Positions 1 to 64,000 of a DNA stretch of 64,000 nucleotides are shown one piece after another. The stretch is from Methanoregula sp. (GTDB lineage: Archaea; Halobacteriota; Methanomicrobia; Methanomicrobiales; Methanospirillaceae). Position numbers and translations under genes: made by a program. How positions within the stretch are numbered: the stretch's first letter is position 1; every line of letters begins with the position of its first letter. Where the stretch lies: assembly GCA_003141335.1 (NCBI GenBank), contig PLLR01000022.1, positions 13,244 through 77,243 of the forward strand, read 5' to 3'. The notes beneath the pieces are model-generated. The model did no database searches. It saw only the letters and a list, made by a program, of their open reading frames with translations, and had not been told where the DNA came from.

Positions 1-232
1 AATCAATTCCCTGCATCAGCACCGCTTCAGGTCCCGCAGGCTCCATGACGAGGGGGAGGTCGTAGGCTTTCACCTGCTTTAAGAGTGCAGCAAGGTTCTC
101 TTTTGTCACGTTGAGCGTGCCCGAGAGCATCAGCGCATCGGTGCCGCTGGCGGCGATCGCATCGATATCACCGGGCCTCAACTGTTTGTCAGGATCGAGT
201 TTGGTCACGTGCACCCAGTCTTTCCATTTCAT
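1..232 (-). CDS. Geranylgeranylglyceryl phosphate synthase (PcrB/GGGPS family), N-terminal part, truncated by window edge
   Basis: Own reverse-strand translation from ATG at 232: MKWKDWVHVTKLDPDKQLRPGDIDAIAASGTDALMLSGTLNVTKENLAALLKQVKAYDLPLVMEPAGPEAVLMQGID; TKLDPDK, SGTDALM.SGTLNVT and YDLPLV.EPA are GGGPS signatures. Not in the ORF track because it has no stop in the window. Confidence 0.85.
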   Translation of the reverse strand, partial: MKWKDWVHVTKLDPDKQLRPGDIDAIAASGTDALMLSGTLNVTKENLAALLKQVKAYDLPLVMEPAGPEAVLMQGID

Positions 233-408
233 CGGTATCACAGGTACTTGGTTTTTCTTGTCAATAAACCGATGGCATTCCCTAAAAACAAAAATGACAG
301 GAAGAGTGTGCGAGGGGAAGCAGAAGAGAGCATCCAAATAAAAAATTGCACGCAGAAAATTGACTTCCTGACCGAGGGCGTTCCTGCATTGTCGCTAAAA
401 CCTCCGGC

Positions 409-3237
409 TCAGATCTGGATGATTTCCGTATCCTTCCTTTTCTGTAGTATTGCCTGGAATTCCTTTACCTTCTGTACCGGGATCGTGCTTTTTTCCGCAA
501 CCTCTTCTGCATCAGCCAGGAGCAGGGCTGTGGCATTGATGATTCCTGCACGGGAGAGGTTCTCAATTTCGGCACTGGTAATCCCCCTGATGCCGAACAG
601 TTCTTTTTTGCCTTTTTCGATCTGGAGTTTTGTGAATTTTTTCGGGGCAGGTTTATTCAGGTATGCGCAGACCAGGTCCACATGTCGTTGCACGGTTGCA
701 GGGGACATGCCGGCGAGTTTGCTCAGGCTGGCAAGGGGGTGGTTACAGAACATCTCCGGGTCTGTTATGCCCGCTGCAATATATTTTTTTAAGCTGACCG
801 CAGGGATGCCGATATCTTTGAGGAGCTGGCTATAGTAGAGGGTTTTTGCTTCAGTAAGGATCTGGTCAGTCTCCGTATCACTGACCCCGGCTTTTTTCAA
901 TGTTGCAGCATCGGCGTGTGCGAGCCCGGAAAGTTCGGTGATCCCCAGTTCCCTGAGAGCAGTGAAGATCTTTGCCGAGCTGCGTCCTTTTCTTGGTACC
1001 AGGTGTTCACGCATGAACTTGCGGCATTCAGAACGACGACGGAGTTTTTCCAGTACTAACCCGGCGTCGCTGATGAGCTGGTGTGCAGTCTCCAGAGGGA
1101 TGTCAAGCCGTTTTGCAAGAGGTTCGGGGCTGCTGCGTGAGATTTCCGCCACGGTGTAGATGTGCTGTGCCAGGATCTTTTTTGCCAGGGTTTCGTTCAT
1201 CGACGGTATCTCGGCAAGGGATTCCTTGTTTGAGTTGAGGTGGTGGCAGAGCGGGCAGCCGATATCCCAGGGACGGGCACCTTTCCGGACAAGGCGGACA
1301 AAGTTGAGGTGGTGTTTTTCGCAGACCTCATCAGTACGCACCGCAAAACCCCATTGCGCCATGGGGAGCCCGATGTTGAACGAGCATTCCGGGTAGCGGG
1401 AACAGCCGATGAACTGCGTATTGCCCCGCAGGTGTTTTATGGCAAGTATACCCCCGCAGACCGGGCATTTCCCCAGGTTCATCTCTTCTGCTGTCCTGCC
1501 CCTGATATCCTCACCGATCACGGTTTCGTTTGCCTCAAGCTGGTCAAATGCACGGTGCAGCATCTGGCGGGATTCAAAAATCACATCTTCCCGTGTCCGT
1601 TGGCTCTCCTTGATCTGCTGCATGTGCACTTCAATCGTCTGGGTCATGTCGGGTTTTGTGATCATGTCGGCATGCTGCTCTAACGATTCGGTGACCACTC
1701 TCCCGACCAGCGTCGGGTGAAGGGGAGAGCCTTCGACATATTTCCGTGAAACGAGTTTTGCGATCACTTCATGGCGGGTGCTCTTTGTGCCAAGGCCCAG
1801 TTCCTCCATCCGCTGGATCAGTTTGCTCTGGGTGTATCGTGCAGGAGGCTGAGTCTCTTTCTCATCGAGCGTTACCTTCTTTATCGGGAGATGTTCACCA
1901 TTGGCAAACGGGGGCAGGATCGTTTCCTGTGCCTCACTGAACGGGTAGACGGTATGCCAGCCCGGTTCGATAAGCTGCCCGCCCGTAGCGGTGTATTCCT
2001 CACCACCGGCAGCGAACAGGATCTTTAAGGTCTTCCAGCGTGCATCCGGTGCAAGGGTGGCGAGGAAACGGCGCAGCACGAGCTCGTAGATCCTGAACGC
2101 ATCATCCCCCAGTGCCTCGCGGGTTGCGGTACCGGTCGGGTGGATGGGCGGGTGGTCGGTGGTGAATTTTTTACCCCGTGTCGGGACAGCCCGGCGGTTC
2201 GCTGTTACCCACTCCACGTCTTTTTTAAATGGGGAACTCCGGAGGGTCTTTAAGATCCCCTCGATGTCCAGCGAGGGGGGATAGACCGTGTTGTCAGTCC
2301 TCGGGTACGAGATGAAACCGTTCATGTACAGGTCTTCTGCAATCCGCATCGCGTTCGCTGCCGAAAACCCGAGCCGGGCTGCAGCAACGATATAGGTTGT
2401 CGTATCAAAGGGGGAGGGTGCCCTGTCCTGTTTTTCTCCGAATTTGACCTCGGTGACTACAAGAGGGGCTTTTGTCCGGTCGCGGGCATGTTCCGCAGCG
2501 GCTTTGTCTAAGAACCGCCCATGCGTGTGCCGGGCTTCAATCCGTTCACCGGACTTTTCGGTTTCCAGCCAGAGCTGCCAGTATTTTTCCGGAACAAACG
2601 CTTCGATCTCTTTCTCCCGGTCAACGATCATGGTGAGAGTCGGGGTCTGCACCCGTCCAACGGACAGGATGTTCTGCCCTCCCCTGCGGGCAGCAAGCGA
2701 GATGAAGCGGGTGAGGGAAGCCCCCCACATCAGGTCAATGGACTGCCGTGCCTCGCCCGCTGCCGCAAGCGCAAAATCCAGTTCTGTAGTATGCGAGAAT
2801 GCGGCTTTCAGCTCCTGCGGGGTGATCGCGGAGAACCGGGCACGGTCAATAACCACCCTGGGGTTGACTGCCCGGATCAGCTCAAATGCCTCTTTTCCTA
2901 TGAGTTCTCCTTCGGTATCATAATCCGTGGCAATGGTAACCCGGTCAGCCCGCCTTGAGAGTTTCTGGAGGAGAGCGACAATCTTTCGTTCTGTCGGGAT
3001 CTTGATGGTCTTTGCATCGATCAGGCTTCGCGGCGTAGACTCTTCGCTGCGCCAGTTTGCATAGCCGGGCACAAAGTCAATCTCGACAACATGGCCCCGC
3101 AGCCCGACGGTCGTGGTGTCGCCAAAACTGTACGTGGACACGCCCGTGTCCTTGCTTTCAGCAATCCTTTTTCCTTCACCCAGGATCTCTGCAATGCGGC
3201 GTGCCGATATGTTCTTTTCTGCGACAATCAGGTGCAT
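409..3237 (-). CDS. topA: DNA topoisomerase I (type IA) with zinc-finger and long HhH-rich C-terminal region
   Basis: Toprim start MHLIVAEKNISARRIAEILG, active-site region MNGFISYPRTDNTVYP, CPVCGG...CSRYPEC zinc finger. Confidence 0.93.
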   Translation of the reverse strand: MHLIVAEKNISARRIAEILGEGKRIAESKDTGVSTYSFGDTTTVGLRGHVVEIDFVPGYANWRSEESTPRSLIDAKTIKIPTERKIVALLQKLSRRADRVTIATDYDTEGELIGKEAFELIRAVNPRVVIDRARFSAITPQELKAAFSHTTELDFALAAAGEARQSIDLMWGASLTRFISLAARRGGQNILSVGRVQTPTLTMIVDREKEIEAFVPEKYWQLWLETEKSGERIEARHTHGRFLDKAAAEHARDRTKAPLVVTEVKFGEKQDRAPSPFDTTTYIVAAARLGFSAANAMRIAEDLYMNGFISYPRTDNTVYPPSLDIEGILKTLRSSPFKKDVEWVTANRRAVPTRGKKFTTDHPPIHPTGTATREALGDDAFRIYELVLRRFLATLAPDARWKTLKILFAAGGEEYTATGGQLIEPGWHTVYPFSEAQETILPPFANGEHLPIKKVTLDEKETQPPARYTQSKLIQRMEELGLGTKSTRHEVIAKLVSRKYVEGSPLHPTLVGRVVTESLEQHADMITKPDMTQTIEVHMQQIKESQRTREDVIFESRQMLHRAFDQLEANETVIGEDIRGRTAEEMNLGKCPVCGGILAIKHLRGNTQFIGCSRYPECSFNIGLPMAQWGFAVRTDEVCEKHHLNFVRLVRKGARPWDIGCPLCHHLNSNKESLAEIPSMNETLAKKILAQHIYTVAEISRSSPEPLAKRLDIPLETAHQLISDAGLVLEKLRRRSECRKFMREHLVPRKGRSSAKIFTALRELGITELSGLAHADAATLKKAGVSDTETDQILTEAKTLYYSQLLKDIGIPAVSLKKYIAAGITDPEMFCNHPLASLSKLAGMSPATVQRHVDLVCAYLNKPAPKKFTKLQIEKGKKELFGIRGITSAEIENLSRAGIINATALLLADAEEVAEKSTIPVQKVKEFQAILQKRKDTEIIQI

Positions 3238-3244
3238 TTTGTCC

Positions 3245-4693
3245 TTACACCTCCCGGTTTTTGAGCGCCTCGGTGAGTATACGGTTCAGCTCGCCGGGAT
3301 CTGCTTTGCCCCGTGTCTTTTTCATAACCTGTCCCATGAGGAAGTTGATCGCCCCGCTCTTCCCATTCCGGTAATCCTCGAGTGCTGTTGGATGTTGTGA
3401 TATTGCTTCCTCAACCGCTGCAGTCAGAAATCCTGTGTCCCCCGCTGTTTTGGCAAGGTTCAGGCGCACTACAATGGCAGCCGGCGTCTCGCAGGGCTGG
3501 GGGTTCAGGCGCTGGTCAAGCATGACCCGCAGCACGTCAATCCCGCTTTTGTCAGTGATAGTATCCTGCCGGAGAAGATTCATGAGTTCGGTGACACCGG
3601 CTGCATCCACCGCATCAATAGTCATATCCCGGTAGTTCAGCTCACCGATGAGCGTATCGGCAATCCACGTGGCGGCAAGGGCTGAGAGCCCTTTTGGATC
3701 AGGGGCGACAACCTTTTCATAAAAGTTTGCCAGCCGGAGTTCACCGGTCAGGGTCCGGGCATGGTTGAGTGAGCACCCGTATTGTACGATGAACCGCTCC
3801 CGCCGTGCATCCGGGAGTTCGGGGAGAACAATCCCATCAACCCATGACTGCACGTGAAGCGGGCGCAGGTCAGGTTCAGGGAAATAGCGGTAGTCGTGCT
3901 CCTGCTCTTTGGAACGGGAGGACTGGGTGCTTCCGCTCGCCTCAAGAAAGTGCCGGGTCTCCCGGTCAACCTTCTGCCCACGGCGGATCAGGCTCTTCTG
4001 CCGGGTGATCTCAAACGTCAGGGCTTTTTCCACCCCTTTGTACGAAGAGATATTCTTGACTTCCACACGTTCACTTCCCCGGATTGAGATATTGGCGTCA
4101 ACCCGCAGCGATCCTTCCTTTTCAGAATCAAAGACGCTGAGATACTCCAGCGTGGCGCGGAGTTTGTTCAAAAACTTCCGGGCCTCCTTGGGAGAGCGCA
4201 TATCCGGCTCGCTCACAATCTCGATGAGCGGGATGCCGGCACGGTTGTAATCGACCAGCGAGTACTTGCCCCGCTCGGTGTTGCCCATATGCACGAGCCT
4301 GCCCGGGTCCTCCTCGACATGGATACGGGTCAGCCGGATACGTTTCTCCCCTCCTTCGTCCCCTTCTATCTCGATGTACCCGCCTTCTGCCAACGGTTTG
4401 TCGTACTGGGTGATCTGGTACGCCTTGTCAAGGTCAGGATAGAAGTAGTTCTTCCGCGAGAACTCCGATTCGTGGAGTACGGTGCAGTTCAACGCCTTTG
4501 CTACCCGCATCGCATATTCGATCGATCGTTTGTTGAGCACCGGCATCGCACCGGGCAACCCGAGACAGACCGGGCAGACATGCGTATTGGGACCGTCACT
4601 GCGGTAATCGGTTGAGCACCCGCAGAAGAGTTTGCTCTTCGTATCGAGCTGGCAGTGCACTTCAAGGCCGATAATGACCTGGTTTTCGGTCAT
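3245..4693 (-). CDS. gatB: Asp-tRNA(Asn)/Glu-tRNA(Gln) amidotransferase subunit B
   Basis: IGLEVHCQLDTKSKLFCGCS, VCPVCLGLPGAMPVLN, DYRYFPEPDL. Confidence 0.96.
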   Translation of the reverse strand: MTENQVIIGLEVHCQLDTKSKLFCGCSTDYRSDGPNTHVCPVCLGLPGAMPVLNKRSIEYAMRVAKALNCTVLHESEFSRKNYFYPDLDKAYQITQYDKPLAEGGYIEIEGDEGGEKRIRLTRIHVEEDPGRLVHMGNTERGKYSLVDYNRAGIPLIEIVSEPDMRSPKEARKFLNKLRATLEYLSVFDSEKEGSLRVDANISIRGSERVEVKNISSYKGVEKALTFEITRQKSLIRRGQKVDRETRHFLEASGSTQSSRSKEQEHDYRYFPEPDLRPLHVQSWVDGIVLPELPDARRERFIVQYGCSLNHARTLTGELRLANFYEKVVAPDPKGLSALAATWIADTLIGELNYRDMTIDAVDAAGVTELMNLLRQDTITDKSGIDVLRVMLDQRLNPQPCETPAAIVVRLNLAKTAGDTGFLTAAVEEAISQHPTALEDYRNGKSGAINFLMGQVMKKTRGKADPGELNRILTEALKNREV

Positions 4694-4694
4694 T

Positions 4695-5996
4695 TCAGGT
4701 CACCTCCTGTTCGTAGGCATATGCGACATCGATTACGCGCTCATCTTCAAACGGCCTGCCCATGATCTGGAGCCCGATGGGCATGCCCTCAACCTTCCCG
4801 CAGGGGACTGAAATAGCGGGAATACCGGCAAGGTTGACCGGGACCGTGAGGATGTCGGAGAGATACATGGACAGCGGGTCACTCTTCTCCCCCAGTTTAA
4901 AGGCAACCGTGGGCATCGTGGGTCCTGCAATCACATCCACTTCAGAAAAGATGCGGGCAAAGTCCCGTTTCACGTTCTCACGGGCGACCTGTGCCTTTGC
5001 ATAGTACTTCCCGTAATATCCCGACGAGAGTGCAAACGTCCCGAGCATGATGCGGCGGCGGACTTCGGTGCCAAACCCGGCCCTGCGCACTTCCCGGTAC
5101 GCATCATGCCAGGACTTCTTTGTGTCAGCCGCCGGGCCATACCGCACGCCGTCAAACCGTGCAAGGTTGGAGCTTGCCTCGCACGTGCAGGTGACGTAGT
5201 ATGCGGCGAGCGCGTACTCCATGGAAGGGATGCTGCACGGCACGGTAGTCGCACCGAGTTCTTCAAGCCTGCCAATGGCGCTATTCACCACGGTGGCAAC
5301 CTTCGGGTCAACACCGGCCCCAAAATATTCCCCCGGGATGCCAACCTTTAACCCTTTGATATCAGCCCGGGGTGTGTGGGTATAGGGTTTGTTATAGGAA
5401 GTGGAGTCGCGGCGATCATAGCCGGCAATGACTCCCATGAGAGTCGAGACATCGGTGACGGTACGCCCCATGGGCCCGATCTGTTCGAGCGAGTTTGCGT
5501 ACGCGATCAGCCCGTAGCGTGAGACCCTGCCATACGTTGGTTTTAAGCCTACAATGCCGCAGAATGCCGCAGGACAGCGGATGGATCCACCGGTATCCGT
5601 GCCAAGTGCCATCCGCACCATACCTCCTGCGATGGCAGCGGCACTGCCGCCGGATGATCCGCCCGGCACCCGACTGGTATCACAGGGATTGAGCGTGGGG
5701 CCAAACGCGGAGTTCTCGGTGGTGGTTCCCATACCGAACTCGTCCATGTTCGTCTTTCCCACAATTGCCGCTCCCGACTGCATGAGGAGCTCAACAACAT
5801 GAGCATTGTAGGGCGGGATGTAGCCCTTGAGGATCTTTGAGGCACAGGTTGTCTCGATCCCTTTGGTGGAGATATTATCTTTCACGGCAACGGCAACACC
5901 GGTAAGCTTCCCTGGACCGTACGTGACTTTTTTGCAGGTGGTGAGGAAGGCGTTGTACCGGTCATCCGGTTCAAAGCAAATCTCGTACCCTGCCAC
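4695..5996 (-). CDS. gatA: Asp-tRNA(Asn)/Glu-tRNA(Gln) amidotransferase subunit A
   Basis: Amidase signature GGSSGGSAAAIAGGMVRMALGTDTGGSIRCPAAFCGIVGLKPTYGRVSRYG. Confidence 0.96.
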   Translation of the reverse strand: MAGYEICFEPDDRYNAFLTTCKKVTYGPGKLTGVAVAVKDNISTKGIETTCASKILKGYIPPYNAHVVELLMQSGAAIVGKTNMDEFGMGTTTENSAFGPTLNPCDTSRVPGGSSGGSAAAIAGGMVRMALGTDTGGSIRCPAAFCGIVGLKPTYGRVSRYGLIAYANSLEQIGPMGRTVTDVSTLMGVIAGYDRRDSTSYNKPYTHTPRADIKGLKVGIPGEYFGAGVDPKVATVVNSAIGRLEELGATTVPCSIPSMEYALAAYYVTCTCEASSNLARFDGVRYGPAADTKKSWHDAYREVRRAGFGTEVRRRIMLGTFALSSGYYGKYYAKAQVARENVKRDFARIFSEVDVIAGPTMPTVAFKLGEKSDPLSMYLSDILTVPVNLAGIPAISVPCGKVEGMPIGLQIMGRPFEDERVIDVAYAYEQEVT

Positions 5997-6265
5997 TACA
6001 TCACCCGTGGCGCCTTGATAAATCCGTCTTCCTGTGCAGCAGCGTTCCGCAACACATCCTCCTGCGAAAGTGAGGGTTCAACCACGTCCTCGCGCAACAC
6101 GTTGCAGAGATCTCGGGTAAATGCCTGCTCACCCCTGACCTGGTCAAGCGTATCAAAGTATTCAAGGATTGCATTGAACTGGTGAGTAAAGGTTCCCAGT
6201 TCACCGGTATTGATGCCGACGTCGGCAAGTTCTGCGATATGGTTAACTTCGTGTTCAGTGACCAT
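5996..6265 (-). CDS. gatC: Asp-tRNA(Asn)/Glu-tRNA(Gln) amidotransferase subunit C
   Basis: VNHIAELADVGI...F..QFNAILEYFDTLDQV; immediately upstream of gatA. Confidence 0.92.
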   Translation of the reverse strand: MVTEHEVNHIAELADVGINTGELGTFTHQFNAILEYFDTLDQVRGEQAFTRDLCNVLREDVVEPSLSQEDVLRNAAAQEDGFIKAPRVM

Positions 6266-7259
6266 GTTCCACCCTGCTGATCTGGTCTATGTAATCTTGT
6301 ATGGACGATTTATAACCATTTTTTCGGGCAAGCTTCTGCAGCACCTTCCAGACCCCGCTCCCGTACTGCATCGCTTTCTTCTCGTACCATGCGAATTCCG
6401 GCGGAATGTGGCGTTCTGCAACCTTCCTGAGCGGGATCTTGCGGTGTCCTCCCTGTACCTTCTCCTGAGCAGGAATCGCGCGTGCAGCGCGCACTACCCG
6501 CACGTCCATATAGGGCATGGACAGGTACGTGTCATGGAGTGCGGCCACAGCCTGGTCACGGTCTGCCTGCTCTTCGAGCCCGAGAAAATCATGCTCGAGA
6601 TCGGCAGCGAGCGTTGGTGTTTCAAGATAGCGGGAGTATCCCCCGAAGAGTTCGTCTGCCCCCTGCCCGGTAATGATACGCTGATAGCCGTGCTCTCCTG
6701 CCCATCGGACGACAAAGTACAGGGTCAGCGCGATGCTCACATTGACCGGATCTTTTAAGGGGATCGCCTCGATGACCATGGGAAGTGCAGATGCAATCTC
6801 TTTTGGCGTGATCGTGACATACGTGCAGGAGAGGTTGAGGGTATCAGCTGCATGACGTGCCTGCCGGAGATCGTGGGACTCTTCAAGACCCACTGCCACG
6901 CACTCGCGCCGGGCCAGATGTGCGACGAGCGTTGAGTCCACGCCGCCCGAGAGCGCAGTTACTCCCTCGTCGCCGCGCAACCGCACTGCGGTAATAATCG
7001 CCTCTTCAAGCGGCAGATCCGGAACGGTGGGAGTGATCTTCCCTTTGATCTCGCCATCGCATATGAGGGTCCCTTTCGGGCAGTTGCCCGGCATGATCCC
7101 GAAATGATCCCGGGCCCTGCACCCGCTCCCGGCCAGGAAGAATTCCCCCCCGAACCTGAGGATCTCTTTCGGGCGGTCTTTTACGATCTCCCCGATCTCC
7201 CGGACCGGGAGCCTCTGCCCGTCGACTTCAACCCATCCGGAAAGTTTTAGCGAACTCAT
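6255..7259 (-). CDS. Asparagine synthase-like protein (synthetase domain, no N-terminal glutaminase domain)
   Basis: PP-loop ALSGGVDSTLVAHLA and GQGADELFGGYSRY; starts MSSLKL with no N-terminal catalytic Cys2. Confidence 0.8.
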   Translation of the reverse strand: MSSLKLSGWVEVDGQRLPVREIGEIVKDRPKEILRFGGEFFLAGSGCRARDHFGIMPGNCPKGTLICDGEIKGKITPTVPDLPLEEAIITAVRLRGDEGVTALSGGVDSTLVAHLARRECVAVGLEESHDLRQARHAADTLNLSCTYVTITPKEIASALPMVIEAIPLKDPVNVSIALTLYFVVRWAGEHGYQRIITGQGADELFGGYSRYLETPTLAADLEHDFLGLEEQADRDQAVAALHDTYLSMPYMDVRVVRAARAIPAQEKVQGGHRKIPLRKVAERHIPPEFAWYEKKAMQYGSGVWKVLQKLARKNGYKSSIQDYIDQISRVEHGH

Positions 7260-7593
7260 TTAGTAACTCATCATTCTTTGATTGTCCACAATCTATACCC
7301 CTCGCGTTCTCATTAAACGTATCTTTTCGGAAAATACTAACGATTAACGGATCAGGCATAGGTGGAGGTGCAACGTTTTGTACTGGTGATCAGGGTTTCT
7401 TTGAAGATAAAGGGGGATTCTTTTTCCATGAGTCAGGTAACAAGACATGATTTTTTTTGTAAGGACAGGAAAAGAGATACAATCTTTTTTTTTAGTTGTA
7501 CGGTTAATAGTTCAAAGCGTTAGGATATCTTATGCCCGGCCAAATTCACCGGACTTAATATATCAGACCGCGATTTTAGTACCAGGTACCTGT

Positions 7594-7678
7594 GCGAGGG
7601 TAGGAAAGCCCGGCCAACTCCGATGGACTTAAGATCCATTCCTGTAGAGGTTCATGCGTTCGAATCGCATCCCTCGCA
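7594..7678 (+). tRNA. tRNA-Leu (anticodon UAA at 7630-7632), no encoded CCA
   Basis: Acceptor stem gcgaggg/ccctcgc, anticodon stem-loop atgga-cttaaga-tccat, long variable arm, T-loop gttcgaat. Confidence 0.93.
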
Positions 7679-7972
7679 TTTTTGTTTTCGCGGGTAAATT
7701 ATATATTTAATAGTAACTGTTGCCATGCAACACCGATCAGGGGCAGGATCAGGATAGATAATTGTGTGTGGAATACCTATTGTTCAAACGTTTTCTCGTA
7801 GGCATCTTCTGAACGAAACGATAAGGAAAGACAATTTCACGTTTTTTGCAAAAATCCTCTGGAACTCTTATAAAACTTAAAATCAGATTAAATACATATA
7901 TGCCTTGCATCCATACTAATATATATAAGGGTTAATGAAAATATACAATTTACCTGTACGTGGGGCCTTTTT

Positions 7973-10900
7973 ATGGAGACATTCGAACGTGAACTCACCC
8001 GGATTAAAACCCACCCCTACGAACGTGAACTCACCCGGATCAAAAGCTTTCTCAAAGGGAGTCCCAAGGGGTACACGGTTACTGCCATCTCCCAGGGTAT
8101 CGGGATAAACCGCAACTCGGTGGCAAAATATCTCGATGTACTCTGTTCTTCGGGAATTGTGGAGCTGAAAATAATTGGATCAGCAAAAGTCTACTCCTTA
8201 ACAAAACGCATCCCGATATCCTCGATACTGAGCCTCTCATCAGATTATATCTTCGTGCTGGACGAGAATTTTGTCGTTACGTACGTAAATGAAAAAGTGC
8301 TGAATTTCGAAAAAAAAATATCTGAAGATATTGTTGGAAAACCCGTTGATGAGATAGGTTTTGTACTGCTGGGTGTTCCGGATATCGCTCTCGTATTACA
8401 GGAATGCACGCAAGGGAAAGACGTTCATAAAGAGATCGAGGTAACTAATGACGGGAAAACCTGGTATTTCCGCGCAAAGTTTGTTCCCAGCATCCTTGAA
8501 AACGGGAAACGGGGAATCCTGATTATCCTGGATGACGTTACCGAGATAAAACAATACCAGCGCAACCTTGAAAAGACCGTCCAGGACCGCACAAACGAAT
8601 TAACCCGTTCCACGATATCGTTAAACCAGGAAATTATCAGTCACGAAGAAGTGAAGCATGCGTTTGAAGAGAGTGAACGGAAATACCAGACGCTGATCGA
8701 ACTTGCGCAGGAAGGCATCTGGACGTTTGATGCAGAGGGCAACACCAGTTTTGTCAACCAGAAGATGTCGGAAATTCTCCTCTATCCTGTTGAAGAGATG
8801 AGGGGAAAATCCATCTTTTCCTGTACGGGTTCAAACGATCGGGCATATCTCCAGGAGAAATTCAACCGGATAAAGAGCGGGAGCAACGAGCATTTTAAAA
8901 TAATGTTTCTCAAAAAAGATATGACACCGGCCTATACGCGTTTGTCGGCATCTTCCCGCATCGATGAGTCGGGAAAATTCCTCTATGGCCTGTTTGTTGT
9001 TTCAGATATTTCGGAACTGAAAAAAATCGATGACGCCCTCAGGGAAAGTGAACTGCACTACCGCACGATCATTGAAACCTCCCCCAATGGCATCCTTGTG
9101 TATGATCTTGACGGCAGCATAAAAATGGGAAATTTCCAGGCTGCAGCCATGCTGGGATACAAAACTCCCGCCGAATTGATTGGAAAAAATATCTTTGATT
9201 ATGTTACCCCAAATGATCTGGAAAAGAGCAAGACACAATTACAAAAGACTATTGCAAAAGGGTTTACAAAAAGTTTCGAATGCAAACTGATCGCAAAAGA
9301 CAGCCAGGCATTCTGTGCAGAACTGAGTGTATCCATCATTCCTGACCAGCAGGGCAGGCCAAGCGGGTTTGTGAGTGTCCTGTCTGACGTAACAGAACGG
9401 CGCAAGGCAGAATACCTGGTCAGAAAATCAGAAGAGAAACACCGCTCTCTTGTTGAAGGGATAAGCCACATCATATTTACCACAGATACCAAAGGACTGT
9501 TCACCTATGTGAGTCCTGTTATCCAGCAGGTTTTGGGGTATACTCCCGCAGAACTGATCGGCAAACATTTCTACATCCTGGTTCCCTCTGAGCAGCGGCA
9601 TATCCTGGGAGAGAAATTAAAAGAAGCCCAGGTGGGAAAACTCGGCCCGAACGATTTTCAGATGCTTGATAAATCCGGTACCATTCACTGGGGACGTATC
9701 GTTGCCCAGCCTCTCATTGTGGGAGATAAAATACAGGGTATTACCGGCCTTATCGGGGATATAACCGATCTTAAACATATTGAGCGTGCGCTGCAGGAGA
9801 GCGAGGAGAAACTCAACCTGGCCATCAGGGGCTCAGGGTTAGGTTTGTGGGACTGGAGAGTCCAGACCGGAGAGATCGTATTTAACGACCGGTGGGCGCA
9901 TATCGTGGGGTACACGTTGCAGGAGCTCTCGCCGGTAACCATAGACACCTGGACAAAACGGGTCCATCCCGATGACCTGCAAAGATCCAATGAATCCCTC
10001 CAAAAGCATTTTGCAGGAGAAGCCCCGGATTACGATTGCGAAGTAAGAATGGTGCATAAAGACGGTCACTGGGTCTGGGTGCTCGACCGGGGTATGGTGA
10101 CCGAATGGGACAAAGACAAAAAACCCCTTCGCATGACCGGTACGCACCTCGACATCTCAGAGCGAAAAAAAGCAGAAGAAGCACTCCGGCTGGCGAACAG
10201 GAAGTTAAATCTCCTGTACAGCCTTGCGCGACATGACATCCTCAACAAGGTATCCATCCTTCTTGGATACATTGACCGGGCAAAAACCCTGGCAGATGAC
10301 AAGACACTCCTTGATTATCTTGACCGCCTGGAAAATTCAACAAAAGCGATCGGGAAATTAATTCAGTTTACCCGGGATTACAAGAATCTTGGGATAAATC
10401 CTCCCCAGTGGTTTACCGTTGAAGATCTCATGAAGGGTGCTGCGTCAGGTCTTGATCTCAATGGGATCATCCTTACGGTTGATGTGGGTGAATGGGAAAT
10501 CTATACAGATTCACAAATCATAAAAGTCTTTCAGAATATCTTTGAAAATGCACGTATCCATGGAAAGAATGCAACGGAAATCCGGGTCGGATGCAGGAAA
10601 AATGACCATGGATTATCTCTGAGTATCCAGGATAATGGCATCGGTATACCGGAAGAGTTAAAGCGGGAAATTTTTAAGCCGACGATGCTGCAGAACAGGG
10701 GGCTTGGTTTGTTCATTGCCAAAGAAATTCTTTCCATCACCGGTCTGACCATTCAGGAAACCGGCGTTGCTGGCATGGGCACACGGCTTGAGATCGGGAT
10801 TCCAACCGGGTGTTTCAGGGTGCATGAGACATTCGTGAACGGAAACAAAAAGGCAAAAGGGAATATGAATCGCACGCCGTTTGGGGAGGTTCGCCTGTGA
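7973..10900 (+). CDS. Multi-PAS sensor histidine kinase with N-terminal winged-HTH-like segment
   Basis: N-terminal GYTVTAISQGIGINRNSVAKYLDVLCSSGIVE (HTH-like), several PAS/PAC repeats, LARHDILNKVSILLGYI His region, NIFENARIHG and DNGIGIP ATPase boxes. Confidence 0.9.
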   Translation: METFERELTRIKTHPYERELTRIKSFLKGSPKGYTVTAISQGIGINRNSVAKYLDVLCSSGIVELKIIGSAKVYSLTKRIPISSILSLSSDYIFVLDENFVVTYVNEKVLNFEKKISEDIVGKPVDEIGFVLLGVPDIALVLQECTQGKDVHKEIEVTNDGKTWYFRAKFVPSILENGKRGILIILDDVTEIKQYQRNLEKTVQDRTNELTRSTISLNQEIISHEEVKHAFEESERKYQTLIELAQEGIWTFDAEGNTSFVNQKMSEILLYPVEEMRGKSIFSCTGSNDRAYLQEKFNRIKSGSNEHFKIMFLKKDMTPAYTRLSASSRIDESGKFLYGLFVVSDISELKKIDDALRESELHYRTIIETSPNGILVYDLDGSIKMGNFQAAAMLGYKTPAELIGKNIFDYVTPNDLEKSKTQLQKTIAKGFTKSFECKLIAKDSQAFCAELSVSIIPDQQGRPSGFVSVLSDVTERRKAEYLVRKSEEKHRSLVEGISHIIFTTDTKGLFTYVSPVIQQVLGYTPAELIGKHFYILVPSEQRHILGEKLKEAQVGKLGPNDFQMLDKSGTIHWGRIVAQPLIVGDKIQGITGLIGDITDLKHIERALQESEEKLNLAIRGSGLGLWDWRVQTGEIVFNDRWAHIVGYTLQELSPVTIDTWTKRVHPDDLQRSNESLQKHFAGEAPDYDCEVRMVHKDGHWVWVLDRGMVTEWDKDKKPLRMTGTHLDISERKKAEEALRLANRKLNLLYSLARHDILNKVSILLGYIDRAKTLADDKTLLDYLDRLENSTKAIGKLIQFTRDYKNLGINPPQWFTVEDLMKGAASGLDLNGIILTVDVGEWEIYTDSQIIKVFQNIFENARIHGKNATEIRVGCRKNDHGLSLSIQDNGIGIPEELKREIFKPTMLQNRGLGLFIAKEILSITGLTIQETGVAGMGTRLEIGIPTGCFRVHETFVNGNKKAKGNMNRTPFGEVRL

Positions 10901-11283
10901 TCCCGCTTCTTCTTGTTGATGATGAACCTGATATGCTCTACCTCATGCAACTCGCCTTTATGGATAGCGGGGATTATGAGGTGATCGCGTGTCCGGATGC
11001 ACGGGATGCACTGGAGATATTGAAACAGCGGACCGTTGCGGTAATAATTTCTGATTTCAGGATGCCGGTGATGAATGGCGGTGAATTTGTCAGGGTCGCC
11101 AGGGACGGGGGGTATTCGGGTTTATTTATCATCTATTCCGGGAGAGGAAAAGATCAATTGATTAAAAAAGCCTATGACGATGGCGCGGATGTTTACATAC
11201 CGAGATCCGGTGATTTCAATAAAGAGTTTGCAACCATTAAAAAGATCATCCATGATCGCCAGCCGTCCATGACAACCAGCTGA
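10897..11283 (+). CDS. Stand-alone response regulator receiver domain protein
   Basis: LLLVDDEPDMLYL, VIISDFRMPVMNG, IIYSGRG; GTG start overlaps the kinase stop; no output domain. Confidence 0.9.
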   Translation: MIPLLLVDDEPDMLYLMQLAFMDSGDYEVIACPDARDALEILKQRTVAVIISDFRMPVMNGGEFVRVARDGGYSGLFIIYSGRGKDQLIKKAYDDGADVYIPRSGDFNKEFATIKKIIHDRQPSMTTS

Positions 11284-11433
11284 TCGTAGCTGGGATATTT
11301 GGTCTACAATTCCCCCACGTGTGAATAGTGATATAATGGTGAGACTACTGCTTTGAGGCAACTAAACTTATAACCCCCTTATCATTAAGGGATGCAAACG
11401 GATTATTGTCAGAAGCAATGTACTTATGAGGTT

Positions 11434-11500
11434 TCCCATCCCTGATGGGGTCGCGGCGACGTCTCGTCGGGTTGCCGTTGGGCAGGAAGGTTTATACAGA
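11434..11500. repeat. Degenerate dispersed repeat, copy 1 (partial, inverted relative to copy 2)
   Basis: tcccatccctgatggggtcgc matches reverse complement of 15165-15185 at 20/21 positions; followed by gggcaggaaggttt. Confidence 0.55.
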
Positions 11501-11797
11501 TCGCTTTTTAGTTCATGGATCGTTGAGATGAAGCCGTTTGATCCATTATATTGCCCCCCTCCTCTAAACCGATTGAACCGCAGCACAAAGAAGCCCTGTC
11601 TGGGGCGGAGGTGTTCATCGTAATCGGGGTATGCGGGCATTTTGCCTCCATCAATGAAAATTTGGATATATCCTGATTACCCGCTCATTTGATGAAGAAA
11701 AAATGTGTAATTGGTTGCTGTTCTTACAAATTCAGGTGTCTTACTCAGATCCTCCTCGCATGATGCTGTTGGTGTTATTGTAGTGCCAGAGTTTCTG

Positions 11798-12037
11798 TCA
11801 GGGATGTTTCCCGGTATCCCCGGAATCGTCATCACCGATGATCTCTGTTACTCTTCCCACCAGACCCCCTTTCAATCTCACTTTGATCCCGTGCGGGTGA
11901 GAGAGCGAGCTGGTCAGGATCTCCTGTACGATACCCCGCGTCTTTTTGTTGCTGTGCTGATCCTCTTTCCGGATAATATCTACGGTAAGCCCAATCCGGA
12001 TTGAGCCCCGTTGCTGTCCATTCCTGTGTGGTTCCAT
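11798..12037 (-). CDS. YwbE/DUF2196 family protein
   Basis: IRIGLTVDIIRKEDQHSNKKTRGIVQEILTSSLSHPHGIKVRLKGGLVGRVTEII matches the YwbE pattern (IVLK.DQRTGK.T.GIVKDILTNS..HPHGIKVRL.DG.VGRV). Confidence 0.8.
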   Translation of the reverse strand: MEPHRNGQQRGSIRIGLTVDIIRKEDQHSNKKTRGIVQEILTSSLSHPHGIKVRLKGGLVGRVTEIIGDDDSGDTGKHP

Positions 12038-12118
12038 GATCCTGGTTTTTCCGACTGGTACATTGCATTCGAAACAGTAAACCTGCGTTATTGATGAGAG
12101 GAGAGATTAAAAAAAATA

Positions 12119-12862
12119 TCAGGCTGAGGGCAGGGGTGTATCATAGGTTCCGATGCCGCTTGTTAGTGTACCTTTCATTGTCGCCCAGCCATCGTGAGAT
12201 CCGGACATCAGCAGGCTGGTCACCGTAGTGTACTCATTGAACCCCGGCTCAAAAATGTTCCAGCTGTTTCTCCCAACAATAGTCGAGGTAATATTCACTG
12301 ATGCGCCCGGCGCTGCCTCGTAATCAGCATACAGTGAAGTGACATAATGATAACACTGCGGGGTTTCCTTTACTATGGGACCGGCCGGGGGGCAGGCAAC
12401 CGGCTGGAGTTCCCTGACCGGGTGGAACAGGGCACTGTTTTTGATCGGCTCCCGGGTATCGATCAGTTTGTTTGATTGCATCTCTGATGACAACGTGAGG
12501 GTAAAGGGCTTGGCCGGGTTCGTTCCCCCCGGGGGTGTGATTGCAGGTGTGGCAATCTTGACCATCGTTGCCTTACCCGTGTCATAGAGCGTTACTGTCC
12601 AGTCATGGGGAAGCCCGGCAATAGCGTGTGCGCTGTATCGTGCCACAATGGGGGAATTGCCCAAAGGATCTGCCGGTACCGGAATAAAGAGCGTCACATT
12701 GGAGAGCGTGGAATCCGTAGTGATGGTGCAGGTGTAGGAATACGTGCTGGATAACGAGTTCAGGTACGCAGATTCCACAAACCCCTGATAGGCAACCACT
12801 GATATGAATGCAATAAGAATGATGATCAACATGCCGAGTGAAATTTTGATAATTTTATCCAT
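12119..12862 (-). CDS. Hypothetical secreted/membrane-anchored protein
   Basis: N-terminal TM segment IIKISLGMLIIILIAFISVVAYQGF followed by an extracellular-type Ser/Thr/Pro-rich domain. Confidence 0.65.
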   Translation of the reverse strand: MDKIIKISLGMLIIILIAFISVVAYQGFVESAYLNSLSSTYSYTCTITTDSTLSNVTLFIPVPADPLGNSPIVARYSAHAIAGLPHDWTVTLYDTGKATMVKIATPAITPPGGTNPAKPFTLTLSSEMQSNKLIDTREPIKNSALFHPVRELQPVACPPAGPIVKETPQCYHYVTSLYADYEAAPGASVNITSTIVGRNSWNIFEPGFNEYTTVTSLLMSGSHDGWATMKGTLTSGIGTYDTPLPSA

Positions 12863-13080
12863 TGAAATACTCCTTCTTGTCAGGTGATGTCAGCTAAAAA
12901 GCCCCTGCATTTTTCTTGTATGCATTGCCGCATCCCCGCTCAGGCAAGAGAAGTATTGACAGGGAGTGATTGAATACCTGTCGATGAAAACAAGGGGGCT
13001 CTCGGGGGCTCTCTTTTGACAGGGAATTTTTCCTTGCATGGATCACCATGCCTATATGGTTGTGAGAAAAAGAAAAGATC

Positions 13081-14361
13081 ATGGATACCCTGCCAACCCT
13101 CGTGCTCGGCAACGTGACCCTTCAGGCAGGGCGCGTTGTGGATATCACTCTTGCCGGTGGCAGGGTTGCTCACGCGGGCGCAGGTCAGGGTACAACAGAG
13201 TATATTAATTGTTCCGGATACCTTGTCGTCCCGGCAGCAATCGACATGCATGTGCATATGCGGGGGGGTACCCAGTCGGCAAAGGAAGACTGGAAGAGCG
13301 GCAGTATGAGTGCACTTGCCGGGGGTGTGACCGTGGTCGTGGACCAGCCCAACACCCTGCCTTCCATCGATACACCCCAGCGACTGGGGGACCGTGTCTG
13401 TGATGCACAGGTAAACTCCCTGTGCCATTTTGCCATCAACAGCAGTGTGACGGCAAAAACTCCCCTTGAGGAGATGTGGCAGGCAGGAGCCATGGCATTT
13501 GGCGAGACTTTTTTTGCCCCGTCCAGTTATGGGGATGTGATCGGTGATGCACACTTGAGCCTGGCCATGGACCGCATTCATGCAGTTGATGGCCTTCTTA
13601 CGATTCATGCCGAAGAGGTTTCAAAAACTCCTCCCGACACGGGGTTGCTCTCGCATGACCAGGTTCGATCGCCGGAAGGGGAATTCCTGGCGGTAAAAGC
13701 AGTGCAACGATTGAACAAGAGAGGGTGCCGTCTCCACTTCTGCCATCTCAGTACGAAGAGATCCATTGACGCTGCATCGGGTTCGGTTGAGGTGACTCCC
13801 CATCATCTCTTCTTATCTCTGGAAGATTTTGAGAACACCGATGCCTTCGGCAAGGTGAACCCCCCGCTCCGCAATGAAAAGGAGCGAAAGCAACTCTTTT
13901 CGCGGTGGGACAGGATCGATATCATTGCATCCGATCATGCTCCTCATACCCGCGCAGAAAAAACAGGGGATTTTTCCCGTGCCCCGAGTGGTATTCCCGG
14001 TGTTGAGACCATGATGCCGCTACTTCTGGCACGGGTCATCGAAGGCAAAATCTCCCTGCAGTCAGTGATTGAAAAAACATCGTATAAACCGGCGGAGGTG
14101 CTGGGAATTCCCCGCGCCGGTTTTAGCGTGGGGGACCGTGCGGATTTTGCCATCTACCCAAAAATTCCCGGCCCGATCACCACGGAAATGCTGCACAGTA
14201 AATGTGACTGGACTCCCTTTGAGGGTCACATGTCTCTCTTCCCCACAACGGTCATCATGGGCGGGAAGATCGTGTACCAGGACGGGGAATTTTTCACTCC
14301 AGAACCCCATTGGTTCTCCGGAAAAGGCCTCATTAAGAATACCGGAACCACCTGGCCGTAG
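13081..14361 (+). CDS. pyrC: Dihydroorotase
   Basis: VVPAAIDMHVHMRGG, TIHAEE, HFCHLST, IIASDHAPHT. Confidence 0.93.
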   Translation: MDTLPTLVLGNVTLQAGRVVDITLAGGRVAHAGAGQGTTEYINCSGYLVVPAAIDMHVHMRGGTQSAKEDWKSGSMSALAGGVTVVVDQPNTLPSIDTPQRLGDRVCDAQVNSLCHFAINSSVTAKTPLEEMWQAGAMAFGETFFAPSSYGDVIGDAHLSLAMDRIHAVDGLLTIHAEEVSKTPPDTGLLSHDQVRSPEGEFLAVKAVQRLNKRGCRLHFCHLSTKRSIDAASGSVEVTPHHLFLSLEDFENTDAFGKVNPPLRNEKERKQLFSRWDRIDIIASDHAPHTRAEKTGDFSRAPSGIPGVETMMPLLLARVIEGKISLQSVIEKTSYKPAEVLGIPRAGFSVGDRADFAIYPKIPGPITTEMLHSKCDWTPFEGHMSLFPTTVIMGGKIVYQDGEFFTPEPHWFSGKGLIKNTGTTWP

Positions 14362-14636
14362 TTCACCGGGCGTTCGCTTTCAGCGACCCCACAGTCGTAT
14401 TCACCTCATCCCCAAGTGCTAAATAGCAAAAAACAAAATGGATACTGCCGATACAGCGCATCCATAGGTCCCCGGGTGATTGATTGACAAGCGTCTGTAT
14501 GTGATCCACGGGACAACCCGGATGCGCGACAGGCAGCGCCCGGCAGGGTTTAAACACAGGTGAAGAACGGCAGCATGCCACTGGTGATCCATGTGCGTTA
14601 ATGCCGGGCAACATTCCTTTACCTGAGGGATCACTC

Positions 14637-14957
14637 ATGCCAGATATCGCGGATGCTCTTTCAGAAGACCGGCATGGCACGATTATCGCCCTTGAGATAA
14701 CAGCCGGCGCAAAGACCGATTCCTTTCCTGCAGGCTATAACGAGTGGCGAAAGACTATCGGTTGTCGCGTTACCGCTCCTGCATCAGAGGGAAAGGCAAA
14801 CCATGCAATAATTACGTTAATTTCTGAAAGGCTAGCCGTACCTGCCACAAAGGTGAGTATTCAATCCGGTGCCACCACCTCAAAAAAGCGGGTGCTCGTG
14901 GCGGGGATGAGTAAACCAGATCTTCTTGATCGGTTGAACGGCATCTCCGGATTGTAG
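14637..14957 (+). CDS. DUF167/YggU family protein
   Basis: GTIIALEITAGAKTDSF...CRVTAPASEGKANHAIITLISERLAVP..KVSIQSGATTSKKRVLV; start placed at internal ATG 14637. Confidence 0.87.
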   Translation: MPDIADALSEDRHGTIIALEITAGAKTDSFPAGYNEWRKTIGCRVTAPASEGKANHAIITLISERLAVPATKVSIQSGATTSKKRVLVAGMSKPDLLDRLNGISGL

Positions 14958-15010
14958 TGTTTTTTTGTCTCTTTGCTGTTTTTTAGTGGGTAACGCATGT
15001 ATTGAGAGAA

Positions 15011-15195
15011 TTACAAAGATGGGGGCTGATGCCCCATACCCCCTGTACGATAAACGCCGCCGCTCCAGAAGGGACGCCCCCGCGGTGGTTCGAGTACATT
15101 TTTTATGAGCGTGATTTTTAAAAAAACCGCCTTGCCCAGCGAGGCTAAAAAACGAGGTGGTCGAGCGACCCCATCAGGGGTGGGATACATCAAGA
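15011..15195. repeat. Degenerate dispersed repeat, copy 2
   Basis: aaacgccgccgctccagaagggacgcccccg...accgccttgcccagcgagg...gcgaccccatcaggggtggga; related to 11434-11500 and 58297-58400. Confidence 0.6.
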
Positions 15196-15421
15196 ACGAA
15201 ATTTGATAACATAACTAACCCACATGAGATGACGATGAGCCGGTTTTTGTTTCACTGCATCAGATTCTCCAATAAAATTGTTATCTAAAAAAAAAGTATC
15301 GTTGTTTTTCCCGCTGGTAATTAACGTTATCAGACAATTTAAGTAATTTTACCTGATATATATAAGATATACCTATGATCAGGCATTACATGATTTGTAT
15401 GATTCATGGGGGTGCGTTTAC

Positions 15422-16660
15422 GTGTATTCACCGGATACTACCAAGTACCTTATTCATATCAGCCTCACTGCAGAGGGGGTGGTCGAGAAACCTGACGTAG
15501 TTGGTGCCATTTTCGGGCAGACTGAAGGGTTACTCGGCGAAGACTTAGACCTGCGGGATCTCCAGAGGACAGGGCGTGTCGGGCGTATTGACGTCCAGAT
15601 AACCAGCAAGAAGGGCGAGACAAAAGGGGAGATTTTGATCTCCACCTCGCTTGACCGCGCAGAGACAGCCATCCTTGCCGCTTCACTTGAGACGATCGAT
15701 CGGGTCGGGCCCTGCATTGCCCATGTCACCGTGGAATCCATTGAGGATATCCGCGTTGTCAAACGGAAAAAGATTGTCGAGCGTGCAAAAGAGATACTCC
15801 TGGACCGGTTTGAAGATGGGGTTATTGACAGCGATGAACTGCTGGATGATGTCCGGCAGGTCATACGGATTGAAAAGATCGGGTCCTTAGGAGAAGAGAA
15901 GATCCCCGTGGGTCCCAATGTCCAGGACTCGGATGCCATTATAATCGTTGAAGGCAGGGCTGATGTGCTGAATCTTCTCCGTTACGGGATAAAAAATGCT
16001 GTTGCAGTGGAGGGAACGCACATCCCCAGAATCGTAGTGGAGTTGTGCGAAAAGAAGACTGCTACGGCTTTTTTTGACGGTGACCGCGGGGGTGAGCTGA
16101 TCCTGCGTGAGCTCTTACAGGTTGCCGATATCGACTTTGTTGCCTTCTCTCCCAAAGGGAAAAGCGTTGAAGACATGGCCAGGAAGGAGGTTATCAAGAC
16201 CCTGCGGAACAAAGTGCCGGTTGAATACGTCCGCGACCAGTATTTTGAAGATTCCGCAGAGCTCCCGCAGGAGCTGCGGATCCCACGAACCTCCTCCCAT
16301 GAAGATGGCGAGGATGCAGACAGAAAAGGAAAGCTTCCTGCAGGCATGAAACGGTCACGGGAAGCAAGGAAAGGCGGACCGCTCACGCTCCGGGATCATA
16401 TCGATGATGTGAGGGGGAACAGCCTTGCCCGGTTTCTCACCGATGACCTGACCGTGGCAAAAGAACTGCAATCCGATGAAGTGGAAAAAGGCGTCGAGAC
16501 TGTAGACAGTTCTGTTACCGGTCTTGTGGTCGACCGGACTGTCGACCAGAAACTCCTTGACCGGCTGGTGGGGAAGGGACTTGCATATGTGGCGGCAAAG
16601 GATTTCAAGGGGATTATCAAACGCCCGTTATCGATCCGTCTGATGAAAATGGGGTCGTAA
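15422..16660 (+). CDS. dnaG: Archaeal DnaG-type primase (Toprim)
   Basis: [55 protein letters not shown]; Toprim [16 protein letters not shown]; in-frame GTG at 15422 likely start. Confidence 0.95.
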
Positions 16661-16721
16661 TATCCTTTCAGGGATACGTATTTATGGTACGTAAAACTAT
16701 GTTATTGTCCGGAGTAATCGT

Positions 16722-17003
16722 ATGCATAAAGAGGAACTGATCAACCTTCACCAGATGCTCTATGAAGTAAAAATTTACTTTGAAGGCTTGAATCCCGACC
16801 TCAAATTTCTCCAGTACAATGCATTAAAGATCACACCCTCCCAGCAACACAAGAGCAAGATGGAGCATAAGTATGCGATCTTTGTCCTGGGAAACGAGAT
16901 TGCCAACGCAATGAAGGAAGTAGATTATTCGTCCTCAAGCAGGATATCGGCACGAATGAAGGAACTTGCTGAAAGAACCCTCAAAGAAATGGATGAATCA
17001 TAA
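16722..17003 (+). CDS. UPF0058 family protein
   Basis: MHKEELINLHQMLYEVKIYFEG...YNALKITPSQQHKSKMEHKYAIFVLGNEIANAM. Confidence 0.8.
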   Translation: MHKEELINLHQMLYEVKIYFEGLNPDLKFLQYNALKITPSQQHKSKMEHKYAIFVLGNEIANAMKEVDYSSSSRISARMKELAERTLKEMDES

Positions 17004-17142
17004 TTTTTGGTTCTTCAAACAATTTCTGTACTCTTCTTCCCGATACAATCCCTTTTCTTTTCCCTGACAGCGGTTGTTCTTCCCCGCAATAATTCCCGAT
17101 GATGAAGATACGTTAAAATCAGATCACGATCGATGATCGCTC

Positions 17143-18078
17143 ATGCAGTATTATACCGATACTGAATGGGGACTTGATATCGGGCAGGTCAATATGGCTG
17201 TGGAATCGGCATTCGCTGATCATGGACGGGGACTTGTCCAGATGCCCCCCAAAGTATACATCACGCTGCCCGACGGTGATTTCAGGACGATGCCGGCGTA
17301 CCTTCCCTCACTGTCCATTGCGGGTGTGAAAATTGTGAATGTCCATCCCAACAATACAAAAAAAGGACTTCCAACGGTGATGGCCCTTACCATAATCCTT
17401 GATATTGAGAGCGGTCAGCCCATTGCTGTGATCAATGCAACACAACTTACGGATATGCGGACGGGTGCAGCGGGTGCTGTCGCCGGCAAATACCTGTCTG
17501 CCAAAAAAGAGATTATCCTTGGGGTTATTGGTACGGGCAGGCAGGCACAAGCCCAGGTTACGGCGATCTCGCGGGAACTGAAGATCCGGCAGGTAAAGAT
17601 CTGGAGCCGTAATCCTGAACATATCCGGAAATTTGCTGACCGGTTTATGGAATTTCCCTGCCGTGCCTCTTCCCTGGAAAACGCCTGCGATTGCGACGTC
17701 CTCGTTACCACGACCCCCTCAAGAAGCCCCCTTGTCAGGAGTGAATGGATCCATGAAGGGACCCACATCAATGCCATAGGAGCGGATGCCCCCGGAAAAG
17801 AGGAACTTGATCCTGCCCTGATCCTGCGTGCCCAGGTCTTTGTTGATGATCCTGCCCAGGCAATCCATTCAGGTGAAATTAACGTACCGATAAGCCAGGG
17901 CATTTACCGTGCAACGGACATTGCCGGAACTCTTGGTGAAGTGGTGATTGGAAAGAAAAAAAGGGCCGGTCCAGACACCATCACTATCTTTGACTCTACC
18001 GGGCTTGCCATCCAGGACCTTGCGATTGCCAGGATAGCAATGAAGCACGGGAAAACGATTGATCTCCCGTTTCCCTAA
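17143..18078 (+). CDS. Ornithine cyclodeaminase / alanine dehydrogenase family
   Basis: PPKVYITLPDGDFRTMPAYLP, TQLTDMRTGAAGAVAGKYL, GVIGTGRQAQAQV, INAIGADAPGKEELDP. Confidence 0.9.
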   Translation: MQYYTDTEWGLDIGQVNMAVESAFADHGRGLVQMPPKVYITLPDGDFRTMPAYLPSLSIAGVKIVNVHPNNTKKGLPTVMALTIILDIESGQPIAVINATQLTDMRTGAAGAVAGKYLSAKKEIILGVIGTGRQAQAQVTAISRELKIRQVKIWSRNPEHIRKFADRFMEFPCRASSLENACDCDVLVTTTPSRSPLVRSEWIHEGTHINAIGADAPGKEELDPALILRAQVFVDDPAQAIHSGEINVPISQGIYRATDIAGTLGEVVIGKKKRAGPDTITIFDSTGLAIQDLAIARIAMKHGKTIDLPFP

Positions 18079-18090
18079 AAAAAAGAGCAA

Positions 18091-19557
18091 TTATTCTTTT
18101 GATTGCGCGTATTTCTTCCAGACCTGTTCACGATAGACAGGGCCGCTGTTGTAGGTGCAGAAGGGAATGAGTTTTCCGTCAGGAGTTGCATAGTGGATGC
18201 AGCACCGCTGGACACGGTCAAGATCATAATTATACCGGTCCATGAAATGCATGGTACCGATAAAAAGTGCATTCCAGTGGAATTCCCTGAGCGCTTCAAA
18301 GTTCTGCCCGATGAGCGTCTTTCCGATAATCTTCCAGAACTCGGTCGTGTTCCCCTGCTCGCCATTCTTCACGGAATCGTGCATGTTTTTGACACCTTCC
18401 AGCAGTGCCGTATATTTATTGATGGTGCCGCCTTTCCTGAGTTTCTCTGCCATCTGTTCGATCGATTCAAAGAATTTCTCTACATCCACCATCCGGTTTA
18501 CCGGAATAACAGACCCATCATTCTGGACAAAGACGTAGGTAGCTGCACCGCAGTGCGGGTGGGCGGTGAACCTGACCTGGGGCCGCCCGGTATAGGCCTC
18601 TACAAGATCGGAGAAGGGGAGTACACAGGGAACCGGGTAGAAATCATCCTTTCTTAAGACTCCCTGCATCTGTTCTTCAATATCTGCCAGCACATCCGGA
18701 ATCGTGATGCGCGATTTTTTGACATCATCATCAGTCGCTGCACCGGTAAAGGCGATCGGCTGGAAGTTAACACCCCTGATCACCGAGATATTTTTTACGG
18801 CAAACCTGATGATATCGCCCAGCTCGTTATCATTCTTCCCCAGAATTACGGTCGGGACCAGCACGACGCCAAGACGGACATTTTTGAGATTCTCGATCGC
18901 TTTCTCATGGAATTTTAAATACGGGTTGGTTGCCATGCTGACGCCATCAAAGTGGAGGTAGACGATACTGAGTCCTGAATCTTTGAGCTGCTGGGCATAG
19001 CCGGGTTCGTTTGCGATCCGGATGCCGTTGGATGCAATCTGCACCTGGGGAAAGCCCATTGATTTTGCTTTTTTGATGATCTCCACCAGATCTTCCCGCA
19101 TCGTGGGTTCGCCACCGGAGAATTGTACAGCGGGAGCAGGGACGGGTTTTTCATCCCTGAGAACGGTCATCATCCTGACAATATCCTCAAAATCCGGTTC
19201 GTACACAAATCCGCACGCACGGGCATTGGCAAAACAGAAATCGCAGTCAAGATTGCATCGGTTCGTGAGATCGATATTGGCAAGCAGGGTCTGCGAATGG
19301 TGATTGTTGCACAACCCACAGGAAGACGGGCAGCTTTCGGGGGGAGCAATATTCTGGGGATTTGCAATACCGGTGCCTATTGCACCGTAGTGTTCGAACC
19401 GGTGATACAATGCCGGATCTGACCAGTAGAGGTTATGGAATTTTCCGTGCCGGGGGCACGTACTGTTCAGCCAGATCTTTCCCTCTTCTTCCACGATATC
19501 CGCATCAATTGCGGAATTACATGTGGGGCAAAGACTCCGAGTTTTTTTAATCAGCAT
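18091..19557 (-). CDS. Radical SAM protein of the MJ0619/tetraether-lipid-synthase (Tes)-like group
   Basis: N-terminal LCPTCNSAIDADIVEEEGKIWLNSTCPRHGKF, PSSCGLCNNHHSQTLLANIDLTNRCNLDCDFCFA, FSGGEPTMREDLVEI. Start at MLIKK chosen over MCNGW. Confidence 0.8.
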   Translation of the reverse strand: MLIKKTRSLCPTCNSAIDADIVEEEGKIWLNSTCPRHGKFHNLYWSDPALYHRFEHYGAIGTGIANPQNIAPPESCPSSCGLCNNHHSQTLLANIDLTNRCNLDCDFCFANARACGFVYEPDFEDIVRMMTVLRDEKPVPAPAVQFSGGEPTMREDLVEIIKKAKSMGFPQVQIASNGIRIANEPGYAQQLKDSGLSIVYLHFDGVSMATNPYLKFHEKAIENLKNVRLGVVLVPTVILGKNDNELGDIIRFAVKNISVIRGVNFQPIAFTGAATDDDVKKSRITIPDVLADIEEQMQGVLRKDDFYPVPCVLPFSDLVEAYTGRPQVRFTAHPHCGAATYVFVQNDGSVIPVNRMVDVEKFFESIEQMAEKLRKGGTINKYTALLEGVKNMHDSVKNGEQGNTTEFWKIIGKTLIGQNFEALREFHWNALFIGTMHFMDRYNYDLDRVQRCCIHYATPDGKLIPFCTYNSGPVYREQVWKKYAQSKE

Positions 19558-19640
19558 TGATGTCCACCCGTTGCACAATTGTTCAGATTTATCTCATTTA
19601 GAGTAACCTTAATGTTTGTGCCTGCTCTTTATTACAGGTA

Positions 19641-20204
19641 TTGGAGTGCTACAGTATTAGTGTTGATTTTTTCCTGCTGCTATTGCTTTCCGCGGTCTGG
19701 ATAATGCTCCCAGCATATCTCCCCAACCCGGTTGCTGCGCTCTTCGGAGGAGGCACCCCCATTGACCTGAGGAGGAATTTCTCTGACGGAAAGCGGGTAT
19801 TTGGCGATGGCAAAACATTCCGTGGGCTTTGTATGGGAATTTTGGCCGGCATCGGGATTGGGTTAGTGCAGATCTGGATTTCGGGCACGTACGGACTGGA
19901 GTACCTGCCCCGTCATACGTACCTGTCGATTATGCTGCTTGCAATCGGTGCACTTCTCGGGGATTTGTGCAAGAGCTTCTTTAAGCGGAGATTCGGGAAA
20001 GAACGGGGGACAAAATGGCCAGTCGCCGATCAGTATGATCTTGTGGCAGGAGCATTGATCCTCCTGCTGGTCGTTGATCCGTCATGGCTTTTTGCAAACA
20101 TGACCCTCCCGGCTTTCATTCTCATCCTGGTCCTCACTCCGGTCCTTCACCGGGCGGTAAATATTATTGGTTATTATATGGGTGTCAAGGAGGTTCCCTG
20201 GTGA
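19641..20204 (+). CDS. carS: CDP-archaeol synthase (CarS)
   Basis: LPAYLPNPVAALFGGGTPIDLRRNFSDGKRVFGDGKTFRG...GALLGDLCKSFFKRRFGKERGTKWPVADQYDLVAGA. Confidence 0.93.
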   Translation: MECYSISVDFFLLLLLSAVWIMLPAYLPNPVAALFGGGTPIDLRRNFSDGKRVFGDGKTFRGLCMGILAGIGIGLVQIWISGTYGLEYLPRHTYLSIMLLAIGALLGDLCKSFFKRRFGKERGTKWPVADQYDLVAGALILLLVVDPSWLFANMTLPAFILILVLTPVLHRAVNIIGYYMGVKEVPW

Positions 20205-20710
20205 ACACTATTGCAGACCTGCTCCTCAGGCATAAGGCAATCGAATTTGGCGAATTCACACTCGCCTCTGGCAAAAAGAGCCCGTACTACATTGATGTAA
20301 AATCCGCCGTAACCAACCCGGATCTCCTCGTGGCCATTGCATCGGCAATTGCACACACACACACATTCGATGTGGTCGCCGGTGTTGCTGTTGGCGGTAT
20401 CCCTCTTGCTGTCGCAACCTCAATCATTACAAAAAAGCCCTATGCGATCATACGGGCTGCAGAAAAGAGCCATGGGAAAAAAGACGTCATCATCGGTACG
20501 GTTAAAGACACCGATGTCTTACTTGTTGAAGATGTTACAACCTCCGGAGGATCGGCGCTCTACGGAATTGGTGCCCTTCGGGCTGCGGGTGCACGGGCGG
20601 ATCGTGTTGTTACGGTTGTTGACCGCGAGCAGGGCGCAGGAGAGATGCTCAGGCAACAGGGCGTGCGCCTTCTCCCGCTGGTAAAAGTCAGCGAGATCTT
20701 ACAAGAGTAA
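20201..20710 (+). CDS. pyrE: Orotate phosphoribosyltransferase
   Basis: [39 protein letters not shown]; in-frame GTG at 20201 overlaps the carS stop. Confidence 0.93.
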
Positions 20711-20745
20711 ACCATTTTTATTGTTTAGCGCAAGAGTACCTGGAT

Positions 20746-22032
20746 ATGAAAATTCTCGTTGTGGGCGGGGGAGGAAGGGAACATGCAATAGCCCGTGCAC
20801 TTGCCCGCAACAGTGAAACTGAAATTTTTTCCGTGATGGCAAAACAAAATCCCGGGATCTCCCGGATTGCGAAAGGAGTCAGGTTCTGCAGGGAGACCGA
20901 TATACCCCGGATTATGTCGTATGCACAGGAAACCGGTGTTGAATATGCCTTTATTGGTCCTGAAGCGCCGCTTGAAGCAGGGATCGTGGATCAGCTCGAA
21001 TCTGCAGGTATCGATTGTGTGGGGCCCACGCGTGCAGCAGCCCGGATAGAGACGGATAAGGCGTTCTGCCGCGGGATGATGGATCAGCACAATATTGACG
21101 GATGCCCGAAATACCGTGTCTTTCACACACCAGCCGATGCGATCTCGTTCATCAATGACCATGACGGGGATCTCGCAATAAAACCGATCGGGCTTACCGG
21201 GGGGAAAGGAGTGCGGATCATGGGCGAGCAGGTTGACCGGGCAGGGGCGATCGCGTATGTGAAATCTTTGAGCGGCGGCGTTGTACTTGAAGAGCGCCTT
21301 ATCGGTGAGGAGTTTACCCTGCAGGCGTTTGTTGATGGTATTCGCCTGGTCCCCATGCCGCTTGTACAGGATCATAAACGTGCGTTTGACGGGGATCTCG
21401 GGCCAAACACCGGGGGCATGGGCTCCTATTCGATGCCCGATCATATGCTTCCCTTTGTCTCAAAAGGTGACTATAAAAAAGCGCTTGCGATTATGCATTC
21501 CACCGTTGCTGCCCTGGAAAGAACCGGACACCCCTACAAGGGGATACTGTATGGCCAGTTCATGAATACCGCAAAAGGTCCAAAAGTCATCGAATTTAAT
21601 GCCCGGTTTGGCGATCCGGAGGCAATGAATGTGCTCTCCCTGCTCAAATCCGATCTTTCTGATATCGTTGTTAACATCACCAGAGGATCACTTTCTGCTG
21701 CAAACGTAGCCTTTGACCAGAAAGCAACCGTATGTAAATATATTGTACCTGAAGGGTATCCGGATTCTGCAGCTGCCGGGGATCCGATAATGATTGGCAC
21801 TCATACCGGGGCACTCCTCTATTATGCGAATGTTGAGGAACGGGGGGGTAAACTCTCCACCCTGAGCTCACGGACTCTTGCATTTGTTGGCATTGGCCCA
21901 ACTCTTGAAGAGGCAGAAAAGAGTGCGGAACTATCGGCATCTGCAGTCAAAGGCCGCGTGCGCTACCGGCGCGATATTGGAACCAAAGCACTGCTTGACC
22001 GGCGTATTGCCCATATGAAGGAGTTACGATGA
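20746..22032 (+). CDS. purD: Phosphoribosylamine-glycine ligase
   Basis: [53 protein letters not shown]. Confidence 0.96.
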
Positions 22033-22940
22033 AGAAGGATTTTCTGTCGATTCTCGATATCAGCAAAGGTGAGCTTGAGCAGATCCTGTGCGAAGCAGGA
22101 CAGCTCAAAACGCTGAAAAAAGAGGGTAAAGTTCACGATGTCCTGCGCGGTAAAAACCTTGCCATGATCTTTGAGAAGTCATCCACCAGGACGCACATCT
22201 CGTTTGAAGTGGGCATGAACGAGCTGGGGGGTCATGCCCTTTTTTTAAATGCCCGCGACATGCAGATCTGGCGGGGTGAAGAGATCCGCGATACTGCACG
22301 GGCAGCTTCCCGGTATGTCTCCGGCCTGATGATCCGTGCCTATAAACACAGTACCATCGAGGAATTTGCACGTCACGCCACGATTCCGGTCATCAACGGG
22401 CTTTCCGATCTCGAGCATCCCTGCCAGCTGCTCGCCGACATCATGACCATACAGGAGCATTTCGGCTCGACCCGCGAACTTCGGGTGGCCTGGGTCGGGG
22501 ACGGGAACAATGTCTGTAATTCGCTGATCCTCTCCACCGTCCTCACCGGGATGAACGTGACGGTTGCAACGCCTAGAGGGTATGAACCGGCAGAGGAGAT
22601 CGTGAAGAAAGCACACGCCATTGGCGGGAAAGTAACCCTTGTCAGGAAGCCGGAACAAGCCGTGAAGGATGCGGATATTATCGTTACTGACACATGGATC
22701 TCCATGGGCGATGATGCTGAACGTGAAGAGCGTATGAGGGTGTTTCGCGACTACACAGTTGATGCAACGCTTATGCGGCATGCCTCTCCTGATGCACGGG
22801 TGCTCCACTGTCTCCCGGCACACCGCGGCCAGGAGATCGCCGATGAAGTGATGGAAGGGGGCCAGAGCCTTGTCTGGGATGAAGCGGAAAACCGGCTCCA
22901 TGCACAAAAAGCACTGCTGGTGCGGATGCTGAAAAAATAA
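22029..22940 (+). CDS. argF: Ornithine carbamoyltransferase
   Basis: [39 protein letters not shown]. Confidence 0.96.
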
Positions 22941-22976
22941 AAAAAATAAAAAAAAAGATTTTTTTTAAAGAGATTA

Positions 22977-23216
22977 TTACTTATCGGTAACGAATGCGGT
23001 TAACTGGTCACGCATATATGTTTCAACTTTCTGCATTATCTCAAGTTTACCACGGAATGCAAGGAGATCCCGTTCATCCCCTTCCATATTGGCAAATTTG
23101 ATCTTCTCTCTTCTATCAACGACTGTTACCTCGAATTTTTTCGAGATATCCAAAATTATTTTCTGGGGGACACCCGGGGGGATAATGATATCATATAACG
23201 GTTCTTCATCTGGCAT
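22977..23216 (-). CDS. Hypothetical 79-aa protein next to the methanogenesis-marker gene
   Basis: Intact ORF, separated from the next upstream gene by a 15-nt gap, same strand. Confidence 0.6.
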   Translation of the reverse strand: MPDEEPLYDIIIPPGVPQKIILDISKKFEVTVVDRREKIKFANMEGDERDLLAFRGKLEIMQKVETYMRDQLTAFVTDK

Positions 23217-23231
23217 ATTCTTTCACCTTGT

Positions 23232-24755
23232 TCATTTACCTATCTTGATCCGCCGGCTCATAATACATGGGCCCCCGCGGACGCCCCCAATCGGATTTTT
23301 GGGTTTACCAAGTGAGTTCATGCAGCGTCCCATCAGTGCTGCGCCCCTGCCAAGCCCGTCATCAACAAAAACAAGATGGTCAACAGGGTCATCAAAGAGG
23401 TTGCGCTCGATAATTCCCTCAAGAATATAATCGGGTTTTCGCCCCGAGATTGCCGCCCGGCCGGTAAACCCGATCGACGAATTCCTCGGGACGAGGTTCT
23501 CTCCGACAGCAACATCGATCAGGCGGAGTGCCATCTTTACGCAGACACGATCGACAACTTCATTAAGAGTAGCAAGATTGTATTTTTTATGGATTTCTGC
23601 ACCTATTGCAACCAGTTCATGCAGCTGATCACTGTTCACCCCACAGTCACACCCGATCATTGCGATGCCGGATTCTTTGGCGAGCCGTGCATTGACCGGC
23701 ACACGCCCGAACCGGTCGCGTTCCGGCGGTACGATCCGGATATCAATATGCTTGTGGCATCGTTCGACATAATCATCTACAACCTTGCGGTTCCCTCCGC
23801 TGAATAATCCCCCGGTCACGCTGTGTTCACCGAAGATATCCAGTGCGGTTCCTGTCCGCTCATGCACAAGGCCGGTTCCCCTGACAAGTGCATCGGGGAT
23901 CGCACCGGCAAGCCCGCAGAAATTCCCGACGGTTTTTGCAAACGGGTTTGGGCTGTCAGGTTGCACATCACTCGTTATCCTTCCGTCAAGTGTGGTTCCG
24001 AAATCAACGGAGATGCACGGGTTACGAAAATCAACCGGTGTCCATTTTGCCCCCTCCTTGATTCCCGCCATCGCGAGCTCTCCTTCCATTTCGTTCGCGA
24101 CCATTTCGACCCCGGTTGAACCAACGGGAGGAATCACACCGGCAACCGCACCGACAAACACAACTTTGTCGGCAAAGCTGAACGGCTGGAGTTTTTGTGA
24201 CTGGTTTTCCTTTGACATCGGGGGAGTCATCTTACGGGGAGGTACTCCTGCGATCAGGCATCCGTTTGCAAGCGCAATGACAAAATCCCCAATCTGGTCT
24301 GGGGACTCCATCTCGGCAACGACTCCTGTGCTGCGGACAACAAAATCAAGATCTTTTATCACATCCAGACGAGCATCTTTGTGGCACTGGAGCAGGGTAT
24401 CCCTGACAAGCTCGGTGACTGATTCCCGGGTAAGTTCTGTCCCGTCAAGTGTTGCACCAAATATGGTTTCCCCGGGTTTTGGAGGGCGGATGTCCCGGCT
24501 CATACTTACTGTTTTATGTATCACATAGGACATCCCGGTTTCAAGATTCACACCAGTCAGGATACATTTGGTGGTAGTATTCCCCATCTCTACGGACGCA
24601 ACAATAAAATAGGGCTTGTTTTTATATTCAGGGACCTGCATTCCCGGGCCATGGGCAATCTGTGGGGGTGGGGGACTTTCAACAATATGCGGTTTTGGTT
24701 TAATAAAGCGGGAAAAAAAACTGGCGCACATTAGTATCCGTTTCTTTATTGTCAA
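23232..24755 (-). CDS. Methanogenesis marker protein 14-like (ASKHA/reductive-activator-like)
   Basis: FIVASVEMGNTTTKCILTGVNLETG, SVDFGTTLDGRITSD, DDGLGRGAALMGRCMNSLGKPKNPIGGVRGGPCI; family assignment from memory. Confidence 0.72.
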   Translation of the reverse strand: MTIKKRILMCASFFSRFIKPKPHIVESPPPPQIAHGPGMQVPEYKNKPYFIVASVEMGNTTTKCILTGVNLETGMSYVIHKTVSMSRDIRPPKPGETIFGATLDGTELTRESVTELVRDTLLQCHKDARLDVIKDLDFVVRSTGVVAEMESPDQIGDFVIALANGCLIAGVPPRKMTPPMSKENQSQKLQPFSFADKVVFVGAVAGVIPPVGSTGVEMVANEMEGELAMAGIKEGAKWTPVDFRNPCISVDFGTTLDGRITSDVQPDSPNPFAKTVGNFCGLAGAIPDALVRGTGLVHERTGTALDIFGEHSVTGGLFSGGNRKVVDDYVERCHKHIDIRIVPPERDRFGRVPVNARLAKESGIAMIGCDCGVNSDQLHELVAIGAEIHKKYNLATLNEVVDRVCVKMALRLIDVAVGENLVPRNSSIGFTGRAAISGRKPDYILEGIIERNLFDDPVDHLVFVDDGLGRGAALMGRCMNSLGKPKNPIGGVRGGPCIMSRRIKIGK

Positions 24756-24886
24756 TCCATATAAGTTTCTATTTTCCTCTCAATCCATGACGAGGATAAT
24801 TTTCCATCAACACAAAATATAAGCATATAAAGAATCTATGAAGGTCTATGGCACAATTTGCCTGTATGGTAGAATGAGGTGAAAAA

Positions 24887-25291
24887 ATGGTCAAACTTAC
24901 TCCGGAAATGAAAGAAGTATTTGCCAAGCAAAAAGTATTTGCTGCTGCAACTGCCTCAAAGAATGCTATCCCGAATGTCGCGCCGGTAGCAACCGTCCAG
25001 CTTATTGCTGACGATACCATCTGGATTGGAGACAATTATATGGTAAAGACGCTCTCAAATGTCAAGGAAAATCCCCACATGGCCCTCTATATCTGGGATC
25101 CGGAAAAGAGGCGCTGTTTCCAGATCAAAGGGACGGTAACGGTAAAGACCAGTGGTCCGGAGTATGAAAAGATTAAAGCGCAGATCAAGGAAAAAGGAGC
25201 ACACTATCCAGCAAAAGGGCTTCTCATTCTTTCAATCAAGGAAGTATTCGAATGCACCCCGGGTCAGAATGCCGGGAAAAAGATAGAATAA
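24887..25291 (+). CDS. Pyridoxamine 5'-phosphate oxidase-related FMN-binding protein
   Basis: Split-barrel pattern: AAATASKNAIPNVAPVATVQLIADDTIWIGDNYMVKTLSNVKENPHMALYIWD. Confidence 0.8.
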   Translation: MVKLTPEMKEVFAKQKVFAAATASKNAIPNVAPVATVQLIADDTIWIGDNYMVKTLSNVKENPHMALYIWDPEKRRCFQIKGTVTVKTSGPEYEKIKAQIKEKGAHYPAKGLLILSIKEVFECTPGQNAGKKIE

Positions 25292-25314
25292 AATTAATTT
25301 TTTTGGAGATATTT

Positions 25315-26517
25315 TTACTTTTTTGAGGTTTTTTTGTTTTTCAGGGTATGTACAAGTCGCGCCTGTAACCCGAAATAATGGGAGACACCAATCGCGTGGC
25401 ACTGATCAATGGATGTACTGTCAAACGATACAAGATCACTGGAATAAATTGCATCAGGAGAACTCCTGCCAAGCACCCGGACATTGCCCTTGTAGAGCTC
25501 AAGATCCACGCTCCCGTTCACCCGCTCCTGTGTTGTGTTGATGAAGGCATTCAGGGCGGCATAAAGCGGTTCGTAGACAAGTCCTTTATAGGCAAGTTCA
25601 GACCATTTGTCATCCACCATCCGCTTAAAGGCAAGTTCCTGCCGGGTCAGCACAAGCCCCTCGAGATCCCGGTGTGCCAGGAGAATAACCGTTGCTGCAG
25701 GGTGCTCGTAATTCTCCCGTGCCTTGAGCCCAAGTATACGGTCTTCAATCATATCATTGCGGCCGATCCCGTGTTTTCCGGCCCGTTCGTTCAGATTCTG
25801 GATTAATTCGTAACCTGCGAGTTTCTTCCCGTTCAGGGCAACAGGAGTACCGGCTTTAAATTCAAGCCTGAGTTTTTCCGGTGTATCGGGAGCTTTTTGT
25901 GCCGGTACCGTCCACAGATAGATCTCTTCGGGGGGGTGATAGGCAGGATCTTCAAGCAGTCCGCCTTCAATGCTCCGGCTCCAGCAGTTCTCATCCATGC
26001 TCCAGGGCTTGTCCTTTTTTACCGGTACCGGAATGTTATGCTGCCGGGCATACTCGATCTCCCAGTCACGGGTCAGGTTCAGTTCGCGTATGGGTGCAAC
26101 AACCTCCAGGCCGGCACCGCGGATAATTACATCGAACCTGAGCTGGTCGTTGCCTTTACCCGTGCACCCGTGTCCGATCGCCGTTGCGCCCTCCTTGTGT
26201 GCAACCTTCACTACTTCCTCAGCAATGAGGGGGCGGGCAAGGGAAGTGCCCATCGGGTATCCCTCATAGGATCCATTCGCCCGGATGGCCGGGAAGATAT
26301 GCTCGTTTACAAATTTTTCCCGGGCATCGATCGTGTAATGACGGTCCGCAAGTTTTTTTCCTTTTTTAGTTGCGATATCGATCTCTTCATCCCGCTGACC
26401 CACGTGGACAGCAACAGTGACGACGCGATCATAATCATACCGTTCCTTTAGGAGCGGGATGCAGATGGAGGTGTCAAGCCCTCCTGAATATGCAAGAACT
26501 ATAGTACCTTTTCCCAT
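25315..26517 (-). CDS. argG: Argininosuccinate synthase
   Basis: [53 protein letters not shown]. Confidence 0.96.
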
Positions 26518-26695
26518 GATTGATACTCCACCCGGATAGTAATGGAATACAGGTATGCAGTGTAAGCATATATTTTCGAGGGCAGAAGTTCAGGACACGG
26601 GTGTTACCGGAAGGAGGAGACCTGAATTGGTGTCCAGAAGAACATAAAAAAGGGTTGTTCAGGAAGATTAATCCTGAACGATTATTGATTCTGAC

Positions 26696-27181
26696 TTACT
26701 TTGTAACGATTATCTGTCCAGTTGTTCGTGGCTGGAATGTGGTTACATAATCGAACGATCCAACTTTGTCAAAGGTTACTTCAAAGGTCTTTCCATAGGG
26801 TATTCCAACCGTGCCAAAGTAAGCCTGTGTCCCAACACCAGTGGATTGAATACCATGGGGCTTGTAGGGGTCATCGTTCTTCCAGACAACTTTGCTGCCA
26901 ACCGGCACATATATTGTTGTACCAGGGGTAATTGTCATGGAAGAAGTGAAGGTGATCGTGAATGATGGCTGCGGTGTTGGCGTCGGGGTAGGTGTCGGGG
27001 TTGCTGTGGTGTTCACGACTACAACTGCCGTGGTTGGTACCGGGGTCGGGGGAACCGTTGTAACAACGGTTGTCGGAACAGGAGTTGGTATGGGCGTAAC
27101 TACAGGTGCTGGCTGGGATGTGCAGCCCGCGAGAAGAATCCCGATGAACAGGATCGCGAGAACAACAAAAATTTTCTTCAT
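26696..27181 (-). CDS. Lipoprotein with Thr/Pro-rich linker and cupredoxin-like domain
   Basis: Lipobox LLAGC, PTPTPTPTP linker, YVPVGSKVVWKNDDPYKPHGIQS, FEVTFDKVGSFDYVTTFQPRTTGQIIV. Confidence 0.75.
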   Translation of the reverse strand: MKKIFVVLAILFIGILLAGCTSQPAPVVTPIPTPVPTTVVTTVPPTPVPTTAVVVVNTTATPTPTPTPTPQPSFTITFTSSMTITPGTTIYVPVGSKVVWKNDDPYKPHGIQSTGVGTQAYFGTVGIPYGKTFEVTFDKVGSFDYVTTFQPRTTGQIIVTK

Positions 27182-27320
27182 GCATCATTTTTTGCTATTT
27201 CGGTATATAAGGATATTCAATTAATGTGTACCGTACACTGCATTCTATTGAATGATATTGAGCCTTATAATGAAAAAATGGTGTACTAAAACAGAATATT
27301 TCGGGAAATTTATCCCGCGT

Positions 27321-30300
27321 TCACTTCAGATAATGGCTGAGCGGCTCGAGCGTGACCTTCTCACGCTTGATCGCATCAATCGCAAGTGCTGCCGCACGCG
27401 CTCCCTGAAGCGTAGTGATATACGGGATCCCAAAATCTACAGCCGACCGCATGATCTGGTAATGGTCCTGCCGCGATTGCTTGTCCTGAGGGGTGTTGAT
27501 GATAAGGCGGATCTCGCCATGCCGCATCATATCAAGCACATTAGGGGAGCCTTCCTGTAATTTCCTCACCAGGTGCGCTTCAACACCCGCTTCATACAGG
27601 TAATCGACGGTCCCTTCAGTTCCGTACAATACGAGCCCGAGATCCCGCAGCTGCCGTGCGATCGGGATCACCTCGTCTTTCTGCTCGATATTGACCGAGA
27701 TGAAGATATTGCCTTTAAGCGGGAGTTCATTATCCGCTGAAATGCACGCCTTGTAAAACGCAAGCCCGAAGTCGTAATCTATCCCCATTACTTCACCGGT
27801 GCTTTTCATTTCGGGGCCGAGCATGGTATCGACGCCGGCGAGCTTATTGAAGGGAAGCAGCACCTCTTTGACTGCAACGTGTTCTATTACGCGCTCCTTA
27901 TAGCCAAGATCGCGCAGTTTCTTTCCCACCATAACTTTCGCTGCAATTTTGGCAACAGGTATTCCGGTGGCCTTTGATACAAACGGCACGGTGCGGCTTG
28001 CACGCGGATTTGCTTCAAGAACATACACCACGTTATCCTTGACCGCAAGCTGGAGGTTAACAAGTCCCACCACCCCAAGCCCGAGTGCTATCTTTTTTGT
28101 ATAATCCCGTATCGTGTCTAAAACCGCCAGAGAGAGCGACTGGGTCGGTATAACGCAGGCGGAATCTCCGGAGTGAATGCCCGCCTGCTCGATATGCTCC
28201 ATGATACCCCCGATAAGAACCTCTTCACCATCGCAGACTGCATCAACATCGAGTTCGATGGCATTCTGGAGATAGGAATCGATGAGTACCGGATGGTTTT
28301 TGCTGACCCGGACTGCCTCTTTCATGTAGGTTTCGAGTTCACGCTCATCGTGAACGATCTCCATTGCCCTGCCGCCAAGAACATACGATGGCCTGACAAG
28401 TACCGGATACCCGATCCGCTCTGCCATAGCCCTGGCATCCCCTTCAGAATACGCAGAGCTGTTCGCCGGGGTGGGAATGTTGAGTTTATCCATGAGCATG
28501 CTGAAACGGTCGCGATCCTCTGCAATATCCATGGCATCCGGACTTGTCCCGAGAATTTTGGTCATAAGACCCAGCCGTTTGATTTCCTCTTCGATCGGGA
28601 CCGCAAGATTTACGGCATTCTGTCCGCCAAACTGCACCATCACGCCATAATAATAATCCTTTTTTAAGATGTTTACAACATCTTCGAGCTGCATCGGTTC
28701 AAAAAAGAGCCGGTCGGATGTGTCAAAGTCCGTGGACACCGTTTCGGGATTGTTATTCACGATGTGCACCTCAACCCCTTCATCACGCAGCGCCTGGACT
28801 GCGTGGACAGTGCAGTAATCGAACTCGATCCCCTGCCCGATGCGGATGGGGCCGGAGCCGAGGATCAGGATTTTCTTGTTCTCATTCGGGATAATCTCAC
28901 AGGTCTGCTCGAACGTGGAGTAGAAATACGGCGTGTTTGCGGGAAATTCCGCTGCACAGGTGTCTACCATCTTGTATGTGGGAAGACCCGCCATCTCTTC
29001 CACCTGCTCTTTTGAAAGCCCGGTGATCTTCACTAAGTCCGCATTTGAAAACCCGTATCGTTTTGCGGCGAGAATGTCCCGGAGTTCAGAATGAGTTACA
29101 AGATGCTTTTCCATGTCAACAATGTTTTTGAACTTCTCTAAAAAGAACGGGGTAATGGAGGTGAGCTGGGCAACCTCATCCACCGGGAACCCCTGGCGGA
29201 AGGCATCAAAGAGGCAGTGGAACCGCTCATCGGTGGGACGCGAGAGGATCATGCGGATCTCGCTTGGGCTCGTATGCGGGATGATATCCGTGTCAATCGA
29301 GCGTTTTGCCTTCATGAGGGCTTCTTCAATCGTCCTGCCGATTGCCATTACCTCTCCCGTGCTCTTCATGGAGGTGGAGAGTGTCCTGTCTGCTCCTTTG
29401 AACTTGTCAAAGGGCCAGCGGGGGACTTTGACAACGATATAATCAATGGTGGGTTCAAACGATGCAGGGGTGCACCCGGTTACCGTGTTGATAATTTCAT
29501 CAAGGCGCATCCCGATTGCAATTTTTGCCGCAACCCGTGCAATAGGATACCCAGTTGCTTTTGATGCGAGTGCTGACGAGCGCGAGACACGGGGGTTTAC
29601 CTCAATAACGTAGTAGTTCCCGTTTTTATAGGCAAACTGGATGTTGCAGCCTCCCTGCACATCAAGAGCACGGATAATCTTTATCGCTGCACTCCGCATC
29701 ATCTGGAACTCGTCATCCCTCAGGGTAAGGATCGGGGCAACAACCACACTTTCACCGGTATGAATCCCCATGGGGTCGATGTTTTCCATACCGCAGATGA
29801 TAATGCAGGTGTCTGCCGAATCGCGCATCACTTCAAATTCGATTTCTTTCCAGCCCATTACGCTCTCTTCGACAAGTACCTGGTGGATGCGGGACCGGGA
29901 GAGCCCGAGTTCAATAATCCGGATCAATTCCTCTTTTGTTTTCCCAATACCTCCACCGGCCCCTCCCATGGTATATGCCGGGCGCACAACAGCTGGCAGT
30001 CCTACGGTGTTAATTGCCTCATCAACCTGGCTGAGTGAATTCAGAATAACACTTTTTGGGACCGGTTCCCCGATTTTCACCATGAGATCCCGGAACTTTT
30101 CGCGATCCTCGCCCCGGTATATGGCCTCAAGGGGTGTGCCGAGGATTTCAACGCCTTTCAACGCTCCCATCTCAGCAAGTTCAGCAGTTATGTTGAGCCC
30201 GGTCTGCCCCCCCATACCGGAGAGGACACCATCAGGCTTTTCCTTCTCGATGATCTTTGCTATCACGTCAGCCCGAAGGGGTTCGATATAAATGGTGTCT

Positions 30301-30482
30301 GCCATATCCGGGTCGGTCTGGATGGTTGCCGGGTTGGAGTTGACGAGGACTACTTTTACTCCCTCCTCGCGCATTGCACGACAGGCCTGGCTGCCCGAAA
30401 AGTCAAATTCTGCCGCCTGCCCAATCTGGATCGGTCCGGACCCGATGATCAGGACCTTTTTGATATTTTCCCGTTTGGGCAT
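27321..30482 (-). CDS. carB: Carbamoyl-phosphate synthase large subunit
   Basis: 1053 aa; KKVLIIGSGPIQIGQAAEFDFSGSQACRAM, duplicated ATP-grasp halves. Confidence 0.97.
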   Translation of the reverse strand: MPKRENIKKVLIIGSGPIQIGQAAEFDFSGSQACRAMREEGVKVVLVNSNPATIQTDPDMADTIYIEPLRADVIAKIIEKEKPDGVLSGMGGQTGLNITAELAEMGALKGVEILGTPLEAIYRGEDREKFRDLMVKIGEPVPKSVILNSLSQVDEAINTVGLPAVVRPAYTMGGAGGGIGKTKEELIRIIELGLSRSRIHQVLVEESVMGWKEIEFEVMRDSADTCIIICGMENIDPMGIHTGESVVVAPILTLRDDEFQMMRSAAIKIIRALDVQGGCNIQFAYKNGNYYVIEVNPRVSRSSALASKATGYPIARVAAKIAIGMRLDEIINTVTGCTPASFEPTIDYIVVKVPRWPFDKFKGADRTLSTSMKSTGEVMAIGRTIEEALMKAKRSIDTDIIPHTSPSEIRMILSRPTDERFHCLFDAFRQGFPVDEVAQLTSITPFFLEKFKNIVDMEKHLVTHSELRDILAAKRYGFSNADLVKITGLSKEQVEEMAGLPTYKMVDTCAAEFPANTPYFYSTFEQTCEIIPNENKKILILGSGPIRIGQGIEFDYCTVHAVQALRDEGVEVHIVNNNPETVSTDFDTSDRLFFEPMQLEDVVNILKKDYYYGVMVQFGGQNAVNLAVPIEEEIKRLGLMTKILGTSPDAMDIAEDRDRFSMLMDKLNIPTPANSSAYSEGDARAMAERIGYPVLVRPSYVLGGRAMEIVHDERELETYMKEAVRVSKNHPVLIDSYLQNAIELDVDAVCDGEEVLIGGIMEHIEQAGIHSGDSACVIPTQSLSLAVLDTIRDYTKKIALGLGVVGLVNLQLAVKDNVVYVLEANPRASRTVPFVSKATGIPVAKIAAKVMVGKKLRDLGYKERVIEHVAVKEVLLPFNKLAGVDTMLGPEMKSTGEVMGIDYDFGLAFYKACISADNELPLKGNIFISVNIEQKDEVIPIARQLRDLGLVLYGTEGTVDYLYEAGVEAHLVRKLQEGSPNVLDMMRHGEIRLIINTPQDKQSRQDHYQIMRSAVDFGIPYITTLQGARAAALAIDAIKREKVTLEPLSHYLK

Positions 30483-31537
30483 TACCTGAGCCTCCTGAAC
30501 AGACCGTCAAAATAGTGACATTCCGTATCCAGCGGGCCTGCATGTGCTTCGGGATGGAACTGGACACACGAAATGTTCAGATGTTCACTTTCAAAGCCTT
30601 CCACGGTTTTATCATTTGCATTGATGAACGTGACATCGGATCCTTCAGGAAGAGAATCTCCATCAACAGCAAAGCCATGATTCTGGGTAGTGATAAAGAT
30701 CCTGCCGTCCTTAAACCGCACCGGCTGGTTTGAGCCGCGGTGACCGAATTTGAGTTTGTAGGTATCGCCGCCAAGAGCAAGTGCGGTGATCTGGTTGCCC
30801 ATGCAGATCCCAAAAATGGGAAGCTCGCCGATGCATCTCTTTACGGTCTTGATGGTCGGGCGTGCGGTCTTTGGATCTCCCGGACCATTGGTGATGAAGA
30901 GACAATCCGGTTCAATTCGGAAAATATCTTCCGGTGTTGCGTTGTAAGGGAATACATACAGATCACCGTTCCTGCGGGAGAGACTTGTGAGCATGTTGTT
31001 CTTGAGACCAAGGTCAATAATGGCGATTTTCTTTCCCGTTCCCGGGATGCGGTACTGGGTTTTACAGGAAACTGCAGGTATAAGGTCGTAGTCTGATATG
31101 GGGGAGGTCTTTTTTGCCAGTTCAACGGCATGTTCGAAATTGTCATCTCCTACAACAAGAGCCGCCCGTAAGGTACCCTTAACCCTCGTTTTGATAGTAA
31201 GCATCCGGGTATCCACACCACAAATGCCCAAAAGTCCGTTCTGTTCAAAATAATTGCGGAGTGTGGGTTTTACATCGGGTTTCTCACAGATCTCACGGCA
31301 GACTGCACCGAATGCCTTGACATTTTTGCTCTGCATATTCTGTGTATCAGCACCGTAATTCCCGATCTGCGGGAACGTGAACATCAGAATCTGACCATAA
31401 TAACTGGGATCGCTGAGCGCCTCCATATACCCGCTCATGAGCGTATTAAAGACGAGTTCCCCGGAACACTCGCCTTCAATGCCAAACCCCTCCCCAATCA
31501 CATAATCTCCATCTTCCAGACCCAGAACCGCTTTCAT
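30482..31537 (-). CDS. carA: Carbamoyl-phosphate synthase small subunit
   Basis: MKAVLGLEDGDYVIGEGFGIEGECSGELVFNTLMSGY and class I GATase PIFGICMGNQI; ORF extends to 31732 but the internal ATG at 31537 fits family starts. Confidence 0.93.
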   Translation of the reverse strand: MKAVLGLEDGDYVIGEGFGIEGECSGELVFNTLMSGYMEALSDPSYYGQILMFTFPQIGNYGADTQNMQSKNVKAFGAVCREICEKPDVKPTLRNYFEQNGLLGICGVDTRMLTIKTRVKGTLRAALVVGDDNFEHAVELAKKTSPISDYDLIPAVSCKTQYRIPGTGKKIAIIDLGLKNNMLTSLSRRNGDLYVFPYNATPEDIFRIEPDCLFITNGPGDPKTARPTIKTVKRCIGELPIFGICMGNQITALALGGDTYKLKFGHRGSNQPVRFKDGRIFITTQNHGFAVDGDSLPEGSDVTFINANDKTVEGFESEHLNISCVQFHPEAHAGPLDTECHYFDGLFRRLR

Positions 31538-31778
31538 GATTTCCAAATATAGTGCGCCCGAATAGTTATTAACGATAGTGCAGGTATCACCGGTATATTT
31601 CATTGTTCCTGCAGATTTCGTCATAAAACAATCCCAATGATGTGTATTGCCTGATGCAGGGAAGCAGGGAATTGTTTTCAGGTCTTTTAAAAAAAAACCT
31701 TGTGCTGGCACGGATACGCATAAAAAGGGCAAGTGTTGATATTCAAATGTCTTTAAGACTCAAATGAGGGTGAAACCC

Positions 31779-32276
31779 ATGGGAACCTTTGGAAGAAAGA
31801 TTGTTGATACCGATGTTGACGACCTGGTGAAGCTCCTCAACAAGGCATTTTCCGATGAATGGCTCGCATATTACCAGTACTGGATCGGCTCAAAGATTGT
31901 CCGCGGGCCTAACAAGGAGGCAGTTATCGCCGAGCTCACGCTCCATGCAACGGAAGAACTCGGGCATGCAGTCCTGCTCACCACGCGGATCATCCAGCTC
32001 GGCGGGACACCGGTCACAAAACCGCAGGACTGGTATAAACTCACGAACTGCGGGTACGATGCACCCGATGACCCTTATGTGATCAAGGTGCTTGAACAGA
32101 ATATCAAAGGCGAGCAGTGCGCCATCAAGAGCTACAACAGCCTCTTGAAAAAGACCAGAGACAAAGACCCGGTCACCTATAATATCGTGCTTGGCATCCT
32201 CCAGATGGAAGTTGAGCACGAGGAGGACCTGCAGGCGCTCCTGGAAGATATCACGGTGATGATGAAGAATCGTTGA
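31779..32276 (+). CDS. Ferritin-like/bacterioferritin-type protein
   Basis: LLNKAFSDEWLAYYQYWIG, ELTLHATEELGHAVLLTTRIIQLGG, EVEHEEDLQALLEDI. Confidence 0.85.
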   Translation: MGTFGRKIVDTDVDDLVKLLNKAFSDEWLAYYQYWIGSKIVRGPNKEAVIAELTLHATEELGHAVLLTTRIIQLGGTPVTKPQDWYKLTNCGYDAPDDPYVIKVLEQNIKGEQCAIKSYNSLLKKTRDKDPVTYNIVLGILQMEVEHEEDLQALLEDITVMMKNR

Positions 32277-32537
32277 TATCCTTCATCATCCTTTTCCCGT
32301 CCTTTAAAAACCAGGTAAACCTCTTTTTTATCTCCTCCTGATGGTTGAGAATCTAAAAAAAACTCCGGTTCATCCGGTCCGGAAGATGATACATTACATA
32401 AATCTCCTCTTCTTTTTTTCCTGGTGTCGAAGAACCGGTGTGCCCTATCTTCTCCCCTTTTTCAGGAATAAAAAAAATCCATCAATCCACTGGCCGGAAT
32501 ACATCCCTATTTTTATATAGTAATTACAGCAATTTCC

Positions 32538-32843
32538 ATGAACAGGATGCGTGGTGGTTTTTTCATGGTTGTTGAACACGTAAACGGGAAAAAGAAAGGT
32601 ACCGTCATGCTGTATGCCCTGAGCACCTGCGGGTGGTGTGCGAGGACAAAAGAATTGTTACGGACACTTGGGGTAGACTTTGACTATACCTATGTGGATC
32701 TCCTCGAGGGAAAAGAGCAGGATGATGTGATGAATGAGGTCGAGAGATGGAACCCGAAGGGCTCATTCCCGACGCTGGTCATCAAAGATAAGACAGGTAT
32801 TATCGGATTCCGTGAAGATGAAATCCGGGAGGCACTGAAATAA
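32538..32843 (+). CDS. Glutaredoxin-like protein
   Basis: [36 protein letters not shown] (CxxC). Confidence 0.88.
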
Positions 32844-33358
32844 TGAATCCGGCAGATATTGAGGAAAAAGAGATCGACCGGATATATGTAATCATTAAAA
32901 AGGAGGCAGAAGGCGGGGGTTACTTCCTGAACCCCGACGTTGACTTCACGAAAAATCTCGTACGGGGACTGCTGAAAAATGAGCAGCGCTACGGGTATCG
33001 TGCCTGCCCCTGCCGTCTCGCCGCGGGAAATAAGGATGAAGACCTTGATATTATCTGCCCCTGCAATTACCGGGATCCCGATCTCGATGATTTTGGCGCT
33101 TGCTACTGTGCTCTCTATGTCAGCGGAGCGATCGCCGGCGGCAAAACGCAGGAAGCACCGGTTCCTGAACGACGGCCACCACGATCCGGGCGTGGTAAAA
33201 AGAAGGTGGTGCAGACCATCCCCGTTGCACCTGCACTATCCCTGTCACTCCCGGTATGGCGATGTACGGTCTGCGGGTATCTCTGCGCCCGCGAACAGCC
33301 ACCGGGAATCTGCCCGATCTGCAAAGTGACAAAAGAGCGGTTTGAACGGTTCCTGTAA
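32843..33358 (+). CDS. Ferredoxin:thioredoxin (disulfide) reductase catalytic subunit with C-terminal rubredoxin-like domain
   Basis: [43 protein letters not shown] plus [23 protein letters not shown]. Confidence 0.92.
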
Positions 33359-33592
33359 CTATCCTTTTTTTCAGTACTTGCAGTGCTGACTACGTGTTTT
33401 TATTCGTCCATTCCCCGGATAGTACCGTTCCGGCTGATCGTGGGGTTCAGGAATGGGGGATAACGAAGAGTAATAAACGGGAATTTTTTTCGTGATGTAT
33501 CGGTTTTACAACCCTGCTGAAGAGGAACTGGCCATCACCCTGCGATCATGTTCCCAATCCTGATATAATACAGCTGCCCAATAGTACGGGTA

Positions 33593-33931
33593 ATGGCAGG
33601 CACCATCCAAATCGAGATCATCGGCCTGAAAAATGCTGAGTGCTGCCCGTTTCCCTGCGATGAGAACCGCACCTGCGGGCTCTCCTCATGCTATCCAACG
33701 GGTAAACTCACGTCTGCGTTTGAGGTACTGGCCACAGAACTCAAAAACGAGTACGGTGACCGGGTGGATCTCAGACTCACGCTGGTTGATGACCATGTAC
33801 CGGATTATGTAAAAAATCTCATAGAAACTGACTATCCCCCGCTGCCCATTGTGCTGGTGAACAAAAAACTCACCCGTATCGGGCGCATCGCGCTGGACCG
33901 GATAAAAAAAGAGATTGAAAAAGAATTTTAG
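33593..33931 (+). CDS. Cys-rich thioredoxin-like small protein (hypothetical)
   Basis: NAECCPFPCDENRTCGLSSC followed by a thioredoxin-fold-like C-terminal half (PPLPIVLVNKKLTRIGRI). Confidence 0.6.
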   Translation: MAGTIQIEIIGLKNAECCPFPCDENRTCGLSSCYPTGKLTSAFEVLATELKNEYGDRVDLRLTLVDDHVPDYVKNLIETDYPPLPIVLVNKKLTRIGRIALDRIKKEIEKEF

Positions 33932-34513
33932 TTATTCAATTATTGAGAGTACACCGGTAGCAAGATCGTAATAGAGGCCATGAACCTGCACTCTCTTCTC
34001 ATCAACTGCTTTTTTCAGCAGGGGATAGGTATGGAGGTGTTCGATCTGGAGTCTCACGTTCTCCTGTTCTATCTGGCGGTACCTCTCCTCCTTTTCGAGC
34101 ACGGTTGTCGGGGGAGTGATCTTTTTATCCACCCGCTCTTTTGCATCACGGGCATTGTTCAGCCAGAGCGGTATGTAAGAATCGGTGCTTTCCTTATCGA
34201 GTGCCCGGATCGCACCGCAGTTTGAATGCCCGCAGATGACCACGTCCTGAACCTTGAGGTGCACAACAGCGTATTCAAGTACGGTTGCAAAGTTCCAGTC
34301 GTGGATTGGTACGATATTCCCGATATTTCTCTGGATGAACAGTTCCCCCGCTTTTGCCTGGGTGATATGCCCTGTCTGGAGTCGTGAGTCTGAGCACCCT
34401 ATCCAGAGCACCGTCGGGTGCTGACTGGATGCCAGTTCGCGGTAGTAGTCGATATTCGGGGTGAAATCAGATTCTCTGAACTTATAATTTCCCAGCAATA
34501 ATTTGTCGATCAT
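33932..34513 (-). CDS. Beta-class carbonic anhydrase
   Basis: VLWIGCSDSRLQTGHI, DVVICGHSNCGAIRAL. Confidence 0.93.
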   Translation of the reverse strand: MIDKLLLGNYKFRESDFTPNIDYYRELASSQHPTVLWIGCSDSRLQTGHITQAKAGELFIQRNIGNIVPIHDWNFATVLEYAVVHLKVQDVVICGHSNCGAIRALDKESTDSYIPLWLNNARDAKERVDKKITPPTTVLEKEERYRQIEQENVRLQIEHLHTYPLLKKAVDEKRVQVHGLYYDLATGVLSIIE

Positions 34514-34954
34514 TGTGTAGCATTCTCCTCTGTTTATGGCAACTCCCCATTACACACACCTCAGGTAGTTTGCCGTAGTGTTCAGTCGAATGGGTAATAG
34601 TTAAATTTTGTGTTTTTACTCCTGTACTCGTGGAGCAGGATAAAAATGGGGGGCATACCCCGCAGTTCTTTGTTCTTTTTATGAAAAACCCGAAAATGTT
34701 CTCTGCGCGCATAGAATGTGATTATCGATATTTATTGCCGGATTTTCCATCAGGGCTATATTTTTTGTTAAATGACTGGATCACTTGTTCTTTGTTCAGA
34801 AGAAGTCTGAACATATTTTAAAAAAATCGGTATTTTCCCCAAAAACCTGCAGGTGCTTTTATGCTTCTGAAGTGGTAACATAATAAAATTGACATCCAAA
34901 CGATGATCTGAATGGACGATTACCCTTATTATATCACTACCCGAATAACTGTTT

Positions 34955-35614
34955 TTGTGGAGGTGCTGTATACCGATCATTGCTTCTTATGCTGACCCGG
35001 AACCGTTCAGCGAGGACCAGACCCTTCTTACCCTTTATACACTTGCAGGAGAGGAGAGCGGAGGTTTTGTCACATTCCGCCCTCATTTTTTCATTCAGAT
35101 TGGTAAAGCCTTGTTTTCTCAGGGTATCATTGCCTCACCGGTTCAGATTATCGGTGCTGTGGATGTACGGGAGCTTACCTCTGCTGAACTCGCTCGTGCC
35201 GAACGGGAGCTCTGGACCCATTACCATCAGCAGACCGCTGATCGGGTCAATGACCGGCTCTTTGCAGCCTTTGCTGGCATCAAACTGATTGGGGTGGCAC
35301 GGTGCTCACGCCATCCGGACGGTCTTGAAGTCGACGCTGTCTATGTTCTGGATGAATACCGGCGCCATGGATTTGCCCGTTCGGTTATGATCCTTCTCAT
35401 CGAGGAGTGCGGCAGGAAGGAGACTCTCTATATGCACTCGAAGATTGAACTGGTGGATTTCTATGGAAGTCTGGGTTTCCTCCCAATGACCGAGAGTGAT
35501 CTGCCAAAAACAATCCGGGACCGGTTCGGGTTCTGCATGGGGAATCTCAAGGGGATAGATGTCTGCCCGATGAAACGTGATCCCACTGCTCTTACTACGG
35601 AACAGAATACCTGA
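34955..35614 (+). CDS. GNAT-family N-acetyltransferase
   Basis: LEVDAVYVLDEYRRHGFARSVMILLIEECGRKETLYMHSKIELVDFYGSLGF. Confidence 0.85.
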   Translation: MWRCCIPIIASYADPEPFSEDQTLLTLYTLAGEESGGFVTFRPHFFIQIGKALFSQGIIASPVQIIGAVDVRELTSAELARAERELWTHYHQQTADRVNDRLFAAFAGIKLIGVARCSRHPDGLEVDAVYVLDEYRRHGFARSVMILLIEECGRKETLYMHSKIELVDFYGSLGFLPMTESDLPKTIRDRFGFCMGNLKGIDVCPMKRDPTALTTEQNT

Positions 35615-35732
35615 TACGGGTGCAGGGCATGAAAAATCGATCCATATTCGATCGGGAAACTGGAGAAAAAATGTGTAATTATCTGCTGCGTACGCACAGG
35701 TATGTGCGGAGCCGGGTTATTGGGAGTGAAGA

Positions 35733-37676
35733 ATGATTGTTGAACTTTTCGTTCTCGCAATTATAATTCTTTTTGCCGGTACAATCTTTCCCCTCATAGC
35801 TGCATCGTTGGACCGGAGATCCGTACGGACGATCTCGCTCTCCTGTACAATCGTTGCATCCATTCTGCTGGGGAGTCTCTCTCTTATGGTCCTGCTTTCC
35901 GGTGAATCAGTGTTCTTTTCTCTCTACCAATCCCTCCCTGCATTTTCCCTCTCATTTGTTATCGACCGGCTCGCTTCATTTTTCCTGCTCATTATCGCAG
36001 TCGTATCGGCTTGTGTTGCCCTCTACTTCACTGAATACATTGAGCATATTGACGGGCAGTCCCGCAGGAACCTGCTCTGCAGCTGCACCAGTCTCTTCAT
36101 TCTCGCAATGGTGCTTGTCGTAGCCTCGGCAAACACGCTCTCATTTTTCCTGTTCTGGGAACTGATGGCTGCGAGTTCATTTTTCCTCGTCATGTACGAA
36201 TATTCGCAGTACGACACAAGAAAAGCCGGTATCTTTTATTTTATCATGACCCAGCTCTCTTCCCTTTTTGTCCTGCTGGGAATCATCGTTCTCTATGTAA
36301 TGACCGGTTCGTTTTCTTTTCTGCCTCTGACAACTGCATCAGCACCCCTTGTCACCGTTGCATTCCTCGCTCTTTTTGTAGGATTCTCCATCAAGGCGGG
36401 AATCATACCGTTCCACAAGTGGCTCCCGTATGCTCACCCGGCAAGTCCATCACCAATATCCGCTCTCATGTCAGGAGTGATGCTCAAGATCGCAGTATAT
36501 GGCCTTGTGCGTTTCCTGTTGGATGTTTTCACTCCGGATCTCTGGTGGGGTGTGCTGATTCTTGCCGCGGGTACTGCATCGGCGGTTCTCGGCATCATCT
36601 ACGCGTTAAAAGAGCATGACGTCAAGGGGATGCTCGCCTATTCGAGCATTGAGAATATCGGCATCATTTTTACTGGTATCGGTCTGTCAGTGATCTTTAC
36701 TGCCAGTAATCTACCCCTGCTCGCAACCCTCAGCCTGCTGGGTGCGCTCTTCCACTCCCTGAACCACGCCATGTTCAAGAGCCTGCTCTTCCTCACTGCA
36801 GGTTCCGTTGTGTCTGCCACCCATACGCGGAATATCGAATACATGGGAGGACTTGCCCCCCGGATGCCGGTTACCTCTGCGCTCTTCTTTGTTGGCGCAG
36901 TCTCGATAGCCGCATTACCCCCCCTGAACGGGTTTGCCAGCGAGTTCCTGATCTTCATCTCGTTCTTCTCCTCCGTTTCTGTTGTGGATCCGCTGTTTAA
37001 AGTGCTCCTTTTTTTCTGCCTTGCCCTGTTTGCCCTGACCAGTGCGCTATCAGCAGCATGCTTTGTCAAGGCGTTCGGATCGATTTTCCTTGCCCTGCCG
37101 CGTTCTCCTGAGAGCGCCGCTGCCCACGAAGTCCCCCGTGCAATGCTGATCGGGCCGGGTATCCTTGCGGCTACCTGCATTCTTTTGGGAGTATGCGCCC
37201 TCCAGATCTTTGCAATCGTTGGTCTTACCGTTCCCCTTCCGGATATGCTGCTTGTCAGCCTGCTGCTTCTTGGCATGGCTGTTCTCACGTATGCGATGTT
37301 GTATTTCATCGCTTCCCGGGAGGTGCGGGTGAGCGAAACATGGGGATGCGGGACGTTCTCCCAGCAGGCATCGGCAGAATACAGTGGTCACGGTTTCTCA
37401 GAACCTCTCGACATCATCTTCTCTGCGATCTACCGCACCCGGACAATAAATGAACGGACGTTCTTTGATCAAAAGAACTGCATCTTCAAGGGGGGTACCG
37501 GAGAGATACGTCTCTTAAAGGTATTTGAGGAATACCTCTACCGCCCCATAGCGCAGCAGTCCCTGAGTGTAGCTAAAGTTGTATCACGCTTCCAGAACGG
37601 GTGCCTTGACACCTATCTCCTCTATGTCTTTGTCACGGTCATTGCCCTGATCATTTTCCTCGGGTGGTTTGCATGA
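35733..37676 (+). CDS. NuoL/HyfB-type antiporter-like membrane subunit of a group-4-hydrogenase-related complex
   Basis: Many TM segments; LFWELMAASSFFLVMYE and GFSIKAGIIPFHKWLPYAHPASPSPISALMSG keep the TM5 Glu and TM7 Lys regions. Confidence 0.9.
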   Translation: MIVELFVLAIIILFAGTIFPLIAASLDRRSVRTISLSCTIVASILLGSLSLMVLLSGESVFFSLYQSLPAFSLSFVIDRLASFFLLIIAVVSACVALYFTEYIEHIDGQSRRNLLCSCTSLFILAMVLVVASANTLSFFLFWELMAASSFFLVMYEYSQYDTRKAGIFYFIMTQLSSLFVLLGIIVLYVMTGSFSFLPLTTASAPLVTVAFLALFVGFSIKAGIIPFHKWLPYAHPASPSPISALMSGVMLKIAVYGLVRFLLDVFTPDLWWGVLILAAGTASAVLGIIYALKEHDVKGMLAYSSIENIGIIFTGIGLSVIFTASNLPLLATLSLLGALFHSLNHAMFKSLLFLTAGSVVSATHTRNIEYMGGLAPRMPVTSALFFVGAVSIAALPPLNGFASEFLIFISFFSSVSVVDPLFKVLLFFCLALFALTSALSAACFVKAFGSIFLALPRSPESAAAHEVPRAMLIGPGILAATCILLGVCALQIFAIVGLTVPLPDMLLVSLLLLGMAVLTYAMLYFIASREVRVSETWGCGTFSQQASAEYSGHGFSEPLDIIFSAIYRTRTINERTFFDQKNCIFKGGTGEIRLLKVFEEYLYRPIAQQSLSVAKVVSRFQNGCLDTYLLYVFVTVIALIIFLGWFA

Positions 37677-38614
37677 ACTTCGATTTTGTCCTGTACCTTG
37701 TGATCAATACGCTTGTTGTCATTGCAATTTCACCCCTCTTTGTCAGCCTGATAAAAAAAGTCAAAGCCGGGACACAGGGACGGCAGGGTCCATCAGTCTT
37801 CCAGACATACTTTACGCTGATAAAACTGTTAAAAAAAGAGGTCATCTACTCTCCTAACTCCTCGCGGATCATGCGGGTCACTCCCCTTGTCACGATGGCA
37901 GCTATCCTTGTTGCCGCTCTCTTTGTCCCGCTGGTCTTTGTACCCGAACCCATCGGGGGTATCGGCAACATCATCCTCTTTCTGTACCTGCTTGCGCTGG
38001 CCCGGTTTTTTATGGCGCTCGCCGGTCTTGATGCCGGCAGTTCCTTTGGAGGTATGGGCAGTTCGCGGGAGATGAGCATCTCGGCGATCATCGAGCCCAC
38101 GACCATTATCGTTTTTGCTGCGCTTGCATTCGTCTTTAAGACACTCAATATCTTTGACATGTTTGCCCTCACAGCAGCAACCGGATCACCTGCTACCCCG
38201 ACACTGATTCTGATCGGCATCTCGCTGTTTATCATTCTCATAGTAGAGACCTCGCGGATACCGGTCGATAACCCTGAGACACATCTCGAACTGACCATGA
38301 TCCACGAGGGGATGATCCTCGAACAATCCGGCAGGAACTTTGCCCTCATGGAGCTTTCCGCTGCTGTCAAGATGACCGTACTTATGGCGCTTCTCATCAA
38401 CCTGATCGTCCCCTTGGGGCTTACGACTTCCCTCACCTTTGCAGGGATTCTCATCGCTGTGATCGTATTCATGGTGAAAGGTTCGATCCTTGCCGGAATA
38501 ATCGGGCTCTTCGAATCATCAATGGCAAAGAAACGGTTTTTCCAGCTCCCCAGTCTCTTTGCCATGGCGTTCTTCTTCTCAACCCTTGTCATCATCATCG
38601 AGGTGTTCTCATGA
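37664..38614 (+). CDS. NuoH/HyfC-like membrane subunit
   Basis: GRQGPSVFQTYFTLIKLLKKE, ETSRIPVDNPETHLELTMIHEGMILE. Confidence 0.92.
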   Translation: MVCMNFDFVLYLVINTLVVIAISPLFVSLIKKVKAGTQGRQGPSVFQTYFTLIKLLKKEVIYSPNSSRIMRVTPLVTMAAILVAALFVPLVFVPEPIGGIGNIILFLYLLALARFFMALAGLDAGSSFGGMGSSREMSISAIIEPTTIIVFAALAFVFKTLNIFDMFALTAATGSPATPTLILIGISLFIILIVETSRIPVDNPETHLELTMIHEGMILEQSGRNFALMELSAAVKMTVLMALLINLIVPLGLTTSLTFAGILIAVIVFMVKGSILAGIIGLFESSMAKKRFFQLPSLFAMAFFFSTLVIIIEVFS

Positions 38615-39303
38615 TCGAGACGGCAATAGTTGTTGCGATCATCAGAATCCTGTTTGTCTGCATCATCATTACTGCAGCCTACATCATCTCAACACGCAAC
38701 CTGCTCTCCGTGGTGTCAGTCTATGCCCTCCAGAGTCTCACTCTTGTCTGCATCGCCCTTGCGCTCTATTCGCTTGAGGGATCCATCGTTCTTCTGGCGA
38801 TCGCGGTGGTTACGTTTATCAGTAAGGTAATAATCATCCCGTATTTCATCGCAACCATCCAGGAAAAGATCCGGATCAAGCGGGACATCGAGTTCCATTA
38901 CTTAAATCCCACCACATCGTTGCTCATCTCCATGGCACTGATGCTGGTCATCTACATGGCACTCGCAAGAATTGTACAGGGAACACCGGCACGGGAGAAC
39001 CTCTTCTTCTTTGGCGCCGTGCTGGGGATATCCCTGATGCTGATGGGCATGATGGTGACGTTCAGCCGGAAGCGGGCGATCACAAAAGTACTGGGGTTCC
39101 TCTCTATGGAAAACGGGGTGCTCCTCTTTGGTATGTTTGTCACCGAACTCCCGTTCATCATCGAGTTTTTGATCATCATCGACCTTATCATCCTCGTTAT
39201 CCTGACGACCATATTATCTGTCGGTATTGACTCAACACTTGAGGATTACCACAAACGTCTCCACCGCTTCCATCTCCTTGAAGAGTCTGAGGAGGTTTCA
39301 TGA
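38611..39303 (+). CDS. HyfE-like membrane subunit
   Basis: ATGA overlap with the upstream gene; hydrophobic NuoK-like N-terminal half, HyfE-like length (230 aa) and position. Confidence 0.85.
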   Translation: MIETAIVVAIIRILFVCIIITAAYIISTRNLLSVVSVYALQSLTLVCIALALYSLEGSIVLLAIAVVTFISKVIIIPYFIATIQEKIRIKRDIEFHYLNPTTSLLISMALMLVIYMALARIVQGTPARENLFFFGAVLGISLMLMGMMVTFSRKRAITKVLGFLSMENGVLLFGMFVTELPFIIEFLIIIDLIILVILTTILSVGIDSTLEDYHKRLHRFHLLEESEEVS

Positions 39304-40781
39304 TCCTGATCGCATTTGTGCTGGTATCCGTGCTCTCGCTTGTCATCATCGCAGCCACCCGGAGCCACCGGCAGATGAACACCGTCTGTATCACGCAGGC
39401 ACTGATCTTTGCCGCGCTTGCTGCCTATGTCGTTATATTCCAGCAGGTACCGGTTGTTTCGTTTCTTGTCGGCAGCCAGTACTTCTTTATCGATCACCTC
39501 GGTCTTTTTGAGGTGCTCATCGCCACGGTCATTTTTGCCTGTGCTGCGATCTACGCCCGCGGATATGTCGAAGGACTCCTTGAGAGCGGAGAACTGGAGA
39601 AAGGCAGTCTCAAGCTCTTCTATGCGGCATGGGCCCTGCTCCTTCTGGTAATTGTCCTTGCGTTCTTCTCTGATAATCTCGCACTCTTCTGGATCTTTGC
39701 CGAACTGACCACAATCATCTCTGCGATGCTCATCGCCATTCTGGCAGCCCGTGAGAACATCGATGCAGCGATCAAGTATATTTTCGTAGCGTCAGTCTCC
39801 ATGCTCTTTGCCTTTGTCGGGTTCATTTTTCTCTTCGAGATATCACGGGTCAGTCTTGGCGCAGGCACCCTGAACTGGACGGTGCTCATGCAGCATGCCA
39901 CTGCTTTTCCCCCGGGTATGATGATCGCTTCCTTTGTGCTCGTCTTTGTCGGGTTTGCTGCAAAGTCCGGGATCTTCCCGTTCCATACCTGGCTACCGGA
40001 AGCCCATGCCAAAGCCCCGTCGGCAGTTAGTGCCATTCTCTCGGGTGTCCTGTTGAATGTGGGTATCTACGGGATCATCCGCGTGTATGCGATTGTGCGC
40101 CAGACAACAGCCGTTGCTACCATTGCACCGATGCTTTCGGTGTTTGGAATCCTCACGATTAGCATTGCCGCCCTCTCCATGCTTCCCCAGAAAAACTTAA
40201 AAAAACTGGTGGCATTCTCCAGTGTGGAGAATATGGGGATTATGCTTGTCGGTCTTGCCATCTCCACGCCTATTGCGCTGTTCTGGGTGCTCTTCCATAT
40301 CATGGCGCATTCCTTCACAAAGGCATCACTGTTCTTCTCATCAGGCATCCTGCACCGGCAGTACCGGAGCCGGTTCTCGAGTGATGCAGCAGATGAGATA
40401 CGGGATGTATTCCGGCTCCAGCCGCTTGCAGCGTGGGGAATTATTCTCGGCGGTCTTGCGATCATCGGTATGCCCCCGTTTCCCATCTTCTTCTCTGAAT
40501 TCTTCATTCTGATGCAGCTGGGTGCAGTCTCCTTATGGGTGCTTGGCGTGATGCTCATCCTGCTGTTCATTGCTGCCGGGGGACTGGGATACTTTGTGCT
40601 TACGACATTTACGCAGGTATCTGAACCTAAAACATCATCAGATATTGAACCGTACCGGACACCTGCCAGCATGAAGGTCCCCACCATCTTCCTGCTGGTG
40701 CTCCTCCTCGTTGTCGGGATCTTTCTTCCCACAAGTGGCATGGAGTTCCTCAACCAGATTGTAACGGAGCTGAAATTCTGA
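39300..40781 (+). CDS. HyfF/NuoN-like antiporter subunit
   Basis: FWIFAELTTIISAMLIA, GFAAKSGIFPFHTWLPEAHAKAPSAVSAILSGVLLNVGIYG. Confidence 0.92.
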   Translation: MILIAFVLVSVLSLVIIAATRSHRQMNTVCITQALIFAALAAYVVIFQQVPVVSFLVGSQYFFIDHLGLFEVLIATVIFACAAIYARGYVEGLLESGELEKGSLKLFYAAWALLLLVIVLAFFSDNLALFWIFAELTTIISAMLIAILAARENIDAAIKYIFVASVSMLFAFVGFIFLFEISRVSLGAGTLNWTVLMQHATAFPPGMMIASFVLVFVGFAAKSGIFPFHTWLPEAHAKAPSAVSAILSGVLLNVGIYGIIRVYAIVRQTTAVATIAPMLSVFGILTISIAALSMLPQKNLKKLVAFSSVENMGIMLVGLAISTPIALFWVLFHIMAHSFTKASLFFSSGILHRQYRSRFSSDAADEIRDVFRLQPLAAWGIILGGLAIIGMPPFPIFFSEFFILMQLGAVSLWVLGVMLILLFIAAGGLGYFVLTTFTQVSEPKTSSDIEPYRTPASMKVPTIFLLVLLLVVGIFLPTSGMEFLNQIVTELKF

Positions 40782-42361
40782 TGATTGCTGATAAGGATAT
40801 CGGGATCAGGGCGGTACAGGAATTTCTTGGAGATGATGCCCTGCCAGACCGGATCAGTTCCGGATCCAATAATGAACATTACGTGCTTCTCGAAGAGCCG
40901 GAATTCGAAATGGCTGTATCTCATCTTGCTGCAAACAAGTTTGTTCTGATAAGCCTCTTCTGCTGCGAAGGCTTCTTTAAGAATGCTGCGCACACGCTCT
41001 TTTATGTGTTTGAACGGAGGACAAGCATTCTGGTGCTTGTTCGGGGTGTCAACGGACGAGCAACGTCAATAGCCAGCATCTATCCCTCTGCTTCGTGGTT
41101 CGAACGGGAATGCCGTGACGGGTTCGGCGTTGAATTTGAGGGGGCATTCGATACCCGCAGGCTCTTCCTGCACGAGACGTATCCTGATGGTTTCCACCCG
41201 CTCAAAAAAGCGTTCAGGAACGCACCGATCGTCACGAAGGAGACCGTTGACCCTGTTGACGAATACCCGTTCCGGGAAGTGAGTGGTGAGGGGGTGTACC
41301 AGGTACCGGTTGGCCCGGTGCATGCAGGGATTATCGAGCCCGGTCATTTCAGGTTCAGCGTGATTGGAGAGACGATCTTCAATCTTGAGGTTCGGATGTT
41401 TTACAAGCACCGGGGCATCGAGAAGCTTGCGGAGGGCAAATCCCCGCGGGATTGCATCAGGATTGCCGAAGCGGTGAGCGGTGATGAATCGGTGGCAAAT
41501 GCAACTGCATTCTGCATGGCCGTGGAGCATATCTCACAGATACAGGTTCCAGAACGGGCATGGTACCTGCGGACGATCCTCCTTGAGCTGGAACGTATCT
41601 GCTCACACCTCGGGGATCAGGCGGGGATGCTTGTTGATGTAGCGTTCCCGCTGGGTGCCAACCAGTTCTCGGTGCTGCGCGAGGAATGTTTCCGCGAGAG
41701 TGACCGTTTGACCAGCTCAAGATTCCTGCGGGAGATGATCTGCATTGGCGGGCTGAGCCGTGACGTTTCCAGAACACAGCTCGATGAGCTCACCTCATTT
41801 GTACATCAGATGCGGAAACGGTACAAGATCGGGCTGAAGATTGTGCTCTCGACCGCTTCGGTGATAGACCGGTTCGCCCCGACCGGTGTGATCCGCCATG
41901 CACTGCTGCGACCGCTCAATATCACCGGTCCGGCAGCGCGTGCATCTGGCGGGAAGGTTGATGTCCGGCTAAACCACCCGTACGGCATCTATGACCAGTT
42001 TGTTCCAAAGCCGCAACGGCTCCGGGATGGGGATGTACTCTCCCGGTTTACGATCAAAGCATCGGAGATCATAGACTCGCTCGATCTGATCGAACGTCTG
42101 ATCGCAACAATTCCAGAGGGAGATGTCAGATCAGATGCCCCGATCCGCGACGGATACACGCTTGCGCTGATCGAATCTGCACGGGGACAGAATCTCTGCT
42201 GGGTCTGGATCAAGGATGGTGCAATTGAGCGATATAAGGTCCGGACCGCATCGTTCGGTAACTGGTTGGCGATCGAGCATGCGGTGCAGGGCAACATTGT
42301 CCCGGATTTCCCGGTGATCAACAAGAGCCTGAACCTGTCATATGCGGGGACAGACCTGTGA
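40781..42361 (+). CDS. HyfG-like NuoC-NuoD fusion (large subunit homolog) lacking Ni-ligand Cys motifs
   Basis: NuoC part ASWFERECRDGFGVEF; NuoD-like part VRMFYKHRGIEKLAEG...EAVSGDESVANATAFCMAVE; C-terminus FPVINKSLNLSYAGTDL without DPCxxC. Confidence 0.9.
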   Translation: MIADKDIGIRAVQEFLGDDALPDRISSGSNNEHYVLLEEPEFEMAVSHLAANKFVLISLFCCEGFFKNAAHTLFYVFERRTSILVLVRGVNGRATSIASIYPSASWFERECRDGFGVEFEGAFDTRRLFLHETYPDGFHPLKKAFRNAPIVTKETVDPVDEYPFREVSGEGVYQVPVGPVHAGIIEPGHFRFSVIGETIFNLEVRMFYKHRGIEKLAEGKSPRDCIRIAEAVSGDESVANATAFCMAVEHISQIQVPERAWYLRTILLELERICSHLGDQAGMLVDVAFPLGANQFSVLREECFRESDRLTSSRFLREMICIGGLSRDVSRTQLDELTSFVHQMRKRYKIGLKIVLSTASVIDRFAPTGVIRHALLRPLNITGPAARASGGKVDVRLNHPYGIYDQFVPKPQRLRDGDVLSRFTIKASEIIDSLDLIERLIATIPEGDVRSDAPIRDGYTLALIESARGQNLCWVWIKDGAIERYKVRTASFGNWLAIEHAVQGNIVPDFPVINKSLNLSYAGTDL

Positions 42362-42367
42362 GGTGAG

Positions 42368-42892
42368 ATGAGAATGGTGAACGCATTAACCTGCCTGCTG
42401 AAAAAGAAAGTGACCGAAGAGAAGCCTGCGACGGATGAAGAGGTTGAGGTAATAGGGCGCGAGATGAAAACGGCCATCGATGCGGTGTTTGGCCAGAGTC
42501 TTGCGATCCGCGAGCTGGATACCGGCAGCGACAATGCCGCTGAGATCGAGATCAACAATCTCAACAATCCGTTTTACGATGTGGAACGTTTCGGCATCAC
42601 CTTCGTCGCATCACCCCGTCATGCAGATGTGCTGATGGTGACCGGTGCGGTGACGCATAACATGGCGATCGCAGCAAGGAAGACGTACGATGCGATGCCC
42701 TCACCTAAATTCGTGGTTGCGGTTGGCGATGATGCCTGTGATGGCGGGATCTTTTCGGGAACCTACGCGGTGCTCGGTGGAGCGGATAAGATCTTTCCGG
42801 TCGACCTGAAGATTCCGGGTAATCCTCCGACGCCTACACAGATTCTTACCGGACTTCTTGCCCTGATGAGGATGGCTGGTAAGAAACGGTAG
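42368..42892 (+). CDS. HyfI/NuoB-like small subunit homolog lacking N2-cluster Cys motifs
   Basis: DTGSDNAAEIEINNLNNPFYDVERFGITFV, GDDACDGGIFSGTYAVLGG, IPGNPPTPTQIL align to NuoB/HyfI landmarks. Confidence 0.9.
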   Translation: MRMVNALTCLLKKKVTEEKPATDEEVEVIGREMKTAIDAVFGQSLAIRELDTGSDNAAEIEINNLNNPFYDVERFGITFVASPRHADVLMVTGAVTHNMAIAARKTYDAMPSPKFVVAVGDDACDGGIFSGTYAVLGGADKIFPVDLKIPGNPPTPTQILTGLLALMRMAGKKR

Positions 42893-43082
42893 ACAGGTCA
42901 AGTGGTTGTACCTGTCCTATAAAAAGGGGACAATTTATACTTCAAAGAAAATAGCACTTCCTGCATGAAAGCGGTACAAAAAGGGGGAGGCTCATAGGCT
43001 TCATCCGGTTTTTAAAAACACACACAAATCAAAGATTTAACCATAAAGACCCTATAGAGAAATTAATTACAGGCTGCTGGTC

Positions 43083-44399
43083 ATGGACGATATCTATCTC
43101 ATTGAGATCCGCCTCTCCCGGACAAAATGGCGGATCAGGGAGACCATTTCTTATATCGGGCGGTTATTCTCCCTTGAACCGTACCTGGAACGGCATCCGC
43201 ATGTCACGTTGTTTGGGCCCCTGACCCTGAATGAAGGTGTCAGCCCCCGTCAGCTCCTGGACGCCATCGGACGGGTGGCAGCCGGGTATGATCCCATCCC
43301 GTTTACCATTGACGGCTGGGAAACGCGGGAGGGAATGCACGGTAGTGTGATTGTATTCCCGGTCAGACCCTCAGAATCCTTAAAAAAACTCACATCTTCG
43401 ATCGCAGATGTACTGTCTCCCCTCGTGCACAGCCACAATATATGGGATTCCCAACCTGCCAGCAAATGGTTTCACGTGACGGTGGCAAATCATCTCAATC
43501 CCACCATTGCATTATCAGTTTTTTCCGTGCTCACGGGATACGAGCAGGAAATGCAGGAACAGGGTATGTCATCCCCCGGTATCCTTTCCCTGGTGGCAAG
43601 CCTGATAAAACGTTTGCTCAACCGAGGAAAAGGGCACGTAGTCCGGCCGGTCACCCTGGATGAAACAGGACTCAGAATTACGGTAATGCAGGGGGAAGTA
43701 ATCCTCGCTGAATATGATCTCCTGGAGAAACGGTGGATCACGGGTGATCACCGTCATACCAATAAATCCTGGCAAAAAACACTCGCACTCTTCCGCCAGC
43801 AATCGGGATTTGAACGACTGGATCCCCTTTCATCACATCCTGATGATATCTTCCTGATTGCTGACCTGCATCTCGGCCATGCGAATATCATCCGCTACTG
43901 TTCACGTCCGTTCCTCGTTTCCGATGTCCGGGAAATGGATCATGTACTGATAAAAAACTGGAACTATACAATTTCTCCCGTGAACCGTGTATATTACCTG
44001 GGAGATTTACGGTATGGAAAAGATGCATTGTCCGCCCTGCAGTACAGGAAAAAACTCAAAGGCTGCATCACCTTTATTGAAGGGAATCACGATGATCCTG
44101 AACCGGGGGCAGTTCCCTGTGCAACCCTTGAATACCGGGGTTTTAAGTTCCTGCTGGTTCACGATCCGGCCACTGCCCCGGAAGAATTTGATGGCTGGAT
44201 AATCCATGGTCACCATCACAACAATGATCTCCGCCACTACCCGTTCATCGATTTTGAGCATCGGAGGATTAACGTGAGTGCAGAAGTGATCGGGTACATT
44301 CCGGTAAATCTGATCCATATCTGTACACTCATAAATGAACACATGTCCAGCGGAGACATGACACCCATTCTTCTGAACTATCCCTATGTAGCAGAATGA
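43083..44399 (+). CDS. Fusion protein: 2H phosphoesterase (LigT-like) + calcineurin-like metallophosphoesterase
   Basis: HPHVTLFGPL and WFHVTVANHL (two HxT motifs); DLHLGHANIIRYCSRPF, YLGDLRYG, EGNHDD, LLVHDP, HGHHHN. Confidence 0.85.
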   Translation: MDDIYLIEIRLSRTKWRIRETISYIGRLFSLEPYLERHPHVTLFGPLTLNEGVSPRQLLDAIGRVAAGYDPIPFTIDGWETREGMHGSVIVFPVRPSESLKKLTSSIADVLSPLVHSHNIWDSQPASKWFHVTVANHLNPTIALSVFSVLTGYEQEMQEQGMSSPGILSLVASLIKRLLNRGKGHVVRPVTLDETGLRITVMQGEVILAEYDLLEKRWITGDHRHTNKSWQKTLALFRQQSGFERLDPLSSHPDDIFLIADLHLGHANIIRYCSRPFLVSDVREMDHVLIKNWNYTISPVNRVYYLGDLRYGKDALSALQYRKKLKGCITFIEGNHDDPEPGAVPCATLEYRGFKFLLVHDPATAPEEFDGWIIHGHHHNNDLRHYPFIDFEHRRINVSAEVIGYIPVNLIHICTLINEHMSSGDMTPILLNYPYVAE

Positions 44400-44469
44400 A
44401 GGGTCTATTTACGCCTTTTTTCTCGCTTCACAACCTATATACGAACTGAGTGTATAATTCCACGATAGA

Positions 44470-45849
44470 GTGGAAGACAAAGTGTTGTTCGAACGGATTG
44501 TTTCTGAGGGTATAGCCCATAATTCCTATCTTATCGGATCAGGGGGCAGGGCAGCGGTGATCGATCCGCGCCGGGACTGCGATATCTATCTTGAGATTGC
44601 CAGCCGGAATGAACTGGTTATTACCCATATCTTCGAGACACACCGGAATGAGGACTACACCATCGGGTCGCTGGAACTCAAAGGACGGTGCGGAGCGGAG
44701 ATTTTTCATGGCGCACAGATGGCGTTTGCCTATGGAAAGCCGGTAAAGGAGGGCGATAAGTTCACTCTGGGGTCGCTGGTGTTGTCGGTTCTGGAGACCC
44801 CGGGGCATACCGAAGAGAGTATCTCCCTTGTGCTGCGGGACACTGAGGTTGCTGATCAGCCATACATGGTATTTTCCGGTGATACGCTCTTTGCCGGTGA
44901 TATTGCCCGGACTGACTTTTTCGGGCAGGAACGAAAAGCGGAGATGGCGGAAAAAATCTATGATAGTATTGCAAATAAAATCCTGCCGCTTGGTGAAGGC
45001 GTGATCCTCTGTCCCGCCCATGGGGCCGGGTCGGTTTGCGGAGGCGAGATCGCTGATCACCCGTTCACTACTCTTGGTTATGAAAAAAAGACAAATCCCC
45101 TGCTCGCATCAGGCCGTGAATCTTTCATCTCGCGGCGGGTAACCGAATCCCCGTATATCCCTCCCTATTTCCGGCAGATGGAAACATACAACCGGGATGG
45201 TGCACCGATCATGCACCGGTTACCGGACCTGCACCCGCTGTCGATCCAAAAAGTCAACCAGCTCAGGAAATCCGGTTGCCAGATCATCGATATACGGTCC
45301 CCCTCCAGTTTTGGTGCAGGCCATATCCCGGGCAGCATCTCCATCTGGCGAGAAGGTCTCCCTGCATTCATGGGCTGGTTCCTCGATTACCAAAGACCGA
45401 TTGTCATTGTCGATGACTTCAATCTGGATCTTAACGGTGTGGTCCGCCATTTTATCCGGCTTGGTTATGACACTATCGCGGGGGTACTCTCCGGAGGATT
45501 TCCCGCATGGACCAAAGCCGCGCAGGATATAGGAACCGTGCCAACCTGTTCAGTCCAGCAATTAAAGGAGCGTCTTGACAAAGAAAATCCCTTCATTCTT
45601 GATGTACGGGACATTAAAAACTGGCGCGCTGTCGGCCATATCCAAGGTGCCCACCACATCTATATCGGGGAACTACCCCATCATCTTGATGAAATCCCCA
45701 AAAATGAACAAATTGTGGTCTATTGTGATGCCGGCTACAAGGGGAGCCTTGCGGCAAGCATCCTTGCAATTCACCAGTACCACAACCTGACCAATGTTCT
45801 GGGAGGAATGACCGCGTGGAAAAGGGCAGGATTCCGGATAGAGAAATAA
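44470..45849 (+). CDS. Metallo-beta-lactamase-fold protein with two C-terminal rhodanese domains
   Basis: NSYLIGSGGRAAVIDPRRDCDIYLEIA, ETHRNEDYTIGSLEL, TPGHTEESISL, FSGDTLFAGDIARTD; rhodanese IIDIRSPSSFGAGHIPG and ILDVRDIKNWRAVGHIQGA...VVYCDAGYKGS. Confidence 0.87.
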   Translation: MEDKVLFERIVSEGIAHNSYLIGSGGRAAVIDPRRDCDIYLEIASRNELVITHIFETHRNEDYTIGSLELKGRCGAEIFHGAQMAFAYGKPVKEGDKFTLGSLVLSVLETPGHTEESISLVLRDTEVADQPYMVFSGDTLFAGDIARTDFFGQERKAEMAEKIYDSIANKILPLGEGVILCPAHGAGSVCGGEIADHPFTTLGYEKKTNPLLASGRESFISRRVTESPYIPPYFRQMETYNRDGAPIMHRLPDLHPLSIQKVNQLRKSGCQIIDIRSPSSFGAGHIPGSISIWREGLPAFMGWFLDYQRPIVIVDDFNLDLNGVVRHFIRLGYDTIAGVLSGGFPAWTKAAQDIGTVPTCSVQQLKERLDKENPFILDVRDIKNWRAVGHIQGAHHIYIGELPHHLDEIPKNEQIVVYCDAGYKGSLAASILAIHQYHNLTNVLGGMTAWKRAGFRIEK

Positions 45850-45926
45850 TTTTTTCTTTTTTATTTCTTTAAAAAAAATTAATAAAGTTTATCAGGTAAT
45901 GTTGGGAATTCCAATGGTGTGAGTTT

Positions 45927-46403
45927 ATGGACATCTTGAAAATTCCGCGAATGGAAAAACAGGAATATGATCGGCTTATTGAAAAGGGATATGTCTGCCG
46001 AATCGCATTCCAGGGTGAGAAATATCCCTATATCGCACCATTCCTCTATGTCTTTGATGGATCATTCCTCTACTTCCTCTCCACAAAATATGGAAAAAAG
46101 ATCGAATATTTCCGAAAAAGTCCGTATGTTTCCGTTGAAATTGAGAAATACACAAAAGACCTCTCGTCCTATATGTTCGTGACACTCCAGGGCTACCTCG
46201 AGGAAGTCCACGACTCGATCGAGAAGAAGATTATACGGGAAAAATTTGTTGATTTAATTGTTGAGAGGAACCTCTCCTGCAACATCCTTGCAGCGCTTGG
46301 GCACTCCCCCCTCGACCCCCCGGCTGCAATTGCTGAAGAGGAGCGCTCGCTGGTTTGGAAACTGGTCGGGGTTAAGGATCTTGTTGCACTGAAAAATCTC
46401 TGA
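45927..46403 (+). CDS. Pyridoxamine 5'-phosphate oxidase-like FMN-binding protein
   Basis: IPRMEKQEYDRLIEKGYVCRIAFQGEKYPYIAPFLYVFDGSFLYFLSTKYGKKIEYFRKSPYVSVEIEK. Confidence 0.82.
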   Translation: MDILKIPRMEKQEYDRLIEKGYVCRIAFQGEKYPYIAPFLYVFDGSFLYFLSTKYGKKIEYFRKSPYVSVEIEKYTKDLSSYMFVTLQGYLEEVHDSIEKKIIREKFVDLIVERNLSCNILAALGHSPLDPPAAIAEEERSLVWKLVGVKDLVALKNL

Positions 46404-46684
46404 TTTTTTGTTTATTTATCTGAATTCACGCAGCCTAACAATTCGGCGCCCTAGGGATACCAGTCAACCGGGTTATCCGCGTGCTGGAGAAGGTAAGGAC
46501 TCTTTTCGTGGATGAGACGGTTATAGTGTTTTTCAGGAGAGTCGGGAGTTTGATTGGGTAAACGTTGTTCCGGCGTCATACCTGCTCATAGGCAATCAGA
46601 GATAATGAGACTTTCAGAAGCAGCCTGCCAATAACGGTGTAATTAAGTATGATCTGATTCCAAACAGGGTAGGTACTTTTAACA

Positions 46685-47416
46685 ATGGACCTGAATGTAA
46701 CGCCGTTTCTTTTGGTCGTTTTCATGGGAATACTTGTGATACTTATTTCCCGGGCGCTGGATGTAATCTGGGCACGTGTAATCCCCATAAGAATTTTTTA
46801 TTATGCAATCCGCGCTCCTGGTGTTATTGTTCATGAATGCAGCCATATTCTCGGATGCCTTGTCACGGGTGCAAAAGTGAAAAATGTAGTGTTTTTTTCA
46901 GAAGAGGGGGGTTCGGTGACCTATTCTTCTCCAAAAATTCCCTATCTTGGCGATGTGGTGATCAGTACGGCACCCCTTCTCTGCATACCTCTCGTGCTGG
47001 CGGGATGCACGTGGGTGTTTTCGCAGTATCTTGGCTGCGTTTTTCCGCCCCTGCCCATGGGTGTTGATTCAACGGATGCTCTTTTTGGACTGTGTACCGG
47101 CATCCTCAGCATGTTTACCTGGAATCTTATTGTCAGGTTCAATCCCTGGTTCCTTCTCTACCTTTACCTGACGCTCACGCTTGTACTGTCGCTTGCCCCG
47201 AGTACGCAGGATATCAAAAATGCAGCTATCGGGATCGGCATCATTACCCTTGTGGGCATACTGATCCTCTGGAGTTCTCTACCTTTGGCGGTTACTATAC
47301 TGGAAGGAATCACCCGCCTCATTGGGATCGGTTTTGCATTCGGTCTCATGTTTGGAATTATCGCGCTTGTGATCTCATCTCCGCTTATGGTCTGGTATGT
47401 ACACAAGCACTTCTGA
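46685..47416 (+). CDS. Polytopic membrane protein with HExxH motif (M50-like)
   Basis: GVIVHECSHILGCLVTGAKVKNVVFFS within multi-TM sequence. Confidence 0.65.
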   Translation: MDLNVTPFLLVVFMGILVILISRALDVIWARVIPIRIFYYAIRAPGVIVHECSHILGCLVTGAKVKNVVFFSEEGGSVTYSSPKIPYLGDVVISTAPLLCIPLVLAGCTWVFSQYLGCVFPPLPMGVDSTDALFGLCTGILSMFTWNLIVRFNPWFLLYLYLTLTLVLSLAPSTQDIKNAAIGIGIITLVGILILWSSLPLAVTILEGITRLIGIGFAFGLMFGIIALVISSPLMVWYVHKHF

Positions 47417-47428
47417 TGCATTCCGGGC

Positions 47429-50155
47429 ATGACCATAAGATCGGTATTAATTGATCCGGAAGGCAATTTTTCTGCATACATGACACACGAGTCTCCCACA
47501 GACCGTTCCGGGGATAGTGAAAATGGTGCCCGTCTCACCCCCGTGATGCGGCAGTACCGGGAGATCAAGGAAAAGCACCCGGATACTATCCTGTTTTTCC
47601 GCATTGGTGACTTTTATGAGACATTTGAAAGCGATGCGGAACTCATCTCACGGGAACTGGAGATTGTTCTTACCTCGCGTTCAAAAAGCGGCGATAACCG
47701 GATCCCCCTTGCGGGTGTGCCCTACCATGCCGCGGACGGGTATATTGCCAAACTTGTTGGCAAGGGTTACAAGGTAGCCGTTGTCGATCAGGTAGGGGAT
47801 ACAAAAAACACGAAGGGGATTGTGAAACGCGAGCTGGTTCGCGTGATCACCCCCGGCACCGTGATCGACTCTACCATGCTCTCTTCTTCGGCTGCAGCCT
47901 GCCTGCTCGCACTCTGTCCCGATTTGAAAAATAATCTCTGGGGAATTGCACTTCTCGATATCTCGACCGGGGAATTTTTTGTCGCCTCCATCGATCACGA
48001 TCAGGGTTTCCAGAATATTCTCTCAGAGATTGCCCGCTACCGCCCGGCAGAATGCATAGTTCCGTCAGCGATTCCGGACGAGCTGAAGGAACGTCTCCGC
48101 GAGCGGGGCGTTGTTGTTACAATCTTTAAAGACGAGGAATTCTCCGAACAGCGGGCGCGGCGTACCCTTATGGAACACTTCCGTGTCGCCTCACTCGCCG
48201 GCTATGGGTGTGATGGGCTCCCTGCATCAATCGGTGCAGCAGGTGCAGCGCTTGCGTACGCAAAAGAGACACAGAACTCTCCTCTTGCCCACATCAGCAG
48301 TCTTTTTTTGCGCTCATCTGCGCAGGGCATGATGCTCGACGCAATCACGCTGCGCAACCTTGAAGTGAAAGAAAGTATCCGAAGTGAAACAAAAGGGGCA
48401 ACACTGTTCTCCTGTCTTGACCTGACAAAAACACCGATGGGAAGCCGTATGCTCAACCGTCAGCTCTCCCGTCCGCTCACCGATATTAAGGAAATAAACA
48501 AACGACTGGATGCGATTGATTTTTTAATCGCACACACACCCGTGCGACTTTCACTCAGGAGCCTTCTTATCCGCTGCTCCGATATCGAGAGAATTGCGGC
48601 ACGGATTGCATACGGGAATGCAGGACCCCGGGATCTCATCGCGCTTGCAGACTCGCTTTCAGCACTCCCCTCAATCAGGGGCACGATACAGGATGGCAAA
48701 ACGGGGGATATCCCGCATAATATTGCCGATGCTCTGAAAAATCTTCATGATTTACCGGATAGTATCAACCTCATACGGAACGCAATTGTTGAAGAACCTC
48801 CCGTTATTGCACGCAACGGGGGAGTAATCCGGCCCGGCTATTCAAAAGAACTGGATTCCATCAAAGGCGTGCTCCATTCAGGAAAGGACTGGATCATTGA
48901 ACTCCAGAAAAAAGAACGGGAATTGACCGGTATCAAATCACTCAAAATCGGGTACAACAGGATCTTCGGTTACTACATTGATATTACAAAACCAAATCTT
49001 CATCTCGTGCCTTCCCATTACCAGCGCCGCCAGACAACAGCAACGGGCGAGCGCTATACGCTTCCCGAGCTGCAGGAAAAAGAGACACTAATCACCAATG
49101 CGGATGAGCGTGTCCTTGCACTTGAGCGCGAACTCTGGTCAGGGCTTATCGAAGTTCTTCGTAGTGTCATTTGCGATCTCCAGGCAAGTGCCGGTGGAAT
49201 TGCTGTCCTTGACGTCTCCGCTGCATTTGCTGAGATTGCACAGACCCACGATTACGTACGCCCGCAGCTGAATACCAGCGATGCGATTATCATCCGTGAT
49301 GGACGACATCCGGTCGTCGAACAGGGTGTGTTGGGAAATTTCGTTCCCAACGATACCGACCTTGCCAGTTCCGGCACACAGGTTATGATCATCACGGGGG
49401 CAAACATGGCAGGAAAGTCCACGTACATGCGGGCAGTGGCGCTCATCTGTATCATGGCCCAGGCAGGAAGTTTTGTTCCGGCCCGGCACGCGAGTATTGG
49501 TATCCTTGACCGCATCTTCACCCGTGTTGGTGCCTTTGACGATCTCGCAAGCGGTCAGAGCACGTTTTTTGTGGAGATGCTCGAACTTGCAAACATTCTC
49601 AACAATGTGACCGCAAAGAGCCTTGTTATCCTTGATGAGATTGGCAGGGGAACAAGCACCGGCGACGGGTGCTCTATTGCAAAGGCAGTACTTGAATATC
49701 TTCATGGACGGTCAGGTGCCGGGCCAAAAACACTTTTTGCCACGCACTTCCATGAACTCATTGTGATGGAAGGGGTACTAAAAAGGGTAAAAAATTATCA
49801 TTTTGCTGTAAAAGAGACAAAAAATGACGTGGTCTTCCTGCGGAAGCTCATACCCGGTGCAACGGATAAGAGTTACGGTATCCATGTAGCCCGGCTGGCC
49901 GGTATCCCCAAAAAAGTGACCGAGCGTGCCGAAAGTATCCTTATAGAGACAATGAACCGCGATGTCCCTGCAGGAACCCGCCCCCAACGTTATACCCAGG
50001 TCCTTCTTTTCGATAATGACAGCACAACAAAAACCGCAGTACACCACCCGGCACTCGATGAACTCACCCGGATCACTCCTGATGAGATGACACCCCTGCA
50101 GGCACTTGCAAAGATAGCAGAGTTACGAAAGATGCTGGAGAATAGTGAAGGGTAA
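47429..50155 (+). CDS. mutS: DNA mismatch repair protein MutS
   Basis: FFRIGDFYETFESDAELISRELEIVLTSR, ITGANMAGKSTYMRAVALI, LDEIGRGTSTGDG; start could be internal ATG 47480. Confidence 0.96.
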   Translation: MTIRSVLIDPEGNFSAYMTHESPTDRSGDSENGARLTPVMRQYREIKEKHPDTILFFRIGDFYETFESDAELISRELEIVLTSRSKSGDNRIPLAGVPYHAADGYIAKLVGKGYKVAVVDQVGDTKNTKGIVKRELVRVITPGTVIDSTMLSSSAAACLLALCPDLKNNLWGIALLDISTGEFFVASIDHDQGFQNILSEIARYRPAECIVPSAIPDELKERLRERGVVVTIFKDEEFSEQRARRTLMEHFRVASLAGYGCDGLPASIGAAGAALAYAKETQNSPLAHISSLFLRSSAQGMMLDAITLRNLEVKESIRSETKGATLFSCLDLTKTPMGSRMLNRQLSRPLTDIKEINKRLDAIDFLIAHTPVRLSLRSLLIRCSDIERIAARIAYGNAGPRDLIALADSLSALPSIRGTIQDGKTGDIPHNIADALKNLHDLPDSINLIRNAIVEEPPVIARNGGVIRPGYSKELDSIKGVLHSGKDWIIELQKKERELTGIKSLKIGYNRIFGYYIDITKPNLHLVPSHYQRRQTTATGERYTLPELQEKETLITNADERVLALERELWSGLIEVLRSVICDLQASAGGIAVLDVSAAFAEIAQTHDYVRPQLNTSDAIIIRDGRHPVVEQGVLGNFVPNDTDLASSGTQVMIITGANMAGKSTYMRAVALICIMAQAGSFVPARHASIGILDRIFTRVGAFDDLASGQSTFFVEMLELANILNNVTAKSLVILDEIGRGTSTGDGCSIAKAVLEYLHGRSGAGPKTLFATHFHELIVMEGVLKRVKNYHFAVKETKNDVVFLRKLIPGATDKSYGIHVARLAGIPKKVTERAESILIETMNRDVPAGTRPQRYTQVLLFDNDSTTKTAVHHPALDELTRITPDEMTPLQALAKIAELRKMLENSEG

Positions 50156-50157
50156 GT

Positions 50158-51960
50158 ATGAAGAATAACCATACTTTTTCACCTATCCGCATCCTTGACC
50201 AGGCAACCGTCAACCAGATCGCTGCAGGTGAAGTGGTTGAGCGTCCCGCATCGGTTGTAAAAGAACTTGTGGAAAATGCAATTGATGCCGGTGCCCATTC
50301 AATTCGCATCGATATTGTAGCCTCAGCAGACGGCATTGTGAGTGTCCGGATCATTGATGATGGATGCGGTATGTCTCCTGCCAACGCTTTGCTTGCCTTC
50401 ACTCCCCATGCAACGAGCAAGATTACCCGGATCGATGATCTTTTCCATATCCGCACTCTTGGATTTCGCGGAGAAGCTCTTGCCAGCATCGCCGCTGTCT
50501 CCCGGGTCACCCTGACCACACGACCTCAGGGTACTGGAGTTGTTGCCGGGACAAAAGTTGTAGTTGAGGGGGGGAAAATAATTGAGACGGGAGATACCGG
50601 GGCACCAGAAGGGACCACGGTGCTGGTAGAAGACCTGTTCTTTAACACACCGGCACGAAAAAAATTCCAGAAGAGCAAAAACACCGAGATCTCGCATATT
50701 CACGCGCTTTTGGAAGGTATCTGCCTTGCCCATCCTGAGATCTCATTTCGGTTGTTCACCGATCAAAACGAGGCACTCGTAACGGATCGATCCCCCCGGA
50801 TACTTGATACCATTGCCCGCATCTATGGCAGCAATGTTGTAAAGGAACTTATCCCGGTGAGTCTGTCTCTCCCGTTTATTAAGATTTCCGGCTATACATC
50901 ACGACTATCCCTCTCACGAAAGGACGCATCCCGGATGATGATAGCGATCAATCAACGATATGTATCTTCACCGCTCATCACCAGCGCCATCAAAGAGGGG
51001 TATGGCACCCTGCTCCCCAAAGAGAGGTTCCCGGTTGCTTTCCTTTCCTTAGAGATTGATACAGAACTTGTCGATGTAAATGTACACCCGACAAAAAAAC
51101 TGGTCCGCCTTTCCCGGGAAAACGAGATTGTGCTGGCAATCCGCGAATCGGTTACCACCGCGTTGCTCAGCCACGACCTGATTCCCGCAGTCAGGACCCC
51201 GTCACAATTCCCCACGGGGGAATCCGGTAAGGACGCAGCAAGAGAATCAGGTGTGCGCTATGATCTCCTCACCCCACCGGCATCTTACGGGGTCAGCGAA
51301 TCCACGCATGCAGGCACTGTAACAACCGACCGCCAGCTGCGGCAGACAGAACTTACCACCGGTGTTGTACCGGTCGATGCAAAACTTCCGGTTATGGAGG
51401 TTATCGGGCAATTTGGGGGGATCTACATCTTGGCCACAACGGAAGTCGGTGAACTTGTCCTGATCGATCAGCACGCCGCTCACGAGCGCATCCTGTATGA
51501 ACAGGTCATTGCACGAACAGGAGGGGATCATCGTTCACAGGAGCTCATAGTTCCGGTTGTCCTTCACCGGACCGCACATGAGGCAGCAGTTCTTTTTGAT
51601 CTTTTACCTGCACTTGCAAAGGAGGGTTTTGTTCTTGAAGAATTCGGCAGGGATACATTTCTTGTCCGGGCAATCCCGGTGGTCTTAGGGAAACTGGAGG
51701 ATACGACCATGATCGATGAGATCGTGAGCGATCTTGTCAGTGAAGAGCCGGCACGTGCGGTAAACAACCGTGAAAGGATTACCCGCATTATCGCATGCCG
51801 GGGTGCGATCAAGGCAGGGACTGTCTGCACAAAGGAACAGTGCCAGCGTATCGTAAACCAGATCCGGTATGCCAAAAACCCGTTTACCTGCCCCCATGGC
51901 AGACCAACGATGGTAAGGTTCAGCCGGGCCGATCTCGACACGATGTTTAAACGTACCTGA
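50158..51960 (+). CDS. mutL: DNA mismatch repair protein MutL (endonuclease type)
   Basis: IRILDQATVNQIAAGEVVERPASVVKELVENAIDAG; C-terminal DQHAAHERILYE fits DQHA(X)2E(X)4E; CPHGRPT. Confidence 0.96.
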   Translation: MKNNHTFSPIRILDQATVNQIAAGEVVERPASVVKELVENAIDAGAHSIRIDIVASADGIVSVRIIDDGCGMSPANALLAFTPHATSKITRIDDLFHIRTLGFRGEALASIAAVSRVTLTTRPQGTGVVAGTKVVVEGGKIIETGDTGAPEGTTVLVEDLFFNTPARKKFQKSKNTEISHIHALLEGICLAHPEISFRLFTDQNEALVTDRSPRILDTIARIYGSNVVKELIPVSLSLPFIKISGYTSRLSLSRKDASRMMIAINQRYVSSPLITSAIKEGYGTLLPKERFPVAFLSLEIDTELVDVNVHPTKKLVRLSRENEIVLAIRESVTTALLSHDLIPAVRTPSQFPTGESGKDAARESGVRYDLLTPPASYGVSESTHAGTVTTDRQLRQTELTTGVVPVDAKLPVMEVIGQFGGIYILATTEVGELVLIDQHAAHERILYEQVIARTGGDHRSQELIVPVVLHRTAHEAAVLFDLLPALAKEGFVLEEFGRDTFLVRAIPVVLGKLEDTTMIDEIVSDLVSEEPARAVNNRERITRIIACRGAIKAGTVCTKEQCQRIVNQIRYAKNPFTCPHGRPTMVRFSRADLDTMFKRT

Positions 51961-52090
51961 ATGACTGTAATATCCTGACACACCCTGCACCCCCCCTGCC
52001 ATCGTTGTTGCCATTACCTGAATGATTATGAGCGGTCATGATCATACGGTAGGGATCGAGTCTGAAATTTTTTGACCGGGCTTTAGAACC

Positions 52091-52966
52091 ATGAAAAACT
52101 CAGATCAGGAAACTCTGGATCACACCGGGCCTCAATTTTCCCGTGATGATAGTTCCAGACCTGGCATTCTGGCATTCCAGCAGATGGTGCTGTCACATTA
52201 CGAGCAGTACGGTCGGGACATGGCCTGGCGAAATACCACGGATCCTTACCAGATCCTCGTCTCGGAGATTATGCTCCAGCAGACACAGGTAGAACGGGTC
52301 ACCACAAAATTTCCGGAATTTATCCGTGCATTCCCGGACGTTGCAAAACTTGCCGCCGCCCCGCTTGGTAACGTTCTCGCTGTCTGGCAGGGTATGGGTT
52401 ACAACCGGCGGGCGATCGCGTTACAGAAATGTGCCATCCGGGTTATGAACGAATATAACGGTATTCTTCCGGCTGATGTTGATATCCTCGCAACCTTTCC
52501 CGGCATTGGCAGGGCAACTGCTTCATCAATCGCAGCATTCGCGTTCAATATGCCCGTCGTCTTCATTGAGACCAATATCCGCAGAGTTTTTATTCACTTT
52601 TTCTTTGCTGACACTGAAAACGTAAACGATGCAGAGATTTTCCCACTCGTTGAGCAGGCATTATACCGAAACAATCCCCGCGTATGGTACTGGGCATTGA
52701 TGGACCTTGGATCAGCGCTGAAAAAGACGGTTCCCAACCCGAACCGGCGGAGCGTTCATTATACTAAGCAATCTCCCTTTGAAGGTTCTGACCGGAAAAT
52801 TCGTGGCGCGCTCCTGAAAATACTGCTGAAATATCCATTCCTTGAAGAGGAGGAGATCATTGGTCGTGTTGCTGAGGATCCTCATCGGGTACGAAGGATT
52901 CTGGGTGCTCTTGAAGCAGATGGATTTATCGAACGCCGGGATAATGGATTCGTGCTGGGTAAATGA
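52091..52966 (+). CDS. MutY/EndoIII-superfamily A/G-specific adenine glycosylase-like protein without C-terminal Fe-S Cys
   Basis: DMAWRNTTDPYQILVSEIMLQQTQVERV, TFPGIGRATASSIAAFAFNMPVVFIETNIRRVF; segment after ALMDLGSALKKTVPNPNRRS has no Cys. Confidence 0.88.
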   Translation: MKNSDQETLDHTGPQFSRDDSSRPGILAFQQMVLSHYEQYGRDMAWRNTTDPYQILVSEIMLQQTQVERVTTKFPEFIRAFPDVAKLAAAPLGNVLAVWQGMGYNRRAIALQKCAIRVMNEYNGILPADVDILATFPGIGRATASSIAAFAFNMPVVFIETNIRRVFIHFFFADTENVNDAEIFPLVEQALYRNNPRVWYWALMDLGSALKKTVPNPNRRSVHYTKQSPFEGSDRKIRGALLKILLKYPFLEEEEIIGRVAEDPHRVRRILGALEADGFIERRDNGFVLGK

Positions 52967-53093
52967 TCCAGAAAGTGTTTACATAAAAGTATGGTAACCA
53001 AATATTGTTACAATTTTATTTGGTTTTGTCAAACAAATATCTAAAATTTTTTAAAAAATTTTATAATTATATCTAACTTCTTTTTTAATTTAT

Positions 53094-53518
53094 TTAGGAC
53101 TTACGCGGTTGAATTAGTCTGAAGCGAGAAACTCCCGTCATATCTCCTGTAAAAAGGAATCGGATTAGAAAGTCGGTTGCGAGATAAAGCGGGAAGTTGC
53201 CGTTCGGTGAATCGAGCGTTTCGACTCGTACCAGCTGATACCCGTATGCAACCGATGAGTTTCCAAGCGAAGAAAAGCCAGTGATGAGAAAAATATGTGA
53301 CCTCGCTGGACAATTTCTTTGCGTCCCTGGCATCTCTCGATACCGCAACACTGCTTAATGCCACGGTGGTACACTTCAATGTTCCACCCGAGATCTTTGA
53401 ACGATTTTCTGTCGGGTTCTGATGCATCGAGGATATCAGTTGCCCAATGTTCAACATCTCCATCCGAATGAACAACTCTGAAAACCCTGATGAAACCATA
53501 TTGGCGCAGGTGAATCAT
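53094..53518 (-). pseudogene. Remnant of IS transposase C-terminus, frame-disrupted, with adjacent IS-end-like sequence
   Basis: SFKDLGWNIEVYHRGIKQCCGIERCQGRKEIVQRGHIFFSSLAFLRLETHRLHTGISWYESKRSI resembles DDE transposase C-termini; aggacttacgcggttgaa at 53096-53113. Confidence 0.7.
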
Positions 53519-53843
53519 TTTTCAGATGGTCTACAGAATTACTTTAATCCTGCCCGGCGTGATTTTATATCGGTGTTTTTTAATTTTGACGGATTCATCA
53601 TCCTTTTATATCGGTGCCGGAAACCAGATCGATCTCCGCATTTGCATAACAAGAATTGCAGAGCAGAATAGTAAAATAAGACAATTCCCTTATAAAAAAT
53701 GAGGCAGGGTTTATGATAATGACACTTAGTGTTTAATATGCGGATAATGACTCTGTAAAGGCCGTAAAAATTTTCCCAAGAGATGATACCCTGCCATAAA
53801 TCTTTTCCCGCCCTTCCACCCAAAAAAATTAAAGGATCCCTTC

Positions 53844-54329
53844 CTACCAGACTTCAGGGAAAGCCATATTGGTATAGATATCCTCAAGCCGGGCCTTGTG
53901 GCCACTTTCCATGTTTGCGAGCTGGCTAAAGAGAAACTTCTGTTCTGTGTCGGTTGAGAGGTTCGCAAGCTGAGTGTACATCTGCATGGCTTCAAGTTCC
54001 TTTTTTATCGAAACAACAATGCCATCGAGCGGTTTCAGATCGGCAGACAGTGGGGGGCTCGGGAGTGTGTTTACTACCTTGTAGTCCTTTTTTGCCTCAA
54101 AGTGCATCTTGGTGAAATCCTTTGAGAGCATACCCTGCAGGAATTCCCGGTGCTGTTTTTCCTCTCCAGCAAGTTCAGTAAAAAGTTTCTTCAATGCCGG
54201 GTCTTTTGCCTTTTCGGATACGGTACGGTAAAATGTATAAGCCTCGACTTCCCTGTCGATAGCAGTTGAAATGATCTTCTTTGCAGCATCTGCTTTCATC
54301 GTTTCATTCATCTCCTTATCAGAATTCAA
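53844..54329 (-). CDS. Ferritin-like/rubrerythrin-domain protein
   Basis: TAIDREVEAYTFYRTVSEKAKDPALKKLFTELAGEEKQHREFLQGML...FLFSQLANMESGHKARLEDIY. Confidence 0.85.
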   Translation of the reverse strand: MNSDKEMNETMKADAAKKIISTAIDREVEAYTFYRTVSEKAKDPALKKLFTELAGEEKQHREFLQGMLSKDFTKMHFEAKKDYKVVNTLPSPPLSADLKPLDGIVVSIKKELEAMQMYTQLANLSTDTEQKFLFSQLANMESGHKARLEDIYTNMAFPEVW

Positions 54330-54417
54330 TTAATTCAAACCGGTTAATTAATAACCTCGTTTATCCGTCTGTTTGCACCTACAAAGTACTCTTCCTGAGT
54401 TATCATAGCGCAAAAAA

Positions 54418-55593
54418 TTAATTGGGATAGGTCGCTTTACCCAGTTTGGGCTCAAAGGTAGCGTCTCCTTCCACACGGATTGCATGCGAGAAGAGTGCAA
54501 GCGGGATATCCATCGGGCAGAGTTCCTCGCACTGACCACAGTTGATGCACGAATCTGAGATGTGGGCAAAACGCCGTAGGTGGAACATCGGGTTCGGGGC
54601 GAGTTCTCCTGGCTTGACCATGATGGAGTCCTTCTTTAACGCATCAGCTGCGGTGAAACAGACCGGGCAGTTCTCAATACAGGAGTAGCACTTGATACAC
54701 CGGGAGGTCTCTTTTGCTATTGTCTCCCACATGTTTGAGCCAAGTGCGGTGAAGTCTTTCTTTCTCCACTTTTCACCCAGCTTGAGCATTGCACCCTCGA
54801 CTTTACCCCGGATCTCAAGCCCCTTCGGGTTTGCCGGTTCGGTTGCAAGGATGCCCTTTGCTACTGCACCATCGAGCAGCTTGGCACCCTTGTCACTGCA
54901 TACTTCGACAAATGTTGCCTTCCCTGCCCGTGGTCCGATAACACCCCAGTTCCCGCAGGCGAGATCTGCCTGGCGGGGGACTTTATACTTGCAGCGGCGG
55001 CAGTTGGACCTGCGTCCGTAGCCTGCTTCTTCGAGCTCGTCCATCGAGATGCCTTTGTGCCCGCCTTCGTACTCGATGATGAACTGGCCCTTGTCGATCT
55101 CTTCCTTGTGGACCTTGTCCGGGTCAACCCCGAATTTATCGGCAATCATCCTGCGTGCGCTGACCGGGCTGACCGACCCGCCGCAGTTCACACCGATCAT
55201 GACGATGTTGTCAAGGTTGATCTGCTTGCGCTTGGCAAGCTCAATAAAGCCCATCACGTCGCAACCCTTGACGGTCACCCCTATCTTCTTGGTCTTTGCA
55301 CCGTCAAGATATTTCTTGACAAGTTTTGGCAGCAGGAGTGTACCACAGTGGAGTGACCCTGCGGTATTCTTCAGGTCTGCCGCGTTCGTGATGAGCACCG
55401 GCTGTGCATCATAGAGATCCTTGCCCTTCTGGATGGCAAGAACCGCATCGACCGCCTTTGATTCGAGTGCGTGCTTCCAGAGTGCGGTGACTGCGCCGCC
55501 GAGTTCGGCTCGCTTTGCAATCTCTTCGTCATTGGTCCATGCGTAGAGCATATCGCCCTTTTTAACTGCAGGAGTACCCCCGAATAGTCCCAT
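54418..55593 (-). CDS. fdhB: F420-dependent formate dehydrogenase beta subunit
   Basis: GAVTALWKHALESKAVDAVL, GVNCGGSVSP, ferredoxin motifs CIKCYSCIENCPVC and CINCGQCEELCPMDIPL. Confidence 0.9.
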   Translation of the reverse strand: MGLFGGTPAVKKGDMLYAWTNDEEIAKRAELGGAVTALWKHALESKAVDAVLAIQKGKDLYDAQPVLITNAADLKNTAGSLHCGTLLLPKLVKKYLDGAKTKKIGVTVKGCDVMGFIELAKRKQINLDNIVMIGVNCGGSVSPVSARRMIADKFGVDPDKVHKEEIDKGQFIIEYEGGHKGISMDELEEAGYGRRSNCRRCKYKVPRQADLACGNWGVIGPRAGKATFVEVCSDKGAKLLDGAVAKGILATEPANPKGLEIRGKVEGAMLKLGEKWRKKDFTALGSNMWETIAKETSRCIKCYSCIENCPVCFTAADALKKDSIMVKPGELAPNPMFHLRRFAHISDSCINCGQCEELCPMDIPLALFSHAIRVEGDATFEPKLGKATYPN

Positions 55594-55594
55594 G

Positions 55595-57658
55595 TTACTT
55601 CACCTCCGCAATCTTCTCGATTCTTACAGCACAGGCCTTGTACTCCGGGATACCTGCAACGGGGTCGAGTGCATTGTTAGTGAGCAGGTTTGCTGCGCAT
55701 TCCTTAAAGTGGAACGGCAGGAAGACGACCCCTTTCTTGATATTTTTTGTGACCCGTGCGCCGATCTTGATCTCCCCTCTGCGGGTGATCGCCCTGACCA
55801 TTTCCTTATCCTTGATGGCCAGCGCCGATGCGTCCTCCGGGTTGATCTCAACCCAGCCGGTTGGTGCCTCGCGCTCAAGGCTTTCCGAGCGGCGGGTCAT
55901 CGTGCCGGTGTGCCACTGCCAGATGCAACGCCCGGTGGTCATGATGAGCGGGTAGTCCTTGTCCGGGACTTCCGCCGGGTATTTGAACTCGATGGGCGTT
56001 AAGACGCCCAGGCCGTCCGGGTGGGTAAACTTCTCCTTGTGCAGGATGGGTGTGCCCGGGTGCTCCTTTGTCGGGCAGGGCCAGTGGAGTGCTTCGGGTT
56101 TCTCAAGGCGGGTGTAATCCATGCCGCCATAGGACGGGGTGACCTTTGCAATCTCGTTAAAGATCTCTTCTGCGCTCTTGTACGGGAACTGTTTCTCGTA
56201 TCCCATCGCCTTTCCGAGTTCACAGAAGATCTGCCAGTCCGCTTTTGCCTGTCCTGGCGGGTCCTGTGCCTTTCTCCACTTCTGGACACGGCGCTCGGTG
56301 CTGGTCTGGGTGCCGTCCTTTTCGGCAAAGCATGCCGCCGGGAGAATGACGTGTGCGAGTTGTGCTGTCTCGGTCAGGAAGATGTCCTGCACGACCATGA
56401 ACTCAACGTTCTTTAATCCCTTCTCCACGTGGTGAAGATCCGGGTCGGAGAGCATCGGGTTCTCTCCCATGATATAGACACACTTGACCTTGCCGGGCTC
56501 ATCGGCAAGAACGTTGATTAACTTGGTAACGGTCAGACCGACTTTACCTTCGGCTATGTCGCAGCCCCATGCATCCATCATCTTTTTGCGCATTTCGGGG
56601 ACTATGACTGACTGGTAACCGGAGTACACGTTTGCGAGGGCACCCATGTCGCAGGCGCCCTGCACGTTGTTCTGGCCACGCAGTGCACAGACACCGCCAC
56701 CGCGTTTCCCGAGGTGACCCGTGATCATCTGGAGGTTTGCAACCGATTTGACGTTGTCGACACCAGTGGTGTGCTGGGTGATACCCATGGAGTAGAGGAC
56801 GTTGCTCGATTCCGCTTTTGCGATCCACTCTGCTGTTGTTGCAATATCCTTGGCCGGAATCTTCGTGATCCTGGAGACATTCTCAAGCGAGTACGCATCC
56901 TTCATGACGACTTCCTTGAGTTTCTCGTAATCCTTGGTCCGCTTTGCAATGAACTCCTTGTTCTCCCAGCCATTCTTGATGATATGGTGCATAATACCAT
57001 TCAGGAGCGCAACATCAGTTCCTGAGTCAAATGGCATGTAGAGATCCGCAAGCTTTGCGGTTGGCGTAAACCTTGGATCTGCGCAGATGACTTTTCCACC
57101 ACGCTTCTTTGCGAGCATGATCTGCCGCCCGATCAGCGGGTGCTGCTCCAGGGTGTTGGAACCAAGAACAAAGATGCACTTGGATTCCCCTATATCACCA
57201 ATCGAGTTGGTCATGGCACCGGATCCAAATGCTCCGGCAAGCCCGACCACCGTCGATGCATGGCAGAGCCGGGCACAGTGATCAATGTTGGGCGTCTTTA
57301 AGACAGCACGGGCAAACTTCTGCATCAGGTAGTTCTCTTCGTTGGAAACCCTGGCTGATGAGAGACACGCCATCTCATCTCCTTTATATGACTTGAACTT
57401 GGAGACAATGAGCTTGTAAGCCTCATCCCAGCTGGCCTCGACAAACTTGCCATCCTTCTTGATAAGGGGCGTCGTCAGCCGATCCGGGCTGTTCACAAAT
57501 TCCCATGCATAGTTCCCCTTGGGACAGAGCTTGCCCTCGTTGACGGGGTTGCGGTGCCACGGCGCGACGCCTACAACCTTCTTGTCCTTGACAACAAGGT
57601 TGAAGCCGCAACCGGTTCCACAGTATGGACACGTGGTTGGTACGTACTTGAATTCCAT
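55595..57658 (-). CDS. fdhA: Formate dehydrogenase alpha subunit (molybdopterin, Cys variant)
   Basis: MEFKYVPTTCPYCGTGCGFNLVVKDKKVVGV, KLCPKGNYAWEF, NIDHCARLCHAST, GENPMLSDPD; start at internal ATG. Confidence 0.93.
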   Translation of the reverse strand: MEFKYVPTTCPYCGTGCGFNLVVKDKKVVGVAPWHRNPVNEGKLCPKGNYAWEFVNSPDRLTTPLIKKDGKFVEASWDEAYKLIVSKFKSYKGDEMACLSSARVSNEENYLMQKFARAVLKTPNIDHCARLCHASTVVGLAGAFGSGAMTNSIGDIGESKCIFVLGSNTLEQHPLIGRQIMLAKKRGGKVICADPRFTPTAKLADLYMPFDSGTDVALLNGIMHHIIKNGWENKEFIAKRTKDYEKLKEVVMKDAYSLENVSRITKIPAKDIATTAEWIAKAESSNVLYSMGITQHTTGVDNVKSVANLQMITGHLGKRGGGVCALRGQNNVQGACDMGALANVYSGYQSVIVPEMRKKMMDAWGCDIAEGKVGLTVTKLINVLADEPGKVKCVYIMGENPMLSDPDLHHVEKGLKNVEFMVVQDIFLTETAQLAHVILPAACFAEKDGTQTSTERRVQKWRKAQDPPGQAKADWQIFCELGKAMGYEKQFPYKSAEEIFNEIAKVTPSYGGMDYTRLEKPEALHWPCPTKEHPGTPILHKEKFTHPDGLGVLTPIEFKYPAEVPDKDYPLIMTTGRCIWQWHTGTMTRRSESLEREAPTGWVEINPEDASALAIKDKEMVRAITRRGEIKIGARVTKNIKKGVVFLPFHFKECAANLLTNNALDPVAGIPEYKACAVRIEKIAEVK

Positions 57659-58051
57659 AATAATACCTCCTACAATTGCAAATCGGAACAACCAAGAATA
57701 AATCTTGTGATTTACTGGTGAAAAAATCAATAAATCTTCGAAAGATAAAATTTCAATATATTTTACTCTCTATCAAAATTTACGCTTTTTAGTTATTGTC
57801 ATTCCTGATACACTATTGTCATTTGTCGTAAACGCATGGGTTAAATACTAAATATCTGCCTGAAAACGGTTTTTCCCCCCGAATATATCAGTACTTTTAC
57901 CAAAGAAATGAAACAGGTTCAGGATTTTTACCAGCACGCAACTACCATTGCCCTGACCACCCTGGTTCCTCTATTAATACAATTTTAGGCTTTGTTGAAA
58001 TCCTCTTTTTCTGTGTAATTCGCTTATTCTCTGCGGCAGCCAGGAGGGTGA

Positions 58052-58098
58052 CCCCCTCTCTCCCCCAGAGGGGGAAGCAGCATGCGGGGAGCATCCCC
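58052..58098. repeat. Two adjacent GC-rich hairpins in long intergenic gap
   Basis: ccccctct/agaggggg (58052-58059, 58067-58074) and gggga/tcccc (58086-58090, 58094-58098). Confidence 0.6.
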
Positions 58099-58296
58099 TT
58101 GCCCCCTCTTTTGTTAAGGTTTTTCATCAACCTTCTGATGATTATCGCAATATTGGGGGATGCCTGAGCGGCGGGGGCGGAAGCACGATGTGCAAAGAGC
58201 CCCCAGGAGCGATTGCTTGTTTCTCTCCAGGATTTCCTATGAAAATCGAAATATTCAGATATAATGGTAGAATGTTCATCTTTTACCATTGCGATG

Positions 58297-58400
58297 AACG
58301 CCGCCGCCCCCGACGGGGCGCCCCCGAGGCGGTTTAAGTGACTAAAAATGCTGAAACCTCCTTGCCCCGCCGTGCCTTGGAGAGGCCCTGAGGCGGGGGA
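58297..58400. repeat. Degenerate dispersed repeat, copy 3
   Basis: gaacgccgccgcccccgacggggcgcccccgaggcggtt...aaacctccttgccccgccg, same orientation as copy 2. Confidence 0.5.
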
Positions 58401-58913
58401 CTCTCGTAACTAATCGATTTTCATGATTCTGGAGTGAACCCGATTGGTTTATGCATGTTTCAACAGAGCCCAATTTTACTATAATCCACACGTAATTCGA
58501 AATAAAAATACACAATCTCTATTCTTGCGGTGAGAGACCTTGGTGGGTCTTGACCAGTCCTGATTATTGCTGATTACAACAACAATCGCTTTCTTGACAT
58601 ACCTGTTTCTCTTTTTAATGTATCAGAAAAAAATGTCTTTCGTGTAACCGCAGAGGGAGATGTCCAATCCGGATAGATATGAATAGTCCGATTAACTGTT
58701 GAATTAGCACACTGAGAAAATTCTTCGTGAACAGGGATGCCTGTACATTTGAGGATATGTTCCTCTGAGAATTTCTTAAAGAATATTTGCATGGCAAATT
58801 ATGATGCAGACCTGTGATTCAAATATGTATTGCAATTATATTGTGCAAATTAATATAAATAAATAAAAATTATTCAGTTTAGTCACGGAGGATCCTGGGG
58901 ATGATCACGTGGC

Positions 58914-59273
58914 ATGGAGGAAGTAAAAATGAAACTCAATGGGATGACCGGCACCTTAATGGAACCAGATTATCTGGTCAGGCAGGCGCAGGAAAAGGCG
59001 ATGGCAGGAGATCATATCACTGCTGTAAATTACCTTAAAAAAGCAATTGAAGTGAATCCCAGGTATACTGAGGCATATACACTGCTGGGCAACTGCCAGG
59101 ATTGCCTTGGCCAGAATGAAGAGGCAATCGCATCCTATAATAAAGCACTTCAGATTGATCCCGGTCATGCAGATGCATGGTTCAATAAAGGAATGGTTCT
59201 GAAAAAGACGGGACAAATCAAAGAATCAGTGCAGTGCATTGAGAAGTCAATCGATCTGTACTGTGGCACATAA
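58914..59273 (+). CDS. TPR-repeat protein
   Basis: AMAGDHITAVNYLKKAIEVNPRYTEAYTLLGNCQDCLGQNEEAIASYNKALQIDPGHADAWFNKGMVLKKTGQ. Confidence 0.88.
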   Translation: MEEVKMKLNGMTGTLMEPDYLVRQAQEKAMAGDHITAVNYLKKAIEVNPRYTEAYTLLGNCQDCLGQNEEAIASYNKALQIDPGHADAWFNKGMVLKKTGQIKESVQCIEKSIDLYCGT

Positions 59274-59491
59274 GGGTACATCTTCCCGCAATATTCCAAA
59301 CTTTCGACAAACCACAGGATAAATTAGCTCAAGGCGGGGAACAGAAAAATACTCATCTCTCATCTCTAAAAAAATTCCCCCCATCTTTCTGCTTTTGAAT
59401 ATTCAGCATTACAATCCATAAAAGGGAGTCATTCTTTCCTGCCCCCCTGTCATCAGATTAACAGACAGATTTCTATTGGCTAAGATATGGG

Positions 59492-60106
59492 ATGGAAAAG
59501 TCCATCGACACATCATGCAGTGCTCCAACCAATGAATTGATATGCCGTTTCATCCATAGAACCGATCAAGCGGGGGTACATATGCCAGACCTGAAATCTA
59601 TTCCCGATGACGTAAAATGGCGTCTTGCAGCAAAGCTGGCCGCTCTTCTGCCTGCATTCTATGACCGTGCATATCGAGGGGTTGTGGGGGAGAAATACGA
59701 TGAGATCGAGCAGGAGATCTGGATGGAGCTCTCCCGCATGGCGCTTGAAATCGTCCGCGATCTTTTGCTTCCTACCAGTACCGCGAGTGAACTCGCCGAC
59801 AGCATGCGGATGGTGATGGCGATCCTCTTTGGTCCCGATCATAAAAGTGAGACCCTTGAAGTATCAAAAGATGGTGCAATCGTCCTCATCAGACGATGTC
59901 CTCTCCTTGAATCCGGCCACAACCTGGGTGTTGGGGGTCCCAGTACATTTTATAAGTGTATGGCGTTAACCCTGACTACTGTCCCACAGCTGAATAAAAG
60001 GTATTCCGCCCGATTTGTCAGGACCATGTGTACGGGTGACCGTCAGTGTGAAATTAAAATACAAGAGGCAAAACAACCCGTTAAAGACGAACACAAGAAA
60101 AAATAA
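59492..60106 (+). CDS. Hypothetical cytosolic protein with conserved-looking Cys positions, possibly an output/sensor-type domain
   Basis: Intact 204-aa ORF; IVLIRRCPLLESGHNLG and RFVRTMCTGDRQCEIKI. Confidence 0.6.
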   Translation: MEKSIDTSCSAPTNELICRFIHRTDQAGVHMPDLKSIPDDVKWRLAAKLAALLPAFYDRAYRGVVGEKYDEIEQEIWMELSRMALEIVRDLLLPTSTASELADSMRMVMAILFGPDHKSETLEVSKDGAIVLIRRCPLLESGHNLGVGGPSTFYKCMALTLTTVPQLNKRYSARFVRTMCTGDRQCEIKIQEAKQPVKDEHKKK

Positions 60107-60138
60107 TGGCCGGAGTTGTCCGACCGGGTTCTGGCTTT

Positions 60139-60315
60139 TTATTTGAGATAATATCCGGTTGCCATGAAGATGAGCCCGATGTAAAACATGATGTCGAATG
60201 GCCAGGAAAAGCCGAGGTCTATCGACGGTAATCTCTTGAGATCCTGGACTAAGATCATGGCTAATCCGATGATAAATAATCCGATACTGAGCTGAGTTTT
60301 GGTTGCTTTATCCAT
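60139..60315 (-). CDS. Small membrane protein (58 aa), not in supplied ORF track
   Basis: Own translation: MDKATKTQLSIGLFIIGLAMILVQDLKRLPSIDLGFSWPFDIMFYIGLIFMATGYYLK; two hydrophobic segments; GGGAG-like ribosome-binding site upstream (reverse strand). Confidence 0.65.
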   Translation of the reverse strand: MDKATKTQLSIGLFIIGLAMILVQDLKRLPSIDLGFSWPFDIMFYIGLIFMATGYYLK

Positions 60316-60405
60316 TGATACACTCCCTTTTACTAAAAGTATCTCAATCCGGCAGGAAAAAAGGTTTGTTATTACCGGCTAAAAAAAATCAGAAAATTTG
60401 GGGAT

Positions 60406-60987
60406 TTAAAAATTTCCGATAACCAGTGAATACAGTGACTCGGCCGGCCGGGGCGGTGACTGTATCTCCTGAATAAGGATGCGTTCTTCAGGATACCCGA
60501 GATTTTCACAGAGTGCGACTTTCATGGGCAGGGAGAGTGTGGTAAGGCGGGTATACAGCTCCTGGACGTTAAATTTTGGATCGGCGAGGAGAAAAACGAT
60601 CTTCCCCTGCTTGACTTCCTCGATGGTTTCCTGCATCCCTTTTTCATGCCCCTTGCCATGTGCCACAACCACAGACACCCGAGAAATCGGGATATGCAAT
60701 CGGGCTGCAGCAACCTGAAGAGAAGATATCCCGGGTATCACTTCGCCGGCAAGATACCCGAGTCCGGCAAGCATGGGATCACCGGTGGAAAGAATCACGG
60801 CATCCGGGGGGAGTTTTTTTAGATTTTTGAAGTCATCGATCGTCTTTACCGCACAACCAAACGAAATATGTGATTGTGCAAGCTCGATTGCACGATGAGA
60901 TCCATAGATTGTTGTTGCCCGGGAAATCTCACGGATTGCCTCTTCGGTGAGCATTCCCGGTCCACAACCGACGCCAATAATTTTCAT
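60406..60987 (-). CDS. cbiE: Cobalt-precorrin-7 (C5)-methyltransferase
   Basis: KIIGVGCGPGMLTEEAIREI, LSTGDPMLAGLGYL, VIPGISSLQVAAARLHIP; in cbi cluster. Confidence 0.88.
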   Translation of the reverse strand: MKIIGVGCGPGMLTEEAIREISRATTIYGSHRAIELAQSHISFGCAVKTIDDFKNLKKLPPDAVILSTGDPMLAGLGYLAGEVIPGISSLQVAAARLHIPISRVSVVVAHGKGHEKGMQETIEEVKQGKIVFLLADPKFNVQELYTRLTTLSLPMKVALCENLGYPEERILIQEIQSPPRPAESLYSLVIGNF

Positions 60988-61988
60988 GGACTTTCTCCAA
61001 TGATCGCACCATCGCGGTTCACAATTATTACCCGGACACGAGGGTACCCTTTTTTAAATACGGCAAGACTCGACTGCATAGCAGGAGGAAATGCAGGAGA
61101 TCCTGCAAATTCCTCAACAGTTGCATATCCTGTACCATCAAGGATGTGCGGATTTATATACCGGAGGATGAGCGCCGGGAGTCCGAAAAGGATCACCTCT
61201 CCCTTCGCCGCATCAAGCGCCTCATTGATCTTTCCGCCAACCAGCACCACCTCATGATCCGGATACAGGAGGCGTGCATACCGGAGCCCGATCCGCCCGG
61301 TAGTGAGTACTGCATTGCATGCGGCTGACACCCGTTCCCGCATCGATTCTTCAAGATGATCATCCCACGGCTCAACGAGCCCGGTGGTTCCCAGCACGGA
61401 GATCCCTCCTTCCACACCCACCCGGGAGTTGAGAGTTTTTTTTGCAATCTCTGCACCAAGCGGGATCTGGAGCTTAACCCGTGCACCCGAAAGTCCTGTC
61501 TGATCGATTGCTTCCTGTATGGATGTGAGGATGCATTCAAGCGGAGCAGGACTTATAGCCGGCTCCCCTTTTTTGAACCGAGGTGTATCGCGTGAAAAAC
61601 GGCCGATACCGGCACCAGGTACAACCTGTATTCCTTCCGTCAGGGGACTTGCTTTTGCAATAAACTCGCACCCGGCAGTTACGTCACCCGGGTAATCCCC
61701 GGCAAATTTTTTACAGGATGCACTTCCGGAAAACCCGGATACCGGCACTTCTACTACGAGTCCACAGGGAATACGAATTGGAACCGATGTGACAACTCCG
61801 GAAAGGGAAAGAATTGCAGCTTTACAGGCAGCAGCAGCGGTTGTTCCGGTGGTATATCCGCGCCGGATAACCTTACCAGACGCAGTGAGGACCCCAAAAC
61901 CCTCCTCTGTCAGGCAGAGCAAATCGGGGGATTTGCACTTCTTTACCCAGGCCTCGGGATAATCAAAGCCGGTGACCGGATCTCTCAT
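60984..61988 (-). CDS. cbiD: Cobalt-precorrin-5B (C1)-methyltransferase
   Basis: RRGYTTGTTAAAACKAAILSL, GAGIGRFSRDTPRFKKGEPAISP. Confidence 0.93.
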   Translation of the reverse strand: MRDPVTGFDYPEAWVKKCKSPDLLCLTEEGFGVLTASGKVIRRGYTTGTTAAAACKAAILSLSGVVTSVPIRIPCGLVVEVPVSGFSGSASCKKFAGDYPGDVTAGCEFIAKASPLTEGIQVVPGAGIGRFSRDTPRFKKGEPAISPAPLECILTSIQEAIDQTGLSGARVKLQIPLGAEIAKKTLNSRVGVEGGISVLGTTGLVEPWDDHLEESMRERVSAACNAVLTTGRIGLRYARLLYPDHEVVLVGGKINEALDAAKGEVILFGLPALILRYINPHILDGTGYATVEEFAGSPAFPPAMQSSLAVFKKGYPRVRVIIVNRDGAIIGESP

Positions 61989-62647
61989 CTTTTTTTGCCT
62001 TCAATAAATATCGTGATGCACTCGTTCATGGCCGCAACTGCGACCGGTGTGCCGCCCCGTGTTCCTTCAGTAGATATTGAAGGCACACCTGTCGTGCGCA
62101 GCAGTTCCTTTGACTCGGCAGCGTTGACGAACCCCACCGGGGCCCCTATAATGACGGCCGGGCAAATACCCTCATTGATCATTTTGCACAGGGACAGGAG
62201 TGCTGATGGAGCGTTGCCGATCACAACGATCGATCCTGCGAGTTTTTCCTCAAGCGCGATAAACCCGGCGGAACTCCTGGTGATACCGCGTTCCTGTGCG
62301 ATCTCCGCACCGGAATCCAGTGCACAGATCACATCGCTCGTATGCCCTTTTTTCTGGATGCCAACCTGTACCATACGAATGTCGGTAATAATCGGTGCGC
62401 CCCGACAGAGAGCTGTGAGTGCTGCAGGAACAGGATCATTGCAGAACCGCATAAGATCTGCCATGCCAAAATCACCGACAGCGACAGAACACCGCTGCCT
62501 GACACGGTCTTCGTCATTTGCATTGCCGACCATTGTGCGTGCGAGCATACGCGATTTTTTTGAGATCTCATAGGCTTCTTTGGTTTCAGCACCGGGATCA
62601 ATATACATATTTATGGTGGTATCCCCGTGGCGTAATAATTCCTTTGA
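61985..62647 (-). CDS. cbiC: Cobalt-precorrin-8 methylmutase
   Basis: ARTMVGNANDEDRVRQRCSVAVGDFGMADLMRF, IIGAPVGFVNAAESKELL, TRGGTPVAVAAMN; start at internal ATG (MSKELLRHGD). Confidence 0.92.
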   Translation of the reverse strand, partial: SKELLRHGDTTINMYIDPGAETKEAYEISKKSRMLARTMVGNANDEDRVRQRCSVAVGDFGMADLMRFCNDPVPAALTALCRGAPIITDIRMVQVGIQKKGHTSDVICALDSGAEIAQERGITRSSAGFIALEEKLAGSIVVIGNAPSALLSLCKMINEGICPAVIIGAPVGFVNAAESKELLRTTGVPSISTEGTRGGTPVAVAAMNECITIFIEGKKR

Positions 62648-63383
62648 CATCTTCACCCATCCTCCATATCCTGCTCTCCTTTCCGCCAATGATTACGGTC
62701 GTATGCATGTCCACAGCGTTCTCTACGTTTTCCACACCGGCAAGGGTCGTTATGATTACTTCTTCATCATCGCGTAACGCGTTCCGGACGATTGCGACCG
62801 GTGTTTCCGGACCAAGATACTTCCGGGCATGTTCTATGGCAAGTGAAAAGTTGTGCGGTCTTCCCCTGCTCTTCGGGTTGTAGAGCACCACCGGAATACC
62901 AATCGAAAACATCGCGTCAAGCCGCTGTTCAATTACTTCAAGGGGTGTCAGGAGATCCGATAAACTGATTACGGCAAAATCACCTGACAGGGGAGATCCT
63001 ACGCGAGATGCTGCAGCATTTGCCGCAGTGACCCCCGGAATCACCTCAACTTCGATATCAGCACCGGAATGCTCGAGGACTTCAAGGACAATGCCTGCCA
63101 TGCCGTAGACCCCGGCATCGCCTCCCGAGACAATGGCAACTGCATGGGAACAGGCAAGATCGATCGCCTGCTGTGCCCGCTCAACCTCTTTTCCCATTGA
63201 GCTCCGGATCACGGTTTTTCCCGTAAGCAGCGGTTCGAGAGGATCAAGATACAGAGCATTGCCAATCACATAATCGGCGAGGGCTATTACCTTTAGTGCC
63301 CGGGGGGTCATGTACTCCCTGCGCCCGGGTCCAAGCCCGACTATGGCAAGACCGCCTTTTTTTGTTTCAGTGTGCGATGGCAA
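62598..63383 (-). CDS. cbiH: Cobalt-precorrin-3 (C17)-methyltransferase
   Basis: GGLAIVGLGPGRREYMTPRAL, VSGGDAGVYGMAGIVLEV, VIPGVTAANAAASRVGSPL, VVLYNPKSRGR; likely TTG start overlapping the cbiG end. Confidence 0.9.
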   Translation of the reverse strand: MPSHTETKKGGLAIVGLGPGRREYMTPRALKVIALADYVIGNALYLDPLEPLLTGKTVIRSSMGKEVERAQQAIDLACSHAVAIVSGGDAGVYGMAGIVLEVLEHSGADIEVEVIPGVTAANAAASRVGSPLSGDFAVISLSDLLTPLEVIEQRLDAMFSIGIPVVLYNPKSRGRPHNFSLAIEHARKYLGPETPVAIVRNALRDDEEVIITTLAGVENVENAVDMHTTVIIGGKESRIWRMGEDVKGIITPRGYHHKYVY

Positions 63384-64000
63384 CCGTGACCCTCCCGTAA
63401 ACTTTCTTTCCCATAACAAGCTGTTTTCTCTTTGCCACGGCAAGCGCACATGGCTCGGCAACGCCTAACAGGCCGATCTTTGTTGCGCGGGACAGGGTAA
63501 TCCCTGTCTGTGCGTTTATTGTTTCATCGTCTACGAATATTAAATTGCCAGAGAGGGCAGAGATTGCTTCAGAGAGTCCTCTCTCGCCACTCTTTTTCTG
63601 CGTGGTGGCATAGACCAGCACATCGTGTTCTGCTACTCCTGTTTCTGCAAGTGCATTCCTGATGGCATCCAGCACTTCCTGCATCTTCACCCCTTTACGG
63701 CACCCGATCCCCACAGTAAACTCACCTTTCTTTAAAAGGATTGAAACATCGGGACCTGCGATGACGATACCGGGACCCTTCACCGCAAATACCGGTACAT
63801 CGATATCAAGCATGGCAGCATTCACCTGCCGGGTTGATTCCCGGTTAACAATATCACACCTGCTTCGTTCTCCAACAGCCTCCACCGAATCCCTGCCGGT
63901 TGCTTCGGTTGCTGTCGTGATAACCGGCTGGATACCCAGTGCTGACAACTCTTTTGCCAGTTCATTTGCCCCATGATGACCCCCAATAAGCGGGATGGCA
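63367..64000 (-). CDS. cbiG: Cobalamin biosynthesis protein CbiG, truncated by window edge
   Basis: Edge translation AIPLIGGHHGANELAKELSALGIQPVITTATEATGRDSVE, then VGIGCRKGVKMQEVLDAI. Confidence 0.9.
   Translation of the reverse strand, partial: AIPLIGGHHGANELAKELSALGIQPVITTATEATGRDSVEAVGERSRCDIVNRESTRQVNAAMLDIDVPVFAVKGPGIVIAGPDVSILLKKGEFTVGIGCRKGVKMQEVLDAIRNALAETGVAEHDVLVYATTQKKSGERGLSEAISALSGNLIFVDDETINAQTGITLSRATKIGLLGVAEPCALAVAKRKQLVMGKKVYGRVTVAIAH

Follow-up and report, generated by a model that had tools for sequence, protein, structure and literature searches.

The Ehr complex of Methanospirillum hungatei, termed 'Pmh' and encoded by ehrABCDLS (Mhun_1817-1822), lacks Ni ligands (PMC2686161, PMC4704411). 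The published description addresses the large subunit only (PMC2686161, PMC4704411), and the 2016 genome paper describes the complex as a hydrogenase likely reducing ferredoxin (PMC4704411). This operon is almost certainly the orthologue of a six-gene operon at positions 35733–42892 of the window, by which is meant the whole 64-kb stretch of DNA analyzed here. Ehr complexes have the same subunits as the window complex and, like it, are missing the Ni ligands; their definition calls for antiporter-like and NuoH-like membrane subunits in one operon, and both are found in the window. Most sampled Ehr complexes keep four HyfI cysteines, a usual trait that lies outside the published definition, whereas the window complex keeps none. 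Ni loss is already known for Pmh/Ehr operons, and the loss of small-subunit ligands is the added feature. No report of the latter was found in the open-access literature.

Group-4 NiFe hydrogenases share the membrane subunit types of the window complex, and the closest solved relatives of both soluble subunits are formate hydrogenlyase HycE/HycG (7z0s) and Mbh (6cfw). The Ni ligands, Fe–S ligands, HyfH, and C-terminal tail of these hydrogenases are nevertheless missing from the window. Respiratory complex I has NuoB-, C/D-, H-, L-, and M-type subunits and coupling motifs in common with the window complex, which differs in being without the N2 cluster and the NADH module. Mrp antiporters have no NuoH-, NuoD-, or NuoB-like subunits. 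They would share a redox-free use of NuoL/M-type subunits with the window complex if the redox-inert reading discussed below is right; their composition of antiporter subunits only is not that of the window complex, which keeps conserved HyfC, HyfG, and HyfI. Simple antiport leaves the retention of these three subunits, all absent in Mrp, unexplained. DAB2 (DabA-DabB) carries out CO2 hydration driven by the PMF, using a complex-I-like membrane subunit without redox chemistry (PMC13144422). It resembles the window complex in that use of such a subunit and in its association with carbonic anhydrase. DAB consists of two subunits, of which DabA is catalytic, but the window operon has no DabA; the anhydrase beside it comes from an ordinary PF00484 gene of its own, and across genomes such a gene is frequently unlinked to the complex.

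Operon layout and membrane arm

The six open reading frames of the operon are all intact, lie on the + strand, and overlap or abut. All but HyfE fall into the antiporter, NADHdh, 30-kDa plus 49-kDa, and 20-kDa families of Pfam and NCBIfam. HyfB, a NuoL-like antiporter subunit of 647 aa (35733..37676), matched PF00361 (1.5e-61) and NCBIfam NF006418, 'hydrogenase membrane subunit', at 924 bits (cut-off 794). It is followed by the NuoH-like heel subunit HyfC, 316 aa (37664..38614; PF00146, 6.2e-34), and by a HyfE-like membrane subunit of 230 aa (38611..39303). The latter had no match in a Pfam profile search and matched NCBIfam NF008556, 'hydrogenase 4 membrane subunit', below the curated cut-off (1.8e-18); its assignment also draws on gene position and alignment. 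HyfF, a NuoM-N-like antiporter subunit of 493 aa (39300..40781), matched PF00361 (1.2e-50) and NCBIfam NF006427 at 687 bits (cut-off 511). The soluble arm is encoded by the large subunit HyfG, a 30-kDa plus 49-kDa fusion of 526 aa (40781..42361; PF00346, 5.6e-35, and PF00329, 3.2e-16), and the small subunit HyfI, 174 aa (42368..42892; PF01058, 5.6e-26).

In a motif alignment, both antiporter-like subunits retained the TM5 Glu (HyfB FFLFWELMA, residues 138–146; HyfF WIFAELTT, residues 131–138) and the TM7 Lys/HxWLPxAH motifs, the HyfB version being HKWLPYAH. The acidic loop of HyfC, VDNPETHLELTMIHEGMILE, is kept across the clade. No HyfH or HyfA gene adjoins the operon: HyfG stands directly next to HyfI, and it is between these two genes that HyfH sits in relatives. 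When the ORFs of all 64 kb were scanned for CxxCxxCxxxC, the sole ORF with this motif was FdhB, at about 54.4–55.6 kb. The proposal that HyfH loss is exclusive to complexes with Cys-less HyfI was rejected, as Nitrospira and Rokubacteria types likewise have no HyfH or CxxCxxCxxxC ORF nearby, though their HyfI cysteines are kept.

Metal sites of the soluble arm

For the large subunit, alignment with Escherichia coli HycE, HyfG, and NuoCD placed the four Ni-cysteine positions at S233, E236, S520, and G523, so that S233 to E236 (41477..41488, +) and S520 to G523 (42338..42349, +) stand where hydrogenases have their first and second CxxC Ni-ligand pairs. The C terminus reads ...SLNLSYAGTDL; HycE extends beyond this point, and the Ni-dependent cleaved C-terminal tail is absent. 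Quinone-site residues were not recognizable in HyfG when the alignment was judged by eye.

In HyfI, all four [4Fe-4S] ligands are replaced: D55 to A58 (42530..42541, +) correspond to former cluster ligands 1 and 2, D122 (42731..42733, +) to ligand 3, and N152 (42821..42823, +) to ligand 4. Ligand 1 is Asp in 21 of 21 archaeal-type HyfI rows, and ligands 3 and 4 are Asp and Asn, respectively, in 20 of the 21. HyfI holds only two cysteines, Cys9 and Cys124, the second of which is present in every archaeal-type row (21/21), and no CxxC motif occurs in any of the six operon subunits; relocation of intact CxxC pairs to other parts of the subunits can therefore be ruled out. HyfI is predicted to have an intact PSST fold, with a pLDDT of 92.8 when 80 sequences were supplied, compared with 61.6 for 11 sequences.

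The first-pass annotation had described six packed genes in the order HyfB-C-E-F-G-I, with coupling motifs retained in both antiporter-like subunits, NiFe and [4Fe-4S] motifs lost from the large and small subunits, and no adjacent ferredoxin-type gene. The ORF map, family assignments, and alignments above agree with each part of this description. Its further statement that no redox input is visible is supported as well, since the ligands and HyfH are absent and none of the subunits has a CxxC.

Distribution, descent, and gene neighborhood

Of the 199 genomes examined from the order, 36 carry Cys-less orthologues, as do Methanosarcina-type genomes. The ligand replacements are shared by about 35 orthologues within the order and by those of the Methanosarcina-type genomes. 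Values of dN/dS between 0.04 and 0.13 for all six genes indicate purifying selection. An in-frame TAA lies inside the HyfI match of one relative, G075.

On a quick tree with SH-aLRT supports, the window clade (21 rows, support 100) was nested in 52 Ni-less rows (support 96), and Methanosarcina sequences fell within the clade (L181). HyfI cysteines were CCCC in 46 of 47 Ni-less rows that keep cysteines. The original assignment as 'Ehr-type or a further derivative' is thereby upheld, in that the complex belongs among Ni-less Ehr on the tree and has lost the small-subunit cluster as well. A second group of Cys-less six-gene operons occurs in Candidate Phyla Radiation (CPR) bacteria. The tree needs two changes to account for the archaeal and CPR groups, but a single origin was not rejected (p-AU 0.44); independent loss is accordingly not upheld, and convergence is not claimed. 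Relatives suggest a stepwise degeneration, which would have led from NiFe hydrogenase to Ni-less Ehr with the ferredoxin HyfH, then to a stage in which HyfH survives only as an N-terminal stub on Cys-containing HyfI, and finally to Cys-less HyfI.

The genes around the operon had been called unrelated in the first-pass annotation, a claim that the comparison of loci does not support. A beta-carbonic anhydrase (33932..34513, −; PF00484, 5.1e-50) is divergent from the GNAT-Ehr genes, and 15 of 27 genomes with a Cys-less complex have such a gene ≤1.5 kb from it; four arrangements occur, and the linkage is not universal. In several genera, formate genes are often found close by, and in the window they are 11.5 kb away. 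A GNAT acetyltransferase (34955..35614, +; PF13673, PF00583) precedes the operon, with homologues upstream in >10 loci, making it recurrent and not universal. Among the mapped loci, the synteny survey revealed no conserved extra operon subunit. Carbonic anhydrase as an obligatory partner was rejected, as PF00484 is absent from seven Methanosarcina-type genomes that carry the complex; Methanosarcina-type and CPR loci also have no common formate neighborhood.

Possible driving reactions

Decay, sequencing error, or a pseudogene would fit the in-frame stop in G075, but is very hard to reconcile with the open frames, the low dN/dS, and replacements that are nearly fixed across families; recurrence of these replacements among orthologues excludes error at the key codons, and for the clade this class of explanation is ruled out. 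A putative single-metal site at the vacated HyfI position (D55, D122, N152, and invariant C124), whether for non-redox chemistry or structural, would account for the near-fixed Asp/Asp/Asn at ligands 1/3/4 and for the retention of C124 in the archaeal-type rows. We regard it as quite improbable; CPR forms carry T/D-C-D-D or S/T-E-G-D/N at the ligand positions, and all except L175 are missing the Cys after GD(D/G)A.

Two rivals invoke the neighboring genes. The complex might use a gradient to power inorganic-carbon chemistry, as DAB and the NDH-1 complexes for CO2 uptake in cyanobacteria do, with its membrane arm driving one-way CO2/bicarbonate interconversion either at the old active site or together with the adjoining beta-carbonic anhydrase. 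The frequent proximity of anhydrase genes in four arrangements favors this, as does a Cys-containing operon (G206) with two anhydrase genes, 5–6 kb on either side; it is made improbable by the seven Methanosarcina-type genomes without PF00484 and by the 12 of 27 genomes without a close anhydrase, and the link may itself stem from the formate-gene neighborhood. Alternatively, the complex might still be a redox enzyme in which a soluble partner, e.g. formate dehydrogenase, directly reduces an organic cofactor or substrate located in the HyfG pocket, with no Fe–S relay. Besides the formate genes near the operon, the greater abundance of Geobacter Ehr on formate (PMC7894505) and the FDH-Ehr complex proposed for other bacteria (PMC6349859) are consistent with this, but it appears unlikely given that HyfI can hold no cluster, that the operon encodes neither HyfH nor a flavin-type subunit, and that Methanosarcina-type and CPR loci share no formate neighborhood. 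A redox cofactor of another kind, or an unlinked partner, may serve the complex; such a partner could not restore the cluster, because the cluster ligands lie within HyfI itself.

All electron-carrying metal sites are lost, yet the complex is kept in many archaea and some bacteria, and it is therefore probably an ion-moving machine driven by something other than redox chemistry. With moderate confidence, and judging from sequence, we favor a redox-inert but functional Ehr complex, an ion-translocating scaffold that would have been stripped of its internal electron path. This is supported by the loss of ligands and ferredoxin subunit, the near-fixed replacements, purifying selection, and retained membrane coupling residues; relatives with HyfH and cysteines show what was lost, and the predicted PSST fold of HyfI, the second Cys-less group in CPR bacteria, and the redox-free membrane subunit of DAB2 also speak for it. 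The scaffold would be that of group-4 hydrogenase and complex I, with two antiporter subunits, a NuoH-like heel, and large and small soluble subunits. H+ and/or Na+ would pass through the two antiporter subunits, in a gradient-driven antiporter or gated pathway similar in principle to Mrp or DAB. The former hydrogenase arm may now act as a ligand-binding or protonation-dependent gate, the state of which would be relayed via the HyfC acidic loop. Its recurrent neighbors, the carbonic anhydrase and formate genes, suggest a role in the homeostasis of pH, CO2/bicarbonate, or formate; Methanosarcina-type complexes without an anhydrase neighbor count against this favored explanation. Only tentatively, methanogens and CPR bacteria may possess a widespread complex-I-type lineage that abandoned redox chemistry altogether, its intact membrane arm coupling ion movement to a non-redox ligand or reaction at the former hydrogenase site.

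It has long been asked how complex I uses electron transfer to drive distant proton pumping. A natural relative that lacks any redox centre while retaining both antiporter subunits, the soluble pair, and the heel would reveal which parts of the coupling need electrons and, if the redox-inert reading is true, that complex I coupling is separable from electron transfer. The annotation is also corrected: contrary to the earlier description (PMC4704411), ferredoxin reduction is impossible for Cys-less subunits via clusters of their own. Methanosarcina has genetic tools and holds members of the clade, so deletion of the complex is feasible.

Redox and coupling residues of the operon

The operon at 35733–42892 consists of six genes on the + strand, each overlapping or abutting the next: HyfB, HyfC, HyfE, HyfF, HyfG (fused 30-kDa/49-kDa large subunit), and HyfI (20-kDa small subunit). 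These ORFs and their family assignments agree with the first-pass annotation, which had described a six-gene operon resembling Complex I and group-4 hydrogenases. The closest solved structures to HyfG and HyfI were both from E. coli formate hydrogenlyase, namely HycE (7z0s_E, 9e-65) and HycG (7z0s_G, 1.9e-30). Alignment of HyfG to E. coli HycE, HyfG, and NuoCD placed S233, E236, S520, and G523 at the four Ni-ligand positions, and its C-terminus ends where hydrogenases bear the tail cleaved after Ni insertion. For HyfI, D55, A58, D122, and N152 occupy the four [4Fe-4S] ligand positions, and the only cysteines are Cys9 and Cys124. Loss of the NiFe motifs from the large subunit and of the cluster motifs from the small subunit, as first annotated, was thereby confirmed. 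CxxC pairs were searched for in all six subunits and found in none. HyfG directly adjoins HyfI, at the place where relatives carry the ferredoxin gene HyfH, in line with the annotated absence of an adjacent HyfH. As judged from sequence, the internal electron path is gone from the complex.

By motif inspection, the TM5 Glu, TM7 Lys, and HxWLPxAH motifs are all retained in the membrane subunits, as had been annotated for the antiporter-like pair. The acidic loop is also retained in HyfC; in complex I, the corresponding loop is situated where the E-channel begins.

Conservation and relatives of the Cys-less complex

HyfI orthologues were found by searching in 36 of 199 genomes of the order, with a clear gap in score between orthologues (209–379 bits) and all others (≤116 bits). 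Sampling of the phylum gave same-clade large subunits in further genomes; cluster ligands were absent from every HyfI read at those Methanosarcina-type and f16 loci, and six more distant loci had HyfI with all four cysteines. Replacement residues at the vacated sites are almost fixed in the 21 rows (loci) of the archaeal-type clade holding the window complex: Asp at HyfI ligands 1 (21/21) and 3 (20/21), Asn at ligand 4 (20/21), and Glu at Ni ligand 2 of HyfG (21/21). Together with the orthologues and these replacements, dN/dS values of 0.04–0.13 for all six genes (window versus five near relatives) rule out decay or sequencing error. The predicted structure of HyfI (80-sequence alignment, pLDDT 92.8) resembles PSST-type subunits, e.g. 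6cfw_J (TM 0.75 over the query). Elsewhere, the window's genome has at least two further loci of group-4 type with the small-subunit cysteines intact. In one related genome, G075, the HyfI match (L033, L061) contains one in-frame TAA, due either to misassembly or to genuine decay in that lineage.

The wider-family comparison (80 loci plus the genome loci) contained hydrogenases with Ni and Fe–S ligands (stage 1), Ni-less energy-converting-hydrogenase-related (Ehr) complexes with HyfH and intact HyfI (stage 2, e.g. L102–L107 and L122), Ni-less Ehr such as that of Nitrospira, in which the ferredoxin core is absent (stage 3), and forms with Cys-less HyfI (stage 4). Degeneration looks stepwise from stage 1 to 4, in an order that we infer. 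Nitrospira-like stage 3 has a HyfH-like N-terminus (MFRIxKKSLKTGVVT) fused to HyfI with its cysteines; the window HyfI starts with MVNALTCLLKKKVTEEKP, a short similarity that may mark it as a stub of this kind. The window complex is classed as an Fe–S-less variant of Ehr, not a hydrogenase.

A second Cys-less group was found in bacteria of the Candidate Phyla Radiation (CPR; Levy-, Davies-, Staskawicz-, Magasanik-, and Moranbacteria). These operons run I-B-C-E-F-G (HyfE unrecognised in L175 and L186), lack HyfH, and have T/D-C-D-D or S/T-E-G-D/N at the HyfI ligand positions. On a 97-row tree with ligand columns masked, the Cys-less state requires two changes; a single origin was not rejected by AU test (p 0.44). 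The CPR order is a circular shift of the archaeal B-C-E-F-G-I. CPR-type Cys-less operons in this order are those of L145, L154, L157, L165, L167, L169, and L174 (about positions 1–7500); L174 is labelled Thermoleophilia yet groups with CPR, perhaps through a binning error. L180 (Dehalococcoidales; labelled Chloroflexota) and L185 (Altiarchaeales) carry archaeal-type Cys-less Ehr and group with the Methanosarcina type, by transfer or misbinning.

Possible mechanism and earlier reports

Absence of the redox ligands, its conservation, and retention of the coupling residues are established here. A non-redox event in what was once the active-site cavity would gate or drive ion translocation, with no electrons being transferred. 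DAB2 provides an example of a complex-I-like membrane subunit that can work without redox chemistry (PMC13144422), and a DAB-like carbon machine is one rival to this reading; the others are a newly formed metal site and a redox enzyme with a putative organic cofactor.

Earlier work had already described the scaffold and the absence of Ni from it: Ni cysteines were reported absent in 2009 from M. hungatei Mhun_1817–1822 ('Pmh') and Methanosarcina homologues (PMC2686161) and in 2020 from CPR Ehr (PMC7304191). A 2016 genome paper named the operon ehrABCDLS and considered it likely to reduce ferredoxin (PMC4704411). Small-subunit cluster loss is not mentioned in any of the open-access papers examined, and priority for it is uncertain. 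What is new is that every redox centre has been lost, together with the conservation and the linkage of this state.

Genomic neighbourhood

The neighbouring genes, initially annotated as unrelated, proved to include a recurrent beta-carbonic anhydrase (33932–34513, −; about 1.2 kb upstream of the operon) and, often, formate genes. Among 27 Cys-less genomes having a PF00484 gene, 15 carry one within 1.5 kb of the operon, in four arrangements (genus-type labels are inferred): divergent with a GNAT gene in between (Methanoregula type), downstream and convergent (Methanolacinia type), and two Methanospirillum-type forms. Linkage in three of eight lineages gave a rough chance estimate of 2e-7, for which eight independent lineages and the number of copies are assumptions. 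No PF00484 gene was found in seven Methanosarcina-type genomes with the complex, so the anhydrase is not essential to it. The adjacent anhydrase copy of genome G113 is interrupted by a stop, and the Cys-containing Ehr operon of genome G206 (L107) has two PF00484 genes, 5–6 kb either side.

Several of the compared genomes also have genes for formate dehydrogenase or a formate transporter nearby; in the window, FdhB- and FdhA-like genes, named by resemblance, lie 11.5 kb downstream (54418–57730, −). The abundance of Geobacter Ehr is higher on formate (PMC7894505).

A ferredoxin-thioredoxin reductase catalytic chain fused to a rubredoxin-like domain (32843–33358, +) adjoins glutaredoxin-like genes, and its presence upstream of the complex is conserved among Methanoregula-type loci. 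Downstream, the gene at 43083–44399 (+) encodes a protein that, by weak, below-cut-off matches, combines 2'-5' RNA ligase-type and calcineurin-like phosphoesterase-type domains.

Follow-up and report, generated by a model that had tools for sequence, protein, structure and literature searches.

In complex I research, one of the central questions is how redox chemistry in the peripheral arm drives the pumping of ions by the membrane arm. The locus described here raises this question in a particular form: what can such a complex do when its known electron carriers are missing? The window, a 64,000-nucleotide stretch of DNA from Methanoregula sp. that was analysed as a whole, contains an operon of six genes in the order HyfB-C-E-F-G-I at positions 35733-42892.

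35733..37676, plus strand: HyfB, NuoL-like antiporter subunit, 647 residues (PF00361 and NCBIfam PRK08667.1, both above cut-off)
37664..38614, plus strand: HyfC, NuoH-like, 316 residues (PF00146)
38611..39303, plus strand: HyfE, NuoK-like, 230 residues (NCBIfam hydrogenase 4 membrane subunit, score below cut-off)
39300..40781, plus strand: HyfF, NuoM/N-like antiporter subunit, 493 residues (PF00361 and NCBIfam PRK08676.1, both above cut-off)
40781..42361, plus strand: HyfG, fused NuoC-NuoD-like large subunit without [NiFe] ligands, 526 residues (PF00346, PF00329 and alignment with HycE, 7z0s_E)
42368..42892, plus strand: HyfI, NuoB-family small subunit without N2 ligands, 174 residues, ATG start (PF01058)

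This single operon holds antiporter-like, NuoH-like, large and small subunits, as in Ehr complexes. It corresponds to the E. coli hyf operon (A-B-C-D-E-F-G-H-I) without two ferredoxin-like subunits (HyfA and HyfH) and one antiporter subunit (HyfD). Genes for a β-carbonic anhydrase (33932-34513, minus strand) and a GNAT acetyltransferase (34955-35614, plus strand) are located directly upstream, an arrangement repeated in many Methanoregula loci. Downstream of the operon, one open reading frame (43083-44399, plus strand) encodes a 2'-5' RNA ligase-like domain fused to a weak calcineurin-like phosphoesterase match, and another (44470-45849, plus strand) combines a metallo-beta-lactamase domain and two rhodanese domains in one protein.

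HyfI matches the PF01058/NuoB family with 91 bits in a Pfam search, and among proteins of solved structure, E. coli HycG (7z0s_G, E 2.9e-34) is the closest to it in sequence. Its AlphaFold2 model has a mean pLDDT of 92 and superimposes on MbhJ with an rmsd of 2.1 Å. The protein has the PF01058 fold of the complex I small subunit and lacks the four N2 ligand cysteines characteristic of NuoB; its closest family is hydrogenase-4/FHL and Ehr, not true NuoB. The first-pass annotation had proposed that all four cysteines were lost, and alignment with E. coli HycG, HyfI and two canonical paralogs from the same genome confirmed it, placing D55, A58, D122 and N152 at the ligand positions.

42530..42541, plus strand: HyfI codons 55-58 (DNAA), first two N2 ligand positions, now D55 and A58 (GSDNAAEIEI versus GGCNGCEIEI in HycG)
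42731..42739, plus strand: HyfI codons 122-124 (DAC), third N2 ligand position, now D122, with C124 kept (GDDACDGG versus GACGNSGG)
42821..42823, plus strand: HyfI codon 152, fourth N2 ligand position, now N152 (PGNPP versus PGCPP)

The E. coli, PDB and own-genome alignments rule out misalignment as the cause of the missing cysteines. The spare cysteine, previously described as one position on, is C124, two positions past the third ligand (G-D-D122-A-C124). Among the same-genus HyfI sequences (n = 21, window included), D55, C124 and N152 are each present in 21/21, and D122 in 20/21, with one glutamate, which excludes a sequencing error or a chance event. Conservation of D, A, D and N at the four sites, proposed earlier as a check, holds for D55, D122 and N152, which are near-invariant, as is C124. 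It does not extend to position 58, which is free across the family (A, T, S, P, V). The GDxAC motif was found in 64/64 readable homologs lacking the N2 cysteines.

A high-identity ortholog of HyfI is present in 24 of the 36 same-genus genomes, and the N2 cysteines are missing from all 21 aligned sequences. The earlier concern that close relatives might retain the cysteines therefore does not apply. The dN/dS of the window gene against eight same-genus orthologs is 0.05-0.12, and the median over 106 same-genus pairs is 0.11. The loss of every cofactor ligand could resemble decay if seen in one genome, but the open frames, these dN/dS values and the recurrence of the same states across numerous species from two domains rule out a pseudogene or assembly error, which we regard as having a negligible probability. 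These results support selected divergence, as had been proposed.

A scan of a species-representative genome collection yielded 70 loci, which form a biased census, since one of the two search patterns was the cysteine-less motif itself. The motifs GSDNxxEIE, GDxAC and GNPP recur in Methanoregula, Methanosarcina, Methanospirillum, Altiarchaeota, Bathyarchaeota, Aenigmatarchaeota, Woesearchaeota and Dehalococcoidia; most of the records are metagenome-assembled genomes, so that a binning error could touch any single taxon. HyfI of Micrarchaeota has lost the cysteines with different residues (GSSNDVELE, GDGAC, GNPP), and S, V, G and N occupy its four ligand positions. Five relatives from Actinomycetota have the N2 cysteines. 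The distribution of the operon within the phylum is patchy, because few of 148 evenly drawn genomes contained a close relative. The Altiarchaeales contig L081 (3359-19319) has a second HyfB-C-E-F run after the first operon.

The change is wider than the first-pass annotation had recognised, since the [NiFe] ligands of HyfG and the ferredoxin subunits of the operon are gone too. Alignment of HyfG with HycE (7z0s_E) and the family showed that both CxxC motifs, which characterise the group 4 [NiFe] hydrogenases, have been replaced. A hydrogenase-4-like large subunit without these motifs is a property of Ehr complexes.

41465..41503, plus strand: first [NiFe] motif position of HyfG, residues 229-241, where AEAVSGDES replaces DRVCGICGF (alignment with HycE, HyfG and N2-bearing Ehr)
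42320..42358, plus strand: second [NiFe] motif position of HyfG, residues 514-526, where NKSLNLSYAGTDL replaces IGSLDPCYSCTDR (near-invariant across the family)

The C-terminus of HyfG is the near-invariant NKSxNLSYAGTDL. In the cavity, SGDE and NKSxNLSYAGTD show stronger conservation than the rest of HyfG and also occur in N2-bearing Ehr. The AlphaFold2 model of HyfG (pTM 0.88) has a TM score of 0.86 to HycE; residues 162-196 and 521-526 are its low-confidence parts.

The window operon has no ferredoxin-like electron-transfer subunit of the kind found in group 4 [NiFe] hydrogenases. In none of 54 cysteine-less loci was an open reading frame with a 4Fe-4S motif (C..C..C...C) detected within 1.5 kb of the operon; some of these contigs end inside or near the operon. 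Additional cluster-bearing subunits in the cassette were considered and rejected, because none is common to the compared loci. Pfam and NCBIfam profiles detected no flavin or nucleotide domain in the six operon proteins. The absence of the known electron route at every step tested (N2, [NiFe] ligands and ferredoxin-like subunits) is well supported, and we infer that the peripheral arm passes no electrons by this route.

Two genomes of the same phylum contain Ehr operons with a near-identical altered large-subunit pocket, intact N2 cysteines and a ferredoxin each. In L138 (9347-10090), the N2-bearing HyfI is fused to the ferredoxin, and in L211 (8063-8886) the ferredoxin is a separate adjacent gene. 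The Ehr small subunit can thus occur with the N2 cysteines, as in these relatives, or without them, as in HyfI. The loss of [NiFe] is common to the cysteine-less group and the relatives that retain N2, and the losses of N2 and ferredoxin co-occur in the loci examined. The cysteine-less rows grouped at 99/92 in a small-subunit tree from all columns. After removal of the motif columns, the best small-subunit tree takes two changes, but the AU test does not reject a single clade (p-AU 0.30). In the large-subunit tree, whose motif columns had likewise been removed, these rows grouped at 59/59, and at 94/99 when the long-branched Micrarchaeota row was left out. The small- and large-subunit trees make a single loss of N2 likely, but do not prove it.

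Most charged residues of the ion path are intact in the membrane arm. In HyfB, conservation of E143, H341, H345, K349 and E404 extends across the compared sequences to E. coli HyfB and HycC, and K221 and K252 are each absent from one compared sequence. E195, D202, E209 and E215 of HyfC and E135, K222, H337 and K341 of HyfF are conserved in the compared sequences, E. coli homologs included. The TM12 residue of HyfF alternates between glutamate and lysine, and its TM8 has no lysine, like that of E. coli HyfF. HyfC residues 194-236 include the loop PETHLELTMIHEGM (THLELTMIHEG), which is three residues longer than in E. coli HyfC and HycD and is common to the N2-bearing Ehr L138.

Based on these observations, a function of the complex can be proposed. 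We lean, by a slight balance of probability, towards the six genes at 35733-42892 encoding a complete, redox-inert Ehr-type complex of the hydrogenase-4/complex I superfamily, a predicted ion transporter. HyfB, HyfF, HyfC and HyfE would form an H+ or Na+/H+ transporter. HyfG and HyfI may have been retained as a dock above the former active-site cavity lined by SGDE and NKSxNLSYAGTD; the dock may bind a ligand that gates transport, or may merely close the ion path. The most likely role, as predicted from sequence, is that of an ion transporter without redox activity, in which the peripheral arm acts as a gate or dock. In favour of a redox-inert complex, D55, D122, N152 and C124 are conserved although all four N2 cysteines are replaced, and both [NiFe] motifs have given way to a conserved pocket. 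The operon lacks A, D and H, 4Fe-4S frames are missing around the cysteine-less loci, and the two N2-bearing relatives have ferredoxin. The dN/dS values, which point to purifying selection, the retained folds and the largely retained ion-path residues argue in the same direction. The HyfF variation at TM12 and its TM8 without lysine speak against a redox-inert transporter. The presence of MNHE, which marks Mrp and Mbh alike, provides a weak hint: it was found in 3/24 Ehr-positive and 7/12 Ehr-negative genomes of the genus (Fisher p 0.007), several of them incomplete. Against this, the window genome carries both the Ehr operon and MNHE, and a test on independent pairs did not uphold the anti-correlation, the number of pairs being too small to reach 0.05. 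EF-2 was chosen as the species marker, since McrA is missing or broken in many genomes.

The strongly conserved pocket of HyfG could also be a sign of retained catalysis. F420H2 or a quinone-like two-electron carrier might react in the cavity and drive ion pumping without clusters, and the conservation of SGDE and NKSxNLSYAGTD above the HyfG average, also in N2-bearing Ehr, is consistent with this. We consider such activity unlikely, as the cassette encodes no second redox partner subunit and its proteins have no detected flavin or nucleotide domain. Alternatively, D55, D122, N152 and C124 might bind a metal ion or an unusual cluster in the emptied N2 site; their positions surround the cluster in homologs, and they are kept in all but a few sequences. 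The free position 58 and the S, V, G and N of the Micrarchaeota member make another cofactor quite unlikely.

The gene neighbours would fit a further function, in which CO2, bicarbonate or formate undergoes a non-redox reaction in the former active site and this reaction is coupled to ion movement. Many Methanoregula loci carry a β-carbonic anhydrase gene upstream of the operon, as does M. stamsii. The cysteine-less operons of Methanospirillum L111 and L113 are near formate dehydrogenase and formate transporter genes, and L113 additionally contains a carbonic anhydrase gene. Genes for a formate transporter or dehydrogenase likewise occur near the operon in some Methanoregula and beside the N2-bearing L138. 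The Methanosarcina, Altiarchaeota, Dehalococcoidia and DPANN loci examined have no such neighbours, which makes this reaction very improbable. Conserved neighbours were rejected as a clue to function, because they are limited to certain methanogen lineages.

If the complex is indeed a redox-inert transporter, with both arms kept and every known electron carrier gone, it would be a natural uncoupled version in which the non-electron role of the peripheral arm can be tested. The conservation of such a complex, with its apparent ion-pumping parts, in many archaea and some bacteria probably indicates a role other than Fe-S electron transfer. Caution is advisable before methanogen operons of this type are annotated as ferredoxin-reducing hydrogenases.

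The known system closest to the window operon is Ehr (ehrABCDLS; M. hungatei Mhun_1817-1822), the six-gene set and [NiFe] cysteine loss of which, as given in PMC2686161 and PMC4704411, match it. The Ehr locus L111 of an M. hungatei metagenome-assembled genome has a cysteine-less small subunit as in the window. According to PMC2686161, the [NiFe] cysteines seem to be missing from the operons of M. hungatei, M. acetivorans and M. mazei, which may not code for hydrogenases. PMC4704411 named the M. hungatei genes ehrABCDLS and stated that they likely reduce ferredoxin. This predicted reaction appears unlikely, because the N2 site and ferredoxin subunit are missing. In the passages covered, these two papers describe Ehr only by [NiFe] loss, and PMC6349859 and PMC10284858 likewise describe it by [NiFe] loss, whereas the window operon also lacks N2. 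The loss of [NiFe] in the M. hungatei and Methanosarcina operons was therefore already published. We found no mention of N2 loss in Ehr in the accessible portions of the literature covered; since the central Ehr survey (Marreiros 2013) lies outside that literature, the apparent novelty of N2 loss is a limited claim.

E. coli hydrogenase-4 (Hyf) and formate hydrogenlyase (Hyc, 7z0s) share the subunit order and provide the best PDB matches of HyfG, HyfB and HyfC by sequence, and of HyfG also by fold. They retain [NiFe], N2 and ferredoxin-like subunits, whereas the window operon has none of the three. The folds of HyfI and HyfG match the peripheral subunits NuoB and NuoCD of complex I, and the [NiFe] site is absent from both complexes; unlike the window complex, complex I retains N2 and an electron-input module. 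Mrp-type cation/H+ antiporters have antiporter subunits homologous to those of the window and perform non-redox ion transport of the kind proposed here for the window complex. Mrp has no HyfC, HyfG or HyfI, and the window operon, in turn, has no MrpE-type gene.
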